The translations under genes and the position numbers were made by a program. This document shows, one piece after another, positions 1 to 43,840 of a stretch of DNA of 43,840 nucleotides. How positions within the stretch are numbered: the stretch's first letter is position 1; the number at the start of each line of letters is the position of its first letter. The notes under the pieces were generated by a model. It made no database searches. It saw nothing but the letters and a program-made list of their open reading frames with translations, and had not been told where the DNA came from. This stretch comes from Bacteroidales bacterium (lineage in GTDB: Bacteria > Bacteroidota > Bacteroidia > Bacteroidales > P3): NCBI GenBank assembly GCA_017428115.1, contig JAFRRK010000080.1, positions 1 through 43,840 on the forward strand, read 5' to 3'.

Positions 1-28
1 AATTAAGAATTAAGAATTAAGAATTAAA
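1..28. repeat. 7-bp tandem repeat array (AATTAAG x3 + AATTAAA)
   Basis: Three perfect AATTAAG units and a fourth ending in A. The array may extend beyond the window's left edge. The same unit recurs at 17382-17402. Confidence 0.9.
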
Positions 29-84
29 TAGTTTTATTGGGTTCTTCCCTAAATTCCAGTTACAAGTGCAACACTAAGGAGAAA

Positions 85-122
85 AAAAGAGGGTGTTTCA
101 AAAGATATGGACCCCCTCTTTT
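85..122. terminator. Terminator-like hairpin
   Basis: A 9-bp stem, AAAAGAGGG (85-93) with CCCTCTTTT (114-122), around a 20-nt loop. The T-rich side on the plus strand would suit a plus-strand gene ending left of the window. It could instead be the end of the MITE-like element described at 86-198. Confidence 0.4.
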
Positions 123-198
123 CGTTCAACCAGTAGTTTGAGGTCAGTTTCAAATAAGCAATTCTTGTTAGGAAATAAATACTTATGAGACACTCTTT
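86..198. mobile_element. Possible MITE-like element
   Basis: The left end reads AAAGAGGGTGTTTCAAAAG. The right end, reverse-complemented, reads AAAGAGTGTCTCATAAG. Allowing a 2-nt gap the two agree at most positions, as terminal inverted repeats would. The ~110-bp interior has no coding capacity. No target-site duplication was identified and no second copy is in the window, so the call is tentative. Confidence 0.25.
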
Positions 199-608
199 AG
201 GTAAAAAGATTTCTCTTCACTTTTACACGACTACATCCTCTTTATTCAGACCGGAATAGTCCTTCGACCTAGAAAAAAATAGACTATTCTTACCTGAAAT
301 AAAAGATCTTACCATCTTTGTACAACGGTGTTGCACTTCGAGATTGACTCTATTTTTTTAATGCTCTGTGAATGCATAACAATCCCTCGAATGTTGCGTT
401 GATTTAATTTATGACCGTTTTCACTCCCCACAAGTTTAAGCAGGAATCTTGCCTACCTATCGAAACAGGTCCTTCTTTGCTTTGTTTTTCTTCATGGGCA
501 AAAAAAGTATCCTCCAATTGGTATGAATCGGTAGAGAAGGTTGGGAACAGTAATAAGAGAATGAACGCCGTAATAAGCGGTAATAACCGGTACTAGAGAT
601 TCCTTACG

Positions 609-2696
609 TTATCCCAAATCGATATAAATACTGCTTAGTTCGGTGACTTTTTTCTCTTCTTTCAGTAGTTTCTGTGTCTGCATTTTACCATCATCACCTT
701 TGAAAACCTTAGTAATCTCATAGGCCACTAAATCTTCGGAAGTATATATCGTGATGCTGACAGGATTCTCGTTCGTGCAGTTCAGACGTAGTGTTTTGGA
801 TACTGGGTGGCTAAGTGCGGGAGATGTGACGGTGTAAGTAAGGATTATATTTGTGACATCGTCGACACTACCCAATAAAATAGGCATAATATCCTTTACA
901 ATCAATGGGTTGTCAATTATCACTGCATAGCCCTTCAACTGATAGCGTGGGAATTTCAGCGGAGGGTTGTTCTTGTCCTTGAAATAGAATACCTTGCTCA
1001 CCCACAGACTCAACTCGGACTTATCCTTTCCCCGCACGGCATACCGCGTCTCTTTGGAGTGTTCGTCCAATAGAAAGTGCTGATTCGTAATTAGTGATAC
1101 TCCATCGACATTTTCTACATCTACAATTACCTCTACCTTCTCAAAGACTGAGAAATCCACGCTGCCTGCCATTATCGGCACTTCTTTGTAGAACATATAG
1201 GAATCGGGGGCAACACAGACGGTTCTGCCGTACGATAGTATTGGCTGGGTGACAATCTCAGTGGGGGAATAGTGACCCACTGCATTACCTGAATAGATGA
1301 AACGTATCTGGTAGTAATACCCACCGTCATCGTTGTCGTCACACAGCCACGACACATTACCTTCCTTCTCATCCTGCATAGCCGAGAAAGCGAAATCAGC
1401 CAGAGGCTTTGTCCCAGCGGGCAAGGCGAAATGATTTTCCGGAACGATAGCTTCCACACCTTCTTTATGCCTCCATATGATAACCTCTGCAGACAGGAGG
1501 TCGCTGTTCTCAGCCGCGAAATCATGGAAGAGCTTGACATTTACACTCTGTGTCATCCATAGGCTGCCCTCTATTACCTTTTGCGTATAGTCTGTGAGGT
1601 GATCGACTATCGTGTCGAAATGGTCCGACAGCACAGCCTGGGGATAGTGGTGACGGACTATCGCTGACCTCTCGGAGTAGTTCACCTGCAACATGCGGTC
1701 GTCGCTGAAGGTCTGCTCTTTCAGCTTGTAGTTTAGGCCAATCTTCACCGGAGTTATAGTATCCACTGCCTTCGACAACGCCTCTGCCAGCAGTGCTTCG
1801 CTGCCTCCTTCAGTCATGGACGACGAGCCGCCTCTGACCAATGTGGGGCTAAATAGTTCGCGGAACACCATATTCCTAAACTCGTTGGTTAGTTCCTCCA
1901 CCTGCTTCTTCTCCTCGTCCGAGGTCACCTCCGAGGTCAATTCAACCACGATGTCGCCATTTTCCTTCATCTTTTGGGTCAGCCTCTGCACTTGGGCAGA
2001 GAGATCTACACTTACCTCTTCTAATGACAGGTGTAAGTTGGCGTCGATATTTTTCCTTGCCGTTTCCTGGCATCGTTTCAACCATGCAGTAATCTTCAGA
2101 TTTACTGCCGGTCGTATGGCTGTGAACTGTAGGTCATAGACTGCTGCCACCATGCTTCTCCCATGCTGGAGGGCAGAAAAAAACAATTCTGTGCCACGAC
2201 GGTCGTAGCGGACATTGAACACGCTTTTTAAATCATGGGTCAGTGATGGTCGCTGCGAGCTGACGACTGCTTTTACCATATCGCTTGGGTCGGTCTGCTC
2301 CGATTTGCCACTAGTGTCCAGCGTAATCAGGTCCACGCTGCCGTCGCTCCACAGTGGCGTGGTGGCGACAGTGTCACCGGGCAGGTCTGTGACTTCTCTC
2401 TTCAGGGCAGTCATGGCTTTTTTCAACCGCTCTTGACTGACCATGCAGTTCACACTCAGCTGCAAGATTGACCCTGCCGTGTTCTCCATGCTATCTGACA
2501 GCGACAGCGAGTCGTTGTCAGACACATTCTGCATCTTATTGTCATGAAAGAGTTGTAGAAAAAAGTCGTAACCTCCGTTGCCGCTCTGTGCCAAAGCCAC
2601 CTCGTCGGGCAGATAATAGACGATATGGTCGTCCTGATGGTCGCCAAAGAAAGTTAAGCCCTCATACCTTCCGTATGTTTTTGATAAATCCAGCAT
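609..2696 (-). CDS. Cluster protein F (last gene), N-terminal shared domain plus beta-rich repeats
   Basis: I do not recognise a named family. The start is set at ATG 2694-2696 (695 aa), because 20 further codons upstream would translate the AATTGAG repeat and spacer. No signal peptide. Residues ~1-210 carry the domain shared with cluster genes A, B, D and E: an opening strand ending in YYLP, a helix near 88-101, PSLTH at 150-154, and VYDLQFTAIRPAVNLKI from ~186. A charged helical stretch follows (~215-290). The C-terminal half is beta-rich repeats without Cys or catalytic-looking clusters. It is the sixth and last gene of the minus-strand run, 101 nt after gene E; that spacer holds a 13-bp inverted repeat. 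The function is unknown. A structural or binding role is an inference from the repeat architecture. Confidence 0.8.
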   Translation of the reverse strand: MLDLSKTYGRYEGLTFFGDHQDDHIVYYLPDEVALAQSGNGGYDFFLQLFHDNKMQNVSDNDSLSLSDSMENTAGSILQLSVNCMVSQERLKKAMTALKREVTDLPGDTVATTPLWSDGSVDLITLDTSGKSEQTDPSDMVKAVVSSQRPSLTHDLKSVFNVRYDRRGTELFFSALQHGRSMVAAVYDLQFTAIRPAVNLKITAWLKRCQETARKNIDANLHLSLEEVSVDLSAQVQRLTQKMKENGDIVVELTSEVTSDEEKKQVEELTNEFRNMVFRELFSPTLVRGGSSSMTEGGSEALLAEALSKAVDTITPVKIGLNYKLKEQTFSDDRMLQVNYSERSAIVRHHYPQAVLSDHFDTIVDHLTDYTQKVIEGSLWMTQSVNVKLFHDFAAENSDLLSAEVIIWRHKEGVEAIVPENHFALPAGTKPLADFAFSAMQDEKEGNVSWLCDDNDDGGYYYQIRFIYSGNAVGHYSPTEIVTQPILSYGRTVCVAPDSYMFYKEVPIMAGSVDFSVFEKVEVIVDVENVDGVSLITNQHFLLDEHSKETRYAVRGKDKSELSLWVSKVFYFKDKNNPPLKFPRYQLKGYAVIIDNPLIVKDIMPILLGSVDDVTNIILTYTVTSPALSHPVSKTLRLNCTNENPVSITIYTSEDLVAYEITKVFKGDDGKMQTQKLLKEEKKVTELSSIYIDLG

Positions 2697-2725
2697 GGTT
2701 TTAAAATTGAGAATTGAGTTTTTTT

Positions 2726-2782
2726 GTGAATGGTGAATTGACAATACCTTTATCAATGTGTATTTGTCTATTCACCATTCAC
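2726..2782. repeat. 13-bp perfect inverted repeat in cluster spacer E-F
   Basis: GTGAATGGTGAAT (2726-2738) pairs exactly with ATTCACCATTCAC (2770-2782) across a 31-nt loop. It lies just ahead of gene F on the transcribed strand and is flanked by 7-bp units (AATTGAG x2; TCACTAA x2). It could be a transcript-processing or attenuation hairpin. There is no T-run directly after it. Confidence 0.75.
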
Positions 2783-2797
2783 GATGTAACGCAATCA

Positions 2798-5098
2798 CTA
2801 ATCACTAAACTCTAACAGCAGCTCTTCGCTGTCGTCCTTCGTCTTTTTGCCTTGGAACACCTTCTCGTTGTCCTTGTCTTTGGCTGTGAACTTGTAAGTA
2901 TACACCTTCGAGTCGCCCTTATTCCAAAGGTAGGAGAACGCCACCACGCCGTCGGCCTTCACGATATAGTCTGTTTTCTCCTCTTCATCCTCTTCGTTTG
3001 GTGGGTAGAAGAATACTTTCACCTCATTTAGGTTGTACTTCCCAAAATCGTCCGGATTCTTCATCCTTACCTTGATGGTGCGTTCTGGCTTCAACGAGGT
3101 TACGTCGATGAGCACATAGCTCTCGTTCTTCACTGGAATCCAGCCCCCTTCTACTTTGCTACCATCGCGTCGATAGATGTGGTAGTAGTACTCAAATGTC
3201 CTTTTTTCCGTCTCCATGCTGCACTCCACCGTCAGCTTATCGCTGATGTGTTCTTCCTTGAAGGTAAACAGATTGGTCACCATATCCTCCTTTGCTGCAT
3301 CCTTAAAGCGGGTCTCTATTATCACACGCTCCACCTCGTCCCAGTCGGCCACGCAGTCTAAATCGACCTCCCACTTATTCTCAAATGGGTTGGGTACAAG
3401 GAAGATGGACGACCGCTGTGGCTTGTCCAAATGCAGTGTCACATCTTTCTCGCCTGGTATCACGTAGGTGAAGTCCATCTTATAGCCCAGCTCCATCTCC
3501 CGCTCGGTAATAACTGTCAGTGTCTTGTGGTCGTTATTCTTTTTGTCGAACTTGAAATCCTTGCTCATCACCGTCTTGCCCTCTAGCTCGTCGCTCACCA
3601 CGTCCACTTGGGCCAGAATCATGTTGGCATGTTCGAGCACCGACTGGTCAGGCAGGTTCAAGTCTATCTGGAACGTCTTGTAGTAGTCGGCAGGATTGAT
3701 GTAGATATAGTTGCTCTCGGTCGAGCGCACCTTAGTTTTCAGTGGGCTGGGTAATAGACCAGGCACCGCGTCGATGTAGTCGATGTATATGTCCGACCAA
3801 TACTCGTAGCGGTAGTTCTTGTCGCGATAGCGCGTATAGGTGAACGTCTTTTTCATGTCTACCGCCTTGTCCTTATCCTCTTTATTGTTCCCCGCCAGCA
3901 CACCATCGCCGTCGAAAGCAATCGTCATAGGCTCTTTCACCCGTTCCCCACTATCGGCATCCACTACGCTGCAGTATATAACCACCGACTTGATAACGCC
4001 CCCCTCAAACGTGTTGGCCGCCAACCGCACTGTCACCGACTGCCCCTTTACCTCCAAATCGTCTATCGGCACCCAATCGAGGTAGTCGTCAATGTTCACA
4101 CCTGCAGTGTCAATTATCTCCTTTAATTGTCCCTGCGGGCTGATGGGAAAGGTCTTGGCATTTTTCTGCCGCAGATTTATCTCGTAGATCTTTAACACGC
4201 TTTCATCTACCTCTTTGCGCCGGTAAGTATAGTTTGGCAGTATCGATTTAAACATATTGGTAAAGGCACCTGATACGCCCCTTGCCACGCTGTCGGCCGT
4301 CACCTTGTCCGATGGAAGTTTCTCCTCGGTAAAGAACAGTTTGGTCACTTCCGATTTCAACTCGTTCATTAGACTCTTCATCGCCTCAGCCTTGATGTCG
4401 GGATCCAGTTCCTCCACCTCAATGGTCAGTGCATGGCTCTCCTCCAACTCGTCTACAATCTTCTCGATATCCTTGTTATATAACACAAGGTTGAGATTCG
4501 TCCTTTCCTCCACATGGTGGTACACCTGCTTCATGTCCACCCGCATTAAGGCCTTGTAGACGGGGGTGATGCCCACCACCTCTAGGTCGTAATAGACAGT
4601 GGCTGCCACCTGGTTGCTGCTCAAGGCGGCAACTAACTGCTTGGCATCCTCGCCCGTTGCCCTAACGGCCAACGACACACGGTTGGTGCCAATCATTGAT
4701 GGGCTGAACCCCGAACTGATAAACCATTTCTTATCCTTCTCCGCATCGCTCTTCTGTAGCATCATCAGCTTCACGATGCCCTTGTGCAGCGGTGCTGGTG
4801 ACAGCGTCTTGGCCTCACGTTTGAAATTCGTAGCAATTTCCTCTCGTACCGCCTCCAGCTCTGCATCTGTCACAGAGAGGTCTATGTCTACGCTCAAACA
4901 CGTCTCTAGAATGCTGTCGTTGTTTTTATTCACGCCTGACTCGGGCACTACGGCATACACTGACAGAGCAGGTTTCCCCTCCCCGTTCATGCACAGCCTA
5001 GGTTTTTGATTCACATAGTAGAAAACATCTTTATCGGTATCGTCGGTATAAATTCTAAGATTTCCGACATCAAGAAAAGGGGGTTGTAAGTTAAGCAT
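2798..5098 (-). CDS. Cluster protein E, shared N-terminal domain plus beta-sandwich-like repeats
   Basis: Unnamed family, 766 aa, no signal peptide or membrane segment. The N-terminal domain matches genes A, B, D and F: FYYVNQKPRL near 26-35 followed by a GKPALSVY strand, PSMIG at 133-137, and YYDLEVVGITPVYKALMRVD at ~169-188. A helical segment ~190-300 follows (EELDPDIKAEAMKSLMNELK). From ~330 on there are about four beta-rich modules. The clearest begins FLVPNPFENKWEVDLDC and has the pattern DWxxVxxVxIxTxxxD...FxYYYxIxRxDGxxxxGGW. The C-terminus is acidic. The gene lies 137 nt after gene D in the same direction. The alternating strand pattern and lack of catalytic motifs suggest a structural or binding protein; that is inference. 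Confidence 0.8.
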   Translation of the reverse strand: MLNLQPPFLDVGNLRIYTDDTDKDVFYYVNQKPRLCMNGEGKPALSVYAVVPESGVNKNNDSILETCLSVDIDLSVTDAELEAVREEIATNFKREAKTLSPAPLHKGIVKLMMLQKSDAEKDKKWFISSGFSPSMIGTNRVSLAVRATGEDAKQLVAALSSNQVAATVYYDLEVVGITPVYKALMRVDMKQVYHHVEERTNLNLVLYNKDIEKIVDELEESHALTIEVEELDPDIKAEAMKSLMNELKSEVTKLFFTEEKLPSDKVTADSVARGVSGAFTNMFKSILPNYTYRRKEVDESVLKIYEINLRQKNAKTFPISPQGQLKEIIDTAGVNIDDYLDWVPIDDLEVKGQSVTVRLAANTFEGGVIKSVVIYCSVVDADSGERVKEPMTIAFDGDGVLAGNNKEDKDKAVDMKKTFTYTRYRDKNYRYEYWSDIYIDYIDAVPGLLPSPLKTKVRSTESNYIYINPADYYKTFQIDLNLPDQSVLEHANMILAQVDVVSDELEGKTVMSKDFKFDKKNNDHKTLTVITEREMELGYKMDFTYVIPGEKDVTLHLDKPQRSSIFLVPNPFENKWEVDLDCVADWDEVERVIIETRFKDAAKEDMVTNLFTFKEEHISDKLTVECSMETEKRTFEYYYHIYRRDGSKVEGGWIPVKNESYVLIDVTSLKPERTIKVRMKNPDDFGKYNLNEVKVFFYPPNEEDEEEKTDYIVKADGVVAFSYLWNKGDSKVYTYKFTAKDKDNEKVFQGKKTKDDSEELLLEFSD

Positions 5099-5157
5099 AA
5101 TCGAGTGTATTATATTGATTGATTGTTTGTGACCTTTTTTTGTGTAAATTGTGATGT

Positions 5158-5202
5158 GTGAATTGTGAATTGAAAAAAACTATTTCAAGATTCACTATTC
5201 AC
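5158..5202. repeat. Imperfect 13-bp inverted repeat in cluster spacer D-E
   Basis: GTGAATTGTGAAT (5158-5170) and ATTCACTATTCAC (5190-5202) pair at 12 of 13 positions with a 19-nt loop. This parallels the hairpin in the next spacer (2726-2782). The repeat-like sequence continues to 5240, so the last codons of gene D (NSDQ-stop) are encoded by repeat-like ATTCATTGGTCACT sequence. Confidence 0.7.
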
Positions 5203-5235
5203 GAATCACTAATATTTTGTTTCACTGGTTACTAT

Positions 5236-7578
5236 TCATTGGTCACTATTTTTTGGCGGTGTCAGGATAAAGAACGTCTTGTCGGTCTTGCCAGTGATTG
5301 CAGGCTGTTCCTGACCTTCCATGTCGTACAGCGTCATCGTCCAGCTCAGTTCCAGCTTCTTATCGTCGAGGCAGAACAGATAAAACATCTTCGAATCAGT
5401 GTCCTTGTCCTTTTTCGTCAGTTTGAACACCAAGGGTTTTCCACACCCTTCTGAAGGGACGATTTCCACCGTGGCGCGGTAATACTTCTCACCAAGTCCC
5501 AGCAGGTCTATACCCGCCATCTCCACCTTCTTTAGGGGTATCATTAGCAAGTTGGAGTCTGCGTCGCCCTTCAGTCGGCCAGACGACACGGCCTCCATCT
5601 CGTCACCAATATACTTAAGTTTAAGCTGGTATTCGTAGTCGGCTCCCACATCCTCCAGCGAGCATAGCTTTACCGACTGGGATTCCCAGTCGTCATCCTT
5701 CGTTAGTTCCACGGGGAAGGCATATTTGCCGTAATAAATCTCGCCGCGGATTTCCTTCACGCTCTTGTCGGGTTCCAGCGGTAGCTCTACCTTGAGACTT
5801 TTGCGGTTGGCGAAGGGGAAGTCGCCATAGATGGTTTTAACCCCGTTGTCGCCCATATAGAAGGTTTTCTCTTGTAGGGTGATGGGGTCAATATCCTCAA
5901 AATTATAGGTATACCTATAGTGCAACGGTTGGTCGAGCAGTACGTCCAGATTTCTCTCCAGTTTCACCTCTTCATTGAGGTCAGTCAGTAACAACTGTTC
6001 GGGTCCCATCAGGCGTTTGCCATTGGCATCGTCGTACCACACTTCCACCTGCACGTTTGTCGGCTTTAAACCTTTTGGCAGTGCGGTGGCGTTGGGGTGC
6101 GCCTTGAAGGACACGTCGATAAGACCTATTCTTCCCACGTTCACCAGCACATACTCGCCCTCGGTAGTTTGTGTCGGTAGCTGTATTCCGTCGGGGTCGC
6201 TACTGCCTTTTAGGAACACGTAGGGTGTATACTTGATAACACCGTTGTCCTCCTTGGGTCTCATAAACTCCCAATCGGCTGAAGCCTTCTCGCCGTCGAG
6301 CACAAAGCTTCTCACCCTCTCCTTGTGGCCCTCGGGTAGCGAGGGGTATTCGCACACAACCTTCACGCAGTTGATCTCGGGTTTCCCCTTCCAGTCGGCG
6401 TAGACCCCTAGCGTGATATGCTTGAACGAGAAAATATCTTCCGACATATCAATCAGCGTCACCATCTTTCCAATCTGCTCGTCGGTCAAATCTTTAAAGA
6501 AGTCGCAGATGGTGGCCTGCGGCGAGAAGGAGAATTCAAAGACGCTGTTCTCGCTAAAGTTCAGCTCCGTAAACGAGCGGAATTCCTCCTCGATAATCAT
6601 CTCCTCCTTCTTCGCCCTCTCTTCGGGAGTGAGTGGCATAATCTTCGTATTGATGATTTCCTCCACCTTCTTTTCCAAGATGCCCATCATTGATTGGCGG
6701 ATATTGTTCACCACATCGTCGCTCAAGTCGGTCGAATAGCGGTCTACCTCGATATTGATAAACCCCATGTCGGTTAGCATTTCAGTAATCTTTCTTGAGT
6801 CCACCGTCCCTTTGCAGCTGTCGCCCTTGTCGAAATGTTGGACTATGGATGCGGCCTGTACCGAGCCTGCGTAGATTCTGATATTCAGGGCAGGCATACA
6901 CATGCGCATACTCATGTCGAAACGCACGCTCACCGTTTGCGCTCTCTGCTGGATAGCCTTACAGGCCACTGCCGCGCCTTCGGGCGTGAATTGTACGGCT
7001 ACCGCGCTATTGTTGTCGCCCAGCATAGAGGGGCGTTTAGTGCCGTTGTGCCACTGCACAAGTGTGCCACCGTTTTGCTCGTTCAACTCGAAGGAGCCTT
7101 TTGTGTAGTTCACCGCGCCAAAGGTAACCTCGCCCACTGTGGGAATTTTGGATCTTGCGGCGTTACGTTCGCCCTCGAGGAAATCCGACATGCTGTTCTT
7201 CTTCTCCTCCTTGTCTTGCAAAGAAGAAGGTCCCGTCACAGCCGCAATCAGATTCTCCCGCTTCTTCTCACGGGCAATAATATCATTATAGCGTTTGGTC
7301 TGAATGTCTTGGCTGGTGATGAGTTGCTTGATAGCTTCTTTCTCGGTTTCGTTAACACCGAGATTCACGTCAAAATTCATTCTCCCGCCTAGCACACCGG
7401 CAAAAGTCTTGTCAGACGCCTTATCGCTGCTCCAGAAGATGCTACGGAACACAGGTTCGCCGTCATCGTTGACGCGTATTTGAGGAGTGTTTCGGATGCA
7501 ATAGTACATATTGCAATCCACACTGTCAGGAAATACTGATATGTCTTTATATTCAAGAACAATGGGTAATGTAATCAT
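5236..7578 (-). CDS. Cluster protein D, shared N-terminal domain plus beta-rich repeats
   Basis: Unnamed family, 780 aa, no signal peptide. The N-terminus shows the shared opening (MYYCIRNTPQIRVNDDG, residues 24-40), a helix near 78-105, and PSMLG at 183-187 followed by a 'SAVAVQFTPEGAAVACKAI' segment. The equivalent of the YDLxxxGIxPA stretch is altered to FDMSMRMCMPALNIRIYAG (~220-238), so this copy is the most divergent of the five at that site. A K/E-rich insert lies at ~100-130, and a helix (ILEKKVEEIINTKIMPLTPEERAKKEE) at ~300-330. Beta-rich modules follow to the end, for example EIRGEIYYGKYAFPVEL and YEYQLKLKYIGD. It lies 70 nt after gene C and 137 nt before gene E. Probably co-transcribed with them; the function is unknown. 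Confidence 0.8.
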   Translation of the reverse strand: MITLPIVLEYKDISVFPDSVDCNMYYCIRNTPQIRVNDDGEPVFRSIFWSSDKASDKTFAGVLGGRMNFDVNLGVNETEKEAIKQLITSQDIQTKRYNDIIAREKKRENLIAAVTGPSSLQDKEEKKNSMSDFLEGERNAARSKIPTVGEVTFGAVNYTKGSFELNEQNGGTLVQWHNGTKRPSMLGDNNSAVAVQFTPEGAAVACKAIQQRAQTVSVRFDMSMRMCMPALNIRIYAGSVQAASIVQHFDKGDSCKGTVDSRKITEMLTDMGFINIEVDRYSTDLSDDVVNNIRQSMMGILEKKVEEIINTKIMPLTPEERAKKEEMIIEEEFRSFTELNFSENSVFEFSFSPQATICDFFKDLTDEQIGKMVTLIDMSEDIFSFKHITLGVYADWKGKPEINCVKVVCEYPSLPEGHKERVRSFVLDGEKASADWEFMRPKEDNGVIKYTPYVFLKGSSDPDGIQLPTQTTEGEYVLVNVGRIGLIDVSFKAHPNATALPKGLKPTNVQVEVWYDDANGKRLMGPEQLLLTDLNEEVKLERNLDVLLDQPLHYRYTYNFEDIDPITLQEKTFYMGDNGVKTIYGDFPFANRKSLKVELPLEPDKSVKEIRGEIYYGKYAFPVELTKDDDWESQSVKLCSLEDVGADYEYQLKLKYIGDEMEAVSSGRLKGDADSNLLMIPLKKVEMAGIDLLGLGEKYYRATVEIVPSEGCGKPLVFKLTKKDKDTDSKMFYLFCLDDKKLELSWTMTLYDMEGQEQPAITGKTDKTFFILTPPKNSDQ

Positions 7579-7648
7579 AGTATTTAGGTTATAATAATGT
7601 TTAATTATATATTTGAAATTCAGTGTTTATGGTCACGAAAACCAGTCC

Positions 7649-10627
7649 CTATCTTTTTCTCTTGTCTCCACGTCCAGTGCGAGAGATATCTTTAGTCTTT
7701 GGTCGAGTAGATGTAGTAGTCTGTGGATTAGTGATTTTAATAGATTTTAAGAGTGAGTCTCTAGTAGGTCGTCGTCGAATGGTTGTATCTTTTGACCGAG
7801 AGACTGAGGAAGAAGAAGCCGGACGAGTGACTGTAGTAGTCTGTGGACGAGTGACTGTGCTAGTCTGCGGACGAGTGACTGTAGTAGCAGAAGATGGACG
7901 AGTGACTACTGGCAATAAGACCGTCGAGCTGTCGGCAGTTATCCATTCACTGGCAATTTGCTTGTCTTCATTATTGGTGTAGTATACCTTAAACAGAGGC
8001 TTAATCTTTGGATTTTTGATTGGGATGGTGAATGTCAATGAGCCTTGATATGGTATGGTGTCGGTTTTGGCATAATGGATGCCGTTTGAGTCGTCATCAT
8101 ACTTTACATCAACCTTTACCGATTTGATATATTCGTTTTCATCCCACGCCATACGGAATGTCAGATTGGAACCTTTCTTGCACCGATCGAGATTGAACAC
8201 GATACATAAGAATGCCACAATGAAAACTAGTGCAATCGCTGGCTTCAACCACTTCTGGTCTTTTAAGGGTTTTTTAGCAGATCTTTCTTTGGGTGGACGA
8301 ATAGCGTTCCATACTTGGTGGAATTCGGGACTAGGCTTGAATGATATCGGAGCGTCGCCAGGCAGGATTACTGTCGTATTAGTGACGGTGGTCAAATCGC
8401 TGAAGGCAGCACTATTTTTACCACTCTCTTGTTTGTAGTTATATTTGACAATAATACGTGGCTTTATCTCTGGATTCTTGATGCGTAGGGTGACAGATCG
8501 GTTTTCAATTTCGCCCCGGATCAGTGTAATATCTTTTTCGCATAGGTGTATTTGATTCTGCTCATCATCGTAGATGACATAGATGAAAGCCTTGTCATTT
8601 TGTGGAGGCCAGTTGACTCGGAAGTTGAGGGTGAGGTACTGCGTTTCGGGTTCGGCAGGTTGTGTTGTGCCCGTTGATTCTGATGCTTGGGGATTTGGCT
8701 CGTCGGGGACTGTCGGCTCTTTGAGGTCGTCTTCATAGATGAATAGGATTCCGTTCATGTCCGTGTTGGTCCGCCATGCGGTCCATTCCGGATCTGTAGG
8801 TCCGTCGTTGAGGATTTGTCGGATGCGGTACTCAAATATACGTTTCTCATCATTATTGGATTGCAGCGCGGCGTTGAGATTCGGAGTCATGGAAATCTTG
8901 GTCTGATTGTCACCATTTACCAGGGAGACAATCTCGTTGATACCGAATTTATTCCTCAGCCCGATTTGTAGTACTTTGAGGTCGGGATGGTTAGACCAGT
9001 TGAAGTCGGCCATAATAGTCTGTGTCCATTCTTCGAGCGGAGTGGCAGCGGATTCATTGGTCTTGGTAATTATTTCTTTGAGGTCTTCGTCGTTGAGGCG
9101 GATTGTGTAGGGTTCGCAGATGAACTGGTTCCAGTAGTCTTCGTTGGTACCGATGCCGAGGAACTTGGCATGTTTTATCTTGTCGGCCTGTTCTTCGGTG
9201 AGTTTGACAGAAACGCTGGCATCGCGATCGAGTGTGACGGGGAGACCTTTGTCGGACATGTACATTAGGTTATGTTCGGCATCGGTCACTTTATTGTTTT
9301 TCCATCTAAGGAGTGAAAGTGTGAGACCGCCGATTTTAATAGGGTATTGGCCACGATTGGTGATAGTGGCCATGTAGTTGGGCCATGTGCATTGGTCTGT
9401 TTTCACTTCAGGGTGGATGCCAGTAAGCTTATGCATGTTGAGCTCCACAGGGATGGGCCCCAGCTCGTGTTCCTTTTCGGCATCGATACCGTCGTACACT
9501 TTGAAATAGACATTACCGATGGCGATGCCTTCGTTTAGGAGTTTGTCTTGGAAGAGTTGGACAGCACCGTCATAGGGCGTTTTGAGCACGACGACGAAGC
9601 TGGACTCGGGTCCGGCCTGTATTTCTTCTACGGGGACGATGGAGGAGTAGCCCTCTTTGCCATATAGCTTGCCGTCAGGCATCTCCTGTCCCCATTCAAA
9701 GCGTGCGCAGTTGAAGCCGCCGTAGCGAAGTTCGCAGTATTTTTTGCCTTTCCTTCGTAGGAATACGGTGTATGCGTTACGTTTGGCGTTGGGATTGACA
9801 TAGGGGGCTATGCGGATGCGGGTGAGGATTTTCCGACCACCCTCTTCATCGACAATTTCGGTAGTGATGTCGGGAGCATTGTTTGACAATGCCTTGATGC
9901 GGTATTCTTGGGGCAAGAAGTAGATGGCATCGTCCTTGAAGGGGTCTTTGAAGTAGACGGTGTGGGCATGGCCTTCGTTGTCGAGGAATGTTTCCTTTTC
10001 CCAGCAGAGGAGGTTTTTGACATCTTCGAACATGTGGCTGTCTTCAAGGGCATCGATGTCGATAGTACCACTGACAGTGGTGGTCTGAGGCTCAATAGAA
10101 GCGTTTTCTTGTTTGAGTTTTTCCTGCAACTCAGGTGAGGTAATGTCGAACCATAGAAACTTGCCGCTCCATTCGATTTTGGCACCCCCCTCTTTGAGTA
10201 TGGCTTTTTTGAGTGCGATGAAGTTTTGGATGTCCTTCCACTTCTCTGTGCCGCCAGCCTCCTGCGGACGCTGGCTGCTATTCATATAGAAATTTAGATT
10301 CTGGGTATGGTCGGGGTAGATGAGTTTGATGTTCAGATTCCTCAGTATCATGGGCACGGCATCGGCCACGTCAGTATTGACAGTGAACTTGTAGTCCATG
10401 ATGACCTGGTCGTTTTCGATTTTGAAGTACAAGTGGATGGGTGTCCCATCGAGACTGAGCCGTTCGAATACTAGCTTGGGCTCTCCATACTCCATGGGCT
10501 GGAGGTTGCTGTCGAAGCCCTTTATCTTTGTGCCGGGCACGTATGGGCCATAGAGGAAGTTGATTTCTTCCGAATTGACCATCTTGCTGATGAATGTTTT
10601 GAGCGTTTCGCTAAGGGGAATGTCCAT
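7649..10627 (-). CDS. Cluster protein C, single-pass membrane protein with C-terminal module outside
   Basis: 992 aa, unnamed. It differs from its five neighbours: the shared N-terminal domain is absent, replaced by ~650 residues of unrecognised mixed alpha/beta sequence. A ~90-residue beta module begins near 665 (pattern YDDEQNQIH...IKNPEIKPRIIVKY...TVILP). A basic segment (RSAKKPLKDQK) then precedes one hydrophobic helix at ~790-810 (AIALVFIVAFLCIVFNL), and a second copy of the module follows (~815-900, KYDDDSNGIHY...IKNPKIKPLFKVYY...TVLLP). The tail is Thr/Arg/Pro-rich with 8-residue TVTRPQT(S/T) repeats and ends GDKRKR. By the positive-inside rule the N-terminus would be cytoplasmic and the tail periplasmic. 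The module is shared with gene B, which suggests that B and C work together; C may be the anchor of the system (inference). Confidence 0.8.
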   Translation of the reverse strand: MDIPLSETLKTFISKMVNSEEINFLYGPYVPGTKIKGFDSNLQPMEYGEPKLVFERLSLDGTPIHLYFKIENDQVIMDYKFTVNTDVADAVPMILRNLNIKLIYPDHTQNLNFYMNSSQRPQEAGGTEKWKDIQNFIALKKAILKEGGAKIEWSGKFLWFDITSPELQEKLKQENASIEPQTTTVSGTIDIDALEDSHMFEDVKNLLCWEKETFLDNEGHAHTVYFKDPFKDDAIYFLPQEYRIKALSNNAPDITTEIVDEEGGRKILTRIRIAPYVNPNAKRNAYTVFLRRKGKKYCELRYGGFNCARFEWGQEMPDGKLYGKEGYSSIVPVEEIQAGPESSFVVVLKTPYDGAVQLFQDKLLNEGIAIGNVYFKVYDGIDAEKEHELGPIPVELNMHKLTGIHPEVKTDQCTWPNYMATITNRGQYPIKIGGLTLSLLRWKNNKVTDAEHNLMYMSDKGLPVTLDRDASVSVKLTEEQADKIKHAKFLGIGTNEDYWNQFICEPYTIRLNDEDLKEIITKTNESAATPLEEWTQTIMADFNWSNHPDLKVLQIGLRNKFGINEIVSLVNGDNQTKISMTPNLNAALQSNNDEKRIFEYRIRQILNDGPTDPEWTAWRTNTDMNGILFIYEDDLKEPTVPDEPNPQASESTGTTQPAEPETQYLTLNFRVNWPPQNDKAFIYVIYDDEQNQIHLCEKDITLIRGEIENRSVTLRIKNPEIKPRIIVKYNYKQESGKNSAAFSDLTTVTNTTVILPGDAPISFKPSPEFHQVWNAIRPPKERSAKKPLKDQKWLKPAIALVFIVAFLCIVFNLDRCKKGSNLTFRMAWDENEYIKSVKVDVKYDDDSNGIHYAKTDTIPYQGSLTFTIPIKNPKIKPLFKVYYTNNEDKQIASEWITADSSTVLLPVVTRPSSATTVTRPQTSTVTRPQTTTVTRPASSSSVSRSKDTTIRRRPTRDSLLKSIKITNPQTTTSTRPKTKDISRTGRGDKRKR
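7821..7911. repeat. 24-bp coding tandem repeat in gene C tail
   Basis: The sequence GGACGAGTGACTGT recurs at 7821, 7845 and 7869 (24-bp steps), with a further GGACGAGTGACTA copy at 7896. It encodes the TVTRPQT(S/T) octapeptide repeats of the protein's tail. Repeat number is likely to vary between strains by slippage. Confidence 0.85.
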
Positions 10628-10655
10628 GATTGTGAATAATGTGATTGGTGAATGG

Positions 10656-10702
10656 TGATTAGTGGCCTGTGTTTTTCTGTGGACTATGATTAGTGACCTG
10701 TG
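10656..10702. repeat. 31-bp-spaced direct repeat in cluster spacer B-C
   Basis: TGATTAGTGGCCTGTG (10656-10671) and TGATTAGTGACCTGTG (10687-10702) differ at one base. They lie in the 110-nt spacer between genes B and C, which is made of GTGA(A/T)T(A/T)G-like units similar to those in the other cluster spacers. Confidence 0.75.
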
Positions 10703-10737
10703 AAACGAGCGCTATCGTGTCACCGGTCACCAAATAA

Positions 10738-13692
10738 TTAAGCTTTAGGTGGTACTGCATCGGGCAACAATATGGTTGTGCCAGAGATGGGGGTCTCGTC
10801 GCTGTTGATAGTGTCGCCAGTGAGAGTGACGTATTCGGCCAGTATGCGGGGCTGTATGGCTGGATTCTTAATTTGAATGGTAACCACCTTGTCTTCGTTA
10901 CTTTGCTTAATTTTGAAGGTTGGGCAGTTGTCGTCGTTGTAGTGGATGCCGTTTGCATCGTCGTCATACTTGATATGGATAGCTACGAAGTACCATTTCT
11001 CCCAGTCCATGCCTGCAGGACTGAATGTGAGGTTGAGGTCTTGAATGACGGGTTCGGGCGCAGGCTCGGGTGCAGTTGCAGGAGTGCTACTGCTGCCTAT
11101 TGTCTGGGAGGGACTGGATGAGCCAGAGTTCACAGGAGCGGCAACGTCCTGCGTGGGGGGTGCGGCGGCTGGCAGTATGACGTAGGTGTTGGCTGTCTTT
11201 TCCTCACTGGGGATGATTATGTCGCCCGTCGGTGGGACGTATTCGGCAATGATGCGGGGTCGGATGGAGTCATCGAGGACGGGAATTTCGACTGTACATT
11301 CACATTGCCCTTCTATGAGTTTGAGTGGCTTAATCTTTTCGTCACCATAATGGAGGTTGTTGGTGGGGTCGTCATATTTGAAATGTAGGATGACACAGAA
11401 CCACTTTTTCCAGTCGATCATGCCACCGTCGATGTCGATGGTCATGCTGTGGGGAATGGCGGCCCTGTTGACGCTGACTTTGAGCTCGATAGTCTGCTGG
11501 TAGGTGTCGGCACTCATAGCGACAGGGGCTGACCATTCGGACTCTTGACGCTCGTCGTTGCCTACGACATAGTATTGATATTTGTACTTGTAGGTCTTTT
11601 CACGGTCTTCTTTGAGACGAATTTGCCATTGCCACATGTCGGGATCATCGAACCAAGGACTGTACTCCTCCTTGCCTTGGCATTTGACGATTACTCGTAC
11701 CTTGTCAATGTCGGAGCGTTTGAAGAGGAGGTCGAAGTTGGTGGTGAAGACACCAGTGAGCTTGTCGTTGACGGTAAGGGATTTGGTCGAGTTGTCGCCG
11801 TGATACTCTTGTGACCAATCGTCGGTGCCGTCGAGGTAGAAGTAGTGGATGCGGTAGGTGTAGTCGGAGGTGCCTTTGTACATAAAGCAGTTCCATGTGT
11901 CGATGGGGTTCTGCTGGGTGAGGGTGATGGTTTTGGTAGCACCGTATTGGTCAGGTGCGTCACGGTATTTGAATTCGACATCGAGTTTTTGGATGACGTT
12001 CCAGGCTACGTCGCCAGCTGTGCACTCTACGCAGAGGTTGCGCATGTCGACATAAGGGACATATATGTCGCTGCCGATGCCACTACATTCTTTGAGTTGT
12101 GTCCATTTTTGGTCTTCGCTCATGTTGCGGTAGACATCGTAGCCGCGGTAGCGTATCATGGTGCTGTAGTAGAATTTGTCTATCAGTTTGCCTTGGTCGT
12201 CACGGCTCATGATGACTGAGAAAGTCTTGGTGTCGGGATTGTCTTTGTCGAAGTTGAAAACGCGGTCCATCTTGGTTGCACCAGTCTTTTCCTTGTAGAT
12301 GACTCGGACAGAGACGATGGCGATGTCGCGTTCGAAATTGGTGTTGTCGACGCGGACGGGAACTATCATTTCTTGGAAGTATATGTCGCTAGCATCAAGT
12401 TCGCGCACGTAGGTGTTCATGTCGACTCCTTTGAGTAGGAGCTCGAGGGTCTGGTTGGGATTGGCTTCGAACTCGACGGCCTTGTTTTTGGTGATTGTGA
12501 AGTCGTAGTCGGTATGGGCTTCGATATTTTCGATGTTGCGCAGGCGGTAGTCGATGTCGTAGGCGACATTTTTCTTCTTACTGTCGGTATGGGCCTTGCC
12601 ATCTTTGTCGGTATAAGTGTTCTCAACTTGTCCGGTTTCCACGTCGTGGGGGGTGGCAATGTCGTTGGGGTCGAGGGGTTGGACATGCTCGAACATCATG
12701 TCGCACACTTTGTCGGCGAGCTGGTCGCCGAGCGACTTGATGATGAGTTCTTCGTATTTTTCGTTGTTTTCGTCTTTGATGTAGCCTATGATTTCGATTT
12801 CGATATTTTTGGTAATAGAGTTGTAGTTGTTTAGGTAGTTGTATAGATCTTCTTTGGAGATGTAAAGGTCGGCGCCGTTGCAGTAGACTCTGCCACTTCG
12901 GTTCATGTTGTTTATTTCTTTGGGGAGGATATATTCGCCACGGTATTTGGAGTCGAGGCCGGCGTGGGAGTTGCGTTTGTTTTTAAATACACTGTATATT
13001 TGGTCGTACTTGATACGCGCCTTAGCAATGAAGGGCATGAAGGCATCGTATTTGAGCTCATATTCGATGACAGCACTAAGGTTGACACTCTTGTCGTCTT
13101 TTTCGTGGGGCTTAAAGATTTGGTAGAGGATTTGCGACTCTTGGGCATCGTAGTTGGCGGCAAATGTGGCGTTGCAGTTTCCGAAAAGGCTGGGTTTGGT
13201 CTCTTTGGTAAACTTTCCATCGACGTCGGAGCTGGCGAGGTTGATGGTTGCCTTGCCAGAGGTGAAGTCAACGGGACGTATGGTTACTCTGTGGGTGTTG
13301 ATGGGGATGATTCTCCACAGTCGTTTATTGATGCCGGTCAATGTGCTTGGTGGGATAATCTTAGAGGTGTCATATTTGGGGTAGTATTGAGCAATAAGGC
13401 TGTTGAAATTAATTGTCCGCACAGCGTTCTCAATTTTTTGCATCTCATCATCGGTGAGTGCGAGATTGACGGAAAGAACTAGTCGGCCTTCTTGAACGGC
13501 ATTGGAGCCTTCTTTTTTGATGCCGCGACCGATGACCATGTAGTCAAAGACAGACTTTTTGGTCTCGGGGTTGACGGTGATGCGGGGGTGGTTGTTGATG
13601 TAGTAGATGGTGTAGGGGTCTTGATGGTCGTGATAGAGGGATATGTATGGGGCACCATCTACTCCGGGGCAGGGGATGAAATTTGTAATCAT
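10738..13692 (-). CDS. Cluster protein B, shared N-terminal domain plus five beta modules
   Basis: Unnamed family, 984 aa, no signal peptide. The N-terminal domain is shared with A, D, E and F: YYINNHPRITVNPETKK (30-46), LVLSVNLALTDDEMQKIENA (71-90), PSLFG (167-171) and VIEYELKYDAFMPFIAKARI (208-227). A helix near 310-340 follows (YEELIIKSLGDQLADKVCDM). From ~420 there are about five consecutive beta modules. The last two have the pattern DW(K/E)KW....(I/H)xYDDxxNxxHY...I(K/V)xPxIxPRIxAEY...(Y/T)xxLP, and the same module occurs twice in gene C. A Pro/Ala/Ser-rich linker separates the last two modules. The gene starts 54 nt after gene A and ends 110 nt before gene C. Function unknown; tandem sandwich modules suggest binding or assembly. 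Confidence 0.8.
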   Translation of the reverse strand: MITNFIPCPGVDGAPYISLYHDHQDPYTIYYINNHPRITVNPETKKSVFDYMVIGRGIKKEGSNAVQEGRLVLSVNLALTDDEMQKIENAVRTINFNSLIAQYYPKYDTSKIIPPSTLTGINKRLWRIIPINTHRVTIRPVDFTSGKATINLASSDVDGKFTKETKPSLFGNCNATFAANYDAQESQILYQIFKPHEKDDKSVNLSAVIEYELKYDAFMPFIAKARIKYDQIYSVFKNKRNSHAGLDSKYRGEYILPKEINNMNRSGRVYCNGADLYISKEDLYNYLNNYNSITKNIEIEIIGYIKDENNEKYEELIIKSLGDQLADKVCDMMFEHVQPLDPNDIATPHDVETGQVENTYTDKDGKAHTDSKKKNVAYDIDYRLRNIENIEAHTDYDFTITKNKAVEFEANPNQTLELLLKGVDMNTYVRELDASDIYFQEMIVPVRVDNTNFERDIAIVSVRVIYKEKTGATKMDRVFNFDKDNPDTKTFSVIMSRDDQGKLIDKFYYSTMIRYRGYDVYRNMSEDQKWTQLKECSGIGSDIYVPYVDMRNLCVECTAGDVAWNVIQKLDVEFKYRDAPDQYGATKTITLTQQNPIDTWNCFMYKGTSDYTYRIHYFYLDGTDDWSQEYHGDNSTKSLTVNDKLTGVFTTNFDLLFKRSDIDKVRVIVKCQGKEEYSPWFDDPDMWQWQIRLKEDREKTYKYKYQYYVVGNDERQESEWSAPVAMSADTYQQTIELKVSVNRAAIPHSMTIDIDGGMIDWKKWFCVILHFKYDDPTNNLHYGDEKIKPLKLIEGQCECTVEIPVLDDSIRPRIIAEYVPPTGDIIIPSEEKTANTYVILPAAAPPTQDVAAPVNSGSSSPSQTIGSSSTPATAPEPAPEPVIQDLNLTFSPAGMDWEKWYFVAIHIKYDDDANGIHYNDDNCPTFKIKQSNEDKVVTIQIKNPAIQPRILAEYVTLTGDTINSDETPISGTTILLPDAVPPKA

Positions 13693-13746
13693 AATGATGT
13701 GTTTTTAATAATCAGTAATCATTAATTAAGATTATTCATTTTTTAA

Positions 13747-16700
13747 TTAGACACTTAGGACATATTCTGTTCTGTCGGTGTAGAATTCTGTTTGGTTTGG
13801 GGTGAAGTTTGTAGATGTGCCGTCGTTGCGTTTGAGGATGACTGATTTGACGGTTATTTTTTCAGGATCCTCGGCGTTGTAGTTGGTTACAAAGTAGTAT
13901 TCGGGTTTCCGCTTGGTGAGTGTGAAGGAGTGCTCGCGGTTGCCTTGTTGGAGCAAGATGTCAATGCTTATAATGTTCTGGAAGGTATCTTCTCCTTGTG
14001 CGGTGGTGAACAGGATCATACCGGAGGTGGGGTTTTGAATTATGAGTTCTTTGCGTTCGAGAGAGGCGGTGATGACGGTAAGTGCGCGTTGGGAGATAGG
14101 GATGTTGTTGTAGGGTTCGTTGAGGGTGTAATTGATTTGTGCTTTGTAGTGACTGTTTGGGTTGAGGAGGATAGTGTCGTTGGTGTCGGAGGTGATGCTG
14201 AGGTCATAGATGCTGGAACCTAGGGTGCTATTGTGTACGGGAAGGAGTGAAAGCAGAGCGGTATTGAGGCCTTGGTTTAGGGTGAGGTTGCCTGCCGTGA
14301 TGTTGAGGGCGTAGATGCCCGCGATATCGTCGGGGCCGATGGCGATGACTTTGTTGGTAGTGGTCTTCCACAGGGTTTGGAAGAGGAAAGACTGGTCGGG
14401 ATCAAAGCCGACACATTTCTGGGAGTCGAAGACCAGAGTCACTTTATAGTATAGAAGTTTTGGGGAGAGGGTTTCGTTGGTTATCTCCTCGTCAGTGAAT
14501 TGGCGTTTGAGTTCGGAATCGGTGGGTATGGCGGTGGAGAATTCTTCAGAGTAGAACTCGATTTCGGCCTCGGGTTTCTCTTTGGTGAGGGAGACGACAT
14601 GTCCAGTACTTTCGGGGTGTTTGAGGTCGATGCTGATTTGCTTGAGGTGGTAGGTGTCGAAGTCGAGTGATGAGTATAGCTTGATGGTGTGTTTGCGGAA
14701 GAAGCCCATGCCCAGTCGGCCGACCATCACTTGGCGTTCGAGGTCGAAGTCGGTGCCATCGACGGTAACCATGCCGCAGGGGTGGATGATTTGGTTGATG
14801 GCGGTCTGCCTGTTGAAGATGTAGGTGCGTTTCTTGGTTTCCCTTAGATTACGCTTTTTGTAGGTGTAGGCAATCTTGGCATTGAGTTTCCATTCAACGC
14901 TGTCAACATTGGTGACAATGGACTCGCTGGACTCTTTGCTCGTAGTGTTTTTGATGTCTTTTTCAGATGGTTCGGTAATAGTCGGTTGGGTGTTCTTGTC
15001 ATCACTGATAGGTGGTTCGGTAACAGGTGGTTGGGTGTTCTTGTCATCACTGATAGGTGGTTCGATAACAGGTGGTTCGGTGTCCTTTGGCTTCTCTGTG
15101 GGTTTGACTTCTTGTTCTTTCTTCTTGTCGGCTAAGAATAGGTTGTATTGCTCTTCTTCCATGTATTTTTTGACAACGGCGTATTTTTCCCACTTTTCGG
15201 TGGAAGAAACCTTCTTCTCCCATATATCTTTAGTTATTCTGCTGTGTTTGTCAGCAAGTTCTCTGAATTTCTTTTTATTTGGTTTTTGTGAGGAGGAAGA
15301 TGAAGATGATGTGTTGTCGCAGGGGTCGCAGCAAGGGTTGCAGTTGTTTTGTTCGCGGATGGGGCAGCCGTTTTTGTCATAGCCGATGTCCTTTAGGTAT
15401 CTTGTGTATCCTGATTCGTTGACGTATTGCTCTTTGGTTGAGTATTTTTCGAAGTCGGCTTCAGTAAGGTCTTTTTTGAGCCATTCGTCAAGGTCTATTT
15501 GCTTGCCTACGCCTGCGATTGATATGAATGAGGGGTATGTGCGGGTTTCGTTGGAAGTGTTGGTGTTCTGTTGGGTGTTCTGTTGGGTGTTCTGTTGGGT
15601 GGTTTGTTGGATATTTTGTTGAATGGTTTGTTGGATGATTGTGGAGAGGTTGGAGGAATTGGAGGGTTGCTGACCTTGTTGTTGGGCTTGTTGTTGACCT
15701 TGCTGCTGATCTTCAGTTTTCTTTTCTTCAGTTTTCTTTTCTTCAGTTTTCTTTTCCTCAGTTTTCTTTTCTTCGATTTTCTTCCCCAGTTTCTCCATCT
15801 CTTTGGCTGCGCTGAAATCCTCTTTGGGTAAAGGAGTGGCTGTGAAGAGTTCTGCGGAGAGTAAATCTTTGACCAGTTTGATGGCATTGGGGTCGTCTGC
15901 ACCGAGGGGGGTGCCAGTGTTGTTTCCGGCGAAATCGATTTGTTGGACCACGATGCTGCCTTCGTCGATGAGCTTTCGGTACATATTCTCTATGTCCACA
16001 TCGGCAGCAATGGAGATGCCGAATCCGTCTTTATTGGTGTTGCTGCTTTTGTCATTTTTTTCTTGGGAAGAATCCTCGTCACCATAGGTGAAATCGCCAG
16101 TGAGATTGAAGTGGCTGTCCCAGTAGTCTTCGATGGCTTTGAAGTCGACGGTGATTTTGACATAATGGGCTGGCTCGATGCCTTTGTACGTGAGGTCGTA
16201 GAGTACAGATATTTGTGAGTTGATGTATTTTTCGGATTGAGGCTGGGATGAGTCATCAACGTCGTCGGACTGATTTTTCTTGCTACAGGTGAGCATATTG
16301 TACATGATTTCAGCGTCCCGCCCACCCAAACGGACTGAGAATACAGCGGATTGTTTGCCATAGAGCGAAGGGTGTTGCGAACCGACGATTCTGACTTGTG
16401 AGAGGGGTTTCTCTTGCGCTCCATCCTCGCCAAGCACGTATAGTTTCACGTCGCCTTCATTGAAGATGACGGGTGTCAACACAAATTCGTCTGATGAGGA
16501 GATGATGTCATCAGCATCGAAGTCTTCCTCGTCAATTGATTCGCCATTGGCCTTCTTTTCGGTGACGGCTTGCCGTATAGCGTAGGGGAGGAGGTTTTTA
16601 AACTCTTTCTTGAGTTCGTTGATCTCTGCTTCCGTAGGACCGAGTTCTACTTGGAGGGTGAGGAAACCGCCTGTCTGATTGATATCGTCGTTAAACTTGG

Positions 16701-16875
16701 GGTTATCGGTGTCCCCCATCTCCGAATTAATATAGACATAATAGCTCAGTTTCTTTCCGTTGTCTGCAATATGGACATTACCCTCTTTGGGAAGATACCA
16801 ATACTTTCTCTTATCTGCATGGTCACGAAAAAGGGTTATCCCATTTATTGATACCGCATACTCTTTAGCTAGCAT
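13747..16875 (-). CDS. Cluster protein A (first gene), shared N-terminal domain with long low-complexity linkers
   Basis: Unnamed family, 1042 aa, no signal peptide. It is the first gene of the six-gene run, behind a ~170-nt leader. The shared domain includes YWYLPKEGNVHIADNGKK (25-42), LTLQVELGPTEAEINELKKE (72-91), PSLYG (~168-172) and VLYDLTYKGIEPAHYVKITVD (~222). A segment NMYRKLIDEGSIVVQQIDF follows near 295-315. Then come linkers: KKTEE repeats (~365-388), a Q/N-rich tract (~388-442) and a Cys cluster near 500-520 (CPIREQNNCNPCCDPC). A Ser tract and a 15-residue TEPPISDDKNTQPPV repeat (~595-638) follow. The C-terminal ~390 residues are beta-rich. The C-x8-C-x2-CC-x2-C spacing could bind metal (inference). 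The linkers suggest separated domains, and this member may scaffold the others. Confidence 0.8.
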   Translation of the reverse strand: MLAKEYAVSINGITLFRDHADKRKYWYLPKEGNVHIADNGKKLSYYVYINSEMGDTDNPKFNDDINQTGGFLTLQVELGPTEAEINELKKEFKNLLPYAIRQAVTEKKANGESIDEEDFDADDIISSSDEFVLTPVIFNEGDVKLYVLGEDGAQEKPLSQVRIVGSQHPSLYGKQSAVFSVRLGGRDAEIMYNMLTCSKKNQSDDVDDSSQPQSEKYINSQISVLYDLTYKGIEPAHYVKITVDFKAIEDYWDSHFNLTGDFTYGDEDSSQEKNDKSSNTNKDGFGISIAADVDIENMYRKLIDEGSIVVQQIDFAGNNTGTPLGADDPNAIKLVKDLLSAELFTATPLPKEDFSAAKEMEKLGKKIEEKKTEEKKTEEKKTEEKKTEDQQQGQQQAQQQGQQPSNSSNLSTIIQQTIQQNIQQTTQQNTQQNTQQNTNTSNETRTYPSFISIAGVGKQIDLDEWLKKDLTEADFEKYSTKEQYVNESGYTRYLKDIGYDKNGCPIREQNNCNPCCDPCDNTSSSSSSSQKPNKKKFRELADKHSRITKDIWEKKVSSTEKWEKYAVVKKYMEEEQYNLFLADKKKEQEVKPTEKPKDTEPPVIEPPISDDKNTQPPVTEPPISDDKNTQPTITEPSEKDIKNTTSKESSESIVTNVDSVEWKLNAKIAYTYKKRNLRETKKRTYIFNRQTAINQIIHPCGMVTVDGTDFDLERQVMVGRLGMGFFRKHTIKLYSSLDFDTYHLKQISIDLKHPESTGHVVSLTKEKPEAEIEFYSEEFSTAIPTDSELKRQFTDEEITNETLSPKLLYYKVTLVFDSQKCVGFDPDQSFLFQTLWKTTTNKVIAIGPDDIAGIYALNITAGNLTLNQGLNTALLSLLPVHNSTLGSSIYDLSITSDTNDTILLNPNSHYKAQINYTLNEPYNNIPISQRALTVITASLERKELIIQNPTSGMILFTTAQGEDTFQNIISIDILLQQGNREHSFTLTKRKPEYYFVTNYNAEDPEKITVKSVILKRNDGTSTNFTPNQTEFYTDRTEYVLSV
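14969..15075. repeat. 45-bp coding tandem repeat in gene A
   Basis: The GGTTCGGTAA...GATAGGT unit begins at 14969 and at 15014, and a partial third copy starts at 15059. It encodes a 15-residue Pro/Asp/Lys-rich linker repeat (TEPPISDDKNTQPPV). Confidence 0.85.
15565..15600. repeat. 12-bp coding tandem repeat in gene A
   Basis: Three exact copies of GTTCTGTTGGGT, flanked by degenerate ones. They encode the N-T-Q-Q repeats inside the Q/N-rich linker. Confidence 0.9.
15711..15770. repeat. 15-bp coding tandem repeat in gene A
   Basis: Four copies of CTTCAGTTTTCTTTT (one substitution in the fourth), encoding the charged (K)KTEE pentapeptide repeat that precedes the Q/N-rich linker. Confidence 0.9.
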
Positions 16876-17051
16876 AATTTTATAGTTTTTTACCCGTTGA
16901 AAGAATTATGTCAGTGCGCAATTCCGTCAAATGGTTTATGGTTAATGATACAGTAGGTTCTTTATACTTTTTGGCCGTTATGACAAGCAGAACCCGTTGA
17001 CCTGCCAAACCGATGTCACACCGTGGTGTTTTTTAACATTTTTTTCGACTG

Positions 17052-17080
17052 CAAATATACAACTTTTTTTAATTAACAAA
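17052..17080 (-). promoter_or_regulatory. Predicted promoter of the six-gene cluster
   Basis: On the minus strand a TTTG (17080-17077) is followed after 17 nt by TATATTTG (17059-17052). This is close to the Bacteroidetes TTTG/TAnnTTTG promoter pattern, though the spacing is at the short end. It would give a ~170-nt leader before gene A. No other TAnnTTTG box was noticed in the cluster's internal spacers, in line with a single transcript. Confidence 0.5.
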
Positions 17081-17367
17081 GAATACTCTAATTTTTTTTT
17101 GCACTTCTTAAGATAATTGACTGGTATTACACATATTACAATCAATCATTTTTCTTTTTATTATCACCTTACTTTAAGTTTGACAAGTAAAACAAACATG
17201 CATTTCTAGTCGTTTTTAGCCAAACGCTTTTGTCTTCCTTTCCACAATCCTTAGCCGGGTAGTTTAGTGTTGATTATGCTTTGTCAGTACCTTTCTTCGT
17301 CGTACCTTCGTCGTGCCTTCGATTCTACAGACGAAGAAAACAGGAAGGCACAAAGGAGGGAGGCAGG

Positions 17368-17402
17368 AGGTAAGAGGTAAGAATTAAGAATTAAGAATTA
17401 AG
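17368..17402. repeat. 7-bp tandem repeat array (AGGTAAG x2, AATTAAG x3)
   Basis: Five consecutive heptamers: two AGGTAAG and three AATTAAG. The unit is the same as at the left edge of the window. Confidence 0.9.
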
Positions 17403-17578
17403 GGCTTAGAACTATGAACTATGGGGCATCAATAAGGTAAGAATAAAGGATATAAGAACTATGGAGTTTTTTCTCATGGGCTTTGACGAATGGGCAGTGT
17501 ATGAGCTGGGGGAAGGTGAGCATATTGTGAATGGGGAAGGTGGGGTGGATGTGTGCTTGGATTGAGGTCGGTGTTTTT

Positions 17579-17612
17579 TTTGGATTAATTACTATTTTTT
17601 TGTGTATCTTTG
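17579..17612 (+). promoter_or_regulatory. Predicted promoter of the DUF748 gene
   Basis: TTTG (17579-17582), 22 nt, then TATCTTTG (17605-17612): a Bacteroidetes -33/-7 pair. Transcription would start near 17619, just upstream of the ATG at 17637. That placement argues against the TTG at 17625 as the start codon. Confidence 0.6.
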
Positions 17613-17636
17613 CATTTGCGTTAGTTGTACTGTTTT

Positions 17637-19652
17637 ATGAAAAAGATATTGAAAATCATTGTTTTTGCACTGGGAGCAGTTGCAGGGCTGCTGGTGGTGC
17701 TGCTGCTGGCGGGCAGCCTGATGGGCGGTTGCGCCACGAGAAATTATGTCAACAGCCATGCCGAGGAGCTGATAGGAAGGCAGGCAAGTGTGGAGCATGT
17801 GGGGCTGAACTTGCTGACGGGCCGTGTGACTGTGCGCGGGCTGGAGGTGATGGAGGAGGACGGTAGGACACGGTTTGCGGGTTTCGACACGCTGGATGTG
17901 TCGGTGTCGCTGTTGAGGCTGCTGGGCCGGAGGGTGCAGGTGCGCCATCTGACGCTGGCAGGCTTTGATGCCCACATTGTGCAGGACAGCATGAGGTTTA
18001 ATTTTTCGAGCATGGTGGACTACCTGCGTGGCGACACAACAGCTGAGGAGGAGACCGACAGCACTCCCAGTCGCTGGAGTGTGAGCATGCACCGCATACG
18101 TCTGTCTGAGAGCAGTCTGCTCTACGAGGACCGCCCGCGGCAGAGCCATATAGGTTTCCACCGCCTTAACCTGCTGGTCCCCGACTTTGTGGTAGGCGGC
18201 GGGGAGCGCACTGATGCCGACCTGACGGTGGCCTTGGCCGAAGGTGGCGAGCTGGCCGTGGGGGCCAACCACGATGCTTCGACGGGCGACTTCGAGGTGA
18301 GGCTGAGGCTTGAGGATTTTGCACTCGACCAGCTGAAGCCATATGTGGTGGACCGCACTTTTATCGAGCACATCAATGGGCATCTGGCCCTCACTGCATC
18401 GGCAAGGGGCAACACGGCTCATATTATCGAGAGCGCAATAGCTGCCAACGCCGTGGTTGAAGGCGTGGAGGTGGTGGACAGCAGTGCCACCGCAGTGGCC
18501 GCGCTGAAGCAGCTGAGGGTGGAGGTAAACAAGATAGTGCCTGGCCAGCGGCTGATAGATGTAGGCAGCATTGACCTGGACGGCCTGACGGCAAGCTATG
18601 AGCTGTTTGCCGACAGCAGCAACACGTTGAGCCGCCTGCTACAGCCCAAGGGCGACGACAGCCTGATGGCAGCCACCGACAGCAGCGCGGCAGCCGAGGA
18701 GGTAGACAGCCTGCCCCAGCCACCGTTGCAGCTGAGGATAGGACGGGTGGCCCTGAGGGGCATCAACCTGACCTATGCCGACCACACGATGCCTGACGAC
18801 TTTGTGTTTCCGGTGACCGATATCAGCCTGGAGGCGACAGACCTGACCACCACGGGCATGAACAATGCACGCCTGCGGGCCAACCTGCCAGGTGGAGCCA
18901 CCCTGGCCGCCGACTGGCAGGGCAATATCAGCCAGTGGAAGCAGCACCAGCATCTGGTACTGAACCTCAAGGGGCTGCACCTTAAGGACCTCAGCCCTTA
19001 TATGGTGGCATACTTCGGAATGCCTTTTAGCGACGGCATCTTCAGCTTTACGAGCAACAACAGCATAGTGGCAAGTCGTTTGGACGGCAAGAACCACATA
19101 GACATCTACAAGCCCACCTTGGGCGAGAAGCGGACGGGGGTGAAGCCACGGCTGAAACTGCCTGTGAGGGCGGCACTGTATGTGCTTAAGGACAAGGACG
19201 GCAAGGTGCTGCTGGATGTGCCGGTGAAGGGCAATGTGGACAATCCCGAGTTTAACTATATGAAGCTGGTGTGGAAGACCTTGGGCAACCTGATAGTGAA
19301 GGTGGCTACATCGCCGGCACGCCTGCTGAAGGATATGAAGGATGGGGGCGAGGAGCTGTTTGTGCCTATCGATGCTGAAGAGGAGGATTTCACCTCGGAG
19401 CAGCTGTATCTGATAGACCAGCTGGCGGAGATGGTGAAGGATGAGGAGGCTATGGTGCTGCACTTTGAACTGCAGACACGCCCCAACGACAACGACAGGC
19501 CTGCCACGCACCACCAGCACCTCAACAGGGCTCTGGCACACCACCTTGAGAAACTGGGCGTGGGCAAAAAGCAGTATAGCATCCACACCGCCGCACCCGA
19601 CGAGAATGTGGCAATGGAGGGATATGCGATTGAATTGAAAATTGAAAATTGA
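17637..19652 (+). CDS. DUF748/AsmA-like membrane-anchored protein
   Basis: 671 aa from ATG 17637; a TTG twelve bases upstream is less likely. An N-terminal hydrophobic segment (~4-30) is followed by NYVNSHAEELIGRQASVEHV. Then come GRVTVRGLEVMEEDGRTRF, a FDTLDVSVSLLRLLGRRVQV stretch and RFNFSSMVDYL. These are hallmarks of the DUF748 branch of the AsmA-like proteins, large beta-rich proteins that sit in the periplasm attached to the inner membrane. AsmA-like proteins are linked to outer membrane lipid homeostasis; a role here is inferred only from that family. The C-terminal segment (AMVLHFELQTR ... LEKLGVGKKQYSI) is also typical. The last six codons (ELKIEN) and the stop lie inside a 7-bp repeat array, so the C-terminus appears to be created by the repeat. 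The next gene follows after 164 nt. Confidence 0.85.
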   Translation: MKKILKIIVFALGAVAGLLVVLLLAGSLMGGCATRNYVNSHAEELIGRQASVEHVGLNLLTGRVTVRGLEVMEEDGRTRFAGFDTLDVSVSLLRLLGRRVQVRHLTLAGFDAHIVQDSMRFNFSSMVDYLRGDTTAEEETDSTPSRWSVSMHRIRLSESSLLYEDRPRQSHIGFHRLNLLVPDFVVGGGERTDADLTVALAEGGELAVGANHDASTGDFEVRLRLEDFALDQLKPYVVDRTFIEHINGHLALTASARGNTAHIIESAIAANAVVEGVEVVDSSATAVAALKQLRVEVNKIVPGQRLIDVGSIDLDGLTASYELFADSSNTLSRLLQPKGDDSLMAATDSSAAAEEVDSLPQPPLQLRIGRVALRGINLTYADHTMPDDFVFPVTDISLEATDLTTTGMNNARLRANLPGGATLAADWQGNISQWKQHQHLVLNLKGLHLKDLSPYMVAYFGMPFSDGIFSFTSNNSIVASRLDGKNHIDIYKPTLGEKRTGVKPRLKLPVRAALYVLKDKDGKVLLDVPVKGNVDNPEFNYMKLVWKTLGNLIVKVATSPARLLKDMKDGGEELFVPIDAEEEDFTSEQLYLIDQLAEMVKDEEAMVLHFELQTRPNDNDRPATHHQHLNRALAHHLEKLGVGKKQYSIHTAAPDENVAMEGYAIELKIEN

Positions 19653-19661
19653 GAATTGAGT
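19634..19661. repeat. 7-bp tandem repeat spanning the stop codon of the DUF748 gene
   Basis: ATTGAAA, ATTGAAA, ATTGAGA, ATTGAGT. The TGA at 19650-19652 falls inside the array, so the terminal residues ELKIEN are repeat-encoded. Confidence 0.9.
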
Positions 19662-19668
19662 TGAAGGA

Positions 19669-19695
19669 GTTCCGGCGGACTACCGATAGCGGAAC
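19669..19695. repeat. Palindromic part of a composite intergenic element
   Basis: GTTCCG (19669-19674) pairs with CGGAAC (19690-19695), next to ATAGCGGAACGGAGCAGAGAAC. Heptamer-type repeats flank it on both sides. A similar element, CTAGCGAAGCGCAGAAC, occurs at ~30780 beside AATTGAG repeats, suggesting a dispersed composite repeat. Confidence 0.55.
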
Positions 19696-19775
19696 GGAGC
19701 AGAGAACGAAAGAATTGAAAATAAACTATAAACAATAATCTTTAAACTCTAAAAGTAAAAAGAATTGTGAATAAG

Positions 19776-19803
19776 CTCTAAACTTTAATCTCTAAACTTT
19801 AAA
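19776..19803. repeat. 7-bp tandem repeat (CTCTAAA/CTTTAAT alternating)
   Basis: CTCTAAA, CTTTAAT, CTCTAAA, CTTTAAA, ending 13 nt before the ATG of the protease gene. The array therefore forms most of the protease leader. Confidence 0.9.
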
Positions 19804-19816
19804 ACTATATAATAAG

Positions 19817-22801
19817 ATGAAACATTTTGTCGTATTGGTATTAGGTTTGTTTCTTCTGCTCTTCACGGCGCAGGGGCAGGTGCTGAGGCCTGAGCAGGTG
19901 CGCCACAACGCCCAGCAGTTTGCTAACGAGGCGATGGGTAAGGAGGTGGAGCTGAAGGAGGAGGCACTGCCCGAATGGGGCAGCCTACATGCCTACAATA
20001 TGGTGGGCGGCGGCTATGTGATAGCCAGCAGCGACGAGCGCGTACGCCCCATTCTGGCCTATTCGACCACAGGGTGTATCAACTACAACGACCTGCCTGA
20101 CGGGTTGCAATACTGGCTGGGGGAATATGAGAGCCAGACTGCCCAGCTAGGACTCACAACATTGGAGGAGCTGATGGCCGCCTACGCCGACACATTGACA
20201 AAGCTGCCCGAGTTAGCAGACACTGTGGCCCCCCTGTTGTCGACAGCATGGACACAATATCGCTACGGCTACAACAGCATGGCTCCTTACGACAGCGTGA
20301 TAGCCGCCGACAGCACGATGTCCCGCTTTGAGGGGAGACCCACGGTGGGCTGCATGGCTCTGGCCATGGCCCAGGTAATGCGCTACTGGCAGTTTCCGAC
20401 ACATGGCGTGGGCAGCCACAGCTACAGCCTAGAGGGTGTATACGAGTGCTGGCGCTACGGCACGCTGAGCGCTGACTTTGCCAACACTACCTACGACTAT
20501 GCCCACATGCCCTACAAGCTGACCGACAGCAGTTCGGCGACAGAGGTGGAGGCTGTGGCCAGGCTGGCATCGCACTGCGGCATCAGCTGCAATATGCAGT
20601 ATAACACCGATTGTCGCGGATCGTCGGGGGCACATCTGAACAGCGCCTTGGCCGCATTGCAGCATTATTTCCACTACAGCCCCAACGCCCATATGGAGAT
20701 GATGATGCAGCACGGCGCCTCGGCATGGAAGAGGATGCTGAAAGAGGATTTGAGCTCCGGACGCCCGATATTGTACTGCGGGCAGTCGTATCGCAACGAT
20801 GCCGACAGCACCGTGGAGGGGGGCCACGCCTTTGTGTTTGACGGCTACGACGCAAGGGACTATTTCCATGTGAACTGGGGCTGGCACGGGTCGTGCGACG
20901 GGTACTACTCGCTCAGTGTGCTGCGCCCAATGACGCAATATGACTTTACATCATACCAATACTGCGTATTGGAGCTGGAACCCTGCACAGAGCCCATGCC
21001 GGTGCTCACCATGGCTGCTGACCTGACGCTGGACAGCCTGCGTATCGACACCCACGAACCTCTGAGCGGCCACTACAGCATTACCAACATGGGCGACGCA
21101 AGGGGGACGCTGTTCTATGGGGTGAACATTTATGGCAAGGAGGACCGAATGTACTACGGCTGCGTGGACGGCCGCCGCATAACGCTCGACCCAGGCGACA
21201 CGGCAGTGTGCGACTTTGCCTACTGCCTGCATCTGCCCGAGGGCGAATATACTGCCCTGATGCAGTACAGCACCGACAGCTTCTATGCCGGGATAGAGGT
21301 GGATGAGACGCTATACCATGCCGACCTTGACCATGTGTATGAAGTGGATTTCAGTGTGGCAGACACACGGCATAGGGAGCTGAGCAACCTGGTGCTGTTT
21401 CTACGCTTTGCTGACGACCCGCCCTTTAGCAAGGGTGCTGCCGACATACACAACCTGTTCAGTAACGCACAGAAGAATGTTGAGGACTATTTCCAGAAGA
21501 TGTCGTATGGCTACATTCGGTTTAACACGGTGTATGCCCGGCAATTACAGGGAAGCCTGATAGTGCCATACACCGACAGCCATCCTCGCGGCTACTACCA
21601 GCCCTACAGCGAAGATAACCCGATAGGCTACACCACGCCCAACCCCACAATAGGTATTTCGATGCGCGAGGCTGAGCTGATAGCAAGGCTGTGCCGCTAT
21701 ATCGACTCCGCCCGGCTGGTGAGAGGACAGAATGTGCTGGACGGCGATGACGACGGCGACATAGACAATGTGTCGATCGTTGTTCAAGGCAACGTGGGCA
21801 GATGGGCCGAACTGCTGTGGCCACATATGGAGTTTTTCCCCCACGACTCGGTGGGACACACCGTAACCATCAATGGAAAAAGGGTGAATGCCTTCAACTT
21901 TGAGTTTGAGGGCAGCAGCTATTTCTCCCTGCGCACCTTTGCCCACGAGATGGGGCATTCGCTCGGCCTGCCCGACCTATATCACTATCACCACTACACC
22001 GATGTGTATCCCGTATACTACGACATGATGGCAGTGGGGACCAACCACCCCTCGGCAATATATAAGCATCGGGTGCTGAATTTGGGCAACACACCCACCC
22101 AAATCACCGAGGAGGGCAACTATACCATCAACGCTGTGAACAGCAGCCCTACAAACAACCTATACTATATCAAGTCGGCTATCGACAGCACCCAATGGTA
22201 TACTATTGAATACCGCTCGCCCGACGAGGAGTATGAGGTATCACTGAATCAGAGCGGTCTGATTATCGGTCGCTGGGTGGACACGACGACAAGGGACATT
22301 TACCGTGGGGGCAACGCCTTTTTCGACTACTACAACACCGCCAATGCCTACTGGGTGTTTCGACCCAATAGCGATAGCGACACGCTGAACGGCGACGTGG
22401 GCGACTGCTATTTCTCGTATGGCTCGGGGAGAAACGCCTTCGGACCCTCCACCAACCCCCACCCCTATCTGACCGACGGCACGCGGGAGCATAGTTTTGA
22501 GATATACAATATTATGGAGAATGGCGACGAATGCACCTTCTCAGTAAGATGGCTGCATGAGGACTGCGAAGACCTACCCAATCAGGTGGTGGCGGCATAC
22601 CCCAACCCCACCAGCCGAAGAATATGGCTGAAAGGAGTGGTCGAAGGCACACCGATTCGCATTTACAACACCTACGGCGCATTGCTGCTCACCGTTGTTT
22701 GGAACGGCAATAGTATAGACCTGACCCAGCTCCCAGCAGGACTGTACATGCTTGCCACGCCTACTTCTGCATGCAAGATTATCAAGAAAAACACAGACTA
22801 A
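19817..22801 (+). CDS. Secreted dual protease: C10 cysteine peptidase + M6-like metallopeptidase + T9SS sorting domain
   Basis: 994 aa. The signal peptide is ~1-20 (ends AQGQ). A streptopain-type propeptide follows (~20-135; GGGYVIASSDERVRPILAYS). The C10 peptidase domain (~140-395) has the catalytic Cys179 in VGCMALAMAQVMRYW and His337 in GGHAFVFDGYD, followed by YFHVNWGWHGSCDGYY. A beta-sandwich-like region lies at ~400-515. From ~521 an M6 (immune inhibitor A-like) metallopeptidase domain carries the zinc motif H710-E-M-G-H714 followed by SLGLPDLY. The C-terminus (~922-994; AYPNPTSRR ... GALLLTV ... LPAGLYML) matches the type A sorting domain cleaved by the T9SS. The protein is predicted to be exported and attached to the surface or released. 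Carrying both active sites in one chain is unusual. porQ elsewhere in the window supports a T9SS in this organism. Confidence 0.9.
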   Translation: MKHFVVLVLGLFLLLFTAQGQVLRPEQVRHNAQQFANEAMGKEVELKEEALPEWGSLHAYNMVGGGYVIASSDERVRPILAYSTTGCINYNDLPDGLQYWLGEYESQTAQLGLTTLEELMAAYADTLTKLPELADTVAPLLSTAWTQYRYGYNSMAPYDSVIAADSTMSRFEGRPTVGCMALAMAQVMRYWQFPTHGVGSHSYSLEGVYECWRYGTLSADFANTTYDYAHMPYKLTDSSSATEVEAVARLASHCGISCNMQYNTDCRGSSGAHLNSALAALQHYFHYSPNAHMEMMMQHGASAWKRMLKEDLSSGRPILYCGQSYRNDADSTVEGGHAFVFDGYDARDYFHVNWGWHGSCDGYYSLSVLRPMTQYDFTSYQYCVLELEPCTEPMPVLTMAADLTLDSLRIDTHEPLSGHYSITNMGDARGTLFYGVNIYGKEDRMYYGCVDGRRITLDPGDTAVCDFAYCLHLPEGEYTALMQYSTDSFYAGIEVDETLYHADLDHVYEVDFSVADTRHRELSNLVLFLRFADDPPFSKGAADIHNLFSNAQKNVEDYFQKMSYGYIRFNTVYARQLQGSLIVPYTDSHPRGYYQPYSEDNPIGYTTPNPTIGISMREAELIARLCRYIDSARLVRGQNVLDGDDDGDIDNVSIVVQGNVGRWAELLWPHMEFFPHDSVGHTVTINGKRVNAFNFEFEGSSYFSLRTFAHEMGHSLGLPDLYHYHHYTDVYPVYYDMMAVGTNHPSAIYKHRVLNLGNTPTQITEEGNYTINAVNSSPTNNLYYIKSAIDSTQWYTIEYRSPDEEYEVSLNQSGLIIGRWVDTTTRDIYRGGNAFFDYYNTANAYWVFRPNSDSDTLNGDVGDCYFSYGSGRNAFGPSTNPHPYLTDGTREHSFEIYNIMENGDECTFSVRWLHEDCEDLPNQVVAAYPNPTSRRIWLKGVVEGTPIRIYNTYGALLLTVVWNGNSIDLTQLPAGLYMLATPTSACKIIKKNTD

Positions 22802-22849
22802 GTATAACGTGCTTACAAATAAATTAATAGCAACTTACGATTCAACTAT

Positions 22850-23701
22850 ATGGGATTAACAAAATGGATTTTTGCAGGGCTTGGCTGGGTGATAGGTGCT
22901 GGTCCATTGGGAGCCCTGCTGGGCTATATGATAGGTAATGCCATTGAGCGCAACAGCCAACAAATAGGCTCAGGGAGCCAAGACTTTAGCAGTCACCGCG
23001 GCCCCTATCGCAATAATGGCACACAGGACGACATCAATGTGGCCCTAATCGTGCTGATAGCCGCCATAATCAAGGCCGACGGCAATGTCAGACGGTCGGA
23101 ACTGGACTATGTGAAACGTTTTCTGCTGAAAAATTATGGCGAAGAGAAGGGTAAGCAGTACCTTATTTTGCTGCGCGACTTGGTGAAGCCCGAAAGGTAC
23201 ATTGACGTTGCCGCCATCAGCAACCAGATAAAGCAAAACACCGACTACACCACCCGCTACCACATGATGGACTTCCTCTTTGGGCTGGCAACGTCCGATA
23301 ACAGCTACACGCGGCTAGAAAACGAGGTGATGCTTTCGATAGCAAAAGGCTTGGGCATCAACACTAGCGACTATATGAGTATGTACACACGCCACGTCGA
23401 GTTACATAATAATAGAGGCAGCAGCAGTTATTGGCGCAATGCAGGCGGCGGTTCGAGCTACTCAAGTTCGTCTAGCTCAAGCGGCTACGGCTCACAGCGC
23501 AAAGACCCCTATAAGGTGCTCGGATTGACATCCACCGCCACCGACGAGGAGGTGAAAAAAGCCTACCGCCGCCTAGCCATGAAGTATCATCCCGACAAAG
23601 TGGAGGGAATGGGCGAGGAGGTGAAAAAGAATGCCGAAGCCCAATTCCGCGAAATCAACGAGGCTTACGAGCAGATAAAGTCTGCCCGCGGGATGAAGTG
23701 A
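22850..23701 (+). CDS. DjlA-like protein: TerB domain + C-terminal J domain
   Basis: 283 aa. A Gly-rich hydrophobic N-terminus (~5-30, [21 protein letters not shown]) probably anchors it in the membrane. A TerB-like helical domain follows (~60-185; [21 protein letters not shown] ... [20 protein letters not shown]), then a Ser/Gly/Tyr-rich linker. A J domain ends the protein (~217-283) with the HPD motif in [11 protein letters not shown], needed to stimulate DnaK ATPase. The order is that of DjlA co-chaperones. It begins 49 nt after the protease gene and may be co-transcribed with it. The last 47 nt overlap the 3' end of the convergent ATP-grasp gene. Its substrate is not predictable from sequence. 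Confidence 0.88.
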
Positions 23702-24671
23702 TTCCCCTGAGGAAGTCGGCTTTGAGACCCCGATTGAGGTTGCGCTGGTCGGCAATGAGCTCGCCTTTGTTGGCCTCGACAAGCATCCAACCCTGTGCGG
23801 TGAGGGCGTAGTCCCAACTGACATATCCCAACTTGGGCAGTCGGCGGGCACAATCTTCGGCTGCTGCCAACAGCTGCTGCCAGCAAGGTATCTGTTCGCC
23901 CATGAAGGTAATGCCACTATCGGGGTGGCTAAGCTGTTTTTCAGGTCCCTTGCTAGTAGCGGAGGTGACGATGATGCCGGTGACAGGGTCGATGTTTGCA
24001 CAATAGCCCCCTTGGGCACAATTGTCGCAGAAGGCACCATGGCAGCCACAGCGCAGGTTGGCAGTGAGCACAGTGATGCTGCCGCGGTGGTTGAGGGTAT
24101 TGATGCGCACAGTGTTCACCGAACTCGGGTTCCAACGTGCCATGGAGGGCAACTGCTCAATGCGCTGCTCCACAATATGGCGACGCCCACGATGCACAAT
24201 CTCGTCATACAGGCGGCTCCACCCGTCGGCATCCTCGGCATGCAACAGCCGCACACCGCGTCCCGCACAATCGTCGACAGGTTTCGACACCAGCCACCCC
24301 TCGTCAAGGCCGAAACGCACAAAGGCATCATGCTGGCCCTTATCGGTGCAGAGCATAAAACGGCGCTTATAGTAGTCGGAGAATAGCAAGGCCGTGCGGT
24401 ATTTGTCCATCACCACGGCCTGCTGACGAGGATTATTGATACGTCGGCACACCCGGTTGCGATAGGCATCCGTGATGTAGGTACGCCTCTCAGCATCATC
24501 CTTGTGGGCAAAATCATAGCTGTCGTACTCTTCATAATAGGTTCCATGCAGCAGGGCCTCATGGCATTTGTCCTTATCGCCATGAGCTAACCTAAGATAA
24601 TGACGATAGCGACGGGGCAACAAGGTGCGATAGAGTAAGAGATAGATATTTTGAATCGAAGGGGAGGACAT
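23655..24671 (-). CDS. ATP-grasp protein of the sugar-transfer-associated type
   Basis: 338 aa, no signal peptide. The sequence fits the sugar-transfer-associated ATP-grasp family (Pfam ATPgrasp_ST): a [14 protein letters not shown] nucleotide loop (~150-163), the characteristic [17 protein letters not shown] (~197-213), and [20 protein letters not shown] (~222-241; the family usually has DN...GG here). [19 protein letters not shown] (~266-284) and [20 protein letters not shown] (~307-326) complete the fold. Family members probably ligate a carboxylate to an amine or sugar nucleotide; the substrate here is unknown. Several Cys residues in the central segment are unusual. The 3' end overlaps the TerB-DnaJ gene by 47 nt on the opposite strand. 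Upstream are heptamer repeats (24680-24707). Confidence 0.82.
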
Positions 24672-24679
24672 CTTTTATG

Positions 24680-24707
24680 AATTGAGAATTGAGAATTGAG
24701 AATTAGG
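24680..24707. repeat. 7-bp tandem repeat (AATTGAG x3 + AATTAGG)
   Basis: The array lies directly upstream of the ATP-grasp start codon. Further heptamer-like units (AAACTCT, CAACTCT) are at ~24748-24764. Confidence 0.9.
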
Positions 24708-24843
24708 GCGGGAGCCAAAACATCACAACATATCCGCTTTCAACACTAAACTCTCAACTCTAAACCTATTGTTTTTTACTTCCACCATAACTCCCATTAT
24801 AACTTATCTTAGTCCTTAATTCTTACCTCATTATTGCTGCTCA

Positions 24844-27207
24844 TTAGTTGCCGAAGGTTGCCACTGAAGATGTTGTGGTGGAATTGGGTCGTAACACCCT
24901 GTATAGCTCCTGCTGAACACGGGTACGGATATTCATATCTGCCAAACGGTTAGGCGACACGTTGGGACACACCCGATTGGAGAGGAATATATAGATTAGT
25001 TTGCATTCGGGGTCTACCCACACCATGGTGCCGGTGAAGCCCGTGTGGCCATAGCTGCTCTTAGACACCTCGTTGCATGGGCTGCCGCCGCTGCCGGAGA
25101 GCAGGGGTTTGTCAAAGCCCAGCGCACGACGGCAACCCTGGCCGGCATAGTAGCAGGTGTTGAACATCTTGATAGTTTCCTCTTTTAGATAACGTCTGCC
25201 ATCGTAAACACCTCCGTCGAGCAGCATCTGAAGTATACGCGACAGGTCGTCGGCGGTGCTAAAAAGCCCAGCATGGCCCGAGATGCCGCCCATGGTGTAA
25301 GCATTCTCGTCGTGCACTACCCCCCTCACCAAACGATTGCGATAATGGCGGTCTTCTTCGGTGGGTGCTATGCGCAGGCTGTCGATGCCGTGTTCCAACG
25401 GGTTGTAGAAGGTGCTGCAGAGCCCCATGGGAGAGTAAAAATGGCGGTGGACAAAGATGTCGAGACGCTGTCCTGAGACATGCTGCACCAAGTCGCCAAG
25501 CAACATAAATCCCAAGTCGCTGTATAGATATCCCGCCTGTGGTTGTATCGGAGTGGACACGACCTGCTGCATAACACTCTCCAGCGGGTCGTCGCTCTCC
25601 TTGGCCTTCTTCCAATAGGAGTCGAAAGACTTCAGCCCAGCCATATGGCTCATGGTCTGCCGGATGGTGATATGCTGCTTGTCGGTGTGTTTCAAATAGG
25701 GTAGATAACGGCTCAAGGGGTCGTCAAGCATCACCTTGCCTGTTTCCACAAGTTTCATCATAGCCAATGTGGTTGACATCATCTTGGTGACCGAAGCCAA
25801 GTCATAGACCGTTTGCATGTCCACCAGAGGGGAGTTTGGTTCATAGGTCTGATGGCCGTAAGCCTTGCGGAAGAGCAGCCTGCCCTCCTGCATGGCCAGC
25901 ACTTGGCACCCGGGCATGGCATGTTGGGCGATACCTTGTTCGATGATGCTGTCTATCCTACGTTCTACCACCAGGCGCAAAGGGCGCACAATAGTCTCAC
26001 AGCGCAGACTGTCGTCTGCATTGGGCACCCGCCAAGTGTCAGGCTCCAAATGGGCACAGCCATGCTCATACTTGGTGCGCAACACGCGTCGACAACGTAT
26101 GGCAATCAGCTGTCGGAGGTCCTCGTCAGCTTCGGCAGCACGGCAGATACGTTCAATAGCCTTGTTCACATCGGGCGGCAGCAGCAGTATATCGCTTCCA
26201 GCCAGGAGGGCCGCCAACTCGGCATCGCCATCCTTATAGTATTTCGTCACCCCCTGCATGTCCAAGCCGTCGGTTATAACCATGCCTTGAAACTTCAATT
26301 CCTTACGCAACAACTGATTCACCAACTTGTCCGACAGCGACGAGGGTCGATTCTTCGAGCTCTCATAGGCATTCACCTGGAGGTGGGCAGTCATCACCCC
26401 CTGCACCCCCTCCTCTATCAACCGACGAAAAGGGTAAAGATCCACCGTATCCATATAGGCGCGTGTATGGTTGATGATGGGCAGGTCGTAATGGCTGTCG
26501 GTCTCGGTGTCGCCATGACCGGGAAAATGCTTGGCCACCGCCATCACCCCCTCGCTTTGCAGGCCGCGCATATACTGTATGCCCAGCTGGGCCACCCTTC
26601 GGGGGTCGTCGCTGAAGGAGCGCACCCCGATTACAGGATTGTTGGGATTGCTATTGATATCCACCACAGGGGCAAAATTCACCTGTATGCCCATATTGCG
26701 ACACTCGCGCCCTATCTCGCGCCCCATGGCATACACCAGCGTGTCCATCTCAGGGGGCAACATGCCCCATTCACCGTTCTTTGGAAAGGCATAGCAGTCC
26801 TTCAGTCTCATGCCCATACCCCACTCCGCATCAATACACACCAGCAAAGGCACACGGCTCACATATTGGAAACGCTTGATGAGGGGGAGGGTTCTCTGAG
26901 CAGTGCCCACAAAAAAGCAGACCCCGCCAGGCTCAGCCTCGCGGATAAGCTGCTCAAACTCGCGCTGTGCCTTGCCTTCCAGGTCCAACGGCACACGTAT
27001 GCACATCAGCTGAGCCACCTGTTGGCGCAAATTCATGTCGCGCATAGCAGAGTCTACCCACTCCGTAGCCAGCCGACCCCTGTACCGAGCTGCCGCACGC
27101 TCCACCGCCGGCTTCATCCTCGACTGGCGTTTCATGCCACGCACCTGGGCCTGCGTGGTGAATGCCAAACAACACATACCAAGCAACAACAAGACTATTC
27201 GTTTCAT
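24844..27207 (-). CDS. Secreted GH3 beta-N-acetylglucosaminidase-type domain fused to a serine beta-lactamase-like domain
   Basis: 787 aa. Signal peptide ~1-20 (FTTQAQ). The GH3 domain (~50-390) has the NagZ signature KHFPGHGDTETDSH (226-239), with the Asp-His pair used as acid/base, and the nucleophile Asp313 in VITDGLDMQGV. A serine hydrolase of the beta-lactamase/class C fold follows (~410-775). It has Ser472 and Lys475 in ASVTK, Tyr562 in LYSDLG and HTG at 721-723 (the KTG-box equivalent). Similar fusions are common in Bacteroidetes and are thought to act on peptidoglycan fragments in the periplasm: the GH3 part cleaves GlcNAc-MurNAc links, the second part acts on peptide or ester bonds (inferred). 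From memory, homologous fusions are often ~1000 aa, so this is a compact form. It lies 154 nt after the EnvC-like gene, in the same direction. Confidence 0.87.
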   Translation of the reverse strand: MKRIVLLLLGMCCLAFTTQAQVRGMKRQSRMKPAVERAAARYRGRLATEWVDSAMRDMNLRQQVAQLMCIRVPLDLEGKAQREFEQLIREAEPGGVCFFVGTAQRTLPLIKRFQYVSRVPLLVCIDAEWGMGMRLKDCYAFPKNGEWGMLPPEMDTLVYAMGREIGRECRNMGIQVNFAPVVDINSNPNNPVIGVRSFSDDPRRVAQLGIQYMRGLQSEGVMAVAKHFPGHGDTETDSHYDLPIINHTRAYMDTVDLYPFRRLIEEGVQGVMTAHLQVNAYESSKNRPSSLSDKLVNQLLRKELKFQGMVITDGLDMQGVTKYYKDGDAELAALLAGSDILLLPPDVNKAIERICRAAEADEDLRQLIAIRCRRVLRTKYEHGCAHLEPDTWRVPNADDSLRCETIVRPLRLVVERRIDSIIEQGIAQHAMPGCQVLAMQEGRLLFRKAYGHQTYEPNSPLVDMQTVYDLASVTKMMSTTLAMMKLVETGKVMLDDPLSRYLPYLKHTDKQHITIRQTMSHMAGLKSFDSYWKKAKESDDPLESVMQQVVSTPIQPQAGYLYSDLGFMLLGDLVQHVSGQRLDIFVHRHFYSPMGLCSTFYNPLEHGIDSLRIAPTEEDRHYRNRLVRGVVHDENAYTMGGISGHAGLFSTADDLSRILQMLLDGGVYDGRRYLKEETIKMFNTCYYAGQGCRRALGFDKPLLSGSGGSPCNEVSKSSYGHTGFTGTMVWVDPECKLIYIFLSNRVCPNVSPNRLADMNIRTRVQQELYRVLRPNSTTTSSVATFGN

Positions 27208-27361
27208 AACACTCTGGGATTTATCTATTGGTAAAAAAAAGAATCTCTGTCTAGTAATATTTCTATATTGTAGTCATGCCGAACGCAGAGGGCAAACCAC
27301 ACAGTGTTTGCACAATGCCGAGGCGAAAAAACGAGTGATGAATACCAAACGCTTTGCCATA

Positions 27362-28612
27362 CTATCTGAGCCAGTGGCGTGGATTGAGCGCATCCGTGCC
27401 GCACCACACCTGAAAACTAAACTCGCCCGTGCCGTCATCGCCCTTAGCCACAGTGCCTAGGGTCTGCTTAGTTGCCACCTTGCTACCCTGGCTCACAGCC
27501 ACCGTGCCCAGCCCGGCATACACAGTCATATATGCTCCATGCTTCACTATCACTCCCTTGGTGCCAGTGGGGGTGTTAAACACCCTCGTCACCGTACCGG
27601 CATACACCGCACTCACCGTGGCACCAGAGGCACAATTGAGATCAATGCCAAAGTTGCGGTTCTGCCCACCCGAGGGGTGGTTGTAAATGCCAAACTCGCG
27701 CGACACAGACTTATAATATACCGGCCACGGAAGACGGCCCTTGTTCTGCACGAAATCGGTCGATGCAGCATCGCTGTACGTCTTGCCACCGCCCTTGCTG
27801 CCGCTCGTCGGGCTGCCCTTTCCGGCGCTGCTGCCCGTCTGGCCGCCGCCCGCGCCCTTTGCCACCTCGGCATTGATCATCTGCTGTATCTGCTGTTGCA
27901 GCTGCTGCCGTTGCTTCTCCTTTTTACTAATCTGCCTTTGCAGGCTCTTCTCATCCTGCTGGCTCTGGTTCAACTTCCGCTGTTGCTGCTGCTGTTCGCG
28001 TGCAAGGGCATCGCGCTGTTTCCTCTCCTGAGCCAGCAGCGACCCCTTCTCACGGCGCTGACGCTGCAGGTCTAGGCTCATATCGTTAAAAAGCTGTTCG
28101 CGCCTACGTATAGCAGCCTCCTGATGCTTACGATAACGCGAATACTCAGCAAAATATTTCATCTTCAGATAACAGTAGTTATATTGCTCATTATCCAACA
28201 GCAGCCCTACCGAATTCATATTCTGCCTCAACCCATACAGCGTGCGCACCACGCGTGCATACTCGGCCCTCATGCTGTCGATCTGCCCGCGTACCACACG
28301 CAGCGAATCCTCCGTGCGTACAATCTGGCGGTCCAGCAGCCCCATCTGCCCATTAATCACATCAATCAAACGTGTGCGTTCGGCTATACGACCCTTGATC
28401 AAGGCTATTTGTCGAGACGAATTTTTCGAATTTTTACGGGCCTTACCCAGTTCACTCGTCAGGCGGGCTATCTCCTTTTCAATCTTCGCCTTGTCGCGTT
28501 CCAACTGTTTCTTCGACTGTCCCTGCGCAGGAGCCGCACACAGCAACAGCGCCACCAGCAAAGGCAACGCACGCAACACTAGGCGGCTAAAAACTTTACC
28601 ATACATAATCAT
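27362..28612 (-). CDS. EnvC-like murein hydrolase activator (coiled coil + degenerate LytM/M23 domain)
   Basis: 416 aa. Signal peptide ~1-31 (PLLVALLLCAAPAQGQ). A long coiled coil (~35-255) is rich in Lys/Glu/Gln, followed by a Gly/Ser linker. The LytM domain is at ~300-416: NFGIDLNCASG, VKHGAYMTVYAGLGTVAV, EFSFQVWCG and a C-terminal NPRHWLR. The zinc-binding His of active M23 peptidases is missing in the first motif (NFGID instead of HxGID), and the second and third motifs also lack the expected histidines (YAGL for YAHL, FSFQ for LHFE). The protein is therefore probably an activator of amidases at the division septum, as in E. coli EnvC, and not a peptidase. It is transcribed divergently from the S4 protein gene and precedes the GH3 fusion gene, a fitting peptidoglycan neighbour. 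Confidence 0.88.
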   Translation of the reverse strand: MIMYGKVFSRLVLRALPLLVALLLCAAPAQGQSKKQLERDKAKIEKEIARLTSELGKARKNSKNSSRQIALIKGRIAERTRLIDVINGQMGLLDRQIVRTEDSLRVVRGQIDSMRAEYARVVRTLYGLRQNMNSVGLLLDNEQYNYCYLKMKYFAEYSRYRKHQEAAIRRREQLFNDMSLDLQRQRREKGSLLAQERKQRDALAREQQQQQRKLNQSQQDEKSLQRQISKKEKQRQQLQQQIQQMINAEVAKGAGGGQTGSSAGKGSPTSGSKGGGKTYSDAASTDFVQNKGRLPWPVYYKSVSREFGIYNHPSGGQNRNFGIDLNCASGATVSAVYAGTVTRVFNTPTGTKGVIVKHGAYMTVYAGLGTVAVSQGSKVATKQTLGTVAKGDDGTGEFSFQVWCGTDALNPRHWLR

Positions 28613-28627
28613 TCATCAAATAATTTG

Positions 28628-28635
28628 CAAAAATA
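28628..28635 (-). promoter_or_regulatory. -7 box of the EnvC-like gene
   Basis: TATTTTTG on the minus strand, 15 nt before the start codon. A matching -33 TTG at a normal distance was not found. Confidence 0.4.
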
Positions 28636-28744
28636 CACATTTTTTCATTGCGCCCATACCCCCGACGCAAAAACTTATCCAAACCACAATGTTAATAATG
28701 CCCACCCTCCATCTCGACCCTAACCATTATTCAAAAAAAATGAG

Positions 28745-28752
28745 TATTTTTG
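28745..28752 (+). promoter_or_regulatory. -7 box of the S4 protein gene
   Basis: TATTTTTG on the plus strand, 43 nt before the ATG, in a short divergent promoter region shared with the EnvC-like gene. No -33 element is apparent. Confidence 0.4.
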
Positions 28753-28795
28753 CAAAAAAAATCAATCAAAAAAGTAACATCAACCTCATCAAGAA

Positions 28796-29017
28796 ATGAA
28801 AGAGATAACATTCACCCTACGTAAAGGCGAGGACGACTACATCCAACTCATACAGCTTCTGAAAACGACCAACTGCGTGACATCGGGTGCCGAAGCACAA
28901 ATGGTAGTATCCGAAGGACTAGTGAAACGCAACGGCACAACCGAACTGCGCAAACGAGCCAAATGCGTGCCCGGCGACATAATTGAGTACGACGGCATAC
29001 GGATTGAGCTTAAGTAG
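28796..29017 (+). CDS. Small S4-domain RNA-binding protein
   Basis: 73 aa, essentially one S4 domain: FTLRKGEDDYIQLIQLLKTTNCVTSG, then AEAQMVVSEGLVKRNG and a C-terminal PGDIIEYDGIRIELK. This matches the YbcJ/YaaA-type single-domain S4 proteins, which bind structured RNA and are often ribosome-associated. The start is ATG 28796, preceded by an A-rich leader and a -7 box. It stands alone: its promoter region is shared divergently with the EnvC-like gene, and the next gene (ushA-type) is convergent 72 nt downstream. The exact RNA target is not known. Confidence 0.88.
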   Translation: MKEITFTLRKGEDDYIQLIQLLKTTNCVTSGAEAQMVVSEGLVKRNGTTELRKRAKCVPGDIIEYDGIRIELK

Positions 29018-29089
29018 CATTCAGCCGGCTTTCCGTGCAGCACAGAGAAAGATAGAGTTTTGTAGGTTACAAAGGTCCGAAAACGTTCG

Positions 29090-30709
29090 TCAGTCGACAA
29101 TCCTTATGCGACCCTGCGGTTTGTCGTAGGGTGCCGCGATGATGCCGTGAAGATTGTTGAGAAGATAGTTCTCCAACACCTGCAAGTCGCCCACTCGTTC
29201 AGTAGCGACCAACTCAGCATGAGGGAAACGAATGGCATCACCTCCTTTTAGCAGCACATAGTCGTTGCTGGCAATGCTGTACATCTTGTCCAAGTCCAAG
29301 GGTATGCCGCCCACCTTCACATCACTTACACGGTAGGGGCCATCAACACGTAAGAAAGTGCCATTGCTATCCAACACCACACCCGACCGAACAGACGGGG
29401 AGAAAGAAAAACTGAGCCCGCTCACCTGGGGAAAACAGCCCTCCGCCTTGGGATATTCTCGCACAGCAGTTTCAAGGGCATCCAGCAGTTCGCGCCCCGT
29501 AGTGCGTATCACGCAGACAGTGTTGCCATACGGGGTGACGGCAAACAGCTGATTGTGGGTAATCGGGCCCTCAGGAATATTGGCGCGTATGCTGCCACTG
29601 TTTATCCAGCCCACGTCGGCACCCATCAGCGTGCGATAGGCGTCGGCAATCAGGTCGCCCAAATTCGTTTCACGCAGGCGGCACACCCTTACGTCACCCT
29701 CTTCGGCCACTAGCGCACATTGGGTCTGCGCCACCACACGCCCACCCATGGCGTCAAACGTCTCCTTGACCACACGCAGGGTGTCCTCCACAGCCTTGCT
29801 CACGCAGCCCACCGCGCGCAAACTATCGACATTGAGGAGCTTAAAGTTCAACTCATCAGCCATCACCATCATTCCTACATTTTTGAACAGGGTGCCCGTG
29901 GAGGTGAGTGGCACACGTCGGCCCTCACGGTCGTAGACCATACGGCAGGGAATCACATGGTGGTCGTGTCCATCGATGATGGCATCCACACCCTTCAGCA
30001 GGGCAGTCACCTGCACCGAGGTAGGGATTCCGTCGCTGTCGCCCAAATGCGAGAGCAGCACCACCCGCTCAGCCCCCAACGAGAGGGCAGCGTCAACACT
30101 GCGCTGCACCGTGGCAGCCAGCGAGGACGACGAGAAACCATATACAAATCGGCCCGCAGAATCTTTAAAGCTATCGGGATTTGACGTATACATAGTGGTA
30201 GGTGTAGTCACCCCCACAAAAGCCACCTCTACCCCGCCAAGATTACGCAGCACAAAAGGCACGAAGGGAGTGTCCATACGTGAGTCGAACAGAGCACGCC
30301 TCACTTGCCCGGTCTGCTGACCCACCCCATCCATACGACACAGGTTGCAACAAAGCAGAGTGGTAGAAAGCATATCCTCTATACGCCTCAACTGCTGCAT
30401 GCCGAAGTCAAACTCATGATTGCCCAAACAGGCCGCATCATAGCCCACAGCATTCATCATCCTCACAACAAACTCGCCCTTAGAGGCGGCACCCATAGAG
30501 CCACCCGAGACAAAATCGCCCGCCGACACCACAGCCACATGGCAGCCCATGCGCTCAAGGCTGTCGCGCAAGCCGGCCAGCACCGGGTATCCGTCGACGG
30601 CGCAGTGCACATCATTTTCGTACAATACCACCACATCGCCAGGACGCTGAGCCAGCACCGTAGTGACCAAAAAGAATAAACCCAAAGAAAAAAAGACAAT
30701 ACGTTTCAT
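29090..30709 (-). CDS. 5'-nucleotidase / UshA-family metallophosphatase
   Basis: 539 aa, signal peptide ~1-20 (FFLVTTVLAQ). The N-terminal calcineurin-like metallophosphatase domain shows the metal-binding motifs in order: NDVHCAVDG, SAGDFVSGG, LGNHEFDFG, LSHLGDSDG and IDGHDHHVIP. The C-terminal substrate-binding domain has NLGDLIADAYRTLMGADVGW, NSGSIRANIPEGPITHNQLF, TPYGNTVCVI and LLKGGDAIRFP. The family hydrolyses extracytoplasmic nucleotides (5'-AMP, UDP-sugars) to nucleosides and phosphate, helping nucleotide salvage in the periplasm. The length is normal. The first motif has C where many homologues have G (HG -> HC), probably without consequence. The gene stands in its own unit, downstream of the phosphofructokinase gene but separated by a terminator and 365 nt with repeats. 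Confidence 0.9.
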   Translation of the reverse strand: MKRIVFFSLGLFFLVTTVLAQRPGDVVVLYENDVHCAVDGYPVLAGLRDSLERMGCHVAVVSAGDFVSGGSMGAASKGEFVVRMMNAVGYDAACLGNHEFDFGMQQLRRIEDMLSTTLLCCNLCRMDGVGQQTGQVRRALFDSRMDTPFVPFVLRNLGGVEVAFVGVTTPTTMYTSNPDSFKDSAGRFVYGFSSSSLAATVQRSVDAALSLGAERVVLLSHLGDSDGIPTSVQVTALLKGVDAIIDGHDHHVIPCRMVYDREGRRVPLTSTGTLFKNVGMMVMADELNFKLLNVDSLRAVGCVSKAVEDTLRVVKETFDAMGGRVVAQTQCALVAEEGDVRVCRLRETNLGDLIADAYRTLMGADVGWINSGSIRANIPEGPITHNQLFAVTPYGNTVCVIRTTGRELLDALETAVREYPKAEGCFPQVSGLSFSFSPSVRSGVVLDSNGTFLRVDGPYRVSDVKVGGIPLDLDKMYSIASNDYVLLKGGDAIRFPHAELVATERVGDLQVLENYLLNNLHGIIAAPYDKPQGRIRIVD

Positions 30710-30716
30710 ATAATTG

Positions 30717-30753
30717 AATTGAGAATTGAGAACTGATTAAATTGAGAATTGAA
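30717..30753. repeat. 7-bp repeat array (AATTGAG and variants)
   Basis: AATTGAG, AATTGAG, AACTGAT, then two bases, AATTGAG, AATTGAA. It lies 8 nt upstream of the ushA-type start codon. Confidence 0.8.
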
Positions 30754-30771
30754 ATGAGGTAAGTGCAGCAA

Positions 30772-30788
30772 GCTTCCGCTAGCGAAGC
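30772..30788. repeat. Palindrome of a composite intergenic element
   Basis: GCTTC/GAAGC around CGCTAGC, followed by GCGCAGAAC. It resembles the element near 19669-19705 and likewise adjoins an ATTGAG-type array. Confidence 0.45.
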
Positions 30789-31005
30789 GCAGAACAAGTA
30801 ATTTGGTATCGTCCACGTTTAGTCCCATTTCGACTTCCACTTTCACCTCCATTAGCTCTTACTTCGTTGAGTGGCAAGTGATAAGATGTTTTATTCCTGC
30901 CTGTTCTACGCTACTAAGACGGAGAAGATACAAAGAGAAAACGAAGAAGGAACAACGAGACTGCGGAGTTTCATGGCTTCATTCAACCTGTAGACCTAAA
31001 GTAAA

Positions 31006-31054
31006 AACTAAAAACTAAAAAGCATATATGGCACACGCTTTTTAGTTTTTAGTT
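31006..31054 (-). terminator. Terminator hairpin after pfk built from AACTAAA repeats
   Basis: An 18-bp perfect stem, AACTAAAAACTAAAAAGC (31006-31023) with its complement (31037-31054), and a 13-nt loop. On the minus strand the 3' arm is T-rich and continues into more TTTTA units, so it would act as an intrinsic terminator 21 nt after the pfk stop. Confidence 0.7.
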
Positions 31055-31074
31055 ATTAAGCCATTGATTTTTGA

Positions 31075-32307
31075 CTAGTTCCAGTTGAGGATTTTCTTAA
31101 AGTCGTATTCCTCGGGATTGGGGAGGTATTTCTTGGCGGCCTCGTAGTCGTCGGGGGTGATGTAGTCCATGATATCGTTGATATAGGACTGCACCTTGTT
31201 GGTGTTGACGTTGACTCGGCGAGGAGGTATCTTGCCGGTGACGGGGTCCTGGAGGTCCTTGAGGTAGAGGGGCGACACATTGCCTTGATGGTCGCTATAG
31301 ACCATGCAGCCCGTGCAACCCTGCTTGTAGAGGGTGTGCACGCCCATGCCCATGAGCGAACAATAGGTGAGGTCGAATGCGATGGGGGTATGGCAACGAA
31401 TCTCGTAGCCAACCTCCACGGGGCGGCTCTTCACTTTGAGGCCGAGGGCTTTCACCTTACGCTCGAGGAGGTCGTTGAAGATATGGGCTTTCGACACTTT
31501 GCCGAGCTCGGGGTGGCCATGGTCGTCGTATGTGAAGTGGATGCCGCTATTCTTTATTTCCTCGTCGCTGAGGCTGTGGAACACTCCCTCAGAAATCATT
31601 GCAGCTCCATAGTTGATTCCCATCAGCTTGCGTTTTACGATACAGGACACTACCAAGTTGATAATCTTGTCGACTGTGATTTCTGTCTTGTTGAAGAATT
31701 CGGGGATTACCACCATGGGATAGTGGCAGGCGCCAGCGATGCCCAGAGCCAGATGCCCCGCCGAGCGGCCCATAGCCGATACTACAAACCAGTTTTCAGA
31801 GGTGCGAGCATCCTCCATGACGGCAGTGCAGATCACTGTGCCCTGCGCCTTGGCACTGTTGTAGCCAAAGGTGGGTGAACTGTTGGGCAGGGGGAGGTCG
31901 TTGTCGATAGTCTTAGGCACATGGATGTTGGCAATGGGGTAGTGTTTGCTCTCTAGGAATTTGGCGATGCGGTTGGCGGTAGAGGCAGTGTCGTCGCCGC
32001 CAACGGTGACGAGTAGTTTAATCTCGTTGTCCTTGAAGAGGGAGAGATTGAAACGCTGTTCGAAATCTTCGTCGGTCGGTTTAAAGCGACTCATCTTGAG
32101 TATGCTGCCGCCCTTGTTGAAAATCTCGTCGGCAGTGAGGAAGTCAATATCCTGCATACGAGGATTGTCGGTGAAGAGCGAACTATAGCCGCCGTGGAGA
32201 CCTATGACGCGGAAGCCATCGCGTAAGAAAGTCTTGGCCACAGAGGCCACCACCGTGTTCATTCCAGGAGCGGGACCGCCGCCCGTGAGTATTGCAATAG
32301 ATTTCAT
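31075..32307 (-). CDS. pfp: Phosphofructokinase, predicted pyrophosphate-dependent
   Basis: 410 aa from the ATG at 32307 (MKSIAILTGGGPAPGMN). Eleven codons upstream of it (MQIIYTKSFFT) are in frame but precede the natural N-terminal strand. Motifs: GGGPAPGMN (phosphate loop), VTVGGDDTAS, PKTIDND and SAMGRSAGHLALG. The Asp in GGDD and the Lys in PKTIDND replace the Gly residues of ATP-dependent enzymes and are the usual marker of PPi use. It would make fructose 1,6-bisphosphate from fructose 6-phosphate reversibly in the cytoplasm, for glycolysis or gluconeogenesis. A -7 box lies upstream (32338-32345) and a strong hairpin terminator follows the stop codon, so it is probably monocistronic. Confidence 0.9.
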   Translation of the reverse strand: MKSIAILTGGGPAPGMNTVVASVAKTFLRDGFRVIGLHGGYSSLFTDNPRMQDIDFLTADEIFNKGGSILKMSRFKPTDEDFEQRFNLSLFKDNEIKLLVTVGGDDTASTANRIAKFLESKHYPIANIHVPKTIDNDLPLPNSSPTFGYNSAKAQGTVICTAVMEDARTSENWFVVSAMGRSAGHLALGIAGACHYPMVVIPEFFNKTEITVDKIINLVVSCIVKRKLMGINYGAAMISEGVFHSLSDEEIKNSGIHFTYDDHGHPELGKVSKAHIFNDLLERKVKALGLKVKSRPVEVGYEIRCHTPIAFDLTYCSLMGMGVHTLYKQGCTGCMVYSDHQGNVSPLYLKDLQDPVTGKIPPRRVNVNTNKVQSYINDIMDYITPDDYEAAKKYLPNPEEYDFKKILNWN

Positions 32308-32337
32308 GGTAAAAAAAGATTTTGTATAAATAATTTG

Positions 32338-32345
32338 CAAATTTA
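32338..32345 (-). promoter_or_regulatory. -7 box of pfk
   Basis: TAAATTTG on the minus strand, 31 nt before the ATG. No clear -33 TTG. Confidence 0.4.
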
Positions 32346-32606
32346 CATAAATTCCTCGACATAGACACCCTCTTAAAAAAAATAATACGTTGTACTCTAA
32401 CTATCAAACATTTATCTTCAGACAAGAAAGAGTCTCACCAGATAAAAAAGGCATAAAGGAGGATGAGTTAGATAGGCTTTTTCACACATGGCATAGGGTA
32501 TACAACACCGCCATGACAAAAAAAACAATCCGCATGTGCAATAAAAAGCAAATAGGCTGTACATAATAACAAACATTTTGGCTTTTTTTTATTGGTTTTG
32601 ATTGCA

Positions 32607-32639
32607 GCAGGGACTCCTTTTTGGAGCCCTGCATTTTTT
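32607..32639 (+). terminator. Orphan intrinsic terminator-like hairpin
   Basis: GCAGGGACTCC (32607-32617) pairs with GGAGCCCTGC (32623-32632), with one bulged A and a TTTTT loop, followed by a six-T run (32634-32639). It has the form of a plus-strand terminator, but no plus-strand gene ends before it, so a short untranslated RNA upstream is possible. Confidence 0.5.
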
Positions 32640-32869
32640 ATACTATTGCCAACAGAAACATTTTTGCTCATAAATCCAATTGGAGTTTAGGCACACGCTA
32701 ATCGCAATATATACAGCATATTATCCAGAGGAATAATCACCAATCTCGGGGATGACATCTCCACCTCAGCCTACCATATCTTGCTCTTCACTGAGCAACA
32801 TCCAGCCGCATTCTATCTCATAAAATATAAAGTCTATCAGAAAAAAAACAACAAATCAAAAAAAAGTGT

Positions 32870-32877
32870 TATCTTTG
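32870..32877 (+). promoter_or_regulatory. -7 box of the 430-aa lipoprotein gene
   Basis: TATCTTTG, 23 nt before the ATG at 32901. A -33 TTG is not evident. Confidence 0.45.
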
Positions 32878-32900
32878 CTGCCTGAAAAAATAACTTTATT

Positions 32901-34193
32901 ATGAATATGAATAAGACTATATATAACTTGGTTTGGGGCTTGGCATTATGTGCAGGGCTCCTCGTTTCGGGCTGCCAAAAGGAAGACAATATCAGCCCTA
33001 TCAACTACAACATAGAAGTAGAAAACGACAACACGCTGGTGGGTACCTCTTGGTACTTCAGCAATAGCGATAAGATAGTAAACTCCGAAACCGCCTACGC
33101 CATGTTGTCGAAAATCGACTTCGAGGAAATCAACAAAGGTTCGTTCACTTTCTCGACCGACCCAACGAACATCAACAGCCACCGCCCGATGTCGTATATT
33201 CTACATAGCGGAGAGGGATGCCTATTGCTGCAGAATAGAGAGGAGGGGACAGACACTTTGAGATTCATCCTGCTGGACGACTATCATATGAAGGTGACCC
33301 TCACTCCCGCCACAGCAGGGGCCAACCCGACCATTGTCAACAATATGTTTAACACCGATGGGGACACTATGGAGGCTGTGTATTGCCGGCTAGAGGCAGA
33401 CAAGACTTCCCCTTTGTGCGGAAGCAAATGGAATACGGTCTACACTAATGGGCTACAGTTGGGGAACTATTACAATGGTTTTACCTACATAGCAAGGATA
33501 GTGTTCGACGCTGAAGGGGGCGGCATAATGATTAGTGGTTATCATGGCTCTAAGGAAGGACATTTGGAGGAACCTCCATACGACTCGTTGAGACGCCCGT
33601 TCATACTGAACGATAACGGCGATGAATTGCAGCTGCTCTTCTACAACGGCGATACAGCCTTCTTACACCGCGGCATAGTGAACCACGACACTGTGCTACT
33701 GCTGACTCCCACAGTGTGCGCTATCGGGCTCACCAAAGAGCATGCGTATAAGATTGACCGTATGACAGCCGAAGGAGCAAAAAAGATTTGGTTTAACCGA
33801 CCCGAAGACCTACTGGACGACAGAGGCTATGGCCTATTCACAATAGATCCCAGCCCCAGAGCAAATCTATTTTTATTGAAGCGGACTGTCTCAACGATTA
33901 GTGGTTCCATATGTTTCGTGATTCATGGAAACACGACCCCTAACGGGAACGTCACACATTTTATATATTTATGGCTGAACTCGGAGTTGGTGCCAGGCAG
34001 CTACGCAATAGGAGAGGATAGAACGGTGTATTATTCTGGCTTAGATGAGGGCACCGTGACTAGTGGCACACTGGATGTCATCCAAGTCAATGGGGGCTAC
34101 AGATTGGATCTGAAAGGAGTAAACGAGTTTAATGATTCGGTGTGGTTCTCCTATCAAGGACAACTAAACGACTACGAAACGTTGGAGGAGTAG
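32901..34193 (+). CDS. Lipoprotein of unknown function
   Basis: 430 aa. A lipoprotein signal (LCAGLLVSGCQKED; lipobox Cys at residue 25) is followed by an acidic segment. The mature protein contains two related stretches, TLVGTSWYF (~45) and CGSKWNTVYT (~173), and a beta-rich, Gly/Asp/Asn-rich remainder. This resembles the Bacteroidales habit of lipocalin-like or META-like 'G-(S/T)-x-W' units, but I cannot assign a family. It is expected on the outer membrane or in the periplasm. The ATG at 32907 (MNK...) is an alternative start. The last 22 nt overlap the 3' end of the convergent lplA gene. It has its own -7 box and is otherwise isolated. Confidence 0.8.
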   Translation: MNMNKTIYNLVWGLALCAGLLVSGCQKEDNISPINYNIEVENDNTLVGTSWYFSNSDKIVNSETAYAMLSKIDFEEINKGSFTFSTDPTNINSHRPMSYILHSGEGCLLLQNREEGTDTLRFILLDDYHMKVTLTPATAGANPTIVNNMFNTDGDTMEAVYCRLEADKTSPLCGSKWNTVYTNGLQLGNYYNGFTYIARIVFDAEGGGIMISGYHGSKEGHLEEPPYDSLRRPFILNDNGDELQLLFYNGDTAFLHRGIVNHDTVLLLTPTVCAIGLTKEHAYKIDRMTAEGAKKIWFNRPEDLLDDRGYGLFTIDPSPRANLFLLKRTVSTISGSICFVIHGNTTPNGNVTHFIYLWLNSELVPGSYAIGEDRTVYYSGLDEGTVTSGTLDVIQVNGGYRLDLKGVNEFNDSVWFSYQGQLNDYETLEE

Positions 34194-35155
34194 AGCAGGC
34201 TGAAGATGTCGTGGAACATCTGTTGCTCACTTTCAGGGAGATGCTCAACTGAGGGCGGCACATGAATGCTGGCACCCGTTAGCAATTGCTCAGCATGGGT
34301 GATGACCTCGGGGAATAGGCTATCGGAAGCTATGGCGATGGAACGGATGGTGCCGGCAGCCTCGTCTACCTGCACGGCTACCTCTACCCCACCCCAGTCG
34401 AATTGAGCCGACTGCTGCCCCTCAAATTGCTGCCATCGCCCATATTTCCATTCGGGTGAAGCAAACTCGGCAGAGAGCTCCTGCACATGGGAATGGGCGA
34501 CCAGAGTATCAAAGTCAATGGTTTGCAATGGAGAGCCATATTCTGCCTCAAAGGCCTGCATGAGGTTGGGAATGATGTTCAGTGCCGTTATCTCAGGCAC
34601 TAGGTCGGAGAGGTTCACCACCCGTGATTGCACTGACGCAACACCATGCTTCAGCAGTTTGGCGGGTTTGACCTTGAGGTAGCGTTGCAGCTGCTCTACA
34701 TCAGTGCGGATGAGGATGGTGCCATGATGCAGCCGTTGATATTTGCCTTTGGCAAAAGCATTGCCGGAAAACTTACGTCCCTGACAGAGCACATCATTGC
34801 GTCCGCTGATTTCAGTACTTAGGCCGTATGACTCCACAGCCCGTTGCAGGACTGAGAACTGGCGAGTGGTGTCGTACAAGTCGTATGGCACCACAAATGA
34901 GAAATTAAGGTTTCCTAAATCGTGAAATACCGCCCCGCCCCCCGTGCGACGACGCATCAAGAAGCCACCGTCGGCCTCTAGTTGGGCTACGTTGCATTCG
35001 GCATAAGGATTTTGATTCTGACCTATCACCACCGTTCGGCGGTTCTGCCAAAGGTACATGGCAATGTCGCCATCGGAAGGTTGCGACAACAGATAGTTCT
35101 CAACGGCAATGTTGAGATAGGGATTAGTCTGGTTGGATATAATCAGCTTAGGCAC
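34172..35155 (-). CDS. lplA: Lipoate-protein ligase A
   Basis: 327 aa from a GTG start at 35153-35155, which overlaps the porQ stop by one base (TAGTG), implying translational coupling. Motifs: MRRRTGGGAVFHDLGNLNFS (lipoyl binding), GRNDVLCQGRKFSGNAFAKG with the Lys expected to contact lipoyl-AMP, and LHHGTILIRTDVEQL. A C-terminal accessory domain is present (~250-327; DWGGVEVAVQVDEAAGTIRS). The enzyme activates free lipoate with ATP and attaches it to lysines of lipoyl domains such as those of pyruvate and 2-oxo acid dehydrogenases and GcvH. It is the last gene of a kamA-porQ-lplA run, and its 3' end overlaps the convergent lipoprotein gene. Confidence 0.9.
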   Translation of the reverse strand: MPKLIISNQTNPYLNIAVENYLLSQPSDGDIAMYLWQNRRTVVIGQNQNPYAECNVAQLEADGGFLMRRRTGGGAVFHDLGNLNFSFVVPYDLYDTTRQFSVLQRAVESYGLSTEISGRNDVLCQGRKFSGNAFAKGKYQRLHHGTILIRTDVEQLQRYLKVKPAKLLKHGVASVQSRVVNLSDLVPEITALNIIPNLMQAFEAEYGSPLQTIDFDTLVAHSHVQELSAEFASPEWKYGRWQQFEGQQSAQFDWGGVEVAVQVDEAAGTIRSIAIASDSLFPEVITHAEQLLTGASIHVPPSVEHLPESEQQMFHDIFSLLYSSNVS

Positions 35156-36186
35156 TACAGTCTGAGCGAGACATTAATATAATTGGCTGCTTGCGATAGG
35201 TGGTAGCCGTTGCGCGAGAAGGCAAACTCGAACTTCTTGGCACGTATGCCGAAACCGACAGAGAATCCGGAGAGGTTGAAGGCATCGGCAGCAGTCATTT
35301 CAACCATCTGTCGGTAGCTGTAGCCTAGACGGGCAAACACCGACTGCTTGACGCATAGCTCGATGCCCACATTCAGGTGGCGGAACAGCTTGTCGGCAAA
35401 GCTGGCAATAGGAGTGGGCCCAGTGGTTTGGCCCGTAAAGGGGTCGGTATGGGTGGTGGGGTTGAGCGGGTCGACGTAGGTGAGGTCCCAATGTTGCAAT
35501 TCGGTAAGGGCAAACATCAGCCGGAAAGGAGCATCCTGAAGCTTGTATGAGCCTGCCAGTGAGAGTTCGAAGGGTAGTCGTTCGGAAAGGTCGGATAAGG
35601 TGGTCAACTGCGCCCCTATGTTCCGTCCCATGAGGGTGGCCGAAAAACTATGGTCGAGCGACATATACGTGGCAGCCAAATCAATACCAAATGCCAAGGC
35701 AGTATAGCTTTCATAGTGAGAAAGCACCGGCTTAAAATTGGCACCAATGGTGACATGCTCGTCGACGGCATGTCCCCAGCCGATGGAAAAGACATAATCG
35801 GCAGCGGTGAAAGAGCCTGTCGGGTTTTCGGCCTCGTCGTATCCATCGAAGCGGCCATAGCTGTCGTACATCAGTCCAAAGGTGAATGCTCCAAGGTGCT
35901 TGAAATCGCGGCCATATGCCACCATGCCGAAGTTGGCACTTCCGAAGAGGTTAGTAAACCCGGCTGCCAGATGCCCGCTGTGACGAGGGGCAATGAGAGA
36001 GGGGTTGCCGAGGGTGAGTGTCAAATCATCGTCGTAGAGTGATAGGAAATCGAAACCCACACCTGCGGCACGTGCCGACACGGGCATATCCAGCACGGCA
36101 AGAGTGGCGTTCCCCGCCACCTGCGGATGGGCAGAAAAACAGTAGAAACTAAAAACTAAAAGGATTATAGCTTGAAAACGTTTCAT
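35155..36186 (-). CDS. porQ: Type IX secretion system protein PorQ
   Basis: 343 aa, signal peptide ~1-22 (FSFYCFSAHPQ). The sequence has the PorQ pattern: LAVLDMPVSARAAGVG near the start, SLYDDDLTLTLGNPSLI, NFGMVAYGRDFKHLGAFTFG, AADYVFSIGWGHAVDEHVTI and LTELQHWDLTYVDPLNP. The family is an outer membrane beta-barrel of the PorV/PorP type and is needed in the T9SS. A T9SS in this organism fits the type A sorting domain on the large protease at 19817-22801. The start codon sits between the arms of a 22-bp inverted repeat (36143-36214). It is 44 nt after kamA and overlaps lplA by one base. Confidence 0.88.
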   Translation of the reverse strand: MKRFQAIILLVFSFYCFSAHPQVAGNATLAVLDMPVSARAAGVGFDFLSLYDDDLTLTLGNPSLIAPRHSGHLAAGFTNLFGSANFGMVAYGRDFKHLGAFTFGLMYDSYGRFDGYDEAENPTGSFTAADYVFSIGWGHAVDEHVTIGANFKPVLSHYESYTALAFGIDLAATYMSLDHSFSATLMGRNIGAQLTTLSDLSERLPFELSLAGSYKLQDAPFRLMFALTELQHWDLTYVDPLNPTTHTDPFTGQTTGPTPIASFADKLFRHLNVGIELCVKQSVFARLGYSYRQMVEMTAADAFNLSGFSVGFGIRAKKFEFAFSRNGYHLSQAANYINVSLRL

Positions 36187-36214
36187 GTACGGTCCTTTTA
36201 GTTTTTAGTTTCTA
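36143..36214. repeat. 22-bp perfect inverted repeat around the porQ start codon
   Basis: Arms at 36143-36164 and 36193-36214 are exact complements built from AACTAAA-type heptamers. The 28-nt loop holds the ATG and first codons. In the kamA-porQ transcript the structure would cover the porQ start, and its 3' arm lies in the signal peptide coding region. Confidence 0.9.
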
Positions 36215-36230
36215 CCTCTTAGTATTATAA

Positions 36231-37487
36231 TTACTGCTCACGCTTGGCGTTACGCTCATGGCGCATGAGATGCTTGGGTTCGAGCGACATGCGGTCGGTT
36301 TCAAGCAGTGAGGCCACGCCCTCGTCCACACGACGCTTGGCCTCGCAGGCTTCGCAATGGCACTCTTCGTGGTATTCGCGCGGCTCGGTGTAGGTGGTTA
36401 TCACACCTTCGAAGTTGCGGAGTATCACCTTGTCGGGACTCTGCGAAATAACGTACTGCGGCATCACAGGGGTCTTGCCGCCACCACCGGGGGCATCAAC
36501 CACAAAGGTGGGCACGGCATAGCCGCTGGTATGTCCGCGTAGGTTCTCGATAATCTCGATACCCTTGCTGACGGGGGTACGGAAATGTTCCAGACCCATC
36601 GACAAGTCGCACTGATAGATATAGTAAGGACGCACACGGTTGCGCACCAGTTCGTGCATCAGTTTCTTCATCACATGCACACAGTCGTTCACGCCGCGCA
36701 GCAACACCGTCTGGTTGCCCAGCGGAATGCCTGCATTGGCCAACTTGGCCAGAGCGGCCTCGGCCTCGGGGGTCATCTCGTTGGGATGGTTGAAATGGGT
36801 GTTGAGCCAGATGGGATGATACTTCTTGAGCATATTCACCAAGTCGTCGGTGATGCGCTGGGGGCACACCACGGGGGTACGGCTGCCGATACGCACTATT
36901 TCGACATGAGGTATGGCACGCAGACGCTGGATGATGTATTCCAGTTTTTTGTCGCTCACCATCAGGGCGTCGCCACCACTCAGCAGCACATCGCGCACCT
37001 CGGGGGTTTTCTCGATATAGGCCAGACACTTCTCGATGCGGTCCACAGGCGACTCGTCATCCTTCTGTCCGGCAAAACGGCGACGGGTGCAGTGGCGACA
37101 GTACATGGAGCACATGTCGGTGATGAGAAACAGCACGCGGTCGGGGTAACGGTGCGTCAATCCTGGTGTGGGCGAGTCCTCGTCCTCATGCAGCGGGTCG
37201 TTGAGGTCGGCAGGGGCTATATTGCACTCGGCACCCTGGGGGATGGCCTGACGACGGATGGGGTCGTAAGGGTCGTTGGGGTCGATAAGGCTAAGATAAT
37301 ACGGCGTGATGGCCATACGGAATTTTGCGAGAGCCTGTTTGATGCCCTCCGCCTCCTCGGGAGCGAAGGTGAAGTACTTGCTCAGCTCCTCATAAGTTTC
37401 AATGCGGTTCTTGACCTGCCATGTCCAGTCGTTCCACTGCTCGTCAGTGACGTTGGGGAAGAGTTCTTTTCTGCGATTGACTTTCAT
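36231..37487 (-). CDS. kamA: Lysine 2,3-aminomutase
   Basis: 418 aa, near the ~416 aa of the characterised clostridial enzyme. Radical SAM motif C126-SMY-C130-RH-C133 binds the [4Fe-4S] cluster. The PLP lysine is in DAPGGGGKTPV (Lys338). A CHCEAC motif near the C-terminus plus the Cys in RGVNDC (C269) match the zinc site. It converts L-lysine to L-beta-lysine, the first step of lysine fermentation. A partner gene, kdd, lies at 40378-41451, but the ECF sigma operon is between them. kamA heads a minus-strand run with porQ and lplA (44 nt gap), which may only reflect readthrough. The leader has a -7 box (37567-37574). Confidence 0.93.
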   Translation of the reverse strand: MKVNRRKELFPNVTDEQWNDWTWQVKNRIETYEELSKYFTFAPEEAEGIKQALAKFRMAITPYYLSLIDPNDPYDPIRRQAIPQGAECNIAPADLNDPLHEDEDSPTPGLTHRYPDRVLFLITDMCSMYCRHCTRRRFAGQKDDESPVDRIEKCLAYIEKTPEVRDVLLSGGDALMVSDKKLEYIIQRLRAIPHVEIVRIGSRTPVVCPQRITDDLVNMLKKYHPIWLNTHFNHPNEMTPEAEAALAKLANAGIPLGNQTVLLRGVNDCVHVMKKLMHELVRNRVRPYYIYQCDLSMGLEHFRTPVSKGIEIIENLRGHTSGYAVPTFVVDAPGGGGKTPVMPQYVISQSPDKVILRNFEGVITTYTEPREYHEECHCEACEAKRRVDEGVASLLETDRMSLEPKHLMRHERNAKREQ

Positions 37488-37566
37488 ATAAATAATTATT
37501 TATTCTTTTATTAGTCAGTAAATTGGATAACAGACACACGGGTTATGTGTCGCATTAACCGAGTTG

Positions 37567-37574
37567 CAAAAATA
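37567..37574 (-). promoter_or_regulatory. -7 box of kamA
   Basis: TATTTTTG on the minus strand, giving a ~75-nt leader. TTTG occurs 12 nt upstream, too close for the usual spacing. Confidence 0.4.
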
Positions 37575-37689
37575 CGACTTTTTTTCCAAACATAAAGAAA
37601 GAATATGGCCACACGACGAAGTTTTTTCTCATACACATACAAAGAGAGCCTTTCACCCTCTCGCCGTGGGTATCTTCTACGAGGAAATA

Positions 37690-38559
37690 TCAGGGTTGAT
37701 AGGTGAATGTATAGGTGCTGCTTTGTCCGCCTGAGGTTATTGTTTTTGAGATCAGACAGCCCTCATCATCGTATTGCAGACTGCAATGACCTGTGCCGGA
37801 TATGAGGTCGGTGGCATTGTTGGCACACCAGCAGAATGCACCACTTAGAAATGTGACGCTGTAGCCCAAGACACCCTCGAGCATCTCGACAGGCATCACC
37901 GCCATTGTCTCTACCCCCATGGGGAATTGTAATGGATTGGGGTGGTTGTCGTACTGCATATTGTCCACTACCGATGTACTGCCATCGGACGATGAACGAG
38001 TGATGGAGGAGACGTTGTCGCCATTCCAAGCAAAGTGAAAGGAAGAGATGGTAGTGTCAGTGTTGGCGATTTGGCTGAGCACCACTTCCGCCACCTTGCC
38101 ATTGTCGAAATAGGTGTAGGTCAACTCGCAACGAACCACATCGTAATACTCCCCTCGGCTCTGTTCTTTTTGCTGAGCTGGGATGAGGAAAAACTGCCGT
38201 TCTAGTCGGCCACGTGCATCGTAACAGTATGACATTGCACCGTCAACGTAGCTCTGTCCCTCACTATCGAAAGGGAAAACCCTTGACAGACGGTCGCCGT
38301 CATACTCGAAGGTGGTTCCGCCCATAAGTGTGCCATCGTAATAGGTGCAACGAATTGCCTCAAGATGTTGTTTCGACCATTCGATGTGGTAGGTTAAATA
38401 GTCGAAAGTGCCAATGCTGAACACTATGCGGCTTACTCTTTTTTTTGGCCACTGAGCTGGTGGCATCTCTTCGATAGGGTTGATATCTTCCTGTTTACAG
38501 GAGACAAAGGCTGTGGCTGCCACTAATGTGATGAGTGGCATAAGGTGTTTTACTTTCAT
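37690..38559 (-). CDS. Lipoprotein at the end of the ECF sigma operon
   Basis: 289 aa. Lipoprotein signal LVAATAFVSC (Cys20) followed by KQEDINPIEE. The mature part has repeated short beta hairpins of the type YDGTLMGGTTFEYDGDRLSR and YCYDARGRLERQFF. They resemble the YD-repeat-like or DUF4595-type lipoproteins common in Bacteroidetes, although the family is not certain. It is expected on the periplasmic side of the outer membrane or on the surface. It follows the preceding lipoprotein gene by 11 nt and is the fifth and last gene of the operon. No convincing terminator was found in the ~200 nt before kamA. Function unknown. Confidence 0.8.
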   Translation of the reverse strand: MKVKHLMPLITLVAATAFVSCKQEDINPIEEMPPAQWPKKRVSRIVFSIGTFDYLTYHIEWSKQHLEAIRCTYYDGTLMGGTTFEYDGDRLSRVFPFDSEGQSYVDGAMSYCYDARGRLERQFFLIPAQQKEQSRGEYYDVVRCELTYTYFDNGKVAEVVLSQIANTDTTISSFHFAWNGDNVSSITRSSSDGSTSVVDNMQYDNHPNPLQFPMGVETMAVMPVEMLEGVLGYSVTFLSGAFCWCANNATDLISGTGHCSLQYDDEGCLISKTITSGGQSSTYTFTYQP

Positions 38560-38570
38560 GGTGTTATCTA

Positions 38571-39071
38571 TTATTGGGGTGTTGTATATTTCTTTAACAC
38601 TATCTCGGATAGGCCTGGGTAGAGGTTAGGGAGGTCAATAAAATTGAGATACAAGGTACTGTCAAGGATATGGTAGGTAAAATGCTGGCGATAGTCATAC
38701 AGCTCGTGGGATTGCATATCGGGGATTTGTATGGTGTAATATCCGCCAGTGTCGCCTTCGAGATGATAGGGGTGTTCTTCGGTGGTGGACGAGAGAAGGG
38801 AGAAGCCATTGTCGTTCTGGAGCACATCCACCAAGATATTCAGCACTGAGTCGTTAATGAACTCTATGGTGAAATTGTAGACCACCACGAGCGAGTCGTT
38901 CTCGCCGACATTGAGCACAGCCCCATTACCTAACGACTGCCAAACGGTGCCGGAGAGGTCGGCTTCTGAAGATGGGTGGTTATGGTTTATTCTGTCGCAC
39001 GACTTGGCAGTGAAGATGGCGGCCAAAGACAGTGCCAATGTAAAGCTTTTAACGATTAGAAGATGGTTCAT
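38571..39071 (-). CDS. Small lipoprotein of the ECF sigma operon
   Basis: 166 aa from ATG 39069-39071 (MNHLLIVKSF). An upstream in-frame extension would overlap the previous gene fully and bury the signal peptide. A hydrophobic segment and AIFTAKSC (Cys25) form a weak lipobox. The mature part contains GTVWQSLGNGAVLNVGENDS and a beta-rich body. The gene overlaps the preceding one by 23 nt and is followed after 11 nt by the next lipoprotein gene. It is unnamed; the tight packing suggests it acts with the sigma factor's envelope partners. Confidence 0.75.
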   Translation of the reverse strand: MNHLLIVKSFTLALSLAAIFTAKSCDRINHNHPSSEADLSGTVWQSLGNGAVLNVGENDSLVVVYNFTIEFINDSVLNILVDVLQNDNGFSLLSSTTEEHPYHLEGDTGGYYTIQIPDMQSHELYDYRQHFTYHILDSTLYLNFIDLPNLYPGLSEIVLKKYTTPQ

Positions 39072-39546
39072 GGTGCTGGAAATTTTTTTGGGTATAGCGG
39101 TTATATTTATAGAGCAATGCGGCATTGCATTCGGCCATGCTGTGGGCATGGAAAAGGCAGGCCTTCCGCGATACCATATCGACAATCTTGAATTCGTTGC
39201 TGTCGGGGCATGTGGTGTTCATTCTCAGTTCCGGATGTCCTTGAGGACAATAGCCACTGATGATTACTATTGAATCAGGGATGCCGTAGAGCATGTCGGT
39301 CACATTGAAAGTACGCTTTATCTCGTCCCATCCACTGTCGGAGAGGGCTTCGAGCAGTGTTACATCAAGACAGAGGGTATCGTTGATAGGGTAGTTGTGG
39401 ATATAGCTTGCGGCGATGCCCTCGGCATGTTCGTAACGCAAATATAGAGTGCTTACCTGCCGCATGGGCACTTGGTAACGCCATACAGCAATGCTGCCAA
39501 TACCTATGGCAGCTAGGAGAAAGAAGGCTATAAACCACTTTCTCAT
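39049..39546 (-). CDS. Membrane-anchored protein of the ECF sigma operon
   Basis: 165 aa from ATG 39544-39546 (MRKWFIAFFLLAAIGIGSIAVWRY). A longer frame upstream overlaps the neighbour and lacks a signal. The N-terminal hydrophobic helix (~4-21) is followed by a periplasmic part of ~140 residues with several Cys (LCLDVTLLEAL, SGYCPQGHPEL, NTTCPDSNEF, RKACLFHAHS). Its start overlaps the previous stop (ATGA), showing translational coupling. The protein has no recognised family. The Cys residues may form disulfides. A role in sensing or in the regulated response is inference from position. Confidence 0.72.
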   Translation of the reverse strand: MRKWFIAFFLLAAIGIGSIAVWRYQVPMRQVSTLYLRYEHAEGIAASYIHNYPINDTLCLDVTLLEALSDSGWDEIKRTFNVTDMLYGIPDSIVIISGYCPQGHPELRMNTTCPDSNEFKIVDMVSRKACLFHAHSMAECNAALLYKYNRYTQKNFQHHEPSSNR

Positions 39547-39788
39547 TGTCCGAGGAGCATTTGGTTGATTGAGGAATAAGCCATAGTGGGCTCCCCTACC
39601 CTTTTGCCCTGCACCCAGGTGTTGCCCAATGAAGGCATGAGGAGGGATGCGATGCCCAGTGTAAAAGCCAGTGCCAACATAAGCGTGGCAGAATGGCGCA
39701 AACGGGCCCTGCGCCTCACGCACCGCTCACACCATTGGTCAAGACCATCGGTCATTGCGGACAACTGCTGTTTATAACTATGTTCCAT
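39543..39788 (-). CDS. Small membrane protein next to the ECF sigma factor (candidate anti-sigma)
   Basis: 81 aa. The N-terminal ~30 residues are charged (CERCVRRRARLRH), followed by one membrane helix (~35-52, LMLALAFTLGIASLLMP) and a short periplasmic tail. The start overlaps the sigma gene's end by 11 nt, and the stop overlaps the next start by 4 nt. A short cytoplasmic segment plus one membrane helix directly after an ECF sigma gene is the expected place for an anti-sigma factor. The segment is too short for a typical FecR-type or ZAS anti-sigma domain, so this is a weak inference. The CERC motif could bind zinc. Confidence 0.7.
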   Translation of the reverse strand: MEHSYKQQLSAMTDGLDQWCERCVRRRARLRHSATLMLALAFTLGIASLLMPSLGNTWVQGKRVGEPTMAYSSINQMLLGQ

Positions 39789-40275
39789 ATTGTTTGCGTA
39801 GCTTGTTGATTATTCTGTTCATACGTTGATATACTGCATTGCGGTTGATTCCTAAAGCCTCGCCTATCTCAGCTGCATCGTAACCATCGAGGCGCATCTG
39901 CATCAATCGTTGCTCGTCGGAGGTAAGATGTGCCAGCAGGTCGTCGATGTCTTCGGCATAGTTGATGTGACGGTCAGCCATGACCTCAGCCATCATGTCC
40001 GTGATACGCTCCGTTGCCAATTCTGGGCGGCGGTAGAGGTCGACCAATACCGACCTAGCAACACGCCACACCCATGCCCTTTGCTGCCACACGTTGGCAT
40101 CCTCGCTCAGCATGTCAAACTTCAACCACATTGCCAGCCACACCTCCTGCACCATATCCTTACACCTGTCACGGTCGCCATGTGCAAAACGCCAACATAG
40201 ATGCCATACCATTTCACGGTGCTGTCGCATCAAGAGGCAATATTGGTCGTGTCGAGGGTTGCTGTGTATGCTCAT
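39778..40275 (-). CDS. ECF-type RNA polymerase sigma factor
   Basis: 165 aa. Region 2: HREMVWHLCWRFAHGDRDRCKDMVQEVWLAMWLKFDM-type core (~19-52), the binding site for -10 DNA and core polymerase. Region 4 has the helix-turn-helix LTSDEQRLMQMRLDGYDAAEIGEALGINRNAVYQRMNRIINKLRK (~117-160). Length and organisation are those of group 4 (ECF) sigma factors. It heads an operon of small membrane protein, membrane-anchored protein and two lipoproteins, all overlapping or within 12 nt. Such arrangements respond to envelope or surface signals, but the stimulus is unknown here. The 5' flank contains a TAAGATTTG sequence, not a clean house-keeping -7 box, so autoregulation is possible but unproven. Confidence 0.87.
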   Translation of the reverse strand: MSIHSNPRHDQYCLLMRQHREMVWHLCWRFAHGDRDRCKDMVQEVWLAMWLKFDMLSEDANVWQQRAWVWRVARSVLVDLYRRPELATERITDMMAEVMADRHINYAEDIDDLLAHLTSDEQRLMQMRLDGYDAAEIGEALGINRNAVYQRMNRIINKLRKQYGT

Positions 40276-40324
40276 CTACCCTATATGACGTAAAAGGGAA
40301 AGCAAATCTTACATAGGACTAAAA

Positions 40325-40358
40325 AAAAATGTTGCAAGCGTTCGCTTGCAACATTTTT
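40325..40358 (-). terminator. Terminator of kdd
   Basis: A perfect 16-bp stem (40325-40340 with 40343-40358) and a TT loop. It has T-runs on both strands, so it can stop transcription in either direction. It lies 20 nt after the kdd stop. Confidence 0.85.
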
Positions 40359-40377
40359 AGTAATTAATACTGACACA

Positions 40378-41451
40378 CTAGGCGTAGAGCTCTTCGAAAA
40401 TCTTGCGCAGTTCGGGGCTCTCGCGGAGTTCCTGCAGGGTGAATTCGGCGTGGCCTTTGGTGTAGCCGTTGCCCATAATCATGTTCACGTCGCTGCCGAT
40501 ACCCTCGGCACCGAGGCTGGCCTTGGTAAAGCTGGTGGCCATCGAGAAGAAGTAGACAACGCCGTCGTCCTTGGTGCAGAGCACAGCGGTCATCTCCTGG
40601 TCGGGCACGTTGACGCAGTTGATGGTGACATCGGCCATCTTGCCGTTGGTCAGCTTCTCAACCAACTCGTACACCTGAACGGGAGTCATGCCAGCGGCAC
40701 TCTCCACGATGTCGCAGAAGCCGAGGTCCTTGATACGCTGAGTGCTCTTGGGGCTGTTGGCAATACCGATGACCTTACCGGTCACACCGACACGTTTTTT
40801 AGCTTCGTAGCAGCAGAGCATACCGCTCTTACCACCAGCGCCGAGGATAACAACGGTCTGGCCATACTGGCAGAGCTTGGCGGTCTGGGCGGGAGCACCA
40901 GCCACGTCGAGGGCGCTCAGGGCCAGCTTCTCAGGCATATCGGTAGGAATCTTGGCATAGATACCGCTTTCGAAGAGGATGGCCTTGCCCTTGATGTCCA
41001 CCTGGTCCACGTCGGGACGGATTTCGATAATCTCGTCAATGCGGAGGGGAGTGAGGCTCAGCGAAACGAGGGTAGCAATACGGTCGCCTTCCTTCAGGTC
41101 AATCTTGCCCTTCAGCGCGTCACCAATCTTCTCCACCTTGCCGAGGAGCATACCACCCGAACCGGTACGACGGTTGCGGTGCTTGCCCTGCAGTTCCACA
41201 TTTAGGAACATCTCTTTCTTCACTTCTTCCATTATTTTCTCCTGGCTCGCGCCCTCGCCGGCCTGCTGCTTGGCATAGTTGTGGATGTCAGTAAACGAAG
41301 CGGAGTCGATGTTGAGGGTCTGCACGTCGATGAGAATTTCATTGTCGTAGAGAACGTCCATGTTGTTGTCCAACTTGTTTGCGGGCTGGGGAAGAACGCC
41401 CTTGGGTTCGATGACACGGTGTGTGCCGTACTTGTTGCCTTTTGGTTGCAT
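40378..41451 (-). CDS. kdd: L-erythro-3,5-diaminohexanoate dehydrogenase
   Basis: 357 aa, close to the usual ~345-350. The nucleotide-binding segment is TVVILGAGGKSGMLCCYEAKKR (~198-219), a Rossmann glycine motif, followed by GVTGKVIGIANSPKS. The N-terminal half has the Kdd-type GTHRVIEPKGVLPQPANKLD, NRRTGSGGMLLGKVEK and LVSLSLTPLRIDEI. Kdd deaminates 3,5-diaminohexanoate to 5-amino-3-oxohexanoate with NAD in the lysine fermentation pathway, downstream of KamA and the 5,6-aminomutase. The partners kamDE, kce and kal are not in this window. It has a good promoter (41517-41546) and its own terminator (40325-40358). kamA is ~3 kb away across the ECF operon. Confidence 0.93.
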   Translation of the reverse strand: MQPKGNKYGTHRVIEPKGVLPQPANKLDNNMDVLYDNEILIDVQTLNIDSASFTDIHNYAKQQAGEGASQEKIMEEVKKEMFLNVELQGKHRNRRTGSGGMLLGKVEKIGDALKGKIDLKEGDRIATLVSLSLTPLRIDEIIEIRPDVDQVDIKGKAILFESGIYAKIPTDMPEKLALSALDVAGAPAQTAKLCQYGQTVVILGAGGKSGMLCCYEAKKRVGVTGKVIGIANSPKSTQRIKDLGFCDIVESAAGMTPVQVYELVEKLTNGKMADVTINCVNVPDQEMTAVLCTKDDGVVYFFSMATSFTKASLGAEGIGSDVNMIMGNGYTKGHAEFTLQELRESPELRKIFEELYA

Positions 41452-41516
41452 AATTGTTAGTTTATGTAATTGATTATTAAATTATTTATTTAATTAGTAG
41501 CATTCTTTGAAACGTA

Positions 41517-41546
41517 CAAAGATACACATTTTTTTCGAAACAGCAA
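41517..41546 (-). promoter_or_regulatory. Promoter of kdd
   Basis: On the minus strand TTG (41546-41544), 19 nt, then TATCTTTG (41524-41517): the best match to the Bacteroidetes promoter pattern in this window. It gives a ~60-nt leader before the ATG. Confidence 0.65.
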
Positions 41547-41753
41547 GAAAAAAGTAGGTTTCACTTCCAACTTAACAAGTGTCCCGTTTCAAGTACGCAA
41601 CTCGACAAACAATCGCAGCCTCCTCATCGATCCGATGAAGCTTCATTATTACAACGTCACTTCAACGGTATTTCAACAGTATTTCGACGCCTTATAAAAG
41701 CGTAGAACCACAGTAAAAGAAACGTTATAAAACTGAGTAATAAGCGTTATTTC

Positions 41754-41787
41754 AATTGCCTTGCAGCGGGTTCGCTGCAAGGCAATT
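41754..41787. terminator. Strong 15-bp hairpin
   Basis: A 15-bp perfect stem (41754-41768 with 41773-41787) and a GGTT loop. It has no T-run on either strand, so it is not a classic intrinsic terminator. It could bound an unannotated transcript or protect an RNA end. Confidence 0.5.
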
Positions 41788-41853
41788 CCGGCGGAAAAAG
41801 AAACAACTATCGAACCAAAATAAATAATTTCACGCCAATTCAAATAATATTCG

Positions 41854-41861
41854 TATTTTTG
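41854..41861 (+). promoter_or_regulatory. -7 box of the candidate RNA
   Basis: TATTTTTG, with the expected transcript start near 41868. No -33 TTG at a standard distance was found. Confidence 0.4.
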
Positions 41862-41867
41862 CACACA

Positions 41868-42120
41868 AATTCCGGCGAGAGTCAGTGTGCCGGAAAATGC
41901 AAGAAAAGCATTGCAAGATAGTCCCTTTTACCGAATTTCGCCAAAGTTCATACGGGAGGATTGAGCATTAGTGCTTTCGCTTGGTTGTATATGCTATAGG
42001 CTTTTAGGCCAAGGCATATCTTCAGGCGTGAGATATGTTCCATAAATCCCGTTCCCGTAAAGGTGTTTGGCGATACCTGGTAAAAGACGGACATGAGCAC
42101 ATAACCTCATGCCTTTTCTA
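41868..42120 (+). ncRNA. Candidate structured RNA (leader or independent)
   Basis: From a -7 box at 41854-41861, ~250 nt can fold into several stems. TTCCGGC (41870-41876) pairs with GCCGGAA (41889-41895). TACGGGA (41951-41957) pairs with TCCCGTA (42053-42059) and encloses CATATCT/AGATATG (42015-42021 / 42031-42037). CATGAG (42092-42097) pairs with CTCATG (42106-42111), followed by CCTTTTC. The long-range stem closing a multi-branch loop, and a terminator-like end ahead of the TerB gene, suggest a non-coding RNA or a riboswitch-like leader. I do not recognise a family (not tmRNA, RNase P RNA or SRP RNA by their core motifs). Confidence 0.35.
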
Positions 42121-42198
42121 TTTATTTAGCTTAACGTTCTGTTGGAGGTTCTGGACACACAAAAAAACATCATATTAAACATTAATACAATTGTAACT

Positions 42199-42591
42199 AT
42201 GAATGACGGACTAAAATCACATTTCTTGAACCTCTATAGTATGGTTATGGCCGATGGAGAGGTATCAACAAAAGAAAAAATGGAGTTATATCGTATCGGC
42301 GAAGAATTCTACAATGTAAGACCAGAGGAGTTTGACAGACTACTGCTCTCTGATGAAATACTATTCTATATTCCTCAGACCGAAGAAGAAAAGATTTTGT
42401 ATCTATATGACTTTGCACTCATAGCATGGGCCGACGATAAGGTTTCCGATGAGGAAATTCAAGTGTTGAAGAGTTTTGCTCTGCGTTTTGGAGTGCAGGA
42501 GGGAGAGGTGCAGCCACTCGTTGACCTGCTGTTGGAAAAAGCGAAAGAACATATTTCTCATGAAGACCTAATGAGGGAATTTTCAGAATAA
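42199..42591 (+). CDS. TerB-like protein
   Basis: 130 aa from ATG 42199 (MNDGLKSHFLNLY); a TTG-initiated extension from 42142 is unlikely. Two helical repeats with acidic loops match TerB domains: YSMVMADGEVSTKEKMELYR and FALIAWADDKVSDEEIQVLK. TerB-like proteins bind divalent metal through these acidic loops and are found in membrane-associated stress and tellurite modules. The gene is followed by a membrane protein gene after 21 nt, so the two form a pair. This DNA appears more AT-rich than the protease and AsmA-like genes (by eye). The promoter is unclear: the leader lies just after the candidate RNA. Confidence 0.8.
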   Translation: MNDGLKSHFLNLYSMVMADGEVSTKEKMELYRIGEEFYNVRPEEFDRLLLSDEILFYIPQTEEEKILYLYDFALIAWADDKVSDEEIQVLKSFALRFGVQEGEVQPLVDLLLEKAKEHISHEDLMREFSE

Positions 42592-42612
42592 CAAACAATA
42601 AACTTATCTGTT

Positions 42613-43707
42613 ATGGCGCTAAGTATTGAAAAAATTTTTGGTAAAAAAGATGCTTCGCACAACCCAAAAAATCAAATTGTTGGAACTACTTTGGATGGAG
42701 GTGTTGTCGTTGCTTCGAACATGAATTGGAAGATGGAAGGCATAACTGATGCAGGAACAGCAAAGGGAGATCAAAATGCTTTCCGCGCTGGTTTTACTTC
42801 ATGCTTTGCCCGAGTTAAACATTCTCAAGAACTGAATAAAGGATTGCAGGACAAGATGAAAGCTCAACTGAATGCAGAGAAAATAGGTCTTGAAGGGGAC
42901 CTTGCCACAGAAAAAGGAAAATTGGGAGTGGCTCAGGCAAAGCTGGAATCTGCCAAATCTGCTGTAACCGCCAAACAGCGTGAACTGGCAAATGCCCAGT
43001 CGGGCATTGTTAACGGAGAGAAAACCCTACGTCTGAATTTCCTAATAGGCGTTGGTATCATTGCAATGCTGACCATTTATCTATTCATTTTCTACTCCTC
43101 CACAGCCTTCTCGGCTTTTTTCAGAGACTTTGATGCAGGAGACAGTTTGACTGAGGCAATGTTTGATGGCAATGCCATCATTGATGCTTTTAAAGGAAGT
43201 TTCTTCGAAGGGTGCTTTATTCTGTTTATGCCAGTCATATTTTTGAGCCTTGGCTATGTGGCTCATGGCTTCAGTACAACTGACAAGGGAATAGAGCTTT
43301 ATGTCAAAACAGTACTCCTGTATTTACTTACATTCGCTTTTGACTGCCTTCTGGCTTATAAGATAAGTCAAGCATTTTATGAAATTGAGCGGGTGACTAC
43401 TTTAACTGCGATGCCTCCTTTCTCAATCAAGTTGGCCTTCACAAATAATGACTTTTGGATTGTAATATTTTGCGGATTCGTGTCATACGTTATATGGGGT
43501 CTGGTATTCAGCCATGTTATGAACTGCTACGATAAACTCACTAACAACAAGTACGAATTGGAGAATCTAAATTCAGAGTTAAATTCCCTGCAAGTTTCCG
43601 TAGCTCAAAGCCAGGGAGCAGTTTCGAAAATTGAGCAGACGATAAACCAACTTACTGCCGACATAAAAAAGAAAGAGCATGAGTTGAAAACTGGTATTAA
43701 TCCTTAA
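42613..43707 (+). CDS. Four-helix membrane protein with coiled coils, partner of the TerB-like protein
   Basis: 364 aa, no signal peptide. The N-terminal ~70 residues have no recognised domain. A coiled coil follows (~70-132, LNKGLQDKMKAQLNAEKIGL ... AKQRELANAQ). Four membrane helices are at ~138-165 (LNFLIGVGIIAMLTIYLFIF), ~196-222, ~226-252 and ~281-305. A second coiled coil ends the chain (~310-360, YELENLNSELNSLQ ... ADIKKKEHELK). The coiled coils at both ends on the same side suggest that they pair with each other or with partners. It follows the TerB-like gene by 21 nt and probably acts with it. I do not recognise a named family. Confidence 0.75.
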   Translation: MALSIEKIFGKKDASHNPKNQIVGTTLDGGVVVASNMNWKMEGITDAGTAKGDQNAFRAGFTSCFARVKHSQELNKGLQDKMKAQLNAEKIGLEGDLATEKGKLGVAQAKLESAKSAVTAKQRELANAQSGIVNGEKTLRLNFLIGVGIIAMLTIYLFIFYSSTAFSAFFRDFDAGDSLTEAMFDGNAIIDAFKGSFFEGCFILFMPVIFLSLGYVAHGFSTTDKGIELYVKTVLLYLLTFAFDCLLAYKISQAFYEIERVTTLTAMPPFSIKLAFTNNDFWIVIFCGFVSYVIWGLVFSHVMNCYDKLTNNKYELENLNSELNSLQVSVAQSQGAVSKIEQTINQLTADIKKKEHELKTGINP

Positions 43708-43735
43708 TTCCGCAAGCGCGATGTTATTAAATTAA

Positions 43736-43773
43736 GCGACAGATTGTTGATAACTTTCAGAGCAATCCGTCGC
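43736..43773 (+). terminator. Possible terminator after the membrane protein gene
   Basis: GCGACAGATTG (43736-43746) pairs with CAATCCGTCGC (43763-43773), with one mismatch, followed shortly by TTTT. It lies 29 nt after the stop codon. Confidence 0.45.
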
Positions 43774-43792
43774 CTGTTTTCATAATTGTTCG

Positions 43793-43800
43793 TATCTTTG
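43793..43800 (+). promoter_or_regulatory. -7 box of the next gene
   Basis: TATCTTTG, 33 nt upstream of an ATG at 43834. No standard -33 TTG was found. Confidence 0.45.
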
Positions 43801-43833
43801 CAATTGACTAGAAAACAAATAACACCAACAATT

Positions 43834-43840
43834 ATGGGTG
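43834..43840 (+). CDS. Start of a truncated gene at the window edge
   Basis: ATG GGT G at the very end of the window, behind the -7 box at 43793-43800. Only two codons are visible, so nothing can be said about the product. Confidence 0.35.

What the first reader, a model, noticed from the sequence alone, without database searches (positions are those of the whole stretch)
609..16875. Six consecutive large genes of one unnamed family, apparently one operon
Six minus-strand genes (695-1042 codons) follow each other with 54-137 nt gaps. Five share a divergent N-terminal domain: PS[LM]xx near residue 133-186, then (V/I)xYxLxxxxxxPAxxxxI 30-60 residues later, then a helical region and beta-rich repeats. 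There is no signal peptide, and no enzyme or nuclease motif was seen. Only one promoter-like site was recognised, before the first gene. From memory, proteins with similar N-terminal patterns occur in other bacteria as uncharacterised large proteins, but I know of no described function. A cytoplasmic assembly is the inference.
Basis: partly seen in the sequence, partly recalled or inferred. Interest (0 to 1): 0.85.

Follow-up and report, generated by a model that had tools for sequence, protein, structure and literature searches.

The report
Unnamed six-subunit transferable bacterial gene system
Six neighbouring genes all encode related large proteins with no named family; the set has moved between species as one block, and versions of it occur in many bacterial phyla, in some of them beside protein-cutting enzymes of the caspase type, so it looks like an undescribed multi-part system whose job is still unknown.

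Summary
In detail: six minus-strand genes (695-1042 codons, gaps 54-137 nt) encode one superfamily. All six belong, not five; P0004 has the shared motif at about residue 224 and fits a separate conserved subfamily, D. Pfam, NCBIfam, PADLOC, PHROGs and PDB searches gave no credible match.

Related arrays, often in the order D-E-F-C-B-A, came from a genome scan that returned 69 loci in many phyla and one archaeal MAG. In the strictest clusters, caspase-domain genes adjoin arrays in 11 loci and DMATS-prenyltransferase-like genes in 17.

In the window's genus 2 of 120 genomes carry it. Five genes compared are 93-98% identical (dS 0.06-0.21), while two chromosomal genes of the same genomes have dS 1.6-2.3, and the flanks differ. 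So the six genes moved as one block; five show purifying selection.

Most likely role (inferred): subunits of a cytoplasmic or membrane-docked hetero-oligomer in a conflict or cell-death system with an exchangeable enzyme partner. The window copy lacks such an enzyme; its D subunit has a predicted transmembrane segment.

The parts
609..2696 (-). P0001, 695 aa (ATG start; TTG-opened ORF to 2756). A group by tree (support 0.67-0.79) and position; profile scores for B and A are equal (123.6 / 122.0 bits)
2798..5098 (-). P0002, 766 aa, B-type subunit by profile
   Evidence: 155 bits to B, next best C 103; sister of a protein of acidobacterial MAG locus L091, support 1.0. In the tree this pair lies in an 11-member group beside the A clade, so B rests on profile and position
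5236..7578 (-). P0003, 780 aa, C-type subunit
   Evidence: 156 bits to C, next best B 61; in the C clade, support 1.0
7649..10627 (-). P0004, 992 aa, D-type subunit with a Ser/Thr/Pro/Arg-rich C-terminal tail whose repeats differ in number in the second species
8198..8254 (-). Predicted transmembrane segment of P0004 (about residues 792-810)
   Evidence: Kyte-Doolittle 19-residue mean 2.14
10738..13692 (-). P0005, 984 aa, second C-like subunit (placement within C unsupported)
   Evidence: 106 bits to C, next best A 76; tree support 0.07 for its inner node
13747..16875 (-). P0006, 1042 aa, A/B-like subunit with a long low-complexity insertion containing a short Cys-rich stretch
   Evidence: B 82 / A 76 bits; sequence
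16876..17164 (-). Probable operon promoter/leader: the part next to the first gene is nearly identical in the second species, then similarity fades
355..17164 (.). Block shared with a second species of the genus at 94-96% DNA identity by blastn, with different flanks; the only genes I recognise in it are the six

Best explanation
The six genes are one horizontally transferable operon-like cassette. They encode paralogous subunits of a hetero-oligomeric complex: a diverged N-terminal domain followed by beta-rich repeats. SHOWN: common ancestry of all six (P0004 more weakly than the rest); best-match correspondence of P0004, P0003 and P0002 to the D, C and B subunits of a gene set found across phyla, with P0001 in the A position; transfer of the six as a block; purifying selection on the five genes measured. 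INFERRED: the subunits assemble through their shared domains into one complex; the complex acts in conflict, defence or cell-death biology by recruiting or triggering an enzyme encoded next to it (caspase-like peptidase, DMATS-like enzyme, papain-like or PLD protein in other branches). In the window branch the enzyme is missing and the D subunit is membrane-anchored, so this copy either acts at the membrane itself or uses an enzyme encoded elsewhere. My confidence is about 0.9 for 'one conserved multi-subunit system' and about 0.3 for the conflict role; the beta-rich reading is from sequence pattern only.
For: One superfamily: phmmer, profiles without the window, hhalign E 6.6e-22 for E, 4.6e-18 for F, 2.4e-6 for D (100 columns, probability 89%) against the A/B/C profile, P0004 to D 1.3e-8. 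Gene order: contiguous C-B-A in 49 of 74 loci, D in 56 of 74. Unit of transfer: 2 of 120 genus genomes, 94-96% DNA identity with different flanks, dS 0.06-0.21 in five genes against 1.6 and 2.3 in two chromosomal genes; G+C 44-50% against 52-57% in 9 of 12 two-kb windows beside it. Selection: dN/dS 0.11-0.20 in five of six genes. Patchy spread: 8 of 395 in the phylum, 1 of 393 in the order, 1 of 128 in another order. Enzyme partners: caspase cluster in 11 loci, 16 genes, the first one inside or within 43 nt of the array in 10 of the 11, catalytic motifs kept in 17 of 18 ORFs; DMATS-like cluster in 17 loci, best PDB match CymD E 5.7e-4; a protein I read as papain-like and a PLD-domain protein inside some arrays. 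PADLOC on 63 neighbour proteins: its caspase model matches 4.
Against: No experiment, no structure. No enzyme in the transferred block of the window. No subunit match to a PADLOC defence model beyond chance; among 63 neighbour proteins other PADLOC matches are one or two members per model. DMATS-like, SQHop-like, P450 and tyrosinase neighbours are not usual conflict effectors. Trypsin-like, EAD1 and STAND genes lie beside one array only (L013): no ORF of the other 73 loci resembles these three proteins at E 1e-3. A complex is inferred from paralogy and synteny alone. Caspases were in only 12 of 74 loci.
Confidence: 0.4

Rival explanations
1. A structural or delivery particle (adhesive, tail-like or released complex) made of beta-rich subunits that carries toxins to other cells.
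Against: PHROGs matches look like chance, one member each; no hydrophobic signal in the window proteins except the internal one of P0004; among neighbour clusters of three or more loci I saw no tail or sheath gene, read by eye.
Confidence: 0.2
2. A scaffold for tailoring enzymes of a specialised metabolite or of the large proteins themselves (prenylation, oxidation, cleavage).
For: DMATS-like genes adjoin arrays in 17 loci; SQHop-like genes near a few arrays, a P450 and a tyrosinase near one each.
Against: I saw no biosynthetic core gene among the recurring neighbour clusters, read by eye; some arrays have caspases instead or as well; the window has none of these enzymes in the block.
Confidence: 0.15
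3. Six separately useful surface or structural proteins that arose by local duplication and are not a complex.
For: All six are paralogues; tandem duplication alone can make arrays.
Against: C, B and A groups and their order are kept across phyla, which local duplication in each lineage would not give; the set moved as one block (62-64).
Confidence: 0.1

Closest known systems
EAD/STAND and caspase-bearing biological conflict systems (Kaur et al. 2020 PMC7159879; 2021 PMC8195603; seen: search listing and found passages)
   Same: Multi-gene conflict systems with peptidase effectors such as caspase and trypsin (passages in 65); one array here (L013) directly follows trypsin-like, EAD1 and STAND genes
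   Different: The window has no EAD, STAND NTPase or caspase in the block; the terms I searched in those two papers showed no description of these large subunits, but I did not read the papers whole
Phage-tail-like injection systems / eCIS
   Same: Several large proteins in an ordered array; some relatives have muramidase-like neighbours
   Different: No sheath, tube or baseplate match: PHROGs matches at chance level. That such systems need these parts is recalled knowledge
DMATS-type aromatic prenyltransferases
   Same: A 17-locus cluster next to arrays resembles CymD and two other DMATS enzymes (E 5.7e-4, 0.021, 0.025)
   Different: This is a partner gene in other loci, absent from the window block

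Membership tests
D-E-F-C-B-A paralogue system defined here | Subunits share the N-terminal domain and repeats | tested here: met
   Five by profiles without the window, P0004 by the iterated D profile without the window and by hhalign
D-E-F-C-B-A paralogue system defined here | Contiguous C-B-A order with a D gene on the same strand | tested here: inconclusive
   Order is P6-P5-D-C-B-P1; P1 is A by tree but scores equal for A and B, so the automatic label was B and the window is not among the 49 of 74
D-E-F-C-B-A paralogue system defined here | E and F subunits | tested here: not met
   No window gene is best matched by E or F; P5 and P6 take their place. The Paracoccus loci L013 and L090 also have no best-E gene; rhizobial L012 has one at 58 bits that one search did not label
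D-E-F-C-B-A paralogue system defined here | Adjacent caspase or DMATS-like enzyme (not present in all loci) | tested here: not met
   None in the block; Pfam scans of 20 other window ORFs show none. Caspase-domain matches are on contigs C57 and C25 of the genome
EAD/STAND conflict systems | EAD adaptor or STAND/MoxR NTPase in the locus | tested here: not met
   Window Pfam scans
Anti-phage systems in PADLOC-DB 2.0.0 | Match of a subunit to a system protein model | tested here: not met
   63 subunits scanned (P0002 the only window protein among them), best E 0.0055, at most 2 members per model
Phage tail / contractile injection | Tail, sheath or baseplate homologues | tested here: not met
   The same 63 subunits against PHROGs, best E 0.0016, one member each
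Any family with a solved structure | Sequence-profile match in PDB | tested here: inconclusive
   Only matches to PDCD5 over a helical-looking stretch, E 0.003 and 0.39, judged chance; fold comparison impossible

The most novel reading that the evidence does not exclude
A widespread, undescribed prokaryotic immune or cell-death complex whose scaffold is a set of about six paralogous beta-rich subunits and whose effector is an exchangeable enzyme, in several phyla one or two caspase-like peptidases; the Bacteroidales cassette is an effector-less branch anchored in the membrane through subunit D.
Probability: 0.25. Interest if true: 0.9.

Novelty: categorically new. Interest (0 to 1): 0.72.

Why it matters
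A gene set of recurring composition in many phyla, laterally mobile and in part with caspase-like partners, has no model in the libraries searched. If it is a conflict system it would add a new architecture to prokaryotic immunity and a new setting for caspases. If it is a particle or an enzyme scaffold it would be a new type of cellular assembly. The defined subunits and named isolates among the loci (e.g. Lysobacter enzymogenes, Streptomyces, Paenibacillus oceani, Larkinella arboricola) make it testable now.

Tried and rejected
Searched and empty or at chance: Pfam and NCBIfam on the six proteins; phage records with P0002; plasmids with P0005 (23, none) and P0003 (24, two Paracoccus records); viral contigs with a pattern from A2; PDB by sequence and profile; PADLOC and PHROGs on 63 subunits; Rfam and tRNA on the window. 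PDCD5 match: one protein over a helical-looking stretch, rejected as chance. 'UFC1', 'Tail_P2_I', 'Extensin' and similar weak Pfam lines: below curated cut-offs, not used.

Rejected: that P0004 is unrelated. My first D score for P0004 (152 bits) was inflated because P0004 had entered the training set; it is replaced by the scores. P0001 also scores weakly with that D profile (16.6 bits in round 2, 11.1 in round 3). First gene calls were wrong in G+C-rich genomes and were replaced. Labels A-F come from profiles built on the same loci, so the order counts are partly circular; the loci were fetched with one pattern from an A/B alignment, so A or B is present by construction, and several loci are close relatives (Streptomyces, Lysobacter, Paracoccus, rhizobia). 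The NP label (35 of 74) includes rhizobial proteins of doubtful kinship; I rely on the 17-locus cluster. For the neighbour scans (94, 95) I gave 63 proteins: 56 of the 85 listed, most near-duplicate caspase and DMATS-like genes left out, plus 7 others; the tallies do not say which protein matched. A clean insertion junction or target repeat for the block was sought and not found: similarity fades at both ends. AATTAAG repeats flank the array in the window but also occur at other places in the genome.

Papers: five searches named no such system as far as their listings show; beyond listings I saw only found passages of PMC8195603 and PMC7159879. This is not proof that it is unpublished.
Full report
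WHAT IS THERE. The six reported genes are real ORFs on the minus strand with gaps of 54, 110, 70, 137 and 101 nt. All start with ATG if P0001 begins at 2696, which gives the family's usual ML start. Pfam and NCBIfam give no family.

ONE SUPERFAMILY, ALL SIX. P0002 hit plasmid proteins of Pararhizobium and Paracoccus, whose loci carry whole arrays of relatives. A phmmer among 28 proteins links P0001, P0002, P0003, P0005 and P0006 with these and partly with each other. From an alignment of five relatives one pattern scan of the species-genome collection gave 69 loci in many phyla, by record title. A tree of 221 members shows C, B and A groups. Profiles built without the window and eleven other loci score P0003 as C (156 bits; next 61), P0002 as B (155; next 103), P0005 as C-like (106; next 76), P0001 as B/A (124/122) and P0006 as B/A (82/76). 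In the tree P0001, P0002 and P0003 are each sister, with support 1.0, to a protein of one acidobacterial MAG locus, L091; P0002 and its sister fall in an 11-member group beside the A clade, so its B label rests on the profile and on position. P0004 aligns with subfamily D over residues 224-633 (32 bits, E 1.9e-9 at a fixed set size of 1000, window excluded from training, one A protein in the last round; 30.5 bits the round before; not significant before the profile was iterated). hhalign gives 1.3e-8. hhalign ties E, F and D to the A/B/C profile (6.6e-22, 4.6e-18, 2.4e-6); for D this covers 100 columns only.

A RECURRING GENE SET. Over 74 loci (69 fetched, two plasmid loci, two pieces of one locus of genome G148, and the window), 49 have contiguous C-B-A and 56 a D gene. 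The common full order is D-E-F-C-B-A. Of 24 loci whose array ends more than 1.5 kb from both ends of the stretch, 7 have six subunit genes, 13 five and 4 four; counting long E genes as E+F fusions, 11 have six, 9 five, 4 four. Two of the four-gene loci have an unlabelled ORF of subunit size inside the array. These counts are partly circular and include close relatives (see Tried and rejected).

ENZYME NEIGHBOURS ELSEWHERE. The clearest recurring neighbours are a caspase-domain cluster (11 loci, 16 genes; 17 of 18 ORFs of at least 250 aa in the wider set keep the GHG and DxCxxGG motifs; Pfam C14 for two) and a cluster resembling DMATS prenyltransferases (17 loci; CymD E 5.7e-4; Trp_DMAT E 0.058, below cut-off, for one member). 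Inside arrays of rhizobia and one Chloroflexi MAG sits a protein of 568-674 aa (five full copies) that I read by eye as papain-like (Pfam silent for two copies), and in four Paracoccus loci a PLD-domain protein (Pfam, cluster in 45). One Paracoccus array follows trypsin-like, EAD1 and STAND genes; no ORF of the other 73 loci resembles them. The window block has none of these.

TRANSFER AS A UNIT. In the genus 2 of 120 genomes carry the family: the window's and G836. An earlier search of 40 relatives, 24 of the genus, with P0002 found none besides the window's own. G836 holds all six genes on two contigs; blastn covers window 355-17164 at 94-96%. Per-gene identity for the five genes that could be compared whole is 93.0-98.2%, dS 0.056-0.215, dN/dS 0.11-0.20. 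P0006 is split across contigs and was not computed. In the same two genomes window DNA at 24844-32340 matches at 70-84%; dS is 2.26 for the GH3 gene and 1.56 for the phosphofructokinase gene, the M23 gene gave no dS estimate and the 5'-nucleotidase was not found on the loci used. Flanks differ, and similarity fades at the edges. Block G+C is 44-50%; beside it 9 of 12 two-kb windows are 52-57% and three 44-50%. I conclude recent lateral transfer of the whole set.

DISTRIBUTION. 8 of 395 phylum genomes match: the window's own, one full array (G148), four single-gene relatives and two weak repeat-only hits that I did not follow. 1 of 393 in the order, the window itself; that drawn sample did not show G836. 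1 of 128 in the order of G148, itself. No match in 50,697 phage records (P0002 only) and no viral-contig match to the one pattern used.

HOW IT MAY WORK. Few columns are invariant: M1, D19 and G107 of P0002 among 63 sequences; 12 of the 16 near-invariant ones are Pro, Leu, Gly or Tyr. This suits a structural rather than a catalytic role. Hydrophobic segments are rare (17 of 304 subunits of at least 550 aa); P0004 has the strongest internal one, so D may dock the assembly to the membrane here. The simplest reading is a hetero-oligomer of paralogous subunits with an exchangeable enzyme. Conflict or cell death is my preferred role because of caspase, PLD and peptidase partners, patchy occurrence and lateral spread. 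It is an inference; caspases were seen in only 12 of 74 loci, and DMATS-like neighbours do not fit it well.

NOVELTY. The subunits scanned matched no curated family, defence model, phage family or solved structure beyond chance. I therefore rate the kind as new, with the reservation that only open-access papers could be searched, five searches were made, and fold comparison was unavailable.

Noticed in passing
   Followed up: partly
L089, L092, L096, L099 (Cohnella faecalis contigs): Many short fragments of family genes, on both strands in three of the four: decayed or fragmented copies of the array in one genome.
   Followed up: no
L094 and L095 (Saccharicenans / Aminicenantes MAGs): Family members with N-terminal hydrophobic segments, so an exported branch may exist.
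   Followed up: no
window 19817-22801 (+): C10 (streptopain-type) peptidase with an I69 inhibitor-like region and a weak secretion-tail match; outside the transferred block.
   Followed up: no
window 1-30 and 17378-17401: AATTAAG tandem repeats on both sides of the array, also at other places in the genome.
   Followed up: partly
L036 13216-16101: An A subunit with a long insertion that looks OmpA-like by eye; Pfam did not recognise it.
   Followed up: partly
L110 5906-9001 compared with window 7649-10627: TVTRP-type repeats in the tail of P0004 differ in number between the two species (39 gap columns).
   Followed up: partly
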